From a virus, in IMG/VR virus record IMGVR_UViG_3300025872_000103, positions 1 through 42,759 of that record: a DNA stretch of 42,759 nucleotides; one strand, 5' to 3'. Shown here one piece after another: positions 1 to 42,759 of the stretch. The notes beneath the pieces are model-generated. The model made no database searches and had not been told where the DNA came from. It was given only the letters and a program-made list of their open reading frames with translations. Both the position numbers and the translations under genes were made by a program. Position 1 is the first letter of the stretch; every line of letters begins with the position of its first letter.

Positions 1-1
1 C

Positions 2-1705
2 ATCAAAGACCAGTTGATTGGCGGGATCGGCTGGGTCGAAGCGATTGTCCACCGCAACGAACTGGGTGAACAGCAAGTCCGCTACCGGCGCGAAGATCCG
101 TTTACCATGTTTGTGGACCCGTTCTGCCGGTCCTATGACATCAACATCGAAGCGCGGTATGTCTGCCGCGCCAAGTGGTTTGATGAAGATATCGCCGTCG
201 AACTGTGGGGCGAAGAGAAAGCCGCGCTGATTCAACAGGTCTTAGGCACCTCGCAACCCTCCCTCGCCAATCTCAGCAACATTGACCCGGACGCGCTCAA
301 GCTCAGGAATTGGGAGATTGGCCGCTACTACGATGTGAAAAACCGGCGCTTTCGTCCCGTCGAGATTTGGTACAAGAAACGCGCCACGCAGTACTTGATC
401 GAACTGCCTACGGGTGAAACCAAGTCGGTCTATAAAGAACGCGGCGTCACGAAATCGTCCCTCAAGGATGCGCTGGCTGAACTGCCTGGGTCCGTCATTA
501 CCGAACGGTCGGTGGACCGGATGTGGGTGGCCGTGTACTGCGGTGGGCTGTTCCTGGACGGCCCGAAACCCTCTCCCTATCGCTGCAATCTCTTCCCCTT
601 CATTCCGTACTACTGCTACCGCAAGATCGACGGCGAGCCGCAAGGCTATGTGTCGGGCCTGATTGACCCGCAGCGGGAAATCAATGCGCGACGGTCCAAA
701 GCCCTGTGGTCGCTCAATAATCGACAAACGATCTACGAACGCAACGCGATCCGCGACAAGAACGAATTGGCGAACGAACTGGCCCGTATGGACGGCCAGA
801 TTGAAGTCGAGAACGGCAAGTTTGACCGCTTCGTGATTAAGGAAAACGCCGACATCTCGCAAGGCAACCTGACCATGCTTCAGGAAGCCAAAATGAGCAT
901 GCGGCGAATCAGCGGCGAAGATCAGTTGAACCCCGCCCCCGAAGTGCGTTCAGGAGTGGGCATTCAGCGATTGCAGATGATCCATCAGGCCGGGGTGATG
1001 CCGATTTACGACAACATCCGGCGTTCACGCCGCATGAAAGCTGTCCTCACCCTCGAAATGATTAAGCAATTTTATACCGATGAAGTCGTCTTCCAAATCT
1101 CGGAAGACCCTGGCTTGGTTCGTACCGTTCGCCTCTCATCCGAACATTTTGAGAGCTTGAGGGAGGAAATCTACGATCTGATTGCGGTGGATACCGTCGA
1201 TCATACGACCTCGCAAGCCGAACAGTTTGAAACCCTGGCGACCACGCTCCCGCAAGTGCTTCAGTTTGGGCCGCAGTGGGCCAAGCTGTTCATTTCCATG
1301 AGCGATCTGCGGAATAAAGAGGGCCTGTTGCAAATCGTGGACGGGATGAGCCAGGCCCCACCCATTCAACCCAAAGTCTCGGTCGCCTTTCAGTGGAACG
1401 AACTCACGCCGGCAGAGAAGGCGATTATGGCGAAGCAGTTCCAGTGGGACATGCTGGCGCAGGCCGAAATGCAAGGACTGGGCGGGACGGATGCGGCCAG
1501 CACACTTCAGAACAAGGCCGAAATCATCAAGATGAAGATGAAGACCGATGCCGATGTGGAACGCGCCAAGATTGCGGCGATTTCCACGCACCACGGGCAG
1601 CGGGTCGAGCTTGAAACCAACGCCATGAAAAACGTGGCCGCTATTCACGCAGCGAGGATACAAAGTGAGTCGAGAAATCAGGATCCCACACAGCCGACTG
1701 AGTGA
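2..1705 (+). CDS. Portal protein, P22-like (5' end missing)
   Basis: This is the dodecameric portal through which DNA enters and leaves the capsid; it binds the terminase and the head-tail adaptor. The frame is open from base 2, upstream of the first possible start codon (TTG at 14), so the N-terminus lies outside the window. The protein has the P22 gp1-like pattern: a GGIGWVE segment near the visible start, a long mixed alpha/beta clip and stem region, and an Ala/Lys-rich helical C-terminus (about residues 480-560) resembling the barrel. Family members are usually about 650-750 residues, so roughly 100-150 residues are missing. The gene precedes a scaffold-like gene and the major capsid gene, the usual order. 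The probable start of the same gene is at 42727, at the other end of the window. Confidence 0.85.
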   Translation: MKDQLIGGIGWVEAIVHRNELGEQQVRYRREDPFTMFVDPFCRSYDINIEARYVCRAKWFDEDIAVELWGEEKAALIQQVLGTSQPSLANLSNIDPDALKLRNWEIGRYYDVKNRRFRPVEIWYKKRATQYLIELPTGETKSVYKERGVTKSSLKDALAELPGSVITERSVDRMWVAVYCGGLFLDGPKPSPYRCNLFPFIPYYCYRKIDGEPQGYVSGLIDPQREINARRSKALWSLNNRQTIYERNAIRDKNELANELARMDGQIEVENGKFDRFVIKENADISQGNLTMLQEAKMSMRRISGEDQLNPAPEVRSGVGIQRLQMIHQAGVMPIYDNIRRSRRMKAVLTLEMIKQFYTDEVVFQISEDPGLVRTVRLSSEHFESLREEIYDLIAVDTVDHTTSQAEQFETLATTLPQVLQFGPQWAKLFISMSDLRNKEGLLQIVDGMSQAPPIQPKVSVAFQWNELTPAEKAIMAKQFQWDMLAQAEMQGLGGTDAASTLQNKAEIIKMKMKTDADVERAKIAAISTHHGQRVELETNAMKNVAAIHAARIQSESRNQDPTQPTE

Positions 1706-1862
1706 CCCGCACGCCACGACGGTTGAAACCGAACGGGCGTTTCAGGGCCAGGACTTGAATCTCCATGTGCATGAAGTCGAGCAGATGGACGACGACTATA
1801 AGCGCGGGGAGCGGATTCTGAAGGTTAAGAATACGCGGTATGTGTTCTTAGGGGGTAAATGA
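1665..1862 (+). CDS. Small hypothetical protein (65 aa)
   Basis: The start is GTG, preceded by GAGGA at a suitable distance. The gene overlaps the end of the portal gene by 41 bases and its stop overlaps the next start (ATGA). The product is charged and short, with no signal peptide or membrane segment, and ends in a beta-like stretch (NTRYVFLGG). Its position between portal and scaffold suggests a small head-morphogenesis or assembly accessory protein. I do not recognise the family. Confidence 0.6.
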   Translation: MSREIRIPHSRLSDPHATTVETERAFQGQDLNLHVHEVEQMDDDYKRGERILKVKNTRYVFLGGK

Positions 1863-2374
1863 TGTTGCTGGAATATCGAGGACCGAAACCCTTGCCCTAT
1901 AAGCTCAACACCCCTATCCCGTTTGTCTCACGCAGCGAACGCGAAGGGCAGTTAGAGTTTAATCCTCAATGTCATGTCGAGAACGAAGACTGGGCCAAGT
2001 TTCTCTTAGAGGAATGCGGCGAGAACTTCTTTATGCCTGAACAGCCGATTAACAAGTATGCGCCGATCAGTGATGACGAAAAGGCCAAGCGGCATGTCGA
2101 GCGGGTACAAGCGACCATTGGCAAGAAGTTCCGTGGCAAGCCTGGGAAATGGCAGGCGCAAGCGTTCTTGAAACGCCACGACCTGACGAACGATTTGGGG
2201 CTGAAGAAGCTCCAGATTGGCGACAAGGTGATTCATTGGGAGTGCGTCCCTCTTCCCTTGGCAGATGTCAAGGTCAGGGATGCCGAGTCAGTTGAACCGC
2301 CCATCCCCGCGCAAGCGGAAGGGCTTGAGGAGGTCATAGACCATGAGTACGAGAGCGACAGCATCAGCATCTGA
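1859..2374 (+). CDS. Hypothetical head-module protein (171 aa)
   Basis: The start ATG overlaps the previous stop codon and has GGGGG just upstream. The product is soluble with no membrane segment. It opens with a Pro-rich stretch (about residues 5-25), contains a basic segment around residues 80-105 (KKFRGKPGKWQAQAF) and ends acidic. It lies between the portal and the scaffold-like gene, and overlaps the latter by 32 bases. Translational coupling and position point to a role in head assembly, but no family is recognised. Confidence 0.6.
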   Translation: MMLLEYRGPKPLPYKLNTPIPFVSRSEREGQLEFNPQCHVENEDWAKFLLEECGENFFMPEQPINKYAPISDDEKAKRHVERVQATIGKKFRGKPGKWQAQAFLKRHDLTNDLGLKKLQIGDKVIHWECVPLPLADVKVRDAESVEPPIPAQAEGLEEVIDHEYESDSISI

Positions 2375-3233
2375 GACCAGCACCACCCCATCAGTCCTGA
2401 CCGCGTTAGGACTAGGGAATAGTGCGCCCACCGTTACCCCTGAGGAGGTCGGTCATGTCCCTGCGAGCACGCCTGTTGAATCTGTGGATAAATCTTCTGT
2501 TGCGGTTGCGCCTGAGTCCAAAGCAGAAGCACCCAAAGAGTCGGCAGACAAGCCCGAAGAGAAAGCCGCCGATGCAGACACGGACAAAACTCAGAAAGAG
2601 CTGACGCGCCTCAATAAGCAGTTGAAAGACACGCGGGATGCCTACACCCGCGAGCGTCAAGTCAATGTAGAAACGCAGCGCAAAATCGACACTCTTACCA
2701 AACAGATTGAGGTGTTGGGCAAGAAGTTCGATGGCACCTACGATGAGCAGAAGGACGCCCCGAAAGTCATGCCGCCGGAAGTCCTGGTCGATGAGGCGAA
2801 GAAGTCGGAACGCGTGGCCGCGTCCCATTGGGCGGCGGTTGAGCAATATGGCGAAGAGTACGTCATGAAGACGATATGGGCCGACGATGCGCCCTTTCGT
2901 CAGTTTGACGCAGACCCCGCCGTGCAGGCTCGGGTCTTCAGCGCGAAATTGCCGCTTCTGGAAGCCATTAAAGTCGTCAAGGAAGCCGAGGCGAAGGCCA
3001 AGTACGGGTCTGATCCTGATGCCATGCGGAAGGCCATTGAAACGGAAGTCCGCACCAATCTGGAAAAAGAAGTCCGCGAAAAAGTCTTGAAAGAAATGAA
3101 ATCCAAGGGCGTGGCATTAGACACCATCAAGGGCCTTGGCGGGGTGGCAAGTGTCACACCTGGCACCCCTGATGAGAAACCGCGACTGGTGTTCGACAGC
3201 TTGTTCCCTGGATTCAGCAAGACAGCGGGCTAG
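2343..3233 (+). CDS. Putative scaffolding protein
   Basis: A scaffolding protein organises coat subunits during procapsid assembly and then leaves. The 296-residue product has a low-complexity N-terminus rich in Ser, Thr, Ala, Glu and Lys (residues 1-80), a predicted coiled coil (about 80-125, repeated Lys/Asp/Thr/Leu heptads), and an alpha-helical Ala/Glu/Lys-rich second half. It sits directly upstream of the major capsid gene. Composition and position match phage scaffolds, which diverge too fast for motif recognition. The start follows GAGGAGG and overlaps the preceding gene by 32 bases. Confidence 0.65.
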   Translation: MSTRATASASETSTTPSVLTALGLGNSAPTVTPEEVGHVPASTPVESVDKSSVAVAPESKAEAPKESADKPEEKAADADTDKTQKELTRLNKQLKDTRDAYTRERQVNVETQRKIDTLTKQIEVLGKKFDGTYDEQKDAPKVMPPEVLVDEAKKSERVAASHWAAVEQYGEEYVMKTIWADDAPFRQFDADPAVQARVFSAKLPLLEAIKVVKEAEAKAKYGSDPDAMRKAIETEVRTNLEKEVREKVLKEMKSKGVALDTIKGLGGVASVTPGTPDEKPRLVFDSLFPGFSKTAG

Positions 3234-3246
3234 AAAGGTTTAGGCG

Positions 3247-4311
3247 ATGGCCTACACAGAAGTTTTAACGAGCCACGGCGTGACCGTCTCCCAATGGGAG
3301 GATCGGATTGCCGCAGAATATATCGGGCAGTTGTGGATGAAAAACCTGATGGGGCCGTCCACGGATGCCGTCATTCAGGTCAAGCAGGACTTGGCGAAGA
3401 TGCCAGGGGATGCGATCAACGTCGGGATTCGTTCGCAGTTGAAGGGTGGCTACGTGAGTGGCAACACCTTCGGACTCGGCAACGAAGGACGGGTTGAGTT
3501 CTATAACCAGCGCATCACCATCGACAATATCCGGCATTTGGTCCGGTTTGACGATGTGCCGATGTCGCAGAAGCGTGTTGGCTGGGATTTGCTCAACCAG
3601 GGCCGCGAAGCCTTGGTCGAGAAAGCTCGCATCCGCTTGGATGAGGACATCATTGCCGCCTTGTCCGGCACCTCCACAGGCCGCGTCAGAGGACGGTACC
3701 TGTACGGGGCGCTGGATTCCAATTGGAACAGCACCCACACCACGGCGCTGACCAACGTGGACAACACAGCGGACCAGTTGACCACGAACGTCATTCGCAT
3801 TGCCAAGCGCAAGGCGTTGATTCCGGTGAATGCCGTCTCGCGTATTCGCCCGATGAACGTGAAAGTCGGGATGAATTTTGAGCAGTGGTTTGTCTTTGTG
3901 GCGCATCCCTACGCGGTGCGTGACATGGTGGACAATGACGCGGCCTATCGCAACGCGCAGCTCTTGCTGCCGCCGAACGGCAACCGCGACTCCTCGTTGT
4001 TTACCGGCAATTCGTTCCGTGGATCGTATGACGGCGTACTCATTTACGAGTATGACCGCGTGCAGTTGGTGTCGAGCACCATCCAGTGCGCGCATAACCT
4101 CTTTATGGGGGCGCAGGCGGGGACGGTGGTCTGGGGCCAGATGCCGAAGTTCAACGAACAGGAACAGGATTTGGGCCATACGGTCACGTATGAGGTCCAT
4201 GAAATCCGTAACACCGCCAAGCTGGTCTATGGACGCAACGCCATTGATTCATCGCTCTCCGATGAAGATAACGGCGTAGTCCATGTGTTCACGGCTGCGG
4301 TGGCTGACTAA
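3247..4311 (+). CDS. Major capsid protein, N4-gp56 family
   Basis: This forms the icosahedral shell. The 354-residue product has the features of the N4-gp56 family: an N-terminal segment on a WMKNLMG motif, a section on sample-wide beta strands with VRFDDVPMSQKR (about residues 97-110), a central part with WFVFVAHPYAVRDM (about 219-232) and a C-terminal part with an EQEQDLGHTVTYEVHEIRN segment. Length agrees with the family (about 350-400). It follows the scaffold-like gene by 13 bases with a weak GAAAGG Shine-Dalgarno sequence. The pairing of an N4-gp56 coat with a P22-like portal and tail occurs in environmental podoviruses. Confidence 0.85.
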   Translation: MAYTEVLTSHGVTVSQWEDRIAAEYIGQLWMKNLMGPSTDAVIQVKQDLAKMPGDAINVGIRSQLKGGYVSGNTFGLGNEGRVEFYNQRITIDNIRHLVRFDDVPMSQKRVGWDLLNQGREALVEKARIRLDEDIIAALSGTSTGRVRGRYLYGALDSNWNSTHTTALTNVDNTADQLTTNVIRIAKRKALIPVNAVSRIRPMNVKVGMNFEQWFVFVAHPYAVRDMVDNDAAYRNAQLLLPPNGNRDSSLFTGNSFRGSYDGVLIYEYDRVQLVSSTIQCAHNLFMGAQAGTVVWGQMPKFNEQEQDLGHTVTYEVHEIRNTAKLVYGRNAIDSSLSDEDNGVVHVFTAAVAD

Positions 4312-4322
4312 GGGAGGGACCG

Positions 4323-4589
4323 ATGGCACAAACAGCCTATGGACCCGTGAGAGTCAAGGTCACTGGTGAGACGACGCATCTGATGTCTGGAATTGGCGGA
4401 GGATCGGGAACCAGCACGGTCATTACGCTGCCGATTCCGGCCAACGCCGTGATTACCGGTGTGCAGTGCGGCAGTTGCACCAGTGCGACAGGAGCCTATT
4501 GCGCGACCATTTCAGGGACCACGTTCACGGTGACTACCGCGAATAATGACCTGTTTTGGTACAACGCGCATGTGAAAGGTGGCATTTAA
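4323..4589 (+). CDS. Small coat-associated protein (88 aa)
   Basis: The product is rich in Gly, Thr, Ser and Ala with alternating beta-strand character (STVITLPIPANAVITGVQCG), ending in LFWYNAHVKGGI. It contains three Cys residues in the middle. The gene starts 11 bases after the capsid stop with AGGGAGGG as Shine-Dalgarno. Small beta-rich proteins directly after the major capsid are often decoration or head-fibre proteins; that role is inferred from position only. Confidence 0.6.
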   Translation: MAQTAYGPVRVKVTGETTHLMSGIGGGSGTSTVITLPIPANAVITGVQCGSCTSATGAYCATISGTTFTVTTANNDLFWYNAHVKGGI

Positions 4590-4604
4590 CGGACTGGAAC
4601 GCAC

Positions 4605-4628
4605 GGGGGTCGGGATGGCCTGGCCCCC
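4605..4628 (+). other. GC-rich hairpin after the capsid genes
   Basis: Seven base pairs form between GGGGGTC and GGCCCCC around a 10-base loop. There is no U-tract after it, so it is not a standard Rho-independent terminator. It lies in the only gap of this part of the virion operon, just after the highly expressed capsid genes, and could act as an mRNA-stabilising or processing hairpin. Confidence 0.35.
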
Positions 4629-4660
4629 TGAAACCGTCCATACGATAAGGAGTTCTGACT

Positions 4661-5377
4661 ATGGCTAGCAATTATGTTGAATGGCAGTTTCAGTTGTTTG
4701 ATTTGCGCTTGAACCGCCCGATTAGCGATTCCACTGGCACCTGCCAAGTCCTGACGGCGAGTTCCCCGGCGAAGCTGACGATTTATAGCGATGCCCAAGG
4801 CACCAGCGCCACGAACCCCTTGACGTTCTCTAACGGCCAAGTGCGGTTCTTCACCGATGTGGCGACGACCTCAGCGGATTTGTCGATCATCACCGCGAAC
4901 GGGATTGCCCTGTTCTTGCAGGGGGTGACGACAAGCACGCACCGCATCAACGTCGATCCTGACCGGATCGAACAGATGGGCATTGTCGCCTGGTTTGCCA
5001 CCGCCTCAGGCGTGGTGGCGGGGTCCGGCGTGGCCTTGCCGCAAGCCTCTCGCTTGATTGACGCTTGGTTGCGGGTGACAACCCCTGCTTCTGGCGCCGT
5101 CTTGGATGTGGGGTGCAGCACCACAGTGACCGGCTTCCTTGTGGGGTGCACCGTGGAAGTCACGGGCTACCGTGTGGTGGATGAAGGATCGACAACCCTT
5201 GGCGCACGCGGGACGTTGCTGAACAACGCGGTCACGGCCACGTTGCAGAACATCACGAAGATGTACATTCCCGCCAATGCCACGAGCGGCGTGAATATCG
5301 TGTGGCAGAACACCACGGCGGCGAGTGCCGGCACAGGTTACATCTACCTCCGATACAATCGGATGGTCGGAGCCTAA
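4661..5377 (+). CDS. Putative virion structural protein (238 aa)
   Basis: The product is Thr/Ser/Ala/Gly-rich and beta-rich throughout. Its first 100 residues (LFDLRLNRPISDSTG ... ANGIALFLQG) resemble the cassette of variable and decorating virion proteins seen in podovirus fibres: a short fixed head, then a beta-sandwich-like body. The second half ends in TGYIYLRYNRMVGA. The start has AAGGAG upstream. Placement after the capsid suggests a head or fibre decoration protein. No enzymatic motif is visible. Confidence 0.6.
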   Translation: MASNYVEWQFQLFDLRLNRPISDSTGTCQVLTASSPAKLTIYSDAQGTSATNPLTFSNGQVRFFTDVATTSADLSIITANGIALFLQGVTTSTHRINVDPDRIEQMGIVAWFATASGVVAGSGVALPQASRLIDAWLRVTTPASGAVLDVGCSTTVTGFLVGCTVEVTGYRVVDEGSTTLGARGTLLNNAVTATLQNITKMYIPANATSGVNIVWQNTTAASAGTGYIYLRYNRMVGA

Positions 5378-5379
5378 TC

Positions 5380-7056
5380 ATGACGGATATCACCTGTGGC
5401 GTACGCGATCAGTCGGACTATTACATCCGGCAGGTGCGCGCCAAAATGATATCCGGCGAGTATGCGATGGAGTCTGTGTCCTGCGTGTGCGGGAACACAG
5501 GCTCCGTCCTCGTCACTGAGCAAGACCGATATGGTATCCCCTATAAGCTGCATTGCTGTACGACATGCGGCGTGCTCTACGCCTCTCCGCGCATGACAGC
5601 AGAGGCATTCATCCAGTTCTACGCGCAGGAATACCGCAAGATTTACGACGAACAGACCACGCAAGAGCATGAATTTAAGAGTGCCCACAATGACGGCGGC
5701 TCACTCCTTGAGTTGTTACGCGCCTTCGATGTGACCCCAACCAGCGTGATTGACCTCGGCTGCAATCGTGGCGGGATGCTCCAAGCCTTTGCGGACATTG
5801 GATGCCGCGTGCTGGGCATTGATGCCGATCCTACGTCAGTCGCCTATGGACAAGCGCACGGGCTGAATCTTCGGCATGGCACCTTTGACGATCTCTTGGT
5901 GACAGGTGAGAAGGCCGATGTGGTCATTCTGCATCATGTCTTAGAGCACTGCCTAGATTTGCCCCATATGCTCGATACCGTGCGGCGTCTGATGAACAAA
6001 GATGGCGTGGTGTATATCGGCGTCCCTGGCCTCAAGACGGCCAATCTGACGCGGCTCTGGCAGCAGGCGCATGTCTACCAATTCACCTATGACACGCTGA
6101 CGTATGTCATGGAGCATTGTGGATTTGAAGCCCTCTACTGCGATGAGAACATCACGTCCCTGTGGAAATATACGGGTGCCGTCAGACCGTGGGAAGTGGT
6201 CGATCCACAGGCCGCGTCCGCCAATCTGGATTGGATCTTTGCTGAGAAGCGGAAGATCCCGGAAATCAAAGTCTTTAACAAGTTCCCGCTGAGTGCGCGG
6301 AAGGCCAACATTGACACCATGCTCTCACGCAAATGGCCGGATATGGCCGTGCTGGAAGGCAAGGAAACAGGCCGCGAAGCTATCGTCATTGGTGGCGGTC
6401 CGTCGGTGGATGGGCAGTTAGAAGTCCTCCGCACACTCAAGCAACAGGGCGCGGTGATCGTGGCGATTGAGCGCATGTATCAGTGGTGCGTCTCACATGA
6501 TCTGACCCCTGACTATGTGATCTGCCTCGATGCCAGTGAGGACATTCGGCAATCCTTGGCGCTGCCCGTCAAAGGCGTGACGCATCTGATAGCCACACAA
6601 GTCAACCCGTTCTGTGTCGAACATCTGGACGGCTTGCCGCTGTACATCTTCAACACCCCGCAGGGCGGTTTACCCCTGACGGAATACTGGGACAAACACG
6701 GCTATACCGATTGCCTGGTGTTGAATGCCGGGGGAAGCGTGAGCCTCGCCGCCATGAGTGCCAGCCTCTTTCTCGGCTGCCGCTCCCTGCACATCTTCGG
6801 GTTTGATTGTCACATTTCTGAGGGGTGCTACGCCTCAGGTATTACAGGAGTCGGGGCAGTGGCAGACAGTTATGAAGTGGAGATCGGCGAGCAGGTGTTT
6901 CGGACCACCAACGCCTATTTCAGCTTTGCACAACAGTTCTTTGTGCTGATGGATATAGCGAAACGATTGGGGCATCTCAAGGCAGTGCATCTCTATGGCA
7001 ACAGTCTGGCCTCCGCGTTGGGGCAAGACGCGATCAAAGGATATAACCATGACTAA
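5380..7056 (+). CDS. SAM methyltransferase fused to DUF115/Maf-like glycosyltransferase domain
   Basis: The 558-residue protein has two enzymatic halves. Residues 35-63 carry a Cys pattern (CVC ... CCTTC) as in the N-terminal zinc knuckle of small-molecule and sugar methyltransferases. Residues 120-215 form a class I SAM fold with VIDLGCNRGG (123-132), an acidic end of strand 2 (GIDAD) and VLEHCLDLP. Residues 330-545 match the DUF115 family (MptE-like, also the core of motility-accessory-factor glycosyltransferases): IVIGGGPSVD (335-344), a DYVICLDAS strand, and NAGGSVSLAA followed by LHIFGFD. Maf proteins transfer nonulosonic acids to flagellin Ser/Thr. ATG at 5380 starts the gene just after the preceding stop; starts further upstream would overlap that gene. 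The DUF115 assignment is firm; the substrate is unknown. Confidence 0.75.
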   Translation: MTDITCGVRDQSDYYIRQVRAKMISGEYAMESVSCVCGNTGSVLVTEQDRYGIPYKLHCCTTCGVLYASPRMTAEAFIQFYAQEYRKIYDEQTTQEHEFKSAHNDGGSLLELLRAFDVTPTSVIDLGCNRGGMLQAFADIGCRVLGIDADPTSVAYGQAHGLNLRHGTFDDLLVTGEKADVVILHHVLEHCLDLPHMLDTVRRLMNKDGVVYIGVPGLKTANLTRLWQQAHVYQFTYDTLTYVMEHCGFEALYCDENITSLWKYTGAVRPWEVVDPQAASANLDWIFAEKRKIPEIKVFNKFPLSARKANIDTMLSRKWPDMAVLEGKETGREAIVIGGGPSVDGQLEVLRTLKQQGAVIVAIERMYQWCVSHDLTPDYVICLDASEDIRQSLALPVKGVTHLIATQVNPFCVEHLDGLPLYIFNTPQGGLPLTEYWDKHGYTDCLVLNAGGSVSLAAMSASLFLGCRSLHIFGFDCHISEGCYASGITGVGAVADSYEVEIGEQVFRTTNAYFSFAQQFFVLMDIAKRLGHLKAVHLYGNSLASALGQDAIKGYNHD

Positions 7057-7630
7057 GCGGATTGTGTGGCTCGTTCTTGGACTCTGTTGGGTGTTCTCGC
7101 CACAGCAGGCGATGGCCGAATGTACCGTCTACACCACCGCGCCCGTCTATATCGCGGGGAAGCTGGTGCAGAACGTGTGCAACGTGTCCGGTGGGCAATG
7201 GACTTCGATGGTGACGCCCGCAGGTGATACGGCGATGGATGAGACGAACGACGCCGTGAGAACGACGTTAGTCACACAGATATCCGGCGAAGATCAAACG
7301 GCTACTAGCGGCGGGAGTGCAACCGGCGTGATGGTCACAGAGCAACGCTATCTGCTCAGTGCGACGGTCACAGCCGATACACAAATTAAAGCCACAGCGG
7401 GATTCATGAAAGACATTACCTGCATTGGCACCGATGCGGCGGCGACGGCAGGCAGTATTATTCTCTACAACAACACGACCGAAACATCCCCGGCCATTTT
7501 TACGTGGAACGTGGCAGCAGCCGCCGTCCTCACGCCGATCACCTTCCCAATAGATTTTGTGGCCTCCACGGGCATTTATCTCGGTTTTACGACCACGGCA
7601 GATGTGGCCTGTTACGTGCGCTATCGCTAA
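7049..7630 (+). CDS. Secreted-type virion-module protein with signal peptide
   Basis: The ATG at 7049 overlaps the preceding stop by eight bases and opens a classical Sec signal peptide: MTKR, a hydrophobic core WLVLGLCWVF, and a cleavage site after AMA (about residue 23). The mature part (about 170 residues) is Thr/Ala/Gly-rich and ends in beta strands with a pair of Cys (TCIG ... DVACYVRYR). It sits between the DUF115 fusion and the LamG protein. A signal peptide on a structural-module protein is unusual; it may be exported to the host envelope instead of being built into the particle. Confidence 0.6.
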   Translation: MTKRIVWLVLGLCWVFSPQQAMAECTVYTTAPVYIAGKLVQNVCNVSGGQWTSMVTPAGDTAMDETNDAVRTTLVTQISGEDQTATSGGSATGVMVTEQRYLLSATVTADTQIKATAGFMKDITCIGTDAAATAGSIILYNNTTETSPAIFTWNVAAAAVLTPITFPIDFVASTGIYLGFTTTADVACYVRYR

Positions 7631-7635
7631 CCACT

Positions 7636-8490
7636 ATGGCACGCCTGTTCGATAACAACGCCGCGAACTACATGAGCCGGGGGTCGGTGAACCTTGGCTT
7701 CAATGGAGCTACGGCGTGCTCGTTTGCGTTTTGGGTCAATCTGACGGCGCTGAACATCACCGCACAACAGAGTTGCATCGCAAAGCCGTTTACGACCGAC
7801 CACACGCTCAATGCACGGTTTACGGTGAACGCTTCTACGCTCACGCTGGGATTCGACAACACCAGCCTGTCGCAATGGCCGACATGGGTCTCGAATACTT
7901 CACTCGGCACAGGATCATGGACCCGTGTGCTGTTTGCCTGGGCACGATCAGCGGGGACCGGGGCTGATGGCATCCTCTATCTCAACGGAGTCGCCACGAC
8001 CTGCACGTTTACGGCGAACGGCTACGCAGGCACATTTACGATGGCCGAAGGGAGTAATACGCTGGCCTACGGAATCGGCGGGGATCTCGCCACGAAATCG
8101 CTGAATGGGGCATTGGCATGGGTCTGTGTGTGGAACCGACAACTCACGGCTACGGAAGCCCTCGTCGATTACAACGATGCGCGTTCCATCTCACTAGGAA
8201 GAATACATTGCGTCGAATGCAATTCCGATACAGATATCAGCGGGTATGGGAACGATATGACCGTAACTGGCACGCTGGCTGATGCGGGGTTTGAACCCAC
8301 GCAGCGAGAGGGCAGTTTCCTCAATATGGCACAAGCGGATTATCCCGGAGCGGGGCCAAAATCACCTGCCGTGCGCTTTTACAAATCGCCAACAGGGATC
8401 ACCACCCCCATCCCTAGCACGGTGGTCTTTCGGAAAACCTTATCGTCGATTGGCACACGCACTGGCTCCCGCCAAGTGCAGTATTCGTAG
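7636..8490 (+). CDS. LamG/concanavalin-like fold protein, probable carbohydrate binding
   Basis: The 284-residue product follows the LamG-like jelly-roll pattern: an N-terminal FDNNAANYMSRG segment, FAFWVNLTAL, a WTRVLFAWARSAGTG strand, an ILYLNGV hairpin, LAYGIGG, and ALAWVCVWNRQLTATE with a helix after it. These are the marks of concanavalin A-like lectin/glucanase domains in phage fibres and tail proteins. The last 60 residues look like a Pro-rich linker or attachment. ATG at 7636 follows the previous stop; there is no strong Shine-Dalgarno. It probably binds a host glycan. Confidence 0.65.
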   Translation: MARLFDNNAANYMSRGSVNLGFNGATACSFAFWVNLTALNITAQQSCIAKPFTTDHTLNARFTVNASTLTLGFDNTSLSQWPTWVSNTSLGTGSWTRVLFAWARSAGTGADGILYLNGVATTCTFTANGYAGTFTMAEGSNTLAYGIGGDLATKSLNGALAWVCVWNRQLTATEALVDYNDARSISLGRIHCVECNSDTDISGYGNDMTVTGTLADAGFEPTQREGSFLNMAQADYPGAGPKSPAVRFYKSPTGITTPIPSTVVFRKTLSSIGTRTGSRQVQYS

Positions 8491-8499
8491 GAGGAATCT

Positions 8500-9096
8500 A
8501 TGTCCGCACAAGGATGGAATGAATGTCTGGTCAATCTCACCGCCGCTGGGCAGTTGTACAACACCTATACCACGGCGAAGTCCATGTTTACGTCTGCTAC
8601 CGCGCTGGCGGGGGCTTCGTCTGGACTGATTACACTGCCGCCGAACTTCTTTGACCGTCCAGGGAAAGGCCTGCATATTCAAGGGGTGGCGGGAGTCAGT
8701 AACCGCGTGACCGGCCCCGACACCTTCACCATGCAAATCATGGTGGGTGCCGTGATTGCCTTTACCACTGGGGCAATCAACCTGACCACCACGGCGCATA
8801 CGACCATTCCCATGTGGTTTGACATTATGTTGACGGCTCGCACGGTGGGCAACGGCACGCTGGCGACCCTGATGGGGCAAGCCTCACTGCACGGTCAGAT
8901 GGTCGCACAGTTATCAGGATCAGCCGACAATGCCGCAGGCACGGGACGATGTATGGCCCCGAACACCGCGCCAGCAGTCGGCACAGGGTTTGACTCTACA
9001 GTGTCGAATACGCTGGATCTCTTTGTGGCGCAGTCGGTGAGCAACGCCGGGAACGGCTTTCAGATTCAACAGTACCGCGTATTTGCCATTAACTAA
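8500..9096 (+). CDS. Virion structural protein, beta-rich (198 aa)
   Basis: The start follows GTAGGAGGAATCT, a strong Shine-Dalgarno. The product is composed of Thr/Gly/Ala-rich beta strands and ends in NTLDLFVAQSVSN followed by FQIQQYRVFAIN, a C-terminus frequent in minor capsid, decoration and fibre proteins of environmental phages. No Cys pattern or catalytic motif is seen. It lies between two carbohydrate-binding or fibre-type genes. Function as a structural protein is inferred from composition and position. Confidence 0.55.
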   Translation: MSAQGWNECLVNLTAAGQLYNTYTTAKSMFTSATALAGASSGLITLPPNFFDRPGKGLHIQGVAGVSNRVTGPDTFTMQIMVGAVIAFTTGAINLTTTAHTTIPMWFDIMLTARTVGNGTLATLMGQASLHGQMVAQLSGSADNAAGTGRCMAPNTAPAVGTGFDSTVSNTLDLFVAQSVSNAGNGFQIQQYRVFAIN

Positions 9097-9104
9097 GGGG
9101 CGCT

Positions 9105-10241
9105 GTGGCTGAACTGAAGCAAAACACCGCCCGTGTCCGCATGTTTAAGATGATCGACTCAGCAGATCATTTTAGCAAAAAGACCGGCCTCACTTGCACC
9201 GTTAACCTGAGCAAGAACGGCGGGGCATTCGGTGCAGCTGGTGGGGCGGTGGCTGAAGTGGCGAACGGCTGGTATAGCGTCTCACTCACCACGACTGACA
9301 CCAATACGCTCGGCGATCTCGCCTACTACATCACGGCGACAGGAGCCGACGATACCGACTTTTGCGATTCAGTCACCGCGCAAATCCTTGGCGATACGCT
9401 GACGGCGAATACCACGCAGTTAGCAGGGCAGACGGTGACGGCAGCAGCAGGGGTGACGTTCCCCTCCTCGGTAGCCTCTCCAACGAACATCACGGCAGCG
9501 ACAGGTATTGTGCTGTCAGGCGTGACGCATACGGGCGCGGTCATTCCAACGGTGACGACGGTCACGAACCAGCTTACCGCCGCGCAGATTGCCACGGGCG
9601 TATGGCAGGACGCGACAGCAGGCGACTTCACGACGGCGAGTAGCATTGGGAAGAGTCTCTATACTAGCGGTGCCGTACCTGGCGCGGCAAACGGGCTGTT
9701 TATTGCCGGATCGAACGCGGCCACTACGGTCAACTTCACCGGCAACCTCAGCGGGTCCGTAGGGAGTGTCACTGGTGCGGTCGGGTCCGTGACGGGTGCG
9801 GTGGGCAGTGTGACCGGAAATGTCGGGGGCAATGTCACCGGATCGGTGGGGTCTGTGGTCGGCGCGGTTGGATCGGTCACGGGGGCAGTCGGGAGCGTGA
9901 CAGGGAATGTCGGTGGAAACGTGGTGGGATCAGTAGCCAGCGTGACCTCAGCCGTGGCGATTACGTCCAACATCAAGCAGAACCAAGCCCTCGCCGCGTT
10001 TGAATTTCTCATGACGGACAGCACGAACCATGCGCCATCCACCGGATTGGTAGTCAGTGTCACGCGCTCGATAGATGGTGGGGTGTTTGCGGCAGGCACA
10101 CTCAGCGCCGTAACAGAAGTGGGCAGCGGACTCTATAAGGTGGACTTTGGCGCAGGCGATCTCAACGGGAAAGTGATTGTACTGAAGGCGACGGCAGCGG
10201 CATCCGATACCACGATTGAACGCATTATCACACAGGTCTAA
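9105..10241 (+). CDS. Fibre-like protein with GSVTG repeats
   Basis: The 378-residue product starts at a GTG with GGGG just upstream. Residues 1-100 form a beta-rich domain (VRMFKMIDSADHFSKKTGL). Residues about 215-285 consist of short repeats of the type GSVTGAVGSVTGNVGGNV. Residues 290-378 form a second copy of the N-terminal fold: FLMTDSTNHAPSTGL ... LYKVDFGAGDLNGKVIVLKATA, similar in plan to residues 10-90 (MIDSADHF ... GWYSVSLTTTDTNTLGDLAYYITA). So the protein is two related beta domains joined by a repeat stalk, as in elongated virion fibres. Confidence 0.65.
   Translation: MAELKQNTARVRMFKMIDSADHFSKKTGLTCTVNLSKNGGAFGAAGGAVAEVANGWYSVSLTTTDTNTLGDLAYYITATGADDTDFCDSVTAQILGDTLTANTTQLAGQTVTAAAGVTFPSSVASPTNITAATGIVLSGVTHTGAVIPTVTTVTNQLTAAQIATGVWQDATAGDFTTASSIGKSLYTSGAVPGAANGLFIAGSNAATTVNFTGNLSGSVGSVTGAVGSVTGAVGSVTGNVGGNVTGSVGSVVGAVGSVTGAVGSVTGNVGGNVVGSVASVTSAVAITSNIKQNQALAAFEFLMTDSTNHAPSTGLVVSVTRSIDGGVFAAGTLSAVTEVGSGLYKVDFGAGDLNGKVIVLKATAAASDTTIERIITQV
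9751..9950 (+). repeat. In-frame GSVTGAV/GNVGGNV repeat
   Basis: About 200 bases encode a chain of 6-8 residue units, GSVTGAV with variant GNVGGNV, in two larger blocks of about 34 residues each. The repeat is degenerate at the DNA level, so it appears to be kept by selection on protein shape instead of recent slippage. It forms the stalk between the two beta domains of the fibre-like protein. Confidence 0.7.
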
Positions 10242-10427
10242 ATGGTCACGACACTTTCGACACAAGCTGCACGCCGCTACCCGCAAATGAGCGCGATTGG
10301 ATGGGGCCAACTCCATGCCAGTTCATTCGGCACAGCGGCCTCTCCTGGGTTGCAACTGTATAGGCGCATCATTCGTGGCGATCAGCCTGACGGAGCAGAT
10401 GACTATATGCTGAGTTATCAGGGGTAA
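10242..10427 (+). CDS. Small virion-module protein (61 aa)
   Basis: The ATG follows the preceding stop directly and the next gene begins two bases after the stop. The product is soluble, with an N-terminal Thr/Ala/Arg-rich region and a C-terminal acidic DGADDYMLSYQG. The arrangement suggests translation coupled to the fibre gene. No family recognised. Confidence 0.5.
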   Translation: MVTTLSTQAARRYPQMSAIGWGQLHASSFGTAASPGLQLYRRIIRGDQPDGADDYMLSYQG

Positions 10428-10429
10428 AC

Positions 10430-10714
10430 ATGGCAGACGATTTGACCGGCAATCCATGGGTCATTGATACGACAGGCACCAAGGCGAGCGCAGAGTTACG
10501 CATTGCCCGTATCTCTTGGAAGAATGCGACGACCTTGAATCATACGGTCTTAGTGGTGGACGGGTTTGGAAAGACCATCTTTGAGGATTTTGCGTCAGGC
10601 GCGACCTATAACACCTCTGAACCGATTGGCCGCGTGTATGCCGGTCTGAGCGTGTCTACCTTGAGCAGCGGCAAATTATACATCTATCTGGATCAGAAAC
10701 CACGAACGAACTAG
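10430..10714 (+). CDS. Small beta-rich structural protein (94 aa)
   Basis: The product has an alternating hydrophobic pattern with ELRIARISWKNA, HTVLVVDGFGKTIFED and GKLYIYLDQK segments, a compact beta-sandwich type seen in small proteins between fibres and adaptor genes of podoviruses. The start has GGGGTAAAC upstream. Specific function unknown; a decoration or tail-tube fitting role is inferred. Confidence 0.5.
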   Translation: MADDLTGNPWVIDTTGTKASAELRIARISWKNATTLNHTVLVVDGFGKTIFEDFASGATYNTSEPIGRVYAGLSVSTLSSGKLYIYLDQKPRTN

Positions 10715-10722
10715 GAGGCGAT

Positions 10723-11142
10723 ATGGCCGTGCAGGAATCTCCGCAAGTCATGGAACTGAATAACTTGAACGCCGCCATTGGGCGGTTGACGGCTGAAAAG
10801 AAGTCGCTTGAAAGCATCATCAAGGATCTGCATGAGCAGACGCGCCTTGCCTCCGTGGACATGAAACAGAAGATCAGCGAGTACGAACGTCAGCATGAGC
10901 AGCGCGTGACGGAACTCCATGCACAGATTGCCCCGTTGGAACACCTGAAGTCTCAGGTGGCGCATTATGAACAGCAAGTGATTAGAGAGAAGCAGCGCAT
11001 CCACGACGAATCAGCCAAGCTCAAGCATGAACGCATTCAGGAAATGGCGCGGCTGGATCAGTTGGTTGCTACCGCTGCACAGCGGCTAGAGAAAATTAAT
11101 CAGGTGATTCACGACTGCAAACAATCCGTTGAGGAATTGTAA
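10723..11142 (+). CDS. Coiled-coil protein (139 aa)
   Basis: Nearly the whole product is a long coiled coil: heptads of Leu/Ile with Glu, Lys, Gln and Arg run from residue 10 to 135, with no membrane segment or Cys until the C-terminal HDCKQ. The start follows TAGGAGGCGAT and its stop overlaps the adaptor start by one base. Such proteins between fibre and adaptor genes may be assembly chaperones or internal core proteins. The role is not known. Confidence 0.55.
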   Translation: MAVQESPQVMELNNLNAAIGRLTAEKKSLESIIKDLHEQTRLASVDMKQKISEYERQHEQRVTELHAQIAPLEHLKSQVAHYEQQVIREKQRIHDESAKLKHERIQEMARLDQLVATAAQRLEKINQVIHDCKQSVEEL

Positions 11143-12014
11143 TGACCGTCGGCACGACCTATGACTTTACGCTGACACGGGATCAGCTCATTGAGATGGC
11201 GCACAAGCTAATCGGTGTGCTGGCCCCTGGGCAGACGTTGGACGGGGCGCAATCGCAGGACGCGATCAAGCTCCTGAATCTGATTGTGCGGGAAGTCGAT
11301 GAAACGGGCGACCTGAAGTGGACCAGGGCCGCCGCCTCTTCTCTCACGTTGGTAGCCAATACCTTCGTCTATACCACTTCCAACGGCCTCCCCACAGATA
11401 TAGCGAAGATCGACACGGCGACCTACCGCGATGGGCAAGCCATGGATTACCCCATGGCGATTGTCACGGCGATGGAATACGAGGGCATCCAGAACAAGAC
11501 GGATAGCGGCGATCCGAAGAAGGTCTACCTCACCGACCATCGGGATAGCGCCAGCCGGACGCTCTATGTGGCCCCGATGCTCGCCACGGTCAATACACAA
11601 TCGGTAGTGACCGGCACCGATACCGTTGCCTACAAGTGCATCCGCTCGCATACCGCTGATACCACCAACAAGCCGATCACCGGCGCAAATTATTTGCTGT
11701 ACTGGACGGCAGGGGGAGCAGGCCCATCCACATGGACCAGCGGCACCAGTTATACCGCTCCGCAGCAGATTCGCTTGCTGTATCAACGCCCCTTGTTCGA
11801 CTTCGATACCGCATCCGATACGCCGGACTTTCCGCAACAATGGCCGCGTATGCTGGTGTACAAGCTCGCCTTTGACTTGGCCGATCTCTACGGCATTGCG
11901 CTGCCTGAACGGGAATATCTCATTCAGAAGGCCAAGGGAGCCTATACCGATATCTTCGATAAGAGCATGAAGCCCACGACCTCCAACTATCATGGAAAGG
12001 CGTCCTACTTATAA
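11142..12014 (+). CDS. Head-tail adaptor, P22 gp4-like
   Basis: The adaptor ring binds the portal and closes the DNA-filled head. The N-terminal half has the helical adaptor pattern: TRDQLIEMAHKLIGV, then QSQDAIKLLNLIVREVDETGDLKW (about residues 12-60), found in P22 tail accessory factor gp4-type proteins. The C-terminal half has LLYQRPLFDFDTASDTPDFPQQW followed by the helix MLVYKLAFDLADLYG, also typical for the family. The middle (about 140-195) is an inserted beta-rich portion. The next gene overlaps by one base and is the gp10-like hub, the same order as in P22. Confidence 0.75.
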   Translation: MTVGTTYDFTLTRDQLIEMAHKLIGVLAPGQTLDGAQSQDAIKLLNLIVREVDETGDLKWTRAAASSLTLVANTFVYTTSNGLPTDIAKIDTATYRDGQAMDYPMAIVTAMEYEGIQNKTDSGDPKKVYLTDHRDSASRTLYVAPMLATVNTQSVVTGTDTVAYKCIRSHTADTTNKPITGANYLLYWTAGGAGPSTWTSGTSYTAPQQIRLLYQRPLFDFDTASDTPDFPQQWPRMLVYKLAFDLADLYGIALPEREYLIQKAKGAYTDIFDKSMKPTTSNYHGKASYL

Positions 12015-13429
12015 TGGCGTGGCAACCGACACCGCTCTTTGGACAGCCATACGAGTCCGTTGAGGAAATCGAACTCGACCAAACGGCTTCCACGGTCATT
12101 GATGGCTATGTGAACGAGTTTGACCATGTGCCGATGCGCCCTGGCCTCATCTCCTTTAAGGACACAGGGACGAACCTCCCGATTGACGGCCTCTACTGGT
12201 GGGATGAACAGCACTGCGCGTTGGCCGTGTCCAATCGCCGCGTGTGGAAGATCACCGATAGCGCCGGCACCATGACAGAGATTACTGGTTCGTCCGCCTT
12301 GCTCCCCAGTTCGCCTGTCACCTTTGCAACGGACGGCACCAAGTGCGCGATGGCGAACGGGGCCAATATCGTCCATACAGACCTCTCGACCTTGACCACA
12401 ATGGCCGATGTGGATGCGCCGACGGCAGTGACGCATGTGGCCTATCTGGATGGGTACTTGCTCGCCAATAGTACAGGAACCGCTCGATTTAACTTTAGCT
12501 CACCCACCGATATGACGGCGTGGAACGCCTTAGACTTTGCCTCAGCCGATGGCGAACCTGACCGTGTGGTAGCGATGAAAACCGGATTCAGGGAAGTCAT
12601 TCTGCTTGGCCGAACGTCGGTGGAGTTCTGGATTAACGACGGCGTAACGCCGTTTACACGCCTCGACGGATCGGTGCAATCGTTTGGCTGCTCAGCTCCC
12701 TACAGCTTGGCGAAAGTCGGCAATACCTGGATGTGGCTGGACCATGAACGCCGGTTAGTGACCATGCAAGGCCGCGCTGTGCAAGCCGTCTCGACTCCCT
12801 ATGATCGGGTCATTCAGCACTATGCCTCTGTTGATGATGCGATTGGCTACGTGGTGAGCATCGAAGGCTATCCGCTCTATGTGCTGAACTTCCCCACGGC
12901 TGGTCAGTCATTGGTCTACAACTACAAAACTGAGAAGTGGAGTAAGTGGGGATACTGGAATACCGTCTCAGGCAGCTACGGAAGGTTCAGGGGGAACGCC
13001 TACTGCTACGCCCGTGACTGGAACATGCACCTCGTCGGCGATTGGGCCAACGGTTTGATCTACAAATTTGACAGGACCGCCTTTACTGATAACGGGAACC
13101 CCATTCGCACGCTGGTCCGCACGGGCCATATCAACTACGGCATGGATGTCACCAAGCGCAGTAATCAGCTTCGCGTGAAGATGAAGCGCGGGGCAGGCAA
13201 CGGAACGGTGAGTGATCCACAAGTGACCATGCGGAGGCGGGTGAACAATGCCGCGCAATGGGAAACGGAACGCTGGGCCTCGCTAGGGCAAGTCGGACAG
13301 CATGAGCAATTAGTCAACTGGCGTAGGAACGGCATCTACAAAACTGTGCAGTATGAATTTGTTCACAGTGATGATTCCGATTTCATCCTCATCTCCGCGC
13401 AAGAGGATGTGGAGGCGTTAGGACGATAA
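12014..13429 (+). CDS. Tail hub / packaged DNA stabilisation protein, P22 gp10-like
   Basis: The 471-residue product is a beta-propeller-like protein: repeated units with Trp-rich turns (YWWDEQHCALAVSNRRVWKI, GNTWMWLDHERRL, WSKWGYWNTVSG) and the N-terminal LIDGYVNEFDHVPMRPGL-type opening seen in gp10 family hubs. This protein seals the neck and holds the tailspike or fibre. The start ATG overlaps the adaptor stop (TAATGG), and the stop overlaps the next start. Catalytic motifs are absent. The assignment follows fold pattern and order. Confidence 0.7.
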   Translation: MAWQPTPLFGQPYESVEEIELDQTASTVIDGYVNEFDHVPMRPGLISFKDTGTNLPIDGLYWWDEQHCALAVSNRRVWKITDSAGTMTEITGSSALLPSSPVTFATDGTKCAMANGANIVHTDLSTLTTMADVDAPTAVTHVAYLDGYLLANSTGTARFNFSSPTDMTAWNALDFASADGEPDRVVAMKTGFREVILLGRTSVEFWINDGVTPFTRLDGSVQSFGCSAPYSLAKVGNTWMWLDHERRLVTMQGRAVQAVSTPYDRVIQHYASVDDAIGYVVSIEGYPLYVLNFPTAGQSLVYNYKTEKWSKWGYWNTVSGSYGRFRGNAYCYARDWNMHLVGDWANGLIYKFDRTAFTDNGNPIRTLVRTGHINYGMDVTKRSNQLRVKMKRGAGNGTVSDPQVTMRRRVNNAAQWETERWASLGQVGQHEQLVNWRRNGIYKTVQYEFVHSDDSDFILISAQEDVEALGR

Positions 13430-13779
13430 TGGCGAAACCGTTGCGAAGTTCCCCTAGCGTGAAGGAACGGGATGACCCCCGCGCCAATGAGTACTTTAAC
13501 AATTCCACGGCGAACTTCCTGGGCATGGTGGGGACGGTGACGGTTGATGTGGGGAACATTCTAGCCGGCGCAATCGGAACGTTTACGGTGACGGTGACAG
13601 AAGCCCGCCCTGACCAGCAACAGACAGTGCAAGTGGCGGTGCCGTCCACGTTCAATACCGGGTTAGTCCCGTGGGGATATGTGAGCGCCAAAGGGGTTGT
13701 GACGGTAGTGCTCTACAACCGAACGGGCGTGGCGATTGATCCGCCGAGTGCCGTGTACGGAGTTAGGGTGATGCCATGA
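13429..13779 (+). CDS. Small virion structural protein (116 aa)
   Basis: The product has an N-terminal charged segment (SVKERDDPRANEYFN) and a beta-rich rest with FTVTVTEARPDQQQTVQVAVP and GVVTVVLYNRTGVAIDPPSAVYGV. The pattern resembles a small beta-sandwich phage protein. It overlaps the hub stop by one base and the cupin start by four. Probable tail or neck accessory; family not recognised. Confidence 0.5.
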   Translation: MAKPLRSSPSVKERDDPRANEYFNNSTANFLGMVGTVTVDVGNILAGAIGTFTVTVTEARPDQQQTVQVAVPSTFNTGLVPWGYVSAKGVVTVVLYNRTGVAIDPPSAVYGVRVMP

Positions 13780-14255
13780 ATGATGTGATTACCAAAGACG
13801 AAACCATGCGCGAGTCCATTTGCGCGATTGAAGCGGCCTTGCTCAAGGGGATTGCCGAGAAGCAGTTGCAGGAAGTGGACTGCCCCCTGCATCACCAATT
13901 CGCGCCAGGGGCCTATGCACGCACGATCTTTATCCCGGCGCATACACTGGTAGTCGGGAAGATCCACAAGCACGCGCACCTGAATATGCTGGTGGCTGGG
14001 CGGGTGTCCTTAGCGACAGAGGAAGGGCCGCAACAGTTGGAAGCGTTAAAGATTATGACCTCGAAAGCGGGGACGAAACGAGTGGTCTATACCCATACCG
14101 ATACGGTCTGGACGACGATCCATTTGACCAACGAAACCGATCTGCAAAAGATCGAGGACGAAATCATCGTTCCGTCTTACGCTTCTTTTGATGCGCTGTG
14201 TGATACAGATGTGAGACAATTGCTGCCAGTCATGCAGCAGGAGGGAACGCTATGA
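13776..14255 (+). CDS. Cupin-like protein
   Basis: The 159-residue product has a short N-terminal helix and then a cupin-like beta barrel. Motif 1 is visible at about residues 65-80: GKIHKHAHLNMLVAGRVSL, giving His residues at HKHAH in the metal-binding position, with a second His-bearing strand HTDTVWTTIHLTNE. This agrees with the His-rich metal-binding core of the cupin fold. It lies between tail-hub and ejection genes, with ATGA overlaps on both sides (TGA at 13777 and ATG at 14252). Its partner in the particle is unknown; small cupins occur at this position in other podoviruses and may bind a sugar or metal. Confidence 0.6.
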   Translation: MNDVITKDETMRESICAIEAALLKGIAEKQLQEVDCPLHHQFAPGAYARTIFIPAHTLVVGKIHKHAHLNMLVAGRVSLATEEGPQQLEALKIMTSKAGTKRVVYTHTDTVWTTIHLTNETDLQKIEDEIIVPSYASFDALCDTDVRQLLPVMQQEGTL

Positions 14256-15004
14256 CCTGGGTAGCCGTAGGAGCCGCAGGAGTTGGCGCGGTGGGCGCGA
14301 TTGGTGGGGGTCTGCTTGGCGCAAGTGGAGCCTCAAAAGCTGCCGCCTCTGCCAAAGACGCCGCCTATATCAATCGCCAAACGCTCTATGAGTTAGACAA
14401 TCGGGCACGGCAAGACCTGGACCCGTTCGCCGCCGTGGGTCGGTCCACGGCTCCCATTCTGCAAGACCTGATGACGGGCAAGGCGAACATCTCTGACCAA
14501 CTCTCCCGCGATCCCACGTTTCAATGGCAGTCAGAAGAATTGCAGCGGTTCAACGAACGGCAGTTAGCGCGGCAAGGGTTGACGAACTCAGGGGCCGGAC
14601 TGGAATTGAACCGGCGCGGGTATTCGCAACTGTTAGGCGACAACGCCCAACGCTACTTTAACAACCTCTACAACACCGTCTCGCTCGGTGAGAACGCCGC
14701 CGCACGACAGGCGAGTAATTCCCTGCAAACGGGGCAAAACCTCGCACAATCGAACACCCTAGCAGGCCAACAGATTGGCAACGCGCAAATGCAGCAAGGC
14801 GTGGCCTACGGAAACATCGCCACAGGCATCTCCAATTCGGTGCAGTCCGGCATCGGCCTGTATCAGAACCAACTGAACGCGCAAACCTATCAACAAATGT
14901 TCCAGAACATGATGCAACGGAACGTCCCGCAGACCACGCAATTCAGCAGCGGCGGGAGTCCGTTCTTAGTCAATACGCCTGGTTCTTTAAGCACGACATC
15001 ATAA
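14252..15004 (+). CDS. Ejection/DNA transfer protein, P22 gp7-like
   Basis: The N-terminus (about residues 5-35) is a Gly/Ala-rich membrane-active helix, GAAGVGAVGAIGGGLLGASGAS, as in the gp7-like ejection proteins. After it come helices rich in Ala, Gln and Asn, with a SDQLSRDPTFQWQSEELQRFNERQLARQG segment (about 90-115), and a Gln/Asn-rich tail. It starts a run of three genes ordered as in the ejection proteins that form the trans-envelope DNA channel in podoviruses. Confidence 0.7.
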   Translation: MTWVAVGAAGVGAVGAIGGGLLGASGASKAAASAKDAAYINRQTLYELDNRARQDLDPFAAVGRSTAPILQDLMTGKANISDQLSRDPTFQWQSEELQRFNERQLARQGLTNSGAGLELNRRGYSQLLGDNAQRYFNNLYNTVSLGENAAARQASNSLQTGQNLAQSNTLAGQQIGNAQMQQGVAYGNIATGISNSVQSGIGLYQNQLNAQTYQQMFQNMMQRNVPQTTQFSSGGSPFLVNTPGSLSTTS

Positions 15005-15013
15005 CGAGGACCT

Positions 15014-16975
15014 ATGCCGATTGAACCGACGCAGCCAATCCAACTCTCCGATGTGTGGAACCCCATGCAGGCGGTCGCACCCATGGCGCAACTGGCAGGC
15101 ATGGCACAGCATCAAGAATCCTTGGATCAGCATAAACGCGCCATTGACATTGACCAGATGCGGACCGAACAGCAAGGCAAGCACTTCGCCAACGAGGAGC
15201 GGATTAAAGTGCTGACGGAACAAGTGCAGCACGGCGATCTGTTCCAATCGTGGAACGCCAACAACGAACTAGCGAAGATGCAGGGCTTGCCGTCCATGGG
15301 GCCTGACGAATGGATTACAGCCAAGAGCGTAGTGCAAGAGGCGGTACGGCAAAAGAACGAAGGCGACACAGACGGACTACAAGCCAGCATGCAAAAGCTC
15401 ACGCAGGTCGCTCCCAATTATGCCAAGAAGCTCTCAGACACGTTTCAGCAGCAATCACAGGCTAGGGCAGGGGCCTTTGCCGCACGGGAAAGCGGTCTCA
15501 TCAATCAGGCGACTTCTCCACAGGATGCCGCCGCTGTCAGTGAAGCGGTAGGAGGTAGCAAGGAACTCCTCAATACCACCATCAAGCATGCGTTAGACAA
15601 TCCGTTGACACAGGCGAAGATCGACACGCTGAATCAAAAGATTTTTGAGAACTCAGCAAAGATATCCTTGATGGAGCGGGAAACGCAGTCCGATCCCATG
15701 TTGCGGGGGCCCTTGGATCAAATCAACCGCAACGTGATGGCACGTATGCAGGAGAAGTCGGGACTCTCCACACTGCCAGGTGATGAGCAGACCAGCTATC
15801 CGAGCATCGACAAAGCCTATGCCCAACAGATTACCCCGGACGAACGCGCCAAAATGGGCACGCTGGTTGCTCCACTCACGCAAAAGATCGACGGCTACTC
15901 CACGGAGATTGAAGCCCTCAAGCAGAAAATGGCGGTCGCCTCTCCGATGGATCAGCAAGGGCTGGCCTCGCAACTTGGCGGGTTAGAGCTCTTACGTGAA
16001 CGGGAAGAGGCACGCAAGGCGTATGTGGAGAACCCCATCAAGCGCACCTATGACGCGTGGCAGGAGAAGGAAAAGGCGGTGGACCGCACGCGAACCGATC
16101 TGACCCGCTCTAACGAAACGCTGCAACAGCAGAAGTTCAGCTACACGCAATCGAAGGACGCACAAAAGACGGCAGGCGAACAGGCGACCAATGACGCCAT
16201 GGCGAAGTTCATGGCCTTGCCGAAAACGCAGCAAACGCCCGCGATGGCGGCACGATTGGCTAGAGAAGCGGGGCCAGGGGTGTCGCCGCGCACCGTCTAT
16301 GAATCCATCAAGGAACTGAACCCATCCCTGGTGACGATCAACAACAAGCAGGAAACGGCAGAGTCGCAGAAGGTGGGCGAAGGATTCGGCACCGAGTACG
16401 CCGATCTGCAAAAGTCGGCCATTACCGCCACAAATCAGTTAGCCAAACTGGACCGGATGCAACAACTCCTCCAAGGCGTACAGACCGGCAAGCTGGCCCC
16501 CGCCATGACGCAGATACAGGCACTAGGGGATTCCCTAGGCTTCAAGGTGGACCCATCGCTACCAGCCAAGCAAGCTTTAGAAGCGTTGTCCAATGAAATC
16601 GCGCTGACACTGAGAAACCCAGCCGGCGGTGCGGGTATGCCTGGGGCCTTGTCCGATAAGGACCGTGAATTCTTGCAATCCATGACGCCGGGACTCGGCA
16701 AGACCACCGAAGGCAACACGCTCATTATCAATACCGCGAAGGCGTTGAATCAGCGCAGCCAGGTAGTCGCAAAGATGGCGCGGGACTATCGCAAGAAGCA
16801 CGGGCATTTCGATGAAGGCTTTTACGACGAATTGCAGACCTATAGTGACGCACACCCATTGTTTGCAGGTCAGGCGATGCCGAAAGAAGCGGCACCAGCC
16901 TCCCCAGTGTCACCCTATTCTGACCCTGATAAGGAACGCCGCTATCAGGAATGGAAGAGGTCACAAGGCAAATGA
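15014..16975 (+). CDS. Internal virion / ejection protein (653 aa)
   Basis: The product is long, alpha-helical and Gln/Ala/Lys-rich with few hydrophobic patches and extended coiled-coil stretches (about residues 250-400: repeats such as MERETQSDPMLRGPLDQ and QKIDGYSTEIEALKQKM). The middle contains a lysozyme-free run and a FKVDPSLPAKQALEALSNEI segment. This is the second of three ejection-type genes; P22 has gp7, gp20 and gp16 at the same place. Start after GAGGACCT. The role in forming the channel for DNA entry is inferred from position and composition. Confidence 0.55.
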   Translation: MPIEPTQPIQLSDVWNPMQAVAPMAQLAGMAQHQESLDQHKRAIDIDQMRTEQQGKHFANEERIKVLTEQVQHGDLFQSWNANNELAKMQGLPSMGPDEWITAKSVVQEAVRQKNEGDTDGLQASMQKLTQVAPNYAKKLSDTFQQQSQARAGAFAARESGLINQATSPQDAAAVSEAVGGSKELLNTTIKHALDNPLTQAKIDTLNQKIFENSAKISLMERETQSDPMLRGPLDQINRNVMARMQEKSGLSTLPGDEQTSYPSIDKAYAQQITPDERAKMGTLVAPLTQKIDGYSTEIEALKQKMAVASPMDQQGLASQLGGLELLREREEARKAYVENPIKRTYDAWQEKEKAVDRTRTDLTRSNETLQQQKFSYTQSKDAQKTAGEQATNDAMAKFMALPKTQQTPAMAARLAREAGPGVSPRTVYESIKELNPSLVTINNKQETAESQKVGEGFGTEYADLQKSAITATNQLAKLDRMQQLLQGVQTGKLAPAMTQIQALGDSLGFKVDPSLPAKQALEALSNEIALTLRNPAGGAGMPGALSDKDREFLQSMTPGLGKTTEGNTLIINTAKALNQRSQVVAKMARDYRKKHGHFDEGFYDELQTYSDAHPLFAGQAMPKEAAPASPVSPYSDPDKERRYQEWKRSQGK

Positions 16976-18495
16976 ACGAACAGGAAGAGTTTGAATTCAG
17001 GGCACGGGCTGAAGCGGAGTCACACATTACTCCTCCCGATCCTGGCTTTATGAAAGTGGCAGGTAACGCCGCCGCGACAGCCGCAGCCAGTGCGCCTGAC
17101 TTCTGGACGAACGTAGCGACGGGTCCTGGGGCTGGCGCACTAGGCACCGTGGCAAAGGGCGTAGCCGCTGGCGTGAATTATTTACGCGGCAATGAGCAGG
17201 CGCTTGACCAAGTGCAACGCCCTGCACGCCCGAACTTAGCACGCAAGGCGCTTGAGAAAGTCGGCATCATTCGCGCTGAGAACGAACCGCAAACCGGACC
17301 ACAACGCATCCTCGATACCGCTGTGCAGGCTGGCGTGAATACGATGTTGGCTCCCGCGCAATCCCTGGGACAAGTGGCGGTCAATGCGGGCATGGGGTTG
17401 CTCAGTGGTGGCGCGGCAGGAGTCACGAAGGAACTCACCAAGCCGATTCTTGGAGAAACAGGAAGCAACATAGCCTCTACCGTTGTGGGCATGACCACGC
17501 CATTAGGTCTGAGCCGCCTCTATGCCCCTGGCACCAAGTCGATCTTAACGGCTGAAGGAAATGAGAATTTACAGGCCGCACGCGACGCGGGCTATGTGGT
17601 GCAGCCGTCATCCGTCAAGCCGTCATTTGGAACCAGTAAGGCAGAATGGATGGCGGGATCTGGCGCGATCAGGAACGAAGCCGCATTGAAGAATCAGCCG
17701 GTGACGAATGAACTAGCGGCACAAGCAGTAGGATTGCCGAAAGGTACGCCAGTCACGCCGGATTCGCTCAAGTCTGTCCGATCAGGCGCAGAACAGGTCT
17801 ATCAGGAAGTCGCCAATCTTTCCCCGCGTTCAAAGTCTGCGCTAGAAGCCATGAAGCAGGCGAGGGCTGATGCCTCCGCTTATTACAAATCCTACTATAG
17901 CCCAATGTCTCCGGCTGATCCGTCAGTGCTTCAGAAAGCTAAGGCTCTCGACAATAAAGCCAATCTGTATGAGCGAGTTATTGAAAAGGAAGCGTCACGG
18001 CTGAGTCCTGGCACAAACCTCATGGACAGGTTTAGGGAGTCACGCACGCTCATAGCCAAAACCTATGATGTGGAGCGGGCATTGCTAGAGGATGGCAACG
18101 TCTCAGCGAAAATACTAGGCGAGATGTTGGACAAAGGGAAGCCGCTGAGTGGCGAACTCAAAGTCATTGGTAAGTTTGCACAAACCTTCCCCTATGCGGC
18201 ACGCGATCAACGCATGATTCCCCCGCCTGAATCCAGTGCCACGAACATGATGGTCGCAGGGGCAGGATTGACCACAGCCGCAGCCGCCGCCGCATCAGGG
18301 AATATCCCTGGCATGTTGGCAGGGGCGGCGATGGCCGGTGGGCCATTCCTTCGTGCGCCCATGCGATCAGGGTTGCTTTCCAATATGTATCAGAACCGTC
18401 TCCTCAGAGAACCAGCGACCTACAACATCGCCGCAATTCGTGGCGGGCTAGTCGGTAAATCGCTCATGGATTATCACGATGAGGTCTTCAAGTGA
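16972..18495 (+). CDS. Internal virion / ejection protein (507 aa)
   Basis: The ATG at 16972 overlaps the preceding stop as ATGA; a start 21 bases earlier is less likely. The product alternates helix-rich soluble stretches with Gly/Ala-rich hydrophobic helices: about residues 20-50, 115-160 (LSGGAAGVTKELTKP), and AGAGLTTAAAAAASGNIPG (about 415-435). That composition suits a protein that inserts into the host envelope during DNA entry. It is the third in the ejection run, before the first tail fibre. No lytic transglycosylase active-site Glu motif was identified. Confidence 0.5.
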   Translation: MNEQEEFEFRARAEAESHITPPDPGFMKVAGNAAATAAASAPDFWTNVATGPGAGALGTVAKGVAAGVNYLRGNEQALDQVQRPARPNLARKALEKVGIIRAENEPQTGPQRILDTAVQAGVNTMLAPAQSLGQVAVNAGMGLLSGGAAGVTKELTKPILGETGSNIASTVVGMTTPLGLSRLYAPGTKSILTAEGNENLQAARDAGYVVQPSSVKPSFGTSKAEWMAGSGAIRNEAALKNQPVTNELAAQAVGLPKGTPVTPDSLKSVRSGAEQVYQEVANLSPRSKSALEAMKQARADASAYYKSYYSPMSPADPSVLQKAKALDNKANLYERVIEKEASRLSPGTNLMDRFRESRTLIAKTYDVERALLEDGNVSAKILGEMLDKGKPLSGELKVIGKFAQTFPYAARDQRMIPPPESSATNMMVAGAGLTTAAAAAASGNIPGMLAGAAMAGGPFLRAPMRSGLLSNMYQNRLLREPATYNIAAIRGGLVGKSLMDYHDEVFK

Positions 18496-20186
18496 GTAAC
18501 GCCCAATTCTGTACGCTTGGACCCTTCTTTGATGCCGGCGCACTGATGACCTCGGCCAAGCTCTATCACTATCAGGTGGGATCCACCACGCTCAAAGATA
18601 TCTGGTCGGATCGGATTGCAAGCACCACCTTAGCGCAGCCGTTTGTGAGTGATGCCAATGGCGTGTTCGCCTTCTTTGCGGACGGACTCTATAAAATCGT
18701 CATAGCCGATTCCAACGATGTGGTGAAATACACCTGGGACAATGTTCTGATTCAAGACTTCTTGAATCCCAGTTTCAGCGAAGGATCATCCATTTCCTCT
18801 GCGTCCTCTATTGGGGTGGGGCCAGAATCATTCTTTCATATCACCGGCTCTGTCGATATCAACACCATTACTGGCAGTATTCCATTCGTCTGGCTCTGCT
18901 TTGACGGCACGCTCTCATTGAACTATTCAGCCAATCTGCTCACACCGGGGAGTGTGAATCTCAGCGTGCAGTCAGGCGATGTGGTGTTCTTGCTCAACGA
19001 AGGCGCTGGCGTGTGGCGGGTCGCTGGACAAATCGCCAACTCGCTCTTAGTCAATCGCACATCGACGACGGTCAAAGTGAGTGACGGACGTACCAATACG
19101 GTCAACTCACCGTTGATCGTGACTGCTACGACCACCAATTCCCCAGCGGCAGGCATCGGCACAGGCATGACGGTACGGGCACAAAGCGCCGATGAAAACC
19201 CTTCTGACTTTGGGTCAATTCAATTTGCGGCAAGCGATGTCACCGCCGCATCAGAAGATACCTATTTGGATGTCTTCTTGCGTGTGGCCGGGGCTGCATT
19301 GACGGCCTGCTATCGGTGGGTAGCGACAGGCGCGTTCAAGGGCATCTTTACGCATGCGAATACGGCAGACCGCACCTACTACTTGACGGATCGTTCGACA
19401 GGGTTAGGCGGGGCGCAATGCTATGACGGGCCGTCGTCCATTGGGGCAGGCAGTACCCGAACGGGGGAAACCTTTACCTCTGCCACGGGCAACTTGAGCG
19501 GCATTCACTTTTATAGTGGCGATGTGACGCTCAATTCAGCGCATACGCTGACGGTCCCCTCTGGCAAACGTCGGGTAGTGATTGCGGCAACGGGAACCAT
19601 CACGATCAACGGCACCATCACCGCAAGCGGGGCGGGTGGGGCTGGTGGAGCTGGTGGCGGCGGGGCAGGGAATGGCAGTGCCGGTGATGCTGGCACCGAT
19701 CAAGTCGGCGGGGGTGGCGGTGGCAGCACGGGAGCCAATACGGGCGGTAATGGTGGAGCAGTCTTACGGCATGGGATCACGCTGCAAGCGGGTGGCGTAG
19801 GGGCGATCAATAGTGGCACGGCAGGCACACAACTGACAGCCAGTGACCTTGGCGGCATGCTGGCGAATCCGTTGGAAGTCATGGGCGGGGCTGGTGGCGG
19901 CGGGTCATACGATACCGCAGGCGGGAATGGCGGCGGCAGCATCGTCCTGATTGCGCCGACAGTGGTGTTAGCGAATACCGCCGTCTTGAACACCAGTGGG
20001 GCCACGCCGAACAGTGTGAACTATGGCGCAGGCGGTGGAGGGGCAGGGAACGTCTACATCATCACGCGATCTTATACCGACAACGGGGCTACGTTCACCA
20101 TGACGGCAGGCGGGACCGATACCGGCGTATTGACAAACGGCGGCGCAGGGGCCGCAGGCGTAAAGCAAATTAACATTTATCAATAA
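18492..20186 (+). CDS. Tail fibre, Gly-rich (564 aa)
   Basis: The GTG start overlaps the preceding stop. Residues 1-85 form an attachment module: LGPFFDAGALMTSAKLYHYQVGSTT, LKDIWSDR and FFADGLYKIVIAD, shared with the next gene. The middle carries receptor-type beta strands. Residues about 350-520 contain Gly-rich segments (GGAGGAGGGGAG type, repeated at about 380, 405, 465 and 515) that may form a polyglycine-helix or collagen-like lattice, as in phage adhesins with glycine-rich receptor tips. A role in host recognition is inferred. Confidence 0.7.
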   Translation: MSNAQFCTLGPFFDAGALMTSAKLYHYQVGSTTLKDIWSDRIASTTLAQPFVSDANGVFAFFADGLYKIVIADSNDVVKYTWDNVLIQDFLNPSFSEGSSISSASSIGVGPESFFHITGSVDINTITGSIPFVWLCFDGTLSLNYSANLLTPGSVNLSVQSGDVVFLLNEGAGVWRVAGQIANSLLVNRTSTTVKVSDGRTNTVNSPLIVTATTTNSPAAGIGTGMTVRAQSADENPSDFGSIQFAASDVTAASEDTYLDVFLRVAGAALTACYRWVATGAFKGIFTHANTADRTYYLTDRSTGLGGAQCYDGPSSIGAGSTRTGETFTSATGNLSGIHFYSGDVTLNSAHTLTVPSGKRRVVIAATGTITINGTITASGAGGAGGAGGGGAGNGSAGDAGTDQVGGGGGGSTGANTGGNGGAVLRHGITLQAGGVGAINSGTAGTQLTASDLGGMLANPLEVMGGAGGGGSYDTAGGNGGGSIVLIAPTVVLANTAVLNTSGATPNSVNYGAGGGGAGNVYIITRSYTDNGATFTMTAGGTDTGVLTNGGAGAAGVKQINIYQ

Positions 20187-20195
20187 CGAGGCAGC

Positions 20196-20879
20196 ATGGC
20201 CGCAACCGCATTGTTCAAAGAATTTGGACCCTTCTTTAACGGGGGCAGTCTCGCTACCAGCGCCTTGATTTATCACTATGTCGTCGGAACCACGACAACC
20301 AAGGCGTGTTGGACAGACCGCACGAAAATCACCACGGCGGCACAACCGCTCCAAGCTGATATTAACGGCATTGCCTCTGCCTATTTTGACGGACTGTATA
20401 AGATCGTGGTGAAAACCTCTGACGGCGCGACCACCTTAGCGACATGGGATCAGGTGCAACTCCTCGACCCGATTACCTCCACGCCTGCTACCTGGACCCC
20501 TTCGCTGTCATGTCTCACACCTGGCGATCTTGCTGTGACCTATGCCTACCAACAAGGCCAAGTGGTGCAGGTCGGAGATATGACCTGGCTGAGTGGCAAT
20601 CTGATCTGTACACCGACCTATACGACGGCGACAGGGGCCGTACAAATCACGGGGGCCACGTATGGGCACACGGGGAACGTGACGCCGATTGGCTGCTGTA
20701 CCATCGTCAATGCCTCAGGTGCCGCCGCCTACAAGTCGCACAGTGCCACGATTGATGTGAGTAAAATCATCAAGATCAACAAAGTCTCGCACGATGTCTT
20801 TACCCCGCTGAATATCACGGATTTCACGACTGCCGCTGAGATTTGGATTTATTTCTCCATCATGTACGAGGGGGTCTAA
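20196..20879 (+). CDS. Short tail fibre paralogue (227 aa)
   Basis: Residues 1-85 repeat the attachment module of the preceding gene: FGPFFNGGSLATSALIYHYVVGTTT, then KACWTDR, and FDGLYKIVVKT. The C-terminus is a different beta-rich region (WTPSLSCLTPGDLAVTY to LNITDFTTAAEIWIYFSIMYEGV). Paired fibres with a common base and different heads suggest a branched or alternative receptor-binding complex. The start follows an ACGAGGCAGC Shine-Dalgarno and its last base overlaps the next start. Confidence 0.65.
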   Translation: MAATALFKEFGPFFNGGSLATSALIYHYVVGTTTTKACWTDRTKITTAAQPLQADINGIASAYFDGLYKIVVKTSDGATTLATWDQVQLLDPITSTPATWTPSLSCLTPGDLAVTYAYQQGQVVQVGDMTWLSGNLICTPTYTTATGAVQITGATYGHTGNVTPIGCCTIVNASGAAAYKSHSATIDVSKIIKINKVSHDVFTPLNITDFTTAAEIWIYFSIMYEGV

Positions 20880-23800
20880 TGGCTATGCTGATTCGCTTGT
20901 TGTTGTGCCTGTTGTTGCTGCCGTCCATCGTGTCTGCGGCGGTGATTACGACGAATGAATGGGAGTCGAAGCCGGGTTTTCCGTGGGCCTACGCAGGCAC
21001 GGCGGTGGATTGCACGGTCACTCCGTCTCCATCGGGAGGATGTGCGCTCCAATTTACCTATGCCGCTGGAACGTATAGCACCAGCTTCAGCGGAGGACGG
21101 GCAGAATACACGCTCCCGGCTGGGATCACTGACCTCTACCTAGGGGCGTGGATGCGCTATTCCAGCCCCGCGTCTTGGCAATCTATCGGCCAAAAGATTA
21201 ACCAATTTGCGATGGATGGCGCGGTGAGTAGCACGGGATTCCCCAATAACATTCAACTGTCATGGACTGGGGGAGCCTCATCCCTCTCTGGAACGCAACA
21301 GATTGTGTGGGGAGATGGGTCCGTCAATCACTATTGCAATCTCACAAATTTTACAGGCTATACGAACGAATGGAAATGGGTGGAGTTCCATGTTCAGTTG
21401 AATACGCCGGGGCTAGCCGATGGCGTCTATGATTCCTGGGTGAATGATGTGCAGTGCGCGCACTATACCAACATCTCCATCCGAGACAGTTCCACGTCTG
21501 CATCGGCAGGATGGGCCAATCTCCATCATACCGCAGAATGGGGCGGGGGAGGGGGAACAGTCGCCTCAACATGCGCCGTGGGTGCGCCAGGATACCCCTG
21601 TCCGTACTATTGGTGGGTGGATCATACCGTGATCTCCACGACGCGTATTGGGATGCCTGGGGGCACGGTCATTCCCACACCGGACACCACGCCCCCCACG
21701 CAAGTCACGGGCGCATCGGCTACGGCCAGTGGCGATACCTCCATCATGCTGACCTGGACAGCGGCGACGGATGCGAACGGCATTGCTCGCTATAACCTTG
21801 TGCGATGCTCAGGGGCGGCCTGTACGACCTTTGCCAGCATCGGGTCAACCGCCTCAACCACCTTCACCGATACTGGCCTGACGGCAAGTACACTCTATCG
21901 CTATACCATCACGGCACAAGACCCATCGGGCAATCTTGGCACCTCCTCAGCCATTGTGGAAGCGACCACTTCGGCCACGCCTGCGAGTGGATCGACACGG
22001 AGGACTACAATCACAGAGACGTTTGACCGTGCTGATAACCTGGACCTGGGTGCTTCGTGGGATGCCGGATATACCGGACGCGACTCCTGCAAGATCGTGG
22101 GCAATCGGGTACGGGCGACCACCAATTCCAACGAATGCCACGAAACCTATAACGCAACCTCGTTAGCCAACGACCAGTGGGCGCAAGCCACGTTTTCCTC
22201 ACTCACGGCAACGGGATGGCAGGGCATTCTCGTAGCGGTGCGGAATGCTGCCCCGGCGACGAGAACCTATTATGCGTTTCATGCGACCAATCAAACGGAT
22301 TCCAATAGCACCTCCATCGAACGGTGTGTCGCTGGCACCTGCGCCACGTTAGCGACGGCCATTGTGCCATGGATACAGGGGGACATTCTGCGGGGGGAAG
22401 TGCAGGGGTCCACCTTGCGGCTGTACCGCAACAATGTCCTCGTGGTCTCGGCGACGGATACCAACATCCCCACCGGAAGCAGGGCCGGTATTGCCATTTA
22501 TACCGCCGATATTACCCTCGTGGAACTCGATAACTTTAGCGCAGGGGATTTCCAAACCACGACCCCACCCTCTATCACCAACGCGACGGTGGATACCACG
22601 GGTGCCACACTCACCTATGGGGCGACTGCTCCGACTGCCGTGCTCGTACAGGTAACGGGGAGTGTGGCGGCTGATGAAACCGTGACGCCTGCGACGATTG
22701 CCGGGGGGCTTGTGGGGATTGGTTCTGATACGTTTACACGGGCGGACGGGGCAGACCTGGGTGCGAATTGGACCACGGTGGATAGTGCCTGGGCGCTCGC
22801 CACGAACGCCGCGCAAGTGGCAGCGGCGAATTCGTCGATGCGTGAAGTGGAAACCTCGACCCTCTCCGCGAACCAATGGGCGCAAGTGACACTCTCTTCG
22901 TTTGCTGGAACCGTGGAAACCTACGTGGGGCCGATTACGCGGAACCCCTCGACCAACGGTGACGGGTATTCCTGCGTGGCGACACGGGGCGCAGCAGGAG
23001 ACGGCACGCGCCTGGTCAAGCGCATCTCAGGCGTCAATACGAATCTAACAACGGAATCTACGACCGTATGGGCGGCATCCGATACCCTACGGATCGAGTC
23101 TGAAGGCACCACCCACCGCTGTTATCGGAATGGGGCCTTACTCCTCACGACCACAGATGGAGATATTGCCACGGGGTATGCCGGGATGGGGGCCTATATT
23201 GGCGTGGGCGGCACGGCCTCTGATGTGCGGCTGGATAATTTCCTCTCAGGCAATCTCACGCCGCTCGATACGAACGGACGCTATACACGGTCCTGGGTCA
23301 ATGGACAAACCTCTGTCTCATTCTATGCCGTCGATGCGTTAGGTGCGGTGAATACCACGGCGGGGCAGTTTGTCACCGCCAATCTCACCGGCATCACGAA
23401 CATTGATACCACCCCTCCCGTGATTAGTGGTGGAGCACCGACCACGGCGTTAGCCGCTGGCACCACGAGCATCACGGAATCATGGGCGACGAACGAACCG
23501 GCGATCTGCCGACGCAGCACTACCGACCAAGCCTATAGCGCCATGACGCAGACGGCCACTACCGTCAACGGGCTTACGCATACGTGGGCTGCTACGGGGT
23601 TGGCAAACAATACGACGTATACCATCTACGTACGCTGCACCGATCAATACCCTACGGACACGGCACCGACGAATAACATCAACACCACGAGTTACAGCTT
23701 CTCTTACAGCGTGGCGGCAGCGGGTGGGGATATTACCGCACCCAGTACGGTGAGCAACTTAGTCTGTATCCCCGTGGGCACATCGGGAGGGACCTGCACG

Positions 23801-24421
23801 TTTACCGCTGCCACCGATAACACGGCGGTTACTGGCTATGAAGCGTGGATCTGCCTCGGAGATGCCTGCTCCTCGTACTCCATTATTAATCCGACTTGGA
23901 GCGTGAGTACCACGCAGTCGATTGGCGGGTTGACGGCGGGACTGTCCTATACGGTGAAGATGAAGGCCTTTGACGCGGCAGGGAATCGCAGCGCGGCCTT
24001 CTCCAATACCTCCACCTTTGTCACGAACGCACAAACTGACATCACGCCGCCCTCTGATATGACCGGGCTAACGGTCAGTGCATCCTATCGTGGCAGTCTC
24101 TTGCTCTCATGGACGGCAGGCACCGACAACAGCGGGGTCCTTGCCACGCCTTCTATTGAAGCGTGTGCGGGTGCGGCCTGTACCGACTATGCGCCGATCA
24201 CGATCATCCCGCAATCCACCACTTCTGCGCTGGTGCCAGGGCTGAACGCCTCCACCACGTACCGCTTCAGAGGGAAGCATAAGGATGGGGCAGGCAATGC
24301 CAGCACAGCCTTTTCTTCTGTGGTGCAAGGGACTACGGGTTCTTCTGGCCTCACACGGCCACGAGTGGGTGTACCGGAATTGCGTCCCCGCACGGGCAGC
24401 GGTACGAGAACGCCGAGGTAA
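20879..24421 (+). CDS. Large secreted-type FN3 protein with concanavalin-like repeats
   Basis: From ATG 20879 the product is 1,180 residues. It opens with a Sec-type signal peptide: MAMLIRL, a Leu-rich core, and a site after VSA (about residue 21). Next is a jelly-roll domain (about 25-260) with Trp-rich WMRYSSP and WVEFHVQLN strands, resembling polysaccharide lyase or lectin folds. Then an FN3 domain (about 275-370), two related LamG-like domains (about 380-580 and 620-810, sharing FDRADNLDLGASW / FTRADGADLGANW and the closing LDNFS), and at least two more FN3 units up to about 1160. Concanavalin-like and FN3 domains are common on secreted adhesins and phage tips. Function in binding or processing a surface glycan is inferred. 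Confidence 0.65.
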   Translation: MAMLIRLLLCLLLLPSIVSAAVITTNEWESKPGFPWAYAGTAVDCTVTPSPSGGCALQFTYAAGTYSTSFSGGRAEYTLPAGITDLYLGAWMRYSSPASWQSIGQKINQFAMDGAVSSTGFPNNIQLSWTGGASSLSGTQQIVWGDGSVNHYCNLTNFTGYTNEWKWVEFHVQLNTPGLADGVYDSWVNDVQCAHYTNISIRDSSTSASAGWANLHHTAEWGGGGGTVASTCAVGAPGYPCPYYWWVDHTVISTTRIGMPGGTVIPTPDTTPPTQVTGASATASGDTSIMLTWTAATDANGIARYNLVRCSGAACTTFASIGSTASTTFTDTGLTASTLYRYTITAQDPSGNLGTSSAIVEATTSATPASGSTRRTTITETFDRADNLDLGASWDAGYTGRDSCKIVGNRVRATTNSNECHETYNATSLANDQWAQATFSSLTATGWQGILVAVRNAAPATRTYYAFHATNQTDSNSTSIERCVAGTCATLATAIVPWIQGDILRGEVQGSTLRLYRNNVLVVSATDTNIPTGSRAGIAIYTADITLVELDNFSAGDFQTTTPPSITNATVDTTGATLTYGATAPTAVLVQVTGSVAADETVTPATIAGGLVGIGSDTFTRADGADLGANWTTVDSAWALATNAAQVAAANSSMREVETSTLSANQWAQVTLSSFAGTVETYVGPITRNPSTNGDGYSCVATRGAAGDGTRLVKRISGVNTNLTTESTTVWAASDTLRIESEGTTHRCYRNGALLLTTTDGDIATGYAGMGAYIGVGGTASDVRLDNFLSGNLTPLDTNGRYTRSWVNGQTSVSFYAVDALGAVNTTAGQFVTANLTGITNIDTTPPVISGGAPTTALAAGTTSITESWATNEPAICRRSTTDQAYSAMTQTATTVNGLTHTWAATGLANNTTYTIYVRCTDQYPTDTAPTNNINTTSYSFSYSVAAAGGDITAPSTVSNLVCIPVGTSGGTCTFTAATDNTAVTGYEAWICLGDACSSYSIINPTWSVSTTQSIGGLTAGLSYTVKMKAFDAAGNRSAAFSNTSTFVTNAQTDITPPSDMTGLTVSASYRGSLLLSWTAGTDNSGVLATPSIEACAGAACTDYAPITIIPQSTTSALVPGLNASTTYRFRGKHKDGAGNASTAFSSVVQGTTGSSGLTRPRVGVPELRPRTGSGTRTPR

Positions 24422-24423
24422 AC

Positions 24424-24849
24424 ATGATTCTCTACCTCATCAGAGTGGGACAGTCAGCACGCGGAACCTTTGGCGTCTTGCGCTTTGGAGCGGTGCCATT
24501 TGTCCTGACCTTAGAACGCCCATGGCAAGACAATGAACCGAACCTCTCCTGTATTCCCCCTGGCCGTTACCGCTGTGGGCGGGTGCGTTCACCGAAGTTC
24601 GGTGAAACGTTTGAAGTGCAGAACGTCCCGAATCGGAGTCATGTCTTGTTCCACCGTGGCAATACCACCGAGGACACGCAGGGGTGCATCCTCGTGGGGG
24701 AAGAGTTCAGCGGGACATGGGAGAAGCCGATGATTGTGTCAAGTCAGCGGGGATTCTTGGAACTCATGACCTTGCTAGAAGAGGTGAATACCTTTGAATT
24801 GCAGGTCACGGAAGCCCCACCCGTTACCCTTGTGCCGGTGCTGGCATGA
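24424..24849 (+). CDS. DUF5675 protein, possible cell-wall enzyme
   Basis: The 141-residue product matches the DUF5675 pattern: a LTLERPWQDNEPNLSCIPPGRY opening (about residues 27-50) and the VLFHRGNTTEDTQGCILVGEEF block (about 68-90). The H-x-G ... GCI arrangement resembles the active-site spacing of the L,D-transpeptidase (YkuD) family, which has HGxx then S/T-x-GC-h-R. That likeness is my reading of the motif and not a known assignment. It stands at the head of the lysis region. Start at ATG 24424, three bases after the previous stop. Confidence 0.6.
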   Translation: MILYLIRVGQSARGTFGVLRFGAVPFVLTLERPWQDNEPNLSCIPPGRYRCGRVRSPKFGETFEVQNVPNRSHVLFHRGNTTEDTQGCILVGEEFSGTWEKPMIVSSQRGFLELMTLLEEVNTFELQVTEAPPVTLVPVLA

Positions 24850-24944
24850 AAAAGTATCTCTGTCCCTACTGCGGCGTGGCATTGAAGCATGACGAAGCGT
24901 ATCCGCATACCCAGTACAAATGTCCGAAGAAGAACAAACGATAG
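24846..24944 (+). CDS. Small zinc-ribbon-like protein (32 aa)
   Basis: The ATG overlaps the preceding stop (ATGA). The 32-residue product, MKKYLCPYCGVALKHDEAYP and then HTQYKCPKKNKR, has CPYCG and a C-terminal HxxxxC pattern, so a one-zinc fold with ligands Cys6, Cys9, His22 and Cys27 is plausible. It is shorter than usual gene-finder limits. Its function is unknown. Confidence 0.5.
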   Translation: MKKYLCPYCGVALKHDEAYPHTQYKCPKKNKR

Positions 24945-24983
24945 CGGCAATGGTGCCGAGAAGGGAGCGACGGTGCCTACAGG

Positions 24984-25253
24984 ATGTCTGGAAATGAGAC
25001 GGAAGCCAATGAGATTAACGCCCTCTTCTCAAGGCCCTTCCTTGGTGCTTGTGGGGTTATCATTGCTTTGTGCGGGGTGGTTGTTGGGCTATGGTCTAGC
25101 TCCATCGAGCGGGACCTTGACGAAATCCGTAGTACCCTTAACGAGCGTGCATCCCTTCTTCCACGGACTACTGATTTGGAAAGGCGCACAGAGTCCCAAG
25201 AAGCTCGACTCAGAGAAATAGAGCGGCAAGTGTACATGAACGGGCGCAAATGA
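24984..25253 (+). CDS. Membrane-anchored coiled-coil protein (89 aa)
   Basis: The product has one membrane segment at about residues 18-37 (FLGACGVIIALCGVVVGLW) with a short N-terminal tail and a charged coiled-coil C-terminus (about 45-85, with LDEIRSTLNERASLL and LERRTESQEARLREIERQVY). This fits a phage membrane protein in the lysis region, perhaps an inner-membrane spanin or holin-associated protein. The start is less certain: a GTG at 24973 with AAGGGAG upstream reads a different frame with a hydrophobic stretch. I prefer this frame because it has the coiled coil and overlaps the next start region in the usual way. Confidence 0.5.
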   Translation: MSGNETEANEINALFSRPFLGACGVIIALCGVVVGLWSSSIERDLDEIRSTLNERASLLPRTTDLERRTESQEARLREIERQVYMNGRK

Positions 25254-25264
25254 AGGAGACAACG

Positions 25265-25468
25265 ATGCTGACCAATTGGAAAACCTCACTCATGGGTGTG
25301 CTGGTGCTGGCCTGCGGGGGCACCAGCTACGCGGGGATCTTACCGGAAAAGTACAACTCACTGTTGATGCTGTTCTGCGGCGTGTGTACCGCCTTCGGGT
25401 TGATTGCCGCGAAGGACAGCAATGTGAGCAATGCGCCGATTCCCGCCGAAGCTAAGCCGGTGAGCTAA
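25265..25468 (+). CDS. Holin-like membrane protein (67 aa)
   Basis: The ATG at 25265 has GAAGGAG six to eleven bases upstream; an ATG at 25250 lies before it without such support. The product has two hydrophobic segments: about residues 8-22 (SLMGVLVLACGGTSY) and 33-49 (LLMLFCGVCTAFGLI), joined by a short polar turn, and an Ala/Pro-rich tail. The two-segment layout suits a class II holin. It lies directly after the membrane-anchored coiled-coil gene. Holin identity is inferred from topology and context. Confidence 0.5.
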   Translation: MLTNWKTSLMGVLVLACGGTSYAGILPEKYNSLLMLFCGVCTAFGLIAAKDSNVSNAPIPAEAKPVS

Positions 25469-25695
25469 TGGCCTGGTCTGAGGCGGTGCAATCTGTGGCC
25501 GACTTCGCCAAGGCGCTTTTTTCATGGGCCGCAGGAGGACGCACCAAGGATCAAAATGTCCTGCGAGATGAAGCGGACCATTGGAAGGAAGAGTATGACA
25601 AAGCGATGGCGGCTGGTGATTTTCAGTCTGCTACTTACTGTATGCAGCGGTTGCGGGCTGTTAGGGACCAAGCCCGTGCTCAACGCGGGGCCTGA
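25468..25695 (+). CDS. Small lysis-region protein (75 aa)
   Basis: The product has an amphipathic N-terminal stretch (VQSVADFAKALFSWAAGG, about residues 8-25) and then a charged helical region with DEADHWKEEYDKAMAAG and CMQRLRAVRDQARAQRG. A single weakly hydrophobic segment followed by a charged helix resembles an inner-membrane spanin, but the segment is short and contains charges. The start overlaps the previous stop by one base, and the next gene begins inside this one in another frame. Confidence 0.45.
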   Translation: MAWSEAVQSVADFAKALFSWAAGGRTKDQNVLRDEADHWKEEYDKAMAAGDFQSATYCMQRLRAVRDQARAQRGA

Positions 25696-25855
25696 CGGAC
25701 GCGGCTGTATGGTGGGCATCATCGACAGCACCGAGGCGGCGATTCTTCGTGTCAAGAATCCCGCCGTCCATGCTGGGGATGTGGTCTTCACGCCATTCTG
25801 TGCCGAGCAGGTCGGAATTGATCTGCACAACGAGATTTACGAACTGACACGCTAG
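25595..25855 (+). CDS. Small lipoprotein, Rz1-like candidate
   Basis: The ATG at 25595 follows GGAAGGAAGAG and lies within the preceding gene in a different frame (101-base overlap). The product opens MTKRWR and continues with a hydrophobic core LVIFSLLLTVCSGCG containing lipobox-type Cys (LTVC or CSGC). The mature part is about 65 residues with two further Cys. An out-of-frame lipoprotein gene embedded in a lysis-region gene matches the Rz/Rz1 spanin arrangement, although the mature part is not Pro-rich as in typical Rz1. An outer-membrane spanin subunit is therefore a reasonable inference. Confidence 0.5.
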   Translation: MTKRWRLVIFSLLLTVCSGCGLLGTKPVLNAGPDGRGCMVGIIDSTEAAILRVKNPAVHAGDVVFTPFCAEQVGIDLHNEIYELTR

Positions 25856-26020
25856 CTACCAGCACCGCGTAGAACAGACGCCGTTATAGCAGCAATTCGT
25901 ACAGAGCATCACCTTCCCGTTAGGCATCGTCACATATTGCGACGTGCAATTCTCCGCCATCGCCAGCACCGGCAGACAGACCAACGCCAACCCCATCATT
26001 ATGATTCGTAGTGTGTTCAT
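25856..26020 (-). CDS. Small Cys-rich exported protein (54 aa)
   Basis: The ATG at 26020 on the minus strand has GGAGG upstream. The product has a Sec signal peptide: MNTLRIIMMGLALVCLPVLA, cleavage after AMA (about residue 23), and a mature part of about 31 residues with six Cys in ENCTSQYVT ... CTNCCYNGVCSTRC. A tight Cys cluster of this kind suggests a disulfide-bonded secreted peptide. It lies between the integrase and the lysis genes and is co-oriented with the integrase. A lysogenic-conversion role is possible but unproven. Confidence 0.55.
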   Translation of the reverse strand: MNTLRIIMMGLALVCLPVLAMAENCTSQYVTMPNGKVMLCTNCCYNGVCSTRCW

Positions 26021-26033
26021 GGAAACCTCCTGG

Positions 26034-26933
26034 TTAATGCGTGGTGCACTGTAACAGACGCTCCTCATGTTTACCTAGCATCGCTTTCACTGGCCCATCC
26101 ATCACCTGCACATAATGGTCCGTGGCCTGGTAGGTGGTATGGTCTAGCATCCCTTTACTCACCGCTGACAGGTTGCCGCACGTATCATTCGCCCATGTTG
26201 ACCCCGTGCGCCGTAGGTCATAGCACCACACATGCGGGAGATTGGCGGCAGTTCTGATGCTGTCCCATTTTGCAAACCAAAACTCTTTGGACAGCGGCTT
26301 CCCATTGCGCCCTGGAAACATCCACAACCCATCAGGGGCCAGCGTGGGGATATATAACGCATACATCTCCGCCAGCGCCGGAGGGAGCGGTATCGTATGC
26401 TCCCGTGATGTCTTTGTCGATCCTTTGGGCTTCGTCCATAATCCCTGCCATATATCGCCTTCCTTCCATACCCGTACATCGTTCTTGTGTTGATGCTGTA
26501 GCTCTGTAGGCCGACAGGCCAGGATCAATGACGCATAGAAATACAGGCGTGGTTGCAGGGGTTGCGCGAAGATGGACGCCAACGCCTGTGGCATTTCATG
26601 CTCTCTGATGTAGGTTTTCCGCATGGGCTGGCGTTCATTCTTAATCCTGGCAGCCAGGTTAGGGCCGCTGTAGAGTTCCCATTCCACCGCCTTGTTATAC
26701 AAGTGTCGTAAGTCTTTAAGGCACCCCATCGCTTGCACGGCACTGTGCGCCTTGATACTATTCCTCCACCGCGTAATGTCGATGACGCTGAGTTCAGCGA
26801 GCGGCCTGTCATACAGTGGGGGGAAATACTTCAGCATACGGGAACGGAGCGGGCGCGGGTCTTTCAATAGGGGAACGTGCAGCTCGAAAAACAAATCCAC
26901 GAGGGCTTTGACTGTGACAGGCTTGATAGACAT
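26034..26933 (-). CDS. int: Tyrosine recombinase (integrase)
   Basis: The enzyme would cut and rejoin attP and attB by a phosphotyrosine link. The 299-residue product has a short SAM-like N-terminal core-binding domain (about 10-95) and a catalytic domain. Visible catalytic residues are Arg141 (ACRPTEL), a Lys in the TKPKGSTK turn (168-174), Arg241 in YDLRRT, His265 in MLDHTT and the nucleophile Tyr274 in DHYVQ. The position usually filled by the first His of HxxR is Tyr238 here, a substitution also seen in some recombinases. The gene is on the minus strand and lies next to the regulator switch. Its att site is not obvious. Confidence 0.85.
   Translation of the reverse strand: MSIKPVTVKALVDLFFELHVPLLKDPRPLRSRMLKYFPPLYDRPLAELSVIDITRWRNSIKAHSAVQAMGCLKDLRHLYNKAVEWELYSGPNLAARIKNERQPMRKTYIREHEMPQALASIFAQPLQPRLYFYASLILACRPTELQHQHKNDVRVWKEGDIWQGLWTKPKGSTKTSREHTIPLPPALAEMYALYIPTLAPDGLWMFPGRNGKPLSKEFWFAKWDSIRTAANLPHVWCYDLRRTGSTWANDTCGNLSAVSKGMLDHTTYQATDHYVQVMDGPVKAMLGKHEERLLQCTTH
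26042..26054 (+). repeat. Direct repeat flanking the integrase, copy 1
   Basis: TGGTGCACTGTAA lies in the last codons of the integrase; it matches a copy 910 bases away at 12 of 13 positions. Such flanking repeats might be integrase arm sites or chance. Confidence 0.2.
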
Positions 26934-26951
26934 GATGCCTCCACAAATGAA

Positions 26952-26964
26952 TGGGGCACTGTAA
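26952..26964 (+). repeat. Direct repeat flanking the integrase, copy 2
   Basis: TGGGGCACTGTAA matches the copy at 26042-26054 at 12 of 13 positions, just upstream of the integrase start. A short direct repeat of this kind could be an Int-binding site or a remnant of duplication, but chance cannot be excluded. Confidence 0.2.
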
Positions 26965-27110
26965 GTCAGCCGAAGGGTCGAAAACTAGCGAGCAAAACTA
27001 CTATACGCAGTTACGAGATCAGAGATTCCCTCACTCACCCTAGGGATGTCCCTAGCCACTGAAAGGATAATGTATGGTTCCTGTGAAGTCATTGAATACC
27101 CCGTATACAT
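26965..27110. other. Gene-poor stretch upstream of integrase, possible att region
   Basis: This stretch between the integrase start and the regulator gene has no convincing gene. It has a micro-ORF of 23 codons at 27070-27141 with GAAAGGAT before it, which runs antisense into the regulator and is weak. The region is AT-richer than the virion genes and contains a palindrome-like CCCTAGGGATGTCCCTAG (about 27038-27056). It is the likeliest place for attP next to an integrase gene, but no tRNA 3' end is visible here. Confidence 0.3.
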
Positions 27111-27329
27111 CTACTCAGGCCGTTTCCTGGGGGAATCCTGAGCAGGCCCTTGTGGTTTGATGGTCGGCGGCAACTGCCACGGTTCTTCTTGGATGCCGAA
27201 CGTGATATCTAAAATCGTCCGCGCCATTGCCCCCGGTTTCGTGTGATTCTTCAGCGCCCACTTATCGAGTTCCCGCTTCAACTCTTTTGAGATCCGTACT
27301 ACTAACGTCTCATCTAAGTTCCCTGTCAT
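27111..27329 (-). CDS. Ribbon-helix-helix regulator (72 aa)
   Basis: The product has an Arc/MetJ-type ribbon-helix-helix pattern: a short beta strand TLVVRI (about 8-13), then helix SKELKRELDKWALKN (14-28), a turn, and helix PGAMARTILDITF (31-43). The C-terminal 30 residues are Pro/Gln-rich and probably disordered. ATG at 27329 is six bases from GGAGG; the GTG one codon earlier is too close. It is divergent to the next regulator and would bind the intervening promoters. Homodimer DNA binding is known for the family; the target is inferred. Confidence 0.65.
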   Translation of the reverse strand: MTGNLDETLVVRISKELKRELDKWALKNHTKPGAMARTILDITFGIQEEPWQLPPTIKPQGPAQDSPRKRPE

Positions 27330-27360
27330 CACGCACCTCCCTGTTAGTGGCCTAGCACAG

Positions 27361-27390
27361 ACCGTACCAATCTCCTTATACCGCTGTCAA
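27361..27390 (-). promoter_or_regulatory. Promoter for the minus-strand regulator
   Basis: On the minus strand there is a TTGACA -35 hexamer at 27385-27390 and a TACGGT -10 at 27361-27366 with an 18-base spacer. It is back to back with the plus-strand promoter at 27421, the two -35 boxes being separated by an AT-rich 30-base stretch. Confidence 0.4.
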
Positions 27391-27420
27391 ATTTATTTTC
27401 AGGGAAACGCATTTTTCTTA

Positions 27421-27449
27421 TTGACACGAGTAATACAATGCAGTACAAC
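27421..27449 (+). promoter_or_regulatory. Early promoter with ATACAA operator-like motif
   Basis: A consensus TTGACA is followed by 17 bases and TACAAC as -10. The spacer carries TAATACAATGC (27431-27441), related to elements at 35747-35756 and 33436-33447. It would drive the rightward early genes from 27485. The repeated element inside the promoter is a candidate operator for the divergent ribbon-helix-helix proteins. Confidence 0.5.
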
Positions 27450-27484
27450 GCACTACATCAGAACCACATTGAATAGGAGGTGTC

Positions 27485-27673
27485 ATGCAAAAGAAATTTA
27501 ATCTCAGTTTCCCCATCGACGCGGCCTTAGAAAAACAAATTCGGTCAGAGGTCAAGGCCACGGGCCTGAGCCGTGCAGATGTGGCCCGTATGGGTTTACG
27601 GATGATATTTGGGCTATCGCCTGCCGCAAAGAAAGCGAAGCTGACAAAGGGGGTCACGCATGCAACTCGCTGA
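27485..27673 (+). CDS. Small ribbon-helix-helix-like protein (62 aa)
   Basis: The product starts with a beta strand KFNLSFPI, then helix DAALEKQIRSEVKATG and a second helix SRADVARMGLRMIFGL, the order of a ribbon-helix-helix fold, though less canonical than the divergent gene. The tail is basic (KKAKLTKG). The start follows ATAGGAGGTGTC. Its position as the first gene after the rightward promoter suits an early regulator that works against the leftward one. Confidence 0.55.
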   Translation: MQKKFNLSFPIDAALEKQIRSEVKATGLSRADVARMGLRMIFGLSPAAKKAKLTKGVTHATR

Positions 27674-27917
27674 GTCCATCCAGTTAGTCATTAGCATGCT
27701 CGGTAAAGGCGAAAAGTCCCCCTCAGATGAACGCAGGCTGAGAATAGAATTGCAGGCGTTGCTAGATGTGTATGAGGGCAATAGTGCGTTCGATGACCAG
27801 CGGTGGAATATCACCGAAGCATACACTTACAGGGAAGCATGGATCAGGGGGTTTCATCAAGCCAACATTGAGGGCAAGGGAACTTTAGCCAAGGAGGTTC
27901 TACATGCAGACCGCTAG
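27660..27917 (+). CDS. Hypothetical early protein (85 aa)
   Basis: The start overlaps the preceding gene by 14 bases and follows AAGGGGGTCACGC. The product has a helical N-terminal half and a Trp/Tyr-containing centre (DDQRWNITEAYTYREAWIRGFHQ). Charged, soluble, no membrane segment. Overlaps with both neighbours show that it belongs to the early operon; function unknown. Confidence 0.5.
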   Translation: MQLAESIQLVISMLGKGEKSPSDERRLRIELQALLDVYEGNSAFDDQRWNITEAYTYREAWIRGFHQANIEGKGTLAKEVLHADR

Positions 27918-28086
27918 AGAGATGTCAAACGCCTTTTTGACGGATCGGGTGAGGGCGAAGGACAGGATGAAAGCACTGACCGCAACCACGCACATTATCG
28001 AGGATCAGCAGATTGAAGTGGTGGCCTATTGGGTTGTGCTGGGGATCGTGTGGAGCGTGGTGGCTGTCGTATGGGTGATGGCATGA
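27904..28086 (+). CDS. Small membrane protein (60 aa)
   Basis: The start has AAGGAGG nine bases upstream. The N-terminal half is polar and helical and the C-terminus is a hydrophobic segment (about residues 40-59, VVAYWVVLGIVWSVVAVVWVMA). This suggests a C-tail-anchored inner-membrane protein. It overlaps the next start by four bases (ATGA). Confidence 0.5.
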   Translation: MQTAREMSNAFLTDRVRAKDRMKALTATTHIIEDQQIEVVAYWVVLGIVWSVVAVVWVMA

Positions 28087-28283
28087 GAGGCGAAATCAGC
28101 CGTGAAAAGATGCACTACACCTCAGGCGATTGGGTGAATAGGCCAGAAATCAACCTGTCCGGCTGGCCGATCAATCGCAAAGGCCAACGGGTCGGGCGGC
28201 TCAATGCAGGGGCCACCAACATGGCGAGAAAGTTCCTGGCGCGGTACGACCAAGAGCAGCAAGCCAAGAAGGAGGTCAAGTGA
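28083..28283 (+). CDS. Hypothetical early protein (66 aa)
   Basis: The ATG at 28083 overlaps the preceding stop. The product is basic and soluble, with NRPEINLSGWPINRKGQRVG in the centre and a helical basic C-terminus ending KKEVK. A possible DNA-associated protein, judged from charge only. Family not recognised. Confidence 0.45.
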   Translation: MRGEISREKMHYTSGDWVNRPEINLSGWPINRKGQRVGRLNAGATNMARKFLARYDQEQQAKKEVK

Positions 28284-28480
28284 AAATCACCATCTCCCTA
28301 TCCGAAGGTGACTATTTATTAGTGCAGGAAAAGGCCAAGCAGGACTTTACCAACGCGGTATCTATAGCGGGACAAATCATCTCCTGCTGGGCAGCAGATC
28401 AGCGGCGGGACAAGCGGCTGAGACTCCCGGCGCACCATTACACGACAAGAAACGTGGATGATTTCGCAGACTCAGAATAA
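28280..28480 (+). CDS. Hypothetical early protein (66 aa)
   Basis: The GTG start follows AAGGAGGTCAA and overlaps the preceding stop. The product begins KITISLSEGDYLLVQEKAK, a strand-helix opening that resembles ribbon-helix-helix or DUF-type small phage regulators, followed by a helix around AGQIISCWAADQRRDKRLR. No firm assignment. Confidence 0.45.
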   Translation: MKITISLSEGDYLLVQEKAKQDFTNAVSIAGQIISCWAADQRRDKRLRLPAHHYTTRNVDDFADSE

Positions 28481-28492
28481 CCGGAGATAGAT

Positions 28493-29026
28493 ATGCCTAA
28501 GAAGCTAAAGCCGGTAAGAATAGATGGAGACCTTGCATATATAACGCTGTCTAAAGGTTATGAGGCCGTCATTGATTTGGCCGATCTTCCTCTAGTCGGA
28601 ATGTCTAATTGGTGTGCATTAGTTGGTCCCAATACCGTGTATGCAGTGCGTGCACTATACGATAGGCGCGATGGCAGGCTGGTAAGTAAAACGATGACTC
28701 GTTTGCATAGCGTCATTCTGAATGCACCAAAAGGAATCAACGTGGATCACATCAATGGGAATGGCCTAGATAATAGGCGGTCCAATCTTCGATTGGCTAC
28801 AGTTCAGCAAAACGGATGCAACAGAGCGATGAGTAGGAACAATACGTCTGGGTATAAAGGCGTGACTCTATGTACTGGCAAGTGGAGTACAGGTAAGTGG
28901 AAATCTGAGATTAAGGTGAACATGAAAGGGATTTACCTTGGGGTTTTCCGCACTAAAGAAGAAGCCCATAAAGCTTACCAAGCTGCAAGTGTGAAGTATC
29001 ACGGCGAATTTGGCAGGTCACGATGA
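28493..29026 (+). CDS. HNH homing endonuclease with AP2 DNA-binding domain
   Basis: The 177-residue protein has an N-terminal strand-rich region, an HNH nuclease core with His72 (RLHS) and the DHINGNGLDNRRSNLR block at about 85-100, and a C-terminal AP2-type domain (about 119-175: GYKGV, KWKSEIKVN, GIYLGVFRTKEEAHKAYQ). This is the composition of mobile HNH endonucleases of phages. The coding sequence is AT-richer than its neighbours and breaks the run of small early genes, which fits insertion. No intron is evident around it, so it would be a free-standing homing gene. Confidence 0.8.
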   Translation: MPKKLKPVRIDGDLAYITLSKGYEAVIDLADLPLVGMSNWCALVGPNTVYAVRALYDRRDGRLVSKTMTRLHSVILNAPKGINVDHINGNGLDNRRSNLRLATVQQNGCNRAMSRNNTSGYKGVTLCTGKWSTGKWKSEIKVNMKGIYLGVFRTKEEAHKAYQAASVKYHGEFGRSR

Positions 29027-29289
29027 CCGACGAAGAAATCATTGAGATCATCGCTAAACGCATGAGCGATGAGGTGGGGTGGAGTGAGGCATCCAAGGTG
29101 TTCAATCACTATGGATTTGTTGATGTGGTGACGTTTCTCTATAGCGAGCCAATGTTTCAGCCTACATTACTTGAATACTACAAAAACGAGATTGAACAAG
29201 CGCGATTTAGTGCAGCCTGCAAAGACTCTTACGATGACTCAGATGTGACGGATTGGAAGGCCGATGTAGCGACACGGGGAGGGTGCTGA
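29023..29289 (+). CDS. Hypothetical early protein (88 aa)
   Basis: The ATG overlaps the preceding stop by four bases. The product is acidic and helical, with DEEIIEIIAKRMSDEVGWSEAS at the start and a Cys-containing C-terminus (FSAACKDSYDDSDVTDWKADV). No motif recognised. The stop overlaps the next start. Confidence 0.45.
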   Translation: MTDEEIIEIIAKRMSDEVGWSEASKVFNHYGFVDVVTFLYSEPMFQPTLLEYYKNEIEQARFSAACKDSYDDSDVTDWKADVATRGGC

Positions 29290-29525
29290 TGCCTATTTAC
29301 CCCTGTCTGCGAGGATCTAGCGACTGCTCCATGTGTTCTGTCGAAATGCCGTGGCATTGGAGCGGGTTGTGTGAACATTGCCGGGCTGAGACGCCATGCA
29401 GGAAGTGCGGGGAGATCTTGAAAGAGTACATGCTAGTTGAGTTGTGTGAGTCCTGTTACCGAACTGAACCGTTTCGCTATCGGCTCGTGCCGAAAAGGAG
29501 GACTGGTGGAATCGTCTCAAAGTGA
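29289..29525 (+). CDS. Small zinc-finger protein (78 aa)
   Basis: The ATG at 29289 overlaps the previous stop by one base. The product has nine Cys arranged as SSDCSMCSVE, GLCEHCRAETPCRKCG and ELCESCYR, giving two or more CxxC knuckles as in zinc ribbons or treble clefs. It overlaps the ERF gene start by 20 bases, so it is probably translated with it. It may bind nucleic acid or protein; no exact family. Confidence 0.55.
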   Translation: MPIYPCLRGSSDCSMCSVEMPWHWSGLCEHCRAETPCRKCGEILKEYMLVELCESCYRTEPFRYRLVPKRRTGGIVSK

Positions 29526-30258
29526 GTCAATCAACGAACTAGCGGCGGCGATTGTCAAGGCGCAACTGGCCTTGGTGCCGGCAGCCAAGGATCATGTCAA
29601 CCCATTCTTTAAGTCAAAGTATGCAGATCTTCCTACGGTATGGGAAGCCGCGGCACCATTCAGGGACAACGGCATCGCAATCACGCAGAGTCCCATGGAT
29701 GCGCCGGATGAGTACATTGTGCTGGATACGCAGCTCTCGCATACCAGCGGCCAATGGATGCGCTCACGGCTGAAGATTCGGGTAGCCAAGAATGACCCTC
29801 AAGGCTATGGCTCAGCCCTCACCTATGCGAGGCGGTATGCCCTTGGCAGCATGACCGGCATTGTGACGGAAGAGGATGACGATGGAGCAGCGGCGAGTCC
29901 ACAACCACAAGGACGCTATGCTTCTGGAATCTTTGCGAATACCAGCAAGCAGACGGCACAGGCGAAGATTGCCGAACTCGCCAAGGAGATGCAGGAACCA
30001 GCGCGGCAGACTGGCGCTACAGGCGTGTCCGTTGGAACGATGGCCTCCGAGGAGGAGGCCCCAATAAGGAGCGATGCTGCCGCGCCCTTCATCTGGCGTG
30101 TAGGGAAGAACAGGGGAAAGGCTGTCACAGATATTAGCCTAGATGACCTCATTTGGTCGGCTACCAATATCAAGATGACCGATCACAAGCAAGCCGCTCA
30201 GGATGAGATTGATCGCAGACAAAAACAAGATGTAATGGCGTTTGAGGGGCAGGAATAA
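29506..30258 (+). CDS. erf: ERF-family single-strand annealing protein
   Basis: The product starts at GTG 29506, four bases after an AAGGAGG; an ATG 69 bases upstream would precede the Shine-Dalgarno and is less likely. The 250-residue protein has the ERF core: an N-terminal helix INELAAAIVKAQLAL, then the conserved HVNPFFKSKYADLPTVWEAA (about 30-50), a GSALTYARRYALGSMTGIVTEEDDDGA block and a Lys/Glu-rich tail that ends with a small C-terminal domain (FIWRVGKNRGKAVTDISLDDLIW). ERF proteins anneal single strands and help circularise or recombine the phage genome. It is followed by the RNA region. Confidence 0.85.
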   Translation: MESSQSESINELAAAIVKAQLALVPAAKDHVNPFFKSKYADLPTVWEAAAPFRDNGIAITQSPMDAPDEYIVLDTQLSHTSGQWMRSRLKIRVAKNDPQGYGSALTYARRYALGSMTGIVTEEDDDGAAASPQPQGRYASGIFANTSKQTAQAKIAELAKEMQEPARQTGATGVSVGTMASEEEAPIRSDAAAPFIWRVGKNRGKAVTDISLDDLIWSATNIKMTDHKQAAQDEIDRRQKQDVMAFEGQE

Positions 30259-30263
30259 CGAAT

Positions 30264-30371
30264 GGATCAGGCGAGAAACCTGTCTCACAGCAGGAAGTTG
30301 GATCTCGTGACAAGACAAACATCTGTGAGGATGCGCTTGTACGCCGGTTCGATTCCGGTCCTGATCCACCA
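30264..30371 (+). ncRNA. tRNA-like RNA 1 (108 nt, CCA end, no clear anticodon)
   Basis: The ends form an eight-base-pair acceptor stem (GGATCAGG 30264-30271 with CCTGATCC 30360-30367) followed by ACCA. A T-arm lies at 30343-30359: stem GCCGG/CCGGT with loop TTCGATT, the standard GGTTCGATTCC. A perfect seven-base-pair internal stem pairs CTCACAG (30284-30290) with CTGTGAG (30323-30329) around a 32-base loop. I see no standard D-loop or seven-base anticodon loop. The 8+5 acceptor/T layout recalls bacterial tRNA-Sec, but no UCA anticodon arm fits. It shares motifs with RNA 2. It starts five bases after the ERF stop. Confidence 0.55.
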
Positions 30372-30380
30372 ATACGGGTT

Positions 30381-30467
30381 GCTGGTGAACCGTTGAAACC
30401 AGCATTGAGGCACCTGTCTGTACGAAGCAGGTGACGGGGAGGGGCCGCTAGAGGTGGCGGCTCCTCC
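30381..30467 (+). other. Three consecutive hairpins between the tRNA-like RNAs
   Basis: There are three perfect or near-perfect stems: GCTGGT/ACCAGC (30381-30403), CACCTG/CAGGTG (30411-30433, 11-base loop), and an 11-base-pair stem at 30438-30467 pairing GGAGGGGCCGC with GCGGCTCCTCC around an eight-base loop (one G-U). None has a U-tract. They suggest that the transcript between the tRNA-like RNAs is structured, or part of the same RNA. Confidence 0.5.
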
Positions 30468-30480
30468 TGACAGGGAGAAT

Positions 30481-30695
30481 GTGCAGGCGGCGTGATGGGA
30501 ACACGCTCGGAACAGTCAGCGTATCTAGGGTTACTACCGGGGTTCTGTGACCGATGCGAACCGTGGCGGCGGAAGGTCTGGGGGCGGGTACGCGGGAACG
30601 GTCCGGCACACTGTAGATACGATGGCCGCTATAGACGATGGGGCTGCGCTGACGGCTGAAGGCCCCGCAAGCCGGTTCAAATCCGGCCCTGCACA
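30481..30695 (+). ncRNA. tRNA-like RNA 2 (215 nt with large insertion)
   Basis: The ends form a seven-base-pair acceptor (GTGCAGG 30481-30487 with CCTGCAC 30688-30694), then A; CCA is not encoded. The T-arm at 30671-30687 is GCCGG/CCGGC with loop TTCAAAT. After two bases a D-like arm GCGTG/CACGC (30490-30506) holds a loop ATGGGAA with adjacent Gs. A six-base stem pairs CGGAAC (30508-30513) with GTTCTG (30542-30547) around 28 bases. The long region from 30548 to 30670 has further stems (CTGTAG/CTATAG, GGGGC/GCCCC). It shares CAGGCG, CTGTGA-GATGCG and the T-arm with RNA 1. Confidence 0.55.
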
Positions 30696-30713
30696 CCTGA
30701 CAATGGAGGAATC

Positions 30714-31064
30714 ATGCGCTGTACTCGATGTGGAGGGCTTGTACTAGAACAGCATGGATCATTCGCGTGTGTGAATTGTAGTCACGACCCATTCTTAGTC
30801 CTCATCACCGTCAAGTGCAGCACCGCTGACTGCCGCATGCTGCCTGAACTGTTTGGCTATTGCGCGACCTGTTGGCATAGCCGCAAGCGGAGTGAACTAA
30901 GTGACGCAGAACGCAGCAGAAAGTATCGGGAGTTGATGCGCGGCAAACAACGGGCGAGACGGGCGAAAGCCAAGGAGTTAAAGCGTGAGCAGTCCAACAC
31001 AGCGCAGCAAGAGCCATGCGGACAGGAAAATGATTCTCTTGAAAGCCTGTTACGACATGCTTAG
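30714..31064 (+). CDS. Zinc-ribbon protein with basic tail (116 aa)
   Basis: The product opens with CTRCGGLV and ACVNCSHD, one four-Cys zinc ribbon (about residues 3-23), then a second cluster KCSTADCR ... GYCATCW (about 35-55), followed by a strongly basic helix SDAERSRKYRELMRGKQRARRAKAKELKREQ. Zinc ribbon plus basic helix suggests nucleic-acid binding. The start follows GGAGGAATC. The next gene begins inside it in another frame. Confidence 0.6.
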   Translation: MRCTRCGGLVLEQHGSFACVNCSHDPFLVLITVKCSTADCRMLPELFGYCATCWHSRKRSELSDAERSRKYRELMRGKQRARRAKAKELKREQSNTAQQEPCGQENDSLESLLRHA

Positions 31065-31191
31065 AAAGCAGAAAGACGCTGGCTATATCGTTTCTCCATT
31101 TGAAATGACAGTGTTCTATGACGAAGCAGCTTGCGACGGATACTGTTTGATGGAGGATATCGAATTGGAATTAGGTATTGAGGAGGAATAA
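30985..31191 (+). CDS. Small acidic hypothetical protein (68 aa)
   Basis: The GTG start has AAGGAG eight bases before it and lies within the previous gene, with an 80-base overlap in another frame. The product has an N-terminal Ser/Lys segment and an acidic C-terminus ending LELGIEEE. Its stop overlaps the next start by one base. No family recognised; the strong ribosome-binding site supports translation. Confidence 0.5.
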   Translation: MSSPTQRSKSHADRKMILLKACYDMLRKQKDAGYIVSPFEMTVFYDEAACDGYCLMEDIELELGIEEE

Positions 31192-32129
31192 TGCAGCAAG
31201 CGTTCACGATTCCCAACACGAACTTCCCCGGCAGGAAAGCGTTAGCGAATCGCCGGTACCGTGCTCGCAAGAAGGGCCTTCCTGTGCCCTTGCTGTTTCG
31301 TCCATGGACTGAAGAAGAGTGTAAGGACTTGATTTGGGCATATAAAGCCAATGAAGGCAGCAAGGCTCCATGGCTGAAGATGCTGGCAGTCCGTTTTGGG
31401 AGACACCCTGCTAACGTTGTGAGAAAAGCGCGTTCATTGGGGTGCGTGACAAACAGAGTGCGGGTGGTGCCATTCGACTTGAAGTTACCGAAAGTCCAGA
31501 AGCAGATTCTTCGCAGGCAAATGACACCAGAAGAAAGACATGTGGAGCACAGCAACAGGGCAAAGGAACAATGGAAAATCTACCCGCATCCAAGAGGGAT
31601 GCTTGGCAAACATCATACGCCAGAAGTTTGCGCCAGGATAAGTAAGGCGCACTTCGGATCGACGCGGCCTCCATTCACAGAGGAACATCGCATGAAAATA
31701 TCAAAGGCAGTCGTGGCAAGGATGAAAAGTAATCCCGCCTCATTTTCCAGAAAACTCAATCGAGGAATCTATGGACGAAGGGCAGACATCGGGAACCAAT
31801 TCTTCAGGAGTCGTTACGAGGCCAACTACGCACGTTTTCTCAACTACCATCAAATAGAATGGACCTACGAGAAAAAGACCTTCTGGTTTTTGAATATTAA
31901 GCGCGGGGTGCGATCCTATACGCCTGACTTTTATTTACCCGCGACAAACGAATATCATGAAGTGAAGGGCTGGATGGATGCCAGGTCAAAGACAAAGCTC
32001 AAGCGTATGAAGAAGTATCATCCTGATACAAAGATCGTGGTTATAGATGGGGCATGGTTCAAGGCGGCAAACAAGCAGCGTATGTGCCACTTTATACCGG
32101 GATGGGAATGCGATCACAAACGGCATTGA
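31191..32129 (+). CDS. NUMOD3/Myb-like DNA-binding protein fused to PD-(D/E)XK nuclease
   Basis: The 312-residue product has a Myb/SANT-like helix-turn-helix at about 36-85 (WTEEECKDLIWAYK, LAVRFGRHPANVVRKARSLG). Two NUMOD3-type segments follow: GMLGKHHTPEVCARISKAH (about 136-154) and PFTEEHRMKISKAV (about 161-174). The C-terminal half is a PD-(D/E)XK nuclease: Glu210 (RSRYEANYARFL), Asp246 in TPDFYLP and E-V-K at 257-259 in YHEVKG. Modular DNA-binding repeats with such a nuclease are typical of homing endonucleases. The coding sequence is AT-richer in the middle than its neighbours. It probably spreads as a free-standing homing gene. Confidence 0.7.
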   Translation: MQQAFTIPNTNFPGRKALANRRYRARKKGLPVPLLFRPWTEEECKDLIWAYKANEGSKAPWLKMLAVRFGRHPANVVRKARSLGCVTNRVRVVPFDLKLPKVQKQILRRQMTPEERHVEHSNRAKEQWKIYPHPRGMLGKHHTPEVCARISKAHFGSTRPPFTEEHRMKISKAVVARMKSNPASFSRKLNRGIYGRRADIGNQFFRSRYEANYARFLNYHQIEWTYEKKTFWFLNIKRGVRSYTPDFYLPATNEYHEVKGWMDARSKTKLKRMKKYHPDTKIVVIDGAWFKAANKQRMCHFIPGWECDHKRH

Positions 32130-32212
32130 TCTGGCAGATAAGCGACAGCTTTCTCGTACATAAAGACAACTGGCGGGTGGATGTGCTGATAACCGAGATG
32201 GAGGAAGTATGA
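32108..32212 (+). CDS. Small hypothetical protein (34 aa)
   Basis: An ATG at 32108 with GGGATGGGA upstream opens 34 codons (MRSQTALIWQISDS ... EMEEV) whose stop overlaps the next start as ATGA. The coupling and the fit in the early operon are the only support; the start overlaps the preceding gene by 22 bases. Confidence 0.35.
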   Translation: MRSQTALIWQISDSFLVHKDNWRVDVLITEMEEV

Positions 32213-32496
32213 CGGACGCACAGCGGCAGGAGCTGGTGACGGAGATGTTGTCGCATCTCGTTCTGAAGATTGAGGGCATCAACGGACAGGTGTGCGTTTC
32301 CTACAATGCCGACATGATGAGGCGGGTGATTGCACAAGCCCTGGCCGATGCGGAACGGCGTGTGTGGGAAAAGGTTGAGAAGGAATGCCAGGCCCGTTCC
32401 TATGTGGCTGGAATGAATGAGCCATTGCGAATCAATCATCTCTACCAATTTCTTGAATGGATTCGCACCCATGCCGGGCAGGAGGTGCAGCCATGA
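32209..32496 (+). CDS. Hypothetical early protein (95 aa)
   Basis: The ATG follows TGGAGGAAGT. The product is a soluble, mixed helical protein (DAQRQELVTEMLSHLVL, then ADAERRVWEKVEKECQ) with an invariant-looking C-terminal FLEWIRTH. It overlaps the next gene by four bases (ATGA). No family recognised. Confidence 0.5.
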   Translation: MTDAQRQELVTEMLSHLVLKIEGINGQVCVSYNADMMRRVIAQALADAERRVWEKVEKECQARSYVAGMNEPLRINHLYQFLEWIRTHAGQEVQP

Positions 32497-32735
32497 TGCA
32501 GGTGAAATGGGTATTCAGTCAAACTGAATTGCTCGATGCAGAGCAACGATGCAAATGCTGCGAGGATTCATATCTTCCCGTCATCGAACTCTCCGCGCTC
32601 GCAGAGGTGGTGGATGCGTTAAGACTGGCATTGGATTATTACATGTCTATCGGTACGCAAAAAATCAATCCCTACACCGTTGAGCAAGCCTTAGAAAAGG
32701 CCATCGCCCAGCTTGCGCCACAGAAGGAGGGGTGA
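32493..32735 (+). CDS. Hypothetical early protein (80 aa)
   Basis: ATG 32493 has CAGGAGGTGCAG upstream and overlaps the previous stop. The product has EQRCKCCEDS in the N-terminal third, a possible partial zinc site (three Cys), and helices EVVDALRLALDYYMS and VEQALEKAIAQLAP. Function unknown. Confidence 0.5.
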   Translation: MMQVKWVFSQTELLDAEQRCKCCEDSYLPVIELSALAEVVDALRLALDYYMSIGTQKINPYTVEQALEKAIAQLAPQKEG

Positions 32736-32737
32736 AT

Positions 32738-33049
32738 ATGTGGTGTGCAGACGAACCGTTAGGTCAGCCCACGCCTAGCCCATTGAAGCGGGAGCAGGTG
32801 GAGAATCTGTGTGACGATATTCGTGATATGGGACATATGTCTGTGAGGGCGCAAATGTTACGGGACCATGACGCCGCGCTCCGTCTCACGATCACCCAGC
32901 TTCAGGCCACCCTCACGGCGCGGGAGGCGCGAATTACTGCACTTGAATCGGCCATGCGCGAGGCGTTCCCAATGCTGAACAATACGAGTGATGACGATAC
33001 AGATCTAAAAGAACGGCTGCGGATGCTGTTAAATCTTCACGAGGAGTAA
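32738..33049 (+). CDS. Hypothetical coiled-coil early protein (103 aa)
   Basis: ATG 32738 is eight bases after GAAGGAGG; a GTG at 32732 two codons earlier is too close to it. After a short Pro-rich head the product is helical, with LTITQLQATLTAREARITALESAMREAF as a coiled coil, and ends acidic. It may be an adaptor or dimeric early protein. No family recognised. Confidence 0.5.
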   Translation: MWCADEPLGQPTPSPLKREQVENLCDDIRDMGHMSVRAQMLRDHDAALRLTITQLQATLTAREARITALESAMREAFPMLNNTSDDDTDLKERLRMLLNLHEE

Positions 33050-33052
33050 TAC

Positions 33053-33082
33053 ATGATTCTATACTCACAGGAGGGATTCTAA
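33053..33082 (+). CDS. Nine-residue micro-ORF
   Basis: ATG ATT CTA TAC TCA CAG GAG GGA TTC TAA follows GAGGAG and its stop overlaps the next start (TAATGG). The CAG GAG GGA codons form the Shine-Dalgarno of the following gene. It may be a translational coupler or an incidental ORF. Confidence 0.25.
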   Translation: MILYSQEGF

Positions 33083-33255
33083 TGGATCGCCTTGTCTTCA
33101 TCTATACTATGCAAGCGATTGGGCTGCTGCTCGCGGCTAACGCCTTGGGGAATCTTGCGCCATTCGATAATGGGGATCTAGATAAATTGTCCCGAATGAT
33201 GGGGTTTGCCTGCTTACTCGCTGGCCTGTTCATGCTGTTGTGGGTTGTCGCATGA
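33082..33255 (+). CDS. Two-segment membrane protein (57 aa)
   Basis: The product (MDRLVFIYTMQAIGLLLAAN to LLWVVA) has hydrophobic segments at about residues 4-22 and 39-56 with an acidic polar turn (PFDNGDLDKLS) between. Such small two-segment proteins in early operons may be holin-like, antiholin or superinfection-exclusion proteins. It is preceded by CAGGAGGG and overlaps the next start by four bases (ATGA). Confidence 0.5.
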   Translation: MDRLVFIYTMQAIGLLLAANALGNLAPFDNGDLDKLSRMMGFACLLAGLFMLLWVVA

Positions 33256-33422
33256 TTCTCCGTGAACCCATCTCTTTAACATACTTGCTTATCACCGCAT
33301 TAACCCTCGCCTTTTCCGGCGAACTCTTCACCGTGTTCCTCACCAAGCATGAGCGGGATTGCCATGCCAGGAATGAACGCTTGCTAGAGAGTGGATCGGC
33401 TGGCCCCTTGCAGGCGTGTTGA
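33252..33422 (+). CDS. Single-pass membrane protein (56 aa)
   Basis: ATG 33252 overlaps the previous stop. The product has one hydrophobic segment (about 8-32, SLTYLLITALTLAFSGELFTVFL), followed by a basic, His/Cys-containing tail (KHERDCHARNERLLESG). It is coupled to the membrane protein before it; the pair may act together at the membrane. Confidence 0.5.
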   Translation: MILREPISLTYLLITALTLAFSGELFTVFLTKHERDCHARNERLLESGSAGPLQAC

Positions 33423-33447
33423 CATGCCCTGCATGTAATACAAATGC
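33419..33447 (+). promoter_or_regulatory. TTGACA with inverted repeat and TAATACAA motif
   Basis: TTGACA at 33419-33424 overlaps the preceding stop. It is followed by a perfect ACATGC-CCT-GCATGT inverted repeat (33422-33436) and by TAATACAAATGC (33436-33447). The last is related to the motif inside the promoters at 27421 and 35737. No good -10 box lies at the expected spacing, so this may be an operator instead of a promoter. Confidence 0.35.
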
Positions 33448-33520
33448 TTGCGTGTGTGCCGTTTGTGTGATACAGAAGGCAAGACATATTTCCGTGGGAC
33501 TAGCACGGATTCGGTATTCC

Positions 33521-33546
33521 CCTCAGTGGACTTCACCCCATTGAGG
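33521..33546 (+). other. Hairpin upstream of terminator
   Basis: CCTCAGTGG pairs with CCATTGAGG (nine pairs, one G-U) around an eight-base loop. It stands nine bases before a Rho-independent terminator, so the pair could be the 3' end of a small RNA or an attenuator. Confidence 0.45.
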
Positions 33547-33554
33547 CGAAGTAA

Positions 33555-33601
33555 ACGGCTCTGATCGGTACTAGTCCTACCGGCCAGAGCCGTCTTATTT
33601 T
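33555..33601 (+). terminator. Rho-independent terminator
   Basis: ACGGCTCTG (33555-33563) pairs with CAGAGCCGT (33585-33593), and CGGTA/TACCG inside it extends the hairpin around a seven-base loop. CTTATTTT follows. It closes the transcript before the replication-type gene at 33613 and its A/T tail overlaps the gene's upstream region. Confidence 0.75.
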
Positions 33602-33612
33602 GAGGCCAAAAT

Positions 33613-34368
33613 ATGCAGGTTAAGAACTGGGCTGAGTTCCAGCATTTCAAAGACCGCAACCCTATCTGGATTAAACTCTATCGCAAGTTACTCGACGACA
33701 AGCAGTGGTACGACCTCGATCCTGTCTCTTCCAAGCTCCTCATTATGCTGTGGCTACTCGCCTCAGAGAACCACGGCGCGCTTCCCTCCATTCCTGATAT
33801 CGCCTTTCGTTTACGACTGCCAGAAAAGCAAGTCTTTTCAAGTGTTTCAAAGCTATCACATTGGCTGATACAGGATGATATCAAGCCGATATCAACTTGT
33901 CATCAAGTTGTCATCTCAGAGACAGAGACAGAGACAGAGACAGAGACAGAGACAGAGACAGAAGAGAGACAGAGAAAGAATCCCGTCGAGGTTCTTTCAG
34001 AACGCTCTCCGGCACCCTCTGGTGTCTTTGTGTGGAATGCCTACCGAGAAGCCTACAGAAGTCGGTATGGGGTTGATCCTGTCCGCAATCAAAAAACCAA
34101 TTCCTTATGTTGCCAACTAGTCAAACATCTTGGCGTAGATGATGCGCCAGCAGTCGCCTCGTTTTATCTCACCCATAACGGCCAGTGGTACGTAAATAAA
34201 ATGCACCCAGTCAATCTGCTTGTGGCCGATGCTGAAAAGCTGAGGACTGAATGGGCTACAGGGAAGCAAGTCACCGCCACACAAGCCCGACAAGCTGACG
34301 GCAAAGCCGCCCGCGGGCAAGTGTGGCAAACCCTTATCGACGAAGCAGCACGAAAGGAGCGTGTATGA
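33613..34368 (+). CDS. Replication initiation-like protein (phage replisome organiser)
   Basis: The 251-residue product begins with a winged-helix-like N-terminal domain: WIKLYRKLLDDKQWYDL, SKLLIMLWLLASENHG, then PSIPDIAFRLRLPEKQV (about residues 17-80), a pattern common to replisome-organiser N-domains of phages and to DnaD/DnaA-like initiators. A low-complexity (ET)n linker at about 102-117 separates it from a C-terminal domain (about 135-250) rich in helix. The gene follows a terminator and has a weak GAGGCC upstream. It would recruit host helicase to an origin; the role is inferred. Confidence 0.55.
   Translation: MQVKNWAEFQHFKDRNPIWIKLYRKLLDDKQWYDLDPVSSKLLIMLWLLASENHGALPSIPDIAFRLRLPEKQVFSSVSKLSHWLIQDDIKPISTCHQVVISETETETETETETETEERQRKNPVEVLSERSPAPSGVFVWNAYREAYRSRYGVDPVRNQKTNSLCCQLVKHLGVDDAPAVASFYLTHNGQWYVNKMHPVNLLVADAEKLRTEWATGKQVTATQARQADGKAARGQVWQTLIDEAARKERV
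33917..33962 (+). repeat. CAGAGA hexamer tandem repeat
   Basis: Nearly eight copies of the hexamer CAGAGA stand in a row without mismatch, encoding a run of Glu-Thr dipeptides in the linker of the replication-like protein. Because the unit is six bases, copy-number change would alter linker length without a frameshift. DNA with little mismatch suggests recent slippage. Confidence 0.85.
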
Positions 34369-34919
34369 GCGAACTGATTAAGGCTATCGCAGTCACGGCA
34401 GAAGTCTTAGGTACGGAATGGTCTGAAGGGGCAGCTAGGCTCATCGCTGAAGCCTTGTCAGCCTATCCCGTGGACGATGTGAAGCATGCCCTCTTTGCCT
34501 GCACGAAAGAGGTCAGGGGTAGGCTTACCCTTGCGGATATCCTCGATCGCCTTCCTGGGGGGCATCCAGGCCCCGAAGAAGCGTGGTCTGTGGTGGGTCC
34601 GTCCCTGCAAAACGAAGGTATCACAGTTGTATGGACTGATCCGATGCGTGAAGCGTTCGGGGTGGCGATAGGATTAGCCGACGATCCGACCGCGGCACGC
34701 ATGGCGTTTAAGGAGTCCTATACCAAGCTCGTGAGCCAAGCCCGAACCTTGAACCACAAGCCTACGTGGTCCGTCAGCCTTGGCACGGACAAGCATGGAC
34801 GGGAGCGGGCGATTCGGGAAGCAGTCAAGACGGGGAAACTATCCATGTCCTACGCCACGCGATTCTTACCGCCGCCTGATGCGACAGGCACATCCTTGGC
34901 GAACGTGGGGAACTTCTAG
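34365..34919 (+). CDS. Helicase-loader-like protein (184 aa)
   Basis: ATG 34365 follows AAAGGAGCGT and overlaps the previous stop. The N-terminal half is helical, with AEVLGTEWSEGAARLIAEALSAYPVDDVKHALFAC and RLTLADILDRLPGG, which resembles the N-domain of phage helicase-loader or helicase-inhibitor proteins (SPP1 G39P-type). The C-terminal half contains AFKESYTKLVSQA and a basic HGRERAIREAVKTG segment. The pairing with the initiation-like gene suggests a loader. The assignment is tentative. Confidence 0.45.
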   Translation: MSELIKAIAVTAEVLGTEWSEGAARLIAEALSAYPVDDVKHALFACTKEVRGRLTLADILDRLPGGHPGPEEAWSVVGPSLQNEGITVVWTDPMREAFGVAIGLADDPTAARMAFKESYTKLVSQARTLNHKPTWSVSLGTDKHGRERAIREAVKTGKLSMSYATRFLPPPDATGTSLANVGNF

Positions 34920-34920
34920 C

Positions 34921-35157
34921 ATGTACATCACCCGCGAAGAGTTCGGCCTAGACCTGTTCGACGCCATTAAGTGCATTGGTGGGCTGTTAGCGATTCAGGA
35001 CCAAGTGAACGCCTCAGTCTATCAAGGCAAGAAGCTGGATGAACTAGTCGCTCGCCGGGATCGGCTCAGGAAAGATCTTACCGCGCTTATGGTGAAGCTG
35101 GACGACAAGGATGTGGCCGAGATCACGAAACGCTATCCCATGGTGGCAATGCTATGA
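34921..35157 (+). CDS. Hypothetical early protein (78 aa)
   Basis: The ATG at 34921 lies one base after the previous stop with GGGGAA upstream. Helical product: TREEFGLDLFDAIKCIGG, then a coiled-coil-like KKLDELVARRDRLRKDLTALM. No recognised family. Stop overlaps the next start. Confidence 0.5.
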   Translation: MYITREEFGLDLFDAIKCIGGLLAIQDQVNASVYQGKKLDELVARRDRLRKDLTALMVKLDDKDVAEITKRYPMVAML

Positions 35158-35330
35158 AATGTCCTCAGTGCAAGCAGGAGATCGACGGCATTCATCCTAA
35201 GACGTTCGGCTGTGGATGGTGCCGTCTCGATATCCATCTGGCCTGCCTGCCGCTGCATGTGCGGGCGTGCAAGGCGTGCAGAGGGCATAATGAGGGGTAT
35301 GTAGCGAAGGAGATGCCAGCATGCAAATGA
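35154..35330 (+). CDS. Zinc-binding protein, RING/treble-clef-like (58 aa)
   Basis: ATG 35154 overlaps the previous stop. The product has CPQC (3-6), a central CGWC (20-23), HLAC (28-31) and CKAC (39-42): four metal-binding pairs, two Zn sites in a cross-brace or treble-clef pattern. Its stop lies within the next gene's start. The family is unknown, but it is one of several Cys-pair proteins in the early region. Confidence 0.55.
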   Translation: MKCPQCKQEIDGIHPKTFGCGWCRLDIHLACLPLHVRACKACRGHNEGYVAKEMPACK

Positions 35331-35512
35331 CCATTGGCCCATTCTGTCTGTGTGTGCATTCACTGGGTTGTTGGGTTCGGTGTCGCTGGTGGCAGTGGGC
35401 AGGATGGAATCTGACCTGGGAGAGAAGCCCGTTCAGTGTGCGATTTGGATTGAGAAAGCCCGTCCTGCAACTCGGTCGATTGCGCCTTATGAAGCTCGAT
35501 CCTGAGCACTAA
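35321..35512 (+). CDS. Trp-rich hypothetical protein (63 aa)
   Basis: The ATG follows GAAGGAGATGCCAGC. The product is unusually rich in Trp, Cys and Arg (WVRCRWWQWAGWNLTWE in the middle) and ends with a basic segment. It could be a membrane-interacting or nucleic-acid-contacting peptide. The gene overlaps the previous stop by ten bases. No family recognised. Confidence 0.4.
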   Translation: MQMTIGPFCLCVHSLGCWVRCRWWQWAGWNLTWERSPFSVRFGLRKPVLQLGRLRLMKLDPEH

Positions 35513-35736
35513 CAGCCCTAATTCCCACTATTCACAGATCGTACCGTCAAGTCCTAACTGATTGTAAACATTCGTATCACAAAAATAGTGCTTGACAAAA
35601 TCTTTTGTTTCATGCACTCCGAAGAGGGGGCATTCAGAAAGAGGGGGTGTTCTCAGTCCTGAGCATTGGTGCTAGCGTAGCGAAGAAAGCACCAAGCGCA
35701 AGTGCCTAGCCATCGGCGTTATCCGGTCCTCCCTCC
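35513..35736. other. AT-rich gap with inverted repeats
   Basis: This 224-base stretch has no supported gene. It is AT-rich in the first half, with a TTGACA at 35592-35597 that lacks a matching -10. It has a short inverted repeat CTCAG/CTGAG (35652-35663) and a perfect eight-base inverted repeat TTGGTGCT/AGCACCAA (35666-35695). It may be an origin or a regulatory region; no A/T-rich iterons are visible. Confidence 0.35.
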
Positions 35737-35765
35737 TTGACACTGCGATACAAACGTAGTACAGA
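35737..35765 (+). promoter_or_regulatory. Late promoter with ATACAA motif
   Basis: TTGACA (35737-35742), a 17-base spacer and TACAGA (35760-35765) form a -35/-10 pair. The spacer contains GATACAAACG, related to the element in the promoter at 27421. The predicted start of transcription falls at about 35772, two bases before the first codon of the next gene, so the transcript may be leaderless. Confidence 0.45.
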
Positions 35766-35773
35766 CTGTCTCC

Positions 35774-36190
35774 ATGGCGACACAGACTGTTGAACGCCGG
35801 ATTGATCCCGTCAAGGCCCTGGAATATCGCCTCAAAGGCATTACCTATACCGACATCGGTACCCTCCTCTGTCCAGACCAGCCTTTCTCCGCACAAGCCG
35901 TCCAGAACTGCTTAATCCGCTTTGAATCGTTCCTGAAAGATGCGGACTTATTGCCTTCGTTTCAGACCAATCGAGCCAGCCTGATTGATACCATCGAATA
36001 CAAGTTGCTGGAATCACTCACAGATGAGGAAGCCATCGAAAAGATGAGTTACCGGGATCGAGCCGTTTCATACGGCATTATCGTCGATAAACGCCGGTTG
36101 GAAAAAGGGCAAAGTACTAGCAATATCAGTGTGTTAGGGAAGATCGTGCAACAGGCAGACGCCGAGCTATTCAAGAAGGATAAGACGTAA
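35774..36190 (+). CDS. Putative small terminase subunit
   Basis: A small terminase recognises packaging sites on the phage DNA. The 138-residue product starts with a helix-turn-helix-like region (ALEYRLKGITYTDIGTLLC ... SAQAVQNCLIRF, about 15-55) and continues with helices KLLESLTDEEAIEKM and YRDRAVSYGIIVDKRRLEKG (about 85-115), a composition often seen in TerS proteins. The large terminase lies 4.5 kb downstream, separated by the sugar cassette. The start has no Shine-Dalgarno. The assignment rests on DNA-binding fold and context. Confidence 0.5.
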   Translation: MATQTVERRIDPVKALEYRLKGITYTDIGTLLCPDQPFSAQAVQNCLIRFESFLKDADLLPSFQTNRASLIDTIEYKLLESLTDEEAIEKMSYRDRAVSYGIIVDKRRLEKGQSTSNISVLGKIVQQADAELFKKDKT

Positions 36191-36467
36191 GTTGTTGTAG
36201 TAAGTATGACAGAACTACCCTCTAACCTGTTGATATGTTATGAAAACGAGGGTCAGAAAGAGGGACGAGTTTACATAATTGCCCTTATCAGACTACGACC
36301 TACTCTATAGTTATCAATGACTTAGAAAACCATGGTGGGGGAAACGGTTTCAAATAATTCGGCCCCACCCCTATGCCGGGGGTAGAGGGAGAATCCAAGG
36401 CTGTCCGTCTACGTAGGTCACTCATGATCGACATTGGTTACAAAAGTCCTCTTCACCAAGGAGTTCT
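36191..36467. other. Gene-poor stretch before the sugar cassette
   Basis: No supported gene in 277 bases. A GC block GGCCCCACCCC ... CCGGGGGTAG (about 36361-36387) could pair weakly. A 15-codon ORF at 36424-36471 ends on the next start (ATGA) and might be a leader peptide; its Shine-Dalgarno is poor. This is a possible site of packaging recognition next to the putative small terminase, but nothing proves it. Confidence 0.3.
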
Positions 36468-37295
36468 ATGACCTCAGTCTACATCATCGCTGAAATCGGG
36501 ATCAACCATAACGGCTCTCTGGACACGGCGAGAAATCTGATTGATGCAGCAGCGGCATGTGGGGCCGATGCGGTGAAGTTCCAGAAGCGCACGGTGGAGG
36601 CGGTGTATAGCGCCGAGGAGTTGGCGAAGCCGAGGGAGTCGGTGTTTGGGTCAACGAATGGGGATCTGAAGCGGGGCCTGGAGTTTTCCTTCGATCAGTA
36701 CAGTGAGATTGATACGTATTGCAAATCTGTCGGCATTGCGTGGAGCGGGTCGGCGTGGGATGTGGCGAGCGTGCATTTCCTGGCGGCGTTTGGGGTGCCC
36801 TGGCTGAAGGTGCCGTCGGCGTTGGTGACGGATCATGAGGTGTTGACGGCCTATAAACGCACCGGCATTCCTATTTGGATGTCTACGGGGATGAGTACAT
36901 GGGACGAGATTGATGCGGCGGTGCAGCTCTGTTCGCCTGGCGTGCTGTTTCATTGCCATTCTAGTTACCCGTCTCCGCTCGATGAATTGAACCTGGCCTG
37001 TATTCGATCCTTTCAAGACCGTTATCCCGGCGTCAGTATCGGTTATTCCTCGCATAGCGTGTCGCCCTGGCCTTGCCTGATGGCGGTGTGCTATGGCTCG
37101 GAAGTGGTGGAGGCCCATCTGACGTTGGATCGGTCTATGTGGGGCAGCGATCAAGCCTCCTCGTTAGAACCTGCCGCGTTTAAGAAATTGGTGGAAGAGA
37201 TTCGCACCTTTGAACTGGCGAAGGGAGACGGCATCAAGCGGGTGTGGCCGAGCGAAGAGGCGGCGAAAGCGAAGTTGCGGAAGGTGAGCATATGA
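36468..37295 (+). CDS. neuB: NeuB/SpsE-type nonulosonic acid synthase, no SAF domain
   Basis: NeuB-type enzymes condense phosphoenolpyruvate with a hexosamine such as N-acetylmannosamine. The product holds the TIM-barrel hallmarks: IAEIGINHNG (7-16), VKFQK (36-40), MSTGMSTWDEID (138-149), LFHCHSSYP (160-168) and GYSSHS (192-197). His162 and His196 match the metal-binding His pair of the family, with GYSSHS in place of the common GYSDHT. EAHLTLDRS (215-223) replaces the usual EKHFTLDR. The protein ends at 275 residues, where homologues (about 340-350) continue into an SAF/antifreeze-like domain that reaches the partner subunit's active site. Start after AAGGAGTTCT; ATGA overlap follows. Confidence 0.8.
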   Translation: MTSVYIIAEIGINHNGSLDTARNLIDAAAACGADAVKFQKRTVEAVYSAEELAKPRESVFGSTNGDLKRGLEFSFDQYSEIDTYCKSVGIAWSGSAWDVASVHFLAAFGVPWLKVPSALVTDHEVLTAYKRTGIPIWMSTGMSTWDEIDAAVQLCSPGVLFHCHSSYPSPLDELNLACIRSFQDRYPGVSIGYSSHSVSPWPCLMAVCYGSEVVEAHLTLDRSMWGSDQASSLEPAAFKKLVEEIRTFELAKGDGIKRVWPSEEAAKAKLRKVSI

Positions 37296-37501
37296 GATCG
37301 AGCGAGAATGATAGCCCCACGGTATCCGTCAAAACATGGAGCGATATCATCAATACGGTCCATCAGGAGATTCAAATTAAAGACGAGATCACGAAGACGA
37401 TCATTGAGGTGGCGCGACGGCAAGAAGAGGAGCAGATTCGTCAGGCATTGATGAGACTTGGATGGACCCCTCCGCAAGAGACCTCGAAGGTGACGGCGTG
37501 A
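37292..37501 (+). CDS. Hypothetical coiled-coil protein (69 aa)
   Basis: ATG 37292 overlaps the NeuB stop and follows GGAAGGTGAGC. After a polar head the product is a helix with VHQEIQIKDEITKTIIEVARRQEEEQIRQALMRLG, a coiled coil. The next gene overlaps it by four bases. It may be an accessory or a partner of the enzymes around it. Confidence 0.5.
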   Translation: MRSSENDSPTVSVKTWSDIINTVHQEIQIKDEITKTIIEVARRQEEEQIRQALMRLGWTPPQETSKVTA

Positions 37502-37614
37502 ATCTCTTGTACTGGACCGGACAGTTAGTGCTCGGCCTGTTGCTCCTGGTGGCGTTTGTGGCGCTGCTGCTGGTAGGCCTCAGTTCGCCCTGGTCACAGA
37601 GACGGAAGCGATGA
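37498..37614 (+). CDS. Single-pass membrane protein (38 aa)
   Basis: The GTG start overlaps the previous stop and has GAAGGTGAC upstream. The product MNLLYWTGQLVLGLLLLVA ... LLLVGLSSPWSQRRKR is a single membrane segment with a basic tail, so the N-terminus is probably outside and the tail inside. It overlaps the next gene by four bases and could anchor the sugar enzymes to the membrane. It is too short for common gene finders. Confidence 0.5.
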   Translation: MNLLYWTGQLVLGLLLLVAFVALLLVGLSSPWSQRRKR

Positions 37615-38510
37615 GAACTGTCTATCTCAACGGCCAATTTGTGCCGGAGTCTGAGGCCAAGCTGTCGATCTACGACCTCTCCGTCATGCAGGCGGCGGCA
37701 GCCTTCGAGATGACCCGCAGTTTTAACGGCGTCACGTTCAAACTACGTGAACACCTCATCCGCTTGATTCGCTCCTGCCAACTGCTCGATATTCCATCGT
37801 CTGCCTGGAACTATGTGGAAGACTTAGAGCGATTGTGCCATGAGGTCGCCGCACGTAACGATCACGGCCCAGGCGAAGAACACCGGCTGCTAATCGTCGT
37901 CTCGCCTGGCTGTGCGCCGATGTACAAGGATCTGGCCGGCGTCATTCCGCACCCCTTTCTCTACATTGCCGATTTCCCCCTGCGCTATACCGTCAAAGGA
38001 TTCTCTCGCTACTTTACCGACGGCGTGAAGTGTGTCACGTCGAACATTCAGCAAGTGCCGGACGCCTGTATCCCGTCAAGCGCCAAGCATCGAAGCCGGT
38101 TGCATTTCCACCTGGCACAGATGCAAGCGCCGGCAGGGACCTGGCCGCTGATGGTGGACGATATTGGACGATATACCGAAGCCCCAGGAGCGAATATTGT
38201 TCAAGTCCATGGAGGCAAGGTCTGGCTCTACGATCAGACATGCCGACCCGTTCTACCTGGAATTTCGATGCAGACAGTTCAAGAACTTACTCAGGCTCAA
38301 CCTATAGAAGATTGGGCCACAGTGCATGATGCTGACGAACTCTTTTTAACGGGAACTCCTTTCTGCGCTATTCCTGTGGTCTCCATCGACGGAAAGCCGA
38401 TAGGCGACGGCAAGCCAGGTCCCGTGTTCAAGCAGACGTTAGCGAAGTGGTCAGAGATGGTGGGAATCAACATCGAGAAACAGATAGCCCTATGGGACTC
38501 GCAGGTTTAA
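37611..38510 (+). CDS. Class IV PLP aminotransferase (branched-chain / D-amino-acid type)
   Basis: The product has the class IV fold pattern: YLNGQFVPESEAKLSIYDLSV (5-25), a Lys159 in SSAKHRSRLHFHL as the Schiff-base Lys, and Glu190 in TEAPGANIVQV (189-199). FLTGTPFCAIPVVSIDGKPIGDGKPGP near the C-terminus is the family's phosphate-binding and end segment. Length (299) fits. In bacteria these enzymes serve BCAA, D-Ala or ADCL chemistry. Here the gene lies between NeuB-type and radical SAM genes, so the substrate may be a keto-sugar or an amino acid for N-acylation; inference. ATGA-type overlaps on both sides show a tight operon. Confidence 0.75.
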   Translation: MRTVYLNGQFVPESEAKLSIYDLSVMQAAAAFEMTRSFNGVTFKLREHLIRLIRSCQLLDIPSSAWNYVEDLERLCHEVAARNDHGPGEEHRLLIVVSPGCAPMYKDLAGVIPHPFLYIADFPLRYTVKGFSRYFTDGVKCVTSNIQQVPDACIPSSAKHRSRLHFHLAQMQAPAGTWPLMVDDIGRYTEAPGANIVQVHGGKVWLYDQTCRPVLPGISMQTVQELTQAQPIEDWATVHDADELFLTGTPFCAIPVVSIDGKPIGDGKPGPVFKQTLAKWSEMVGINIEKQIALWDSQV

Positions 38511-39274
38511 GCCAGCTCAATGTGGAACTCACAAGCCGCTGTCATCGGCGCGTTCTTTGCTCGTTCTGTTTTCACCAGGCGAGTCCTGACCTGAAAATGG
38601 GTGATATGCACATGAATCTGGTCCGGGACATTCGGCAGCAAGTCCCCAGTGGGATTGTGGTGCAGTTTCACCGTGACGGCGACCCCTTAGCCTATCCACA
38701 AATCCGTGAGGCGCTAGAAGTCTTCGACGGATGTATCCGTTCGATTGTGACCCACGGCGAAACGCTCATGGAGCAAGCCGAAGATCTGATCGAACGGTGT
38801 GAAACCATCACGGTCTCCGTCTTCTCGCCGGACCCTGACGCCGACATGCAATTCCAAGCCGTCAGAGAATTTCTCGCTGAGAAGGGCGATGCCCTGCCGC
38901 GTGTGCTGGTCAAAGTGGTGGGGGACTGCAACGTCTCACGCTATGAGGCATTAGGGGTGCCGATTCTGCGTCGCCGCCTTCATACCGCGACGAATGGGAA
39001 ATATGTCAAGACCGTTCCCATGATGCCGGAACATGGCGTCTGCACCGATTTCCTCTCTCACCCTGCGATCAGTTGGGATGGCAAAGTCTATCAGTGCGTG
39101 CGGTTCGATGACACCGACGCGGGGTATTTAGGGAGCTTGTATGAACACACCTTGGATGAGATATGGAACGGCGAGACGCGCCGGAACTGGCTGGACGCGC
39201 ATGTGCAGGGGCGGCGGGATCTGGCGTCTCCCCGCTGTGCCACATGTACCTATTACGGCATCCCCACGCACTAG
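38492..39274 (+). CDS. Radical SAM/SPASM-type protein, CX5CX2C cluster
   Basis: ATG 38492 overlaps the preceding gene by 19 bases. The N-terminal LNVELTSRCHRRVLCSFCFH has Cys17, Cys23 and Cys26, giving CX5CX2C instead of the usual CX3CX2C of the SAM-bound [4Fe-4S] cluster. A GDPLAYPQI segment follows at about residue 60. The C-terminus has a SPASM-like region: CTDFLSHPAISWDGKVYQCV, YLGSLYEHTLDEIWNG and CATC. SPASM proteins bind extra Fe-S clusters and include RiPP maturases and sugar-modifying enzymes. Radical SAM proteins of this type are common in surface-polysaccharide clusters. Substrate is not visible. Confidence 0.7.
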   Translation: MGLAGLSQLNVELTSRCHRRVLCSFCFHQASPDLKMGDMHMNLVRDIRQQVPSGIVVQFHRDGDPLAYPQIREALEVFDGCIRSIVTHGETLMEQAEDLIERCETITVSVFSPDPDADMQFQAVREFLAEKGDALPRVLVKVVGDCNVSRYEALGVPILRRRLHTATNGKYVKTVPMMPEHGVCTDFLSHPAISWDGKVYQCVRFDDTDAGYLGSLYEHTLDEIWNGETRRNWLDAHVQGRRDLASPRCATCTYYGIPTH

Positions 39275-39283
39275 GAGGAAACT

Positions 39284-39640
39284 ATGGCGATCTTCAATCT
39301 GATGAATGTCAAAACAGGCTTGTTAATCCGCACCATCAGCGGTGATTCGTTTTCACGCGCCGTCGAAACGGAAGCACGGGCCGGACGTAGTTTGGCGAAT
39401 GCCGATCTGACGGGACTCGGACAGAACGGCGATCCCACAGAGTTGAATCTGTCCGGCGGCACCTTCACGAACGCCAAAATGGACGGCGTGAACCTCACGG
39501 GGTCGCTGCTGCACGGCGCGGATATCTCCGGGGCCTCGCTGAAAAATGCGATCCTCCGTAACGTGAAAGCGCGGGGTATCACCACCACGAACAGCACACA
39601 GACGGGGATCGACAAGCGCGGCTCAGATGGGGATTTGTAG
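39284..39640 (+). CDS. Pentapeptide-repeat-like protein
   Basis: The gene starts after CTAGGAGGAAACT. About residues 36-95 show A(D/N)LxG/x-type pentapeptides: LANADLTGLG, LNLSGGTFTNAKMDGVNLTGSLLHGADISGASLKNA, as in the right-handed quadrilateral beta-helix family. The N-terminal 35 residues form a different region (IFNLMNVKTGLLIRTI). Family members have varied roles, including binding of DNA gyrase, so function cannot be read from the fold. It sits between the radical SAM and cytidylyltransferase genes. Confidence 0.65.
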   Translation: MAIFNLMNVKTGLLIRTISGDSFSRAVETEARAGRSLANADLTGLGQNGDPTELNLSGGTFTNAKMDGVNLTGSLLHGADISGASLKNAILRNVKARGITTTNSTQTGIDKRGSDGDL

Positions 39641-39641
39641 G

Positions 39642-40322
39642 ATGCGGGTTGTCGCCATTCTGCAAGCGCGGATGGGAAGTACCCGTTTACCTGGGAAGGT
39701 CATGCTGCCGCTGGCTGGTAAGCCGATGGTGCAGAACATTGTCGAACGGGTGGAGAGGGCGAAGAGTCTAGATGATGTTGTGGTAAGTTCACCATCGACA
39801 ATATCCGACGAGGCAATAGAATCTCTCTGTTGCAAATTAGATATTCCTTGGCATCGGTACAATGGCGACCCTTGCGATTTGGTAGGGCGCTATCTGGCCT
39901 GTGCGACTCTGGCGCAAGCCGATCTCATCGTCCGCATCCCTTGCGACAATCCCTGCATTGATCCTGACTATATTGATGCGGCCATAGAAACGTACAAGCG
40001 CGATCCGTTCGTCTACTATTCCAATACCACCGCCGGGTGTTCTGGAAAGATGATCGACGGGATAGGGGCGGAAGTCTTATCTATGAGCCGATTGAAATGG
40101 CTGGACGAACGCACACAAGGGAATGCATTCTGGCGCGAACATCCGCACCAGTTATTTGAATTCTGCAACATTTTGCAACTCCCTCCTGCCGATTATCGCC
40201 TCGATGTCAACACGCAGGCCGACTATGAGTTTATCAAGGGCATTTACGACCACTTCGGACATAACGAGTTCACCACGCAGCAAGTCGTTACGCACCTCAC
40301 TACACAAGGAGTTATGGCATGA
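39642..40322 (+). CDS. SpsF/KdsB/NeuA-like cytidylyltransferase
   Basis: The product has the family opening AILQARMGSTRLPGKVMLPLAGKPM (5-29) with the nucleotide-binding Arg/Lys and the inner PCDNPCIDPDYID block (about 106-118, DNP in place of DGP/DAP) and a CMP-type acceptor region; the C-terminus has DYRLDVNTQADYEFIKGIY. SpsF-type enzymes are associated with spore-coat and nonulosonic-acid polysaccharides and are often next to an SpsE/NeuB-type gene. It would activate the synthesised sugar as a CMP derivative. Start at ATG 39642 after the GGGGAT stretch; the four-base overlap with the next gene shows coupling. Confidence 0.75.
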   Translation: MRVVAILQARMGSTRLPGKVMLPLAGKPMVQNIVERVERAKSLDDVVVSSPSTISDEAIESLCCKLDIPWHRYNGDPCDLVGRYLACATLAQADLIVRIPCDNPCIDPDYIDAAIETYKRDPFVYYSNTTAGCSGKMIDGIGAEVLSMSRLKWLDERTQGNAFWREHPHQLFEFCNILQLPPADYRLDVNTQADYEFIKGIYDHFGHNEFTTQQVVTHLTTQGVMA

Positions 40323-40489
40323 AATCCGATGAACGCGCAGAAACACAAGTCGAAACGAACGGCAGCACGAACGTCAACGATCCGCACCTCTCCACCAGTG
40401 ACGGCATGCACATCACCATGCCGGGCGCGGGGATTGAGCACTACGGCACCATCGCTGTCCATGATGGCGTGGGCAAAACGGAGAAATAG
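40319..40489 (+). CDS. Small hypothetical protein (56 aa)
   Basis: ATG 40319 overlaps the preceding stop. The product is polar and charged (KSDERAETQVETNGSTN) and then HLSTSDGMHITMPGAGIEHYGTIAVHDG, with several His. It lies immediately downstream of the cytidylyltransferase with AGGAG before it, and may be a coat or packaging accessory. No family recognised. Confidence 0.45.
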   Translation: MKSDERAETQVETNGSTNVNDPHLSTSDGMHITMPGAGIEHYGTIAVHDGVGKTEK

Positions 40490-40497
40490 GAGGCCCA

Positions 40498-40683
40498 ATG
40501 ATGTCATTTGACGATGATGGTACCTGGAATAACGTACAGCCTGCCGCGTCCATGGGGACCACGGCGATTTCGATTGCCGCTGTGGAAGCAGCGTTGGTCC
40601 CTACAGGGGCCGAAACGCAGATGCGAGCGATCTATAACGGCGAGTTGTTGGATTTTGGCGTCTTGCGGTTTCAAGTGAAATAG
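40498..40683 (+). CDS. Small hypothetical protein (61 aa)
   Basis: The start (ATG ATG at 40498) follows ATAGGAGGCCCA. The product is neutral, with WNNVQPAASMGTTAISIAAVEAALVPTGAE and a beta-like C-terminal LDFGVLRFQVK. It ends two bases before the large terminase gene. A small packaging or head protein is possible; function is unknown. Confidence 0.45.
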   Translation: MMSFDDDGTWNNVQPAASMGTTAISIAAVEAALVPTGAETQMRAIYNGELLDFGVLRFQVK

Positions 40684-40684
40684 C

Positions 40685-42217
40685 ATGGCGGCCTCGGCCT
40701 CGCAACAAGCCTCCAATAAAATCCGCGCATGGACGCTCGATCCGCTGTTGTTTGTCAAGGAAGTGTTTGACCTGGACGGGACGCCAGGGAAACGCATCAG
40801 CGAACAGCAGCGGGAAGGGCTAGAAGCCTATCGGCGTTTGCTTACGGCCAAGCTCAAGCTGGCGCGTGGCGTTCCCATGACGCAGGAAGAGAAGGCCGAC
40901 GCCAAGAAGATCGGCCTCTGTATCCATAGCGGCCACGGGACGGGGAAGACCAGCACGGCCTCATGGATCATTTTGCATTTCATGGTCTGCCGTCCCTTTT
41001 GTAAGATCCCCTGTATTGCCCCAGTCGGCACGCAGTTGAAGACGAACCTATGGCCGGAAGTGCATCTCTGGCTGAGACGGTCGAGTTTTCTGCAAGACCT
41101 CATCAAGTGGCAAGCGGAAAAGATCTACTGGAAAGAGGAAGCGGGACGCGAATGGTTTGCCATTCCCCGCACCGTGAACGTCAAAGCCTCACCGGAAGAA
41201 CAAGCCGAAACGCTCGCCGGTATTCACGCCGATAATCTGTTGGTGGTGGTCGATGAAAGCTCCGGTGTGCCTGATCCTGTCTTTCGTCCGCTGGAAGGCT
41301 CGCTCACTGGCCCGTGTAACTTGGTCCTACAAATCGGAAACCCCACGCAGTCGCATGGATTCTTTTATGAGTCCTTCACGAAGAATCGTGCTGATTGGAT
41401 GGTGTGCCATTGGAACGCGGAAGAAAGCGAACTGGTAGACCGCACCCATATTGAACGCATGGAGCGCAAATATGGGAAGGACAGCAACGCCTACCGGATT
41501 CGCGTGCTTGGTTTGCCGCCTACTGCTACGCCTGACACCTTAATCCCACTGGATTGGATCATGGCAGCCGTGAATAGGCCATTGATTGAATCAGTGGACG
41601 TTCCGACCGTGTGCGGCATTGATGTTGGGCGATTCGGTGACGATAAATCCGTCATTATGACCCGACAGGGGAATCTCATTGGGAAATGGGACGACAAACA
41701 CGAAATTCTCTTAGAGCAAATGACGGAAGTGACCAAGTGCGATTCTCATGAAGTGGCAGGAGTGGCGTTAGAGCATATTCAAGAGCATGGCTGCATTGCG
41801 GCGGCGGTGGATGTGATCGGGATTGGTTCTGGCGTATTCGATACATTGAATCGGCTCAATCCGTGTCATATTTTAGCCGTCAATGTGGCTGAATCAGCCG
41901 ATGAACCGGATCGGTTTGCACGAAAACGGGATGAAATCTGGTGGACGTTGCGTGATCGGTTCCAACGGGGCACAATTTCTATTCCGCACAATGACACGCT
42001 GATCGGTGAGTTGAGCATCATTAAATATAATTTCCAACGGGCTTCCAAGGAACGAATAAAAATTGAAAGCAAGCAAGAATTGCGAGATAGAGGCATCGCC
42101 TCTCCGAACTATGCCGATGCACTAGGGCTGAGCGAATATGCGGCGAACTATGTCGGGAGACGATTACAACGCGCCAGCACAATTCATCGAAAACCGCTAT
42201 CCGCGTGGGTGGGATAA
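40685..42217 (+). CDS. terL: Large terminase subunit
   Basis: TerL drives DNA into the procapsid with ATP and cuts the concatemer. The 510-residue product has a Walker A at 81-90 (HSGHGTGKTS), a Walker B with LLVVVDE (185-191) and a C-terminal nuclease domain opening with GIDVGRFGDDKS (about 311-322) that supplies a metal-binding Asp, and AAVDVIGIGSGV as a second acidic strand. Length fits TerL proteins. The order TerS-like, cassette, TerL, portal is unusual because metabolic genes separate the two terminase subunits. The end overlaps the antisense endonuclease gene by 21 bases. Confidence 0.9.
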   Translation: MAASASQQASNKIRAWTLDPLLFVKEVFDLDGTPGKRISEQQREGLEAYRRLLTAKLKLARGVPMTQEEKADAKKIGLCIHSGHGTGKTSTASWIILHFMVCRPFCKIPCIAPVGTQLKTNLWPEVHLWLRRSSFLQDLIKWQAEKIYWKEEAGREWFAIPRTVNVKASPEEQAETLAGIHADNLLVVVDESSGVPDPVFRPLEGSLTGPCNLVLQIGNPTQSHGFFYESFTKNRADWMVCHWNAEESELVDRTHIERMERKYGKDSNAYRIRVLGLPPTATPDTLIPLDWIMAAVNRPLIESVDVPTVCGIDVGRFGDDKSVIMTRQGNLIGKWDDKHEILLEQMTEVTKCDSHEVAGVALEHIQEHGCIAAAVDVIGIGSGVFDTLNRLNPCHILAVNVAESADEPDRFARKRDEIWWTLRDRFQRGTISIPHNDTLIGELSIIKYNFQRASKERIKIESKQELRDRGIASPNYADALGLSEYAANYVGRRLQRASTIHRKPLSAWVG

Positions 42218-42664
42218 GTAATTTATGGCTTGCATCAAAAGGGTAATATGATCCTTGAAGTATCCAATCCCAAGATTGCACCGATGGCATAGCAGGCCGC
42301 GTATTTTATTGGAATGATGGTCATGGTCAACGGAGAGAGAGTGACGAGTTGGGGGAGTATGGCAAATGGCACAGGCTCCTCCCTGCATTTTCAGCAAGGC
42401 ATCATATTCCTCTGCACTTATTCCAAACTTTCGCGTTCTATGCTTTTGAACTTCTCCCGTCAGACAGTTTTTACATCGTTCAATGCCTGGCTTGTGCGGT
42501 TCTTTCCCGCATCGGGAGCACAAACCAGCCTGAAGTCTCTTCTCTCTTCGACGATTCGTACAATTTCTATGTTGGGCAAGACATTTCAGGCATTGCGTGC
42601 TCCCAGGTTTGACAGGTCTTCCGCATCGCCTACGTTTGCATACGATCTGTTCTTGAATCGACAT
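42197..42664 (-). CDS. Endonuclease VII-like HNH protein
   Basis: The product has an N-terminal zinc-finger-like region with CKRRRCG, QCLKCL and LCSRCGKEP (nine Cys in about 65 residues) and the C-terminal recombination endonuclease VII (HNH) core: CAIC (98-101), SVDHDHHS with Asp113/His114/Asp115/His116 (111-118) and LLCHRCNLGIGYFKD (about 124-138). T4 endonuclease VII resolves branched DNA; free-standing HNH genes are also mobile homing genes. It lies on the minus strand between TerL and the portal, an orientation that differs from its neighbours and fits insertion. GGGGGG lies upstream of its start. Confidence 0.8.
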   Translation of the reverse strand: MSIQEQIVCKRRRCGRPVKPGSTQCLKCLAQHRNCTNRRREKRLQAGLCSRCGKEPHKPGIERCKNCLTGEVQKHRTRKFGISAEEYDALLKMQGGACAICHTPPTRHSLSVDHDHHSNKIRGLLCHRCNLGIGYFKDHITLLMQAINYLSHPRG

Positions 42665-42726
42665 ATAGCGCCCCCCAGCAATTTATACGATTGTATTACA
42701 AAACGCAGCAATATGGAAGATTAAAC

Positions 42727-42759
42727 ATGGATCAGCCCGTCATGGTGAGCCGCGATCTC
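42727..42759 (+). CDS. Start of the portal gene (partial, end of window)
   Basis: The ATG at 42727 follows TATGGAAGATTAAAC and reads MDQPVMVSRDL to the window end without a stop. The position right after the large terminase and the antisense endonuclease is where the portal gene begins in such phages, and the rest of the portal is at the other end of the window. Joining the ends gives a frame mismatch, so the genome is not closed exactly here. Confidence 0.5.
   Translation, partial: MDQPVMVSRDL

Follow-up and report, generated by a model that had tools for sequence, protein, structure and literature searches.

A four-enzyme block beside the terminase genes of uncultured phages: a predicted pathway for a sialic-acid-like sugar

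Overview

The DNA analysed here is a virus record of 42,759 nucleotides (IMGVR_UViG_3300025872_000103; hereafter "the window"). At positions 36468-40322 it encodes a NeuB-type synthase, a class IV aminotransferase (AT4), a radical SAM/SPASM protein (rSAM) and an SpsF-type cytidylyltransferase, flanked by a TerS-like gene and the gene for the terminase large subunit, TerL (Table 1). We think it likely that this block is a phage line for a CMP-activated 3-deoxy-2-ulosonic acid, that is, a sialic-acid-like sugar, with a methyltransferase-DUF115 fusion protein from the head region as its transferase. The sugar product would probably be amino-bearing. Across many uncultured phages the same four enzymes are found again, arranged in several orders and at three placements.

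Table 1. Window features discussed in the text (AT4, class IV aminotransferase; rSAM, radical SAM/SPASM protein)
Feature	Position	Strand	Role	Basis
Major coat protein	3247..4311	+	alternative acceptor	Phage_capsid_3 1.1e-18, phrog_334 4e-43
"deco", beta-rich; its gene lies between those for coat and DUF115	4661..5377	+	proposed glycan acceptor	gene position
Methyltransferase-DUF115/MptE-like fusion	5380..7056	+	proposed sugar transferase	MptE-like 1.5e-20, Methyltransf_23 2.4e-17
TerS-like gene	35774..36190	+	borders block	position; relatives in L002, L003, L004, L005, L007, L008
NeuB/SpsE-type PEP-condensing synthase, 275 aa	36468..37295	+	core	Pfam NeuB, PDB relatives, 7-phage alignment
69-aa small ORF, translationally coupled	37292..37501	+	accessory	4-base overlap; ATG 37292; not conserved
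38-aa small ORF, single hydrophobic stretch	37498..37614	+	accessory	4-base overlap; GTG 37498
AT4	37611..38510	+	core	Aminotran_4 1.8e-26
rSAM, SPASM-twitch, BtrN-like, CX5CX2C cluster motif	38492..39274	+	core	SPASM 1.1e-10
Pentapeptide-repeat protein, 118 aa	39284..39640	+	accessory	Pentapeptide 1.7e-9
SpsF-type cytidylyltransferase	39642..40322	+	core	CTP_transf_3 1.6e-23; in-frame ATG 39627 is an alternative start
56-aa small ORF coupled to SpsF	40319..40489	+		4-base overlap; similar ORF at L002 11998-12168
TerL, terminase large subunit	40685..42217	+	borders block	phrog_2 terminase 1.8e-32

Gene content and conserved core

A first-pass annotation, made from the sequence alone, had named the four enzyme families and placed them between the terminase subunits. 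Pfam profiles confirmed all four families, and the flanks were borne out by a PHROG match for TerL and by position for TerS. The TerS-like ORF gave no family match in profile searches and takes its name from the similar placement of its relatives in six of the seven block loci. The claimed overlaps of 4-19 bases hold on the junctions read from the sequence: 4 bases each between NeuB and the 69-aa ORF, between the 69-aa and 38-aa ORFs, between the 38-aa ORF and AT4 (ATG 37611) and between SpsF and the 56-aa ORF (40319), and 19 bases between AT4 and rSAM (ATG 38492). A gap of 9 bases with a Shine-Dalgarno-like AGGAGG separates rSAM from the pentapeptide gene, which overlaps SpsF by 14 bases if the latter starts at ATG 39627 and lies 1 base away if it starts at ATG 39642.

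The same annotation had counted two small coupled proteins and the pentapeptide-repeat protein as part of the block. They are present in this locus, but not conserved as members of the block: five of the seven block loci had no tblastn match to them, a search by which short ORFs are hard to detect, and we rejected them as parts of the mechanism. The 69-aa ORF had no tblastn match in L002-L038 and no Pfam match above cut-off, the 38-aa ORF matched in L002/L003 only, and the pentapeptide gene matched in L002/L003, with a different pentapeptide protein of 281 aa in G023. As judged from these sequence comparisons, the conserved core is the four enzymes alone. The four core enzymes are under purifying selection: by an in-house Nei-Gojobori script, dN/dS against L002 is 0.07-0.16 for them and, for comparison, 0.13 for TerL, at dS 0.9-1.6. 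Together with the recurrence described below, this speaks against a chance grouping.

The four enzymes

The synthase covers the entire NeuB domain profile (PF03102, positions 1-241 of 241; 221 bits, E = 1.7e-65), with 6ncs, 1xuu and 1vli as PDB relatives. Residues H196 and H217 stand opposite histidines of these relatives when aligned and are invariant across seven phages; we take their counterparts to be the metal-binding His215 and His236 of meningococcal NeuB. The cytidylyltransferase belongs to the Pfam family CTP_transf_3 (84.1 bits, cut-off 22.6), for which we use the name SpsF. Its best PDB relative is 6oew, a seven-phage alignment was made, and across phages this slot is filled by SpsF-type or PseF-type enzymes. 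Both proteins were thus placed by profiles in the families that the first-pass annotation had named, an assignment that it had set as a test.

The annotation had further proposed that the synthase makes a nine-carbon sugar. In NCBIfam the protein scores far below the equivalog cut-offs, with 231.3 bits against 399.65 for NeuB and 168.9 against 340.25 for PseI. A C-terminal SAF (antifreeze-like) domain is absent from the protein and had no match in the window, in a search that was positive for 8 of 14 controls. Moreover, to our knowledge AT4 and rSAM are part of no known sialic, legionaminic or pseudaminic acid pathway. For these three reasons the nine-carbon product is unsupported.

AT4 scores 93.9 bits against a cut-off of 28.5 for Aminotran_4, and its Lys159 aligns with a lysine of 5cm0 and is invariant in 13 aligned sequences. 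By this PLP-binding lysine and the family profile, it belongs to the class IV aminotransferases.

In Pfam the rSAM protein matches SPASM above the cut-off and Radical_SAM under that family's cut-off (0.0027). In NCBIfam its sole match at cut-off is the generic SPASM domain (27.9 vs 27 bits), and all specific rSAM families there were sub-threshold. Its best solved relative in the profile search is BtrN (6.4e-14), a remote similarity. Cysteines 16/22/25 and 183/201/248/251 (numbered from base 38495) are invariant in 12 aligned sequences, and the last three of the four C-terminal cysteines align with cysteines of BtrN. The protein has the four cysteine ligands of a BtrN-like auxiliary cluster. 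The motif for the radical SAM [4Fe-4S] cluster, canonically CX3CX2C, is CX5CX2C in seven of seven aligned window-clade proteins and in L195, and CX3CX2C in L024, L037, L118, L215, L216 and L194.

Recurrence in phages and bacteria

Conservation of the block in related phages, the other test set by the first-pass annotation, was found in many contigs. The block lies between TerS and TerL in L002-L008; between TerL and the portal gene in L231, L233, L237, L242, L294 and others; and directly after DUF115 in L215 (all four genes) and in L149, L150 and L151 (NeuB and SpsF). In the AT4 tree the TerS-TerL loci form one branch and the TerL-portal loci another, with the exception of G023 (L260), whose block also sits between TerS and TerL and which groups with L215 and L251; the TerS-TerL placement therefore arose more than once. 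L249 appears on a very long branch of this tree. HNH-type genes, judged by eye, adjoin the block in several relatives.

A span of 6 kb takes in all four enzymes at 22 of the 47 rSAM loci and at 26 of the 59 AT4 loci, two sets that overlap. Within the same distance AT4 is accompanied by NeuB or the cytidylyltransferase in 58 of 59 loci (42/42 clusters), and this AT4 subfamily is therefore a dedicated partner. Some loci are cut by contig ends, among them some of the 26/59 AT4 loci with no rSAM within 6 kb and of the 12/47 rSAM loci with neither NeuB nor cytidylyltransferase. Where virion genes are visible too, AT4 is the core gene directly upstream of rSAM in all 28 contigs; of the 8 contigs with no virion genes in view, 4 have AT4 next to rSAM.

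The block is not universal among relatives. NeuB was present in 2 of the 12 coat-related contigs examined, mostly fragments, and TerL stands without an adjoining block in L173, L206, L207 and L212. What appears by eye to be the start of a DUF115 gene is seen in L212. Two contigs come near to a joint absence of block and DUF115, neither of them a clean case: L203, a 23.8 kb record that stops short of the terminase side, lacks NeuB and, at a readable site, DUF115, and G054 (41.5 kb), which does not extend over the region after the coat gene, has neither. Among 50,697 GenBank phages, no match to rSAM, AT4 or DUF115 was detected at E 1e-5.

A cellular counterpart is locus L118, from an Omnitrophota MAG, which has NeuB, a PseF-type cytidylyltransferase, AT4 and rSAM in a row, AT4 again directly upstream of rSAM, and no DUF115 match within the locus. 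Among the bacterial NeuB loci listed (at least 80), it is the one with all four genes in the DNA covered. In its phylum rSAM was found in 1 of 35 genomes, namely its own, and in a further sample in 2 of 5, one being L118 itself and the other weak. None of 369 genomes drawn from the class of L095 matched, an empty answer that is uninformative without a known positive, and there was no rSAM match on the plasmids searched.

The DUF115 fusion and candidate acceptors

The ATG at 5380 was confirmed as the start of the DUF115 fusion, which scores 74.1 bits against a cut-off of 34.6 for Pfam MptE-like. Its PDB profile search gave a single match to Maf (5mu5; 1.2e-10, profile 38-186). TAL-effector rows topping that search were discarded; in 3ugm, the one row whose alignment was examined, the score is the sum of 20 weak repeat matches (best i-Evalue 2.4). 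A model of the domain superposes on the Maf flagellin glycosyltransferase 5mu5 (Z 16.6, 202 residues, rmsd 3.5) and on the sialyltransferases CstII and ST8SiaIII (Z 8-10); it also resembles the pterin pyrophosphokinase MptE/HPPK 8sd5 (Z 13.8) and SteA (Z 12.5). The modelled fold is Maf/sialyltransferase-like.

Every contig that combines one or more block genes with a readable stretch following "deco" (15 of 15) carries the gene there, and in L215 all five genes stand in a row. Attachment of the sugar by this fusion, which had been proposed earlier, is better supported by the fold and by this co-occurrence. Six contigs show DUF115 with no gene of the block visible, and all six end before the terminase region. 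The L007 gene lacks the methyltransferase.

The protein "deco", whose gene adjoins DUF115 in relatives, is 21% Ser+Thr, a richness equalled by several other virion-region proteins. It has no Pfam or PHROG family and only weak BFVD matches, and its AlphaFold model is beta-rich and of low confidence (mean pLDDT 62.3). From gene position, "deco" is the most likely glycan acceptor and the coat protein the next.

Proposed pathway and alternatives

We propose that the SAF-less NeuB would condense PEP with a host-supplied sugar aldehyde, that rSAM would turn one hydroxyl group into a ketone, in the manner of BtrN, and that AT4 would transaminate this ketone. SpsF would use CTP to activate the anomeric carbon. 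The DUF115 domain would then take the sugar off CMP and attach it to Ser/Thr of a virion protein encoded by the adjoining head genes, and the fused methyltransferase would cap or methylate the sugar. The substrates, the order of rSAM before AT4, their place before or after NeuB, and the acceptor are all inferred. The window had no match to Epimerase, Epimerase_2 or DegT (PF01370, PF02350 and PF01041; controls positive in 14/14, 11/14 and 14/14), and hence, as the first-pass annotation had also concluded, a host precursor would be needed; the host could supply these enzymes. Taken as a whole, that earlier interpretation is partly supported.

It is quite possible, if short of probable, that rSAM and AT4 act before NeuB, making the amino-aldehyde that it condenses with PEP, or that AT4 supplies another group; the product would then be built differently, with the same end use. 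The varying gene order and the resemblance of AT4 to amino-acid aminotransferases with 2-keto acid substrates would agree with this, whereas the AT4-rSAM adjacency fits consecutive steps and is silent on their place relative to NeuB.

An unlikely alternative is that the pathway alters the host surface polysaccharide during infection or lysogeny, for receptor masking or superinfection exclusion, rather than the virion. The bacterial sets do lie among glycan-type genes, in L095 and in L118, where one gene looks by eye like a flippase, many larger virus contigs carry AT4, NeuB and cytidylyltransferase inside long glycan loci, and the window's integrase gene makes a temperate life possible. However, the block-linked transferase is Maf-like and lies among head genes beside "deco", the block adjoins terminase or head genes, and a Pfam scan of 29 of the window's ORFs found no membrane glycosyltransferase or flippase.

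That DUF115 is a nucleotide or pterin pyrophosphokinase, with the sugar going onto DNA or acting as a soluble anti-defence molecule, is very improbable: the MptE-like name and the HPPK fold match would suit it, but Maf is the better match, true sialyltransferases match too, and the domain accompanies the CMP-sugar pathway in every one of the 15 contigs. A gene that recurs close to AT4 in glycan loci (one representative) also matches both MptE-like and the CST-I sialyltransferase family, each below cut-off. Finally, passing cargo (a moron) with no phage role, as the families known from cells and the HNH-type neighbours might suggest, can hardly be credited, given that the block is under purifying selection, persists in divergent phages and co-occurs with DUF115.

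Returning to the virion-glycosylation reading, we infer that the benefit would be surface masking or altered adsorption. If it is true, small phages would own a surface sugar that likely changes adsorption, clearance or neutralisation, and an undescribed amino-ulosonic acid would be made by radical SAM chemistry and not by the customary nucleotide-sugar dehydratase route. More tentatively, with somewhat less than even confidence, we suggest a complete, mobile and previously unrecognised pathway class, in which phages put a new amino-ulosonic acid on the capsid by means of the Maf-like methyl/glycosyltransferase and bacteria apply the same chemistry to surface glycans.

Comparison with known systems

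Open-access literature yielded no phage-borne sialic-acid-like sugar pathway for virion glycosylation, no class IV aminotransferase together with a sialic acid synthase, and no N-acetylneuraminate synthase as an auxiliary metabolic gene on viral contigs. A B. megaterium phage paper proved a false lead, its sole mention of the subject in the accessible text being a KDNase reference; a BREX paper matched in its accessible part through DUF1156 and not DUF115; and a match for sialic acid synthase with phage genome concerns Acinetobacter.

The Bacillus spore-coat genes share the SpsE-type synthase and SpsF-type cytidylyltransferase families, but the SpsE chain 1vli has 385 residues against 275 in the phage synthase, and no AT4/rSAM pair is known among the Sps genes. 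The Omnitrophota locus has the same four genes and differs in its PseF-type enzyme, its cellular setting and the lack of a DUF115 match. BtrN, which according to the accessible text performs a two-electron oxidation of an aminocyclitol hydroxyl in butirosin synthesis (PMC9012708), gives the rSAM profile its best match among solved structures and shares three of four auxiliary cysteines, although the similarity is remote; its cluster cysteines, there given as C16/C20/C23, differ from the CX5CX2C of the window clade.

Maf-dependent CMP-pseudaminic and CMP-legionaminic acid systems use a NeuB-type synthase. In flagellin glycosylation of this kind, for example in Aeromonas caviae, the accessible text describes cytoplasmic transfer to protein (PMC4065374). 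The phage system resembles it in synthase type, predicted CMP-sugar and Maf-fold transferase. Unlike it, the phage window is without Epimerase, Epimerase_2 and DegT, adds AT4 and rSAM, has a SAF-less synthase, and carries its transferase beside head genes, fused to a methyltransferase. In mycobacteriophages, proteins of capsids and tail tubes are modified by phage-encoded glycosyltransferases, and the accessible part of that report mentions no NeuB/SpsF-type pathway (PMC12363180). Phage virion glycosylation is known, and the DUF115-linked phage sugar pathway is predicted to be a variant of Maf/nonulosonic-acid glycosylation.

The enzyme block and its surroundings

Alongside typical phage genes (P22-like portal and coat protein, terminase, Erf-like protein, integrase), the window, an entire IMG/VR virus record of 42,759 bases, carries the cassette that the first-pass annotation had placed at 36468-40322. 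All four enzyme families are present there: a NeuB-type synthase, a class IV aminotransferase (AT4), a radical SAM/SPASM protein (rSAM) and an SpsF-type cytidylyltransferase. The 4-19 base overlaps described for most of the genes were also recovered, as overlaps of 4, 4, 4 and 19 bases; the next junction is a gap of 9 bases, and the one after it an overlap of 14 bases or none. PHROGs searches at E 0.1 returned no family for the window NeuB, AT4, rSAM or SpsF.

The window start truncates the portal frame to 563 aa, as against an open frame of ~700 codons in locus L139 of another contig; the record therefore looks like a nearly complete genome that was opened within the portal gene. An ETETET low-complexity tract lies midway in a replication-type protein. 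Two distant phage groups have a pentapeptide-repeat gene within the block (products of 118 aa in the window and 281 aa in contig G023); these are possibly unrelated insertions.

Coordinates of the features discussed, in the window and in loci of other contigs
Sequence	Position	Feature	Remark
Window	1-1705, 42217-42759	Both window ends, with the portal frame at the start	truncated
Window	4661-5377	deco	beta-rich protein
Window	5380-7056	DUF115 gene	methyltransferase-DUF115/MptE-like fusion
Window	28493-29026	HNH/endonuclease VII-type	Pfam
Window	33613-34368	Replication-type protein	ETETET tract
Window	36468-37295	NeuB-type synthase	275 aa
Window		Two coupled ORFs, between NeuB and AT4	69 aa and 38 aa
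Window	37611-38510	AT4
Window	38492-39274	rSAM
Window	38540-38569	First rSAM cysteine motif	CX5CX2C
Window	39284-39640	Pentapeptide protein	118 aa
Window	39642-40322	SpsF-type cytidylyltransferase
Window	40685-42217	Terminase large subunit (TerL)
Window	42197-42664	HNH/endonuclease VII-type	Pfam
L194 (G023)	4321-5166, reverse complement	Pentapeptide-repeat gene	281 aa
L002	7337-7984	HNH/endonuclease VII-type	by eye
L005	6455-7081	HNH/endonuclease VII-type	by eye
L008	8771-9397, 11068-11514	HNH/endonuclease VII-type	by eye
L195	2545-3012, 7712-8428	HNH/endonuclease VII-type	by eye
L212	12294-12616	Apparent DUF115 gene start

Conservation of the set and variation in its arrangement

The window NeuB, used as a query, identified 37 viral loci. 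Gene order is kept in related phages: in seven of these loci (L002-L008, of which L002 and L003 are near-identical), NeuB, AT4, rSAM and SpsF lie directly upstream of TerL. A TerS-like gene, named by position only, precedes the block in six of the seven, L006 starting within NeuB. Further placements emerged when alignments of TerL, coat, rSAM and AT4 served as queries. Between TerL and the portal gene, the order is NeuB, SpsF, AT4, rSAM (L231, L233, L237, L239, L242, L244, L247, L248, L294 and L298, the last on a contig that stops short of the portal). Right behind the DUF115 gene, L215 has NeuB, AT4, rSAM and SpsF, while L149, L150 and L151 have NeuB and SpsF. Contig G023 runs cytidylyltransferase, NeuB, AT4, rSAM, TerL, its leading gene being of the PseF rather than the SpsF type. 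The phages thus differ in gene order, in placement and even in one of the enzyme families, while keeping the set itself. TerS-TerL rows of the window type fall on a single branch of the AT4 tree (support 100/100), and so do the TerL-portal rows (93/87). G023, labelled separately, groups elsewhere, with L215 and L251; the position beside TerL therefore arose more than once. Scattered HNH/endonuclease VII-type genes, found in or around the block of four loci and elsewhere in the window, may help to explain the shuffled gene order.

Among 59 AT4 loci, NeuB was found within 6 kb in 50, a cytidylyltransferase in 55 and either in 58; the lone miss (L236) is a 4-kb fragment, and after clustering at 95%, all clusters (42/42) had one or the other within that distance. 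The AT4 query is biased to the NeuB-linked subfamily, because it was built from members already adjoining NeuB. Despite this bias, the gene neighborhoods show a subfamily dedicated to NeuB and cytidylyltransferase partners. Of 47 rSAM loci, 27 had AT4, 32 NeuB and 31 a cytidylyltransferase, with neither of the latter two in 12. The four enzymes stand together at 22 of the 47 rSAM loci and 26 of the 59 AT4 loci (overlapping sets, with near-identical contigs kept in), and no rSAM was in view near 26 of the AT4 loci. AT4 was the core gene immediately upstream of rSAM in all 28 contigs showing virion genes and in 4 of 8 others.

Active-site residues are retained. Two NeuB histidines, aligned with those of the meningococcal enzyme, are invariant across seven phages, as is one AT4 lysine, aligned with that of 5cm0, in 13 sequences; three N-terminal and four C-terminal rSAM cysteines are invariant in 12 sequences. 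The first rSAM motif is CX5CX2C in seven window-clade proteins and L195, versus the canonical CX3CX2C in L024, L037, L118, L215, L216 and L194, a contrast that offers a natural test of motif spacing. Between the window and L002, dN/dS, computed with our own Nei-Gojobori script, was 0.144 for NeuB, 0.163 for AT4, 0.066 for rSAM and 0.119 for SpsF, with 0.131 for TerL.

Predicted product and precursor

Among solved structures, BtrN is the closest to the rSAM profile (6.4e-14, in two stretches), although the similarity is remote. In BtrN, which converts an aminocyclitol hydroxyl to a ketone, four cysteines ligate an auxiliary cluster (PMC9012708). The phage rSAM would oxidize a hydroxyl to a ketone, which AT4 would then transaminate, installing an amino group. 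We infer this amination step, and propose an amino-ulosonic acid because AT4 adjoins a BtrN-like rSAM in virion-linked blocks and because oxidation plus transamination is simple. The nine-carbon product originally suggested was not supported, the synthase having no SAF domain and scoring far under both NCBIfam equivalog cut-offs. The suggested need for a host precursor held up: searches of the window record for Epimerase, Epimerase_2 and DegT found nothing (14, 11 and 14 of 14 control genomes being positive), so the precursor must be host-supplied.

Among at least 80 bacterial NeuB loci, one from an Omnitrophota MAG (L118) carries consecutive genes for NeuB, a PseF-type cytidylyltransferase, AT4 and rSAM, surrounded by glycan-type genes (by eye), and one from Azonexaceae (L095) has NeuB, SpsF and AT4. 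AT4, NeuB and PseF-type genes also occur in long glycan loci of larger virus contigs. Across 30 loci (28 viral, 2 bacterial; each family named from one representative), recurrent neighbors were SDR (20), an NAD-dependent epimerase/dehydratase-type family (16), TIM-barrel isomerase-like (12), cupin (11) and DegT (10); one tested member of a further family, present in 9, matches MptE-like and CST-I, both below cut-off.

The DUF115 gene as a candidate sugar transferase

The methyltransferase-DUF115/MptE-like fusion gene starts two bases behind deco, the head-region gene proposed to encode the glycan acceptor. Profile searches with the DUF115 domain matched Maf (5mu5, 1.2e-10) and an MptE-type kinase (1e-4). 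Its AlphaFold model (five sequences, mean pLDDT 73.7, pTM 0.79) had Maf as the top Foldseek match (1.1e-8) and the best VIA-align match (Z 16.6, 202 residues, rmsd 3.5), with MptE/HPPK (Z 13.8), SteA (Z 12.5) and CMP-sialic-acid transferases, e.g. CstII and ST8SiaIII (Z 8-10), lower. An NCBIfam match to flagellin modification protein PseD was far sub-threshold. The sialyltransferase-like fold of the model and the co-occurring CMP-sugar pathway form a coherent pair, with the transferase activity being predicted.

DUF115 follows deco in 15/15 viral contigs with at least one block gene and a readable site, or 13 with two near-identical pairs merged (clusters at 95%). These are the window and IMG/VR 3300045051_000281, 3300044712_000830, 3300005445_000004, 3300027900_000212, 3300045996_000198, 3300005573_000662, 3300009503_000193, 3300009285_001973, 3300009537_000040, 3300036766_000358, 3300002460_000655, 3300025030_001443, 3300045936_000037 and 3300018079_000267. 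Presence was scored per locus and then grouped per contig by hand; loci with too short a flank were scored False, though DUF115 is visible at a different locus on that contig. In contig G056, a block gene and DUF115 are both present, far apart. Seven contigs have a readable site and no block gene in view. Six of these have DUF115, all ending before the terminase region; in the seventh (L203), DUF115 and NeuB are both absent. Not every member of the family has the block, since TerL has no adjoining block in L173, L206, L207 and L212, and a search of 12 coat-related contigs (mostly fragments) detected NeuB in 2. L212 has an apparent DUF115 gene start and no block between TerS and TerL; L173 has TerS and TerL and no block. 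Given complete genomes, such types would be useful linkage tests. A separate family of DUF115-bearing proteins (~770 aa, 23-31% like that of the window) occurs in other virus contigs (L156-L168); NeuB, sought in six of them, was found in none.

Relation to known glycosylation systems

Among 50,697 GenBank phage records (tblastn, E 1e-5), rSAM, AT4 and DUF115 had no relative and NeuB had three matches, at 28-43% identity. No description of a phage pathway of this kind was found in the open-access (PMC) literature. Virion glycosylation by phages (PMC12363180) and Maf-dependent flagellin glycosylation (PMC4065374) are already known; the novelty lies in the combination, its set of enzymes and its setting.
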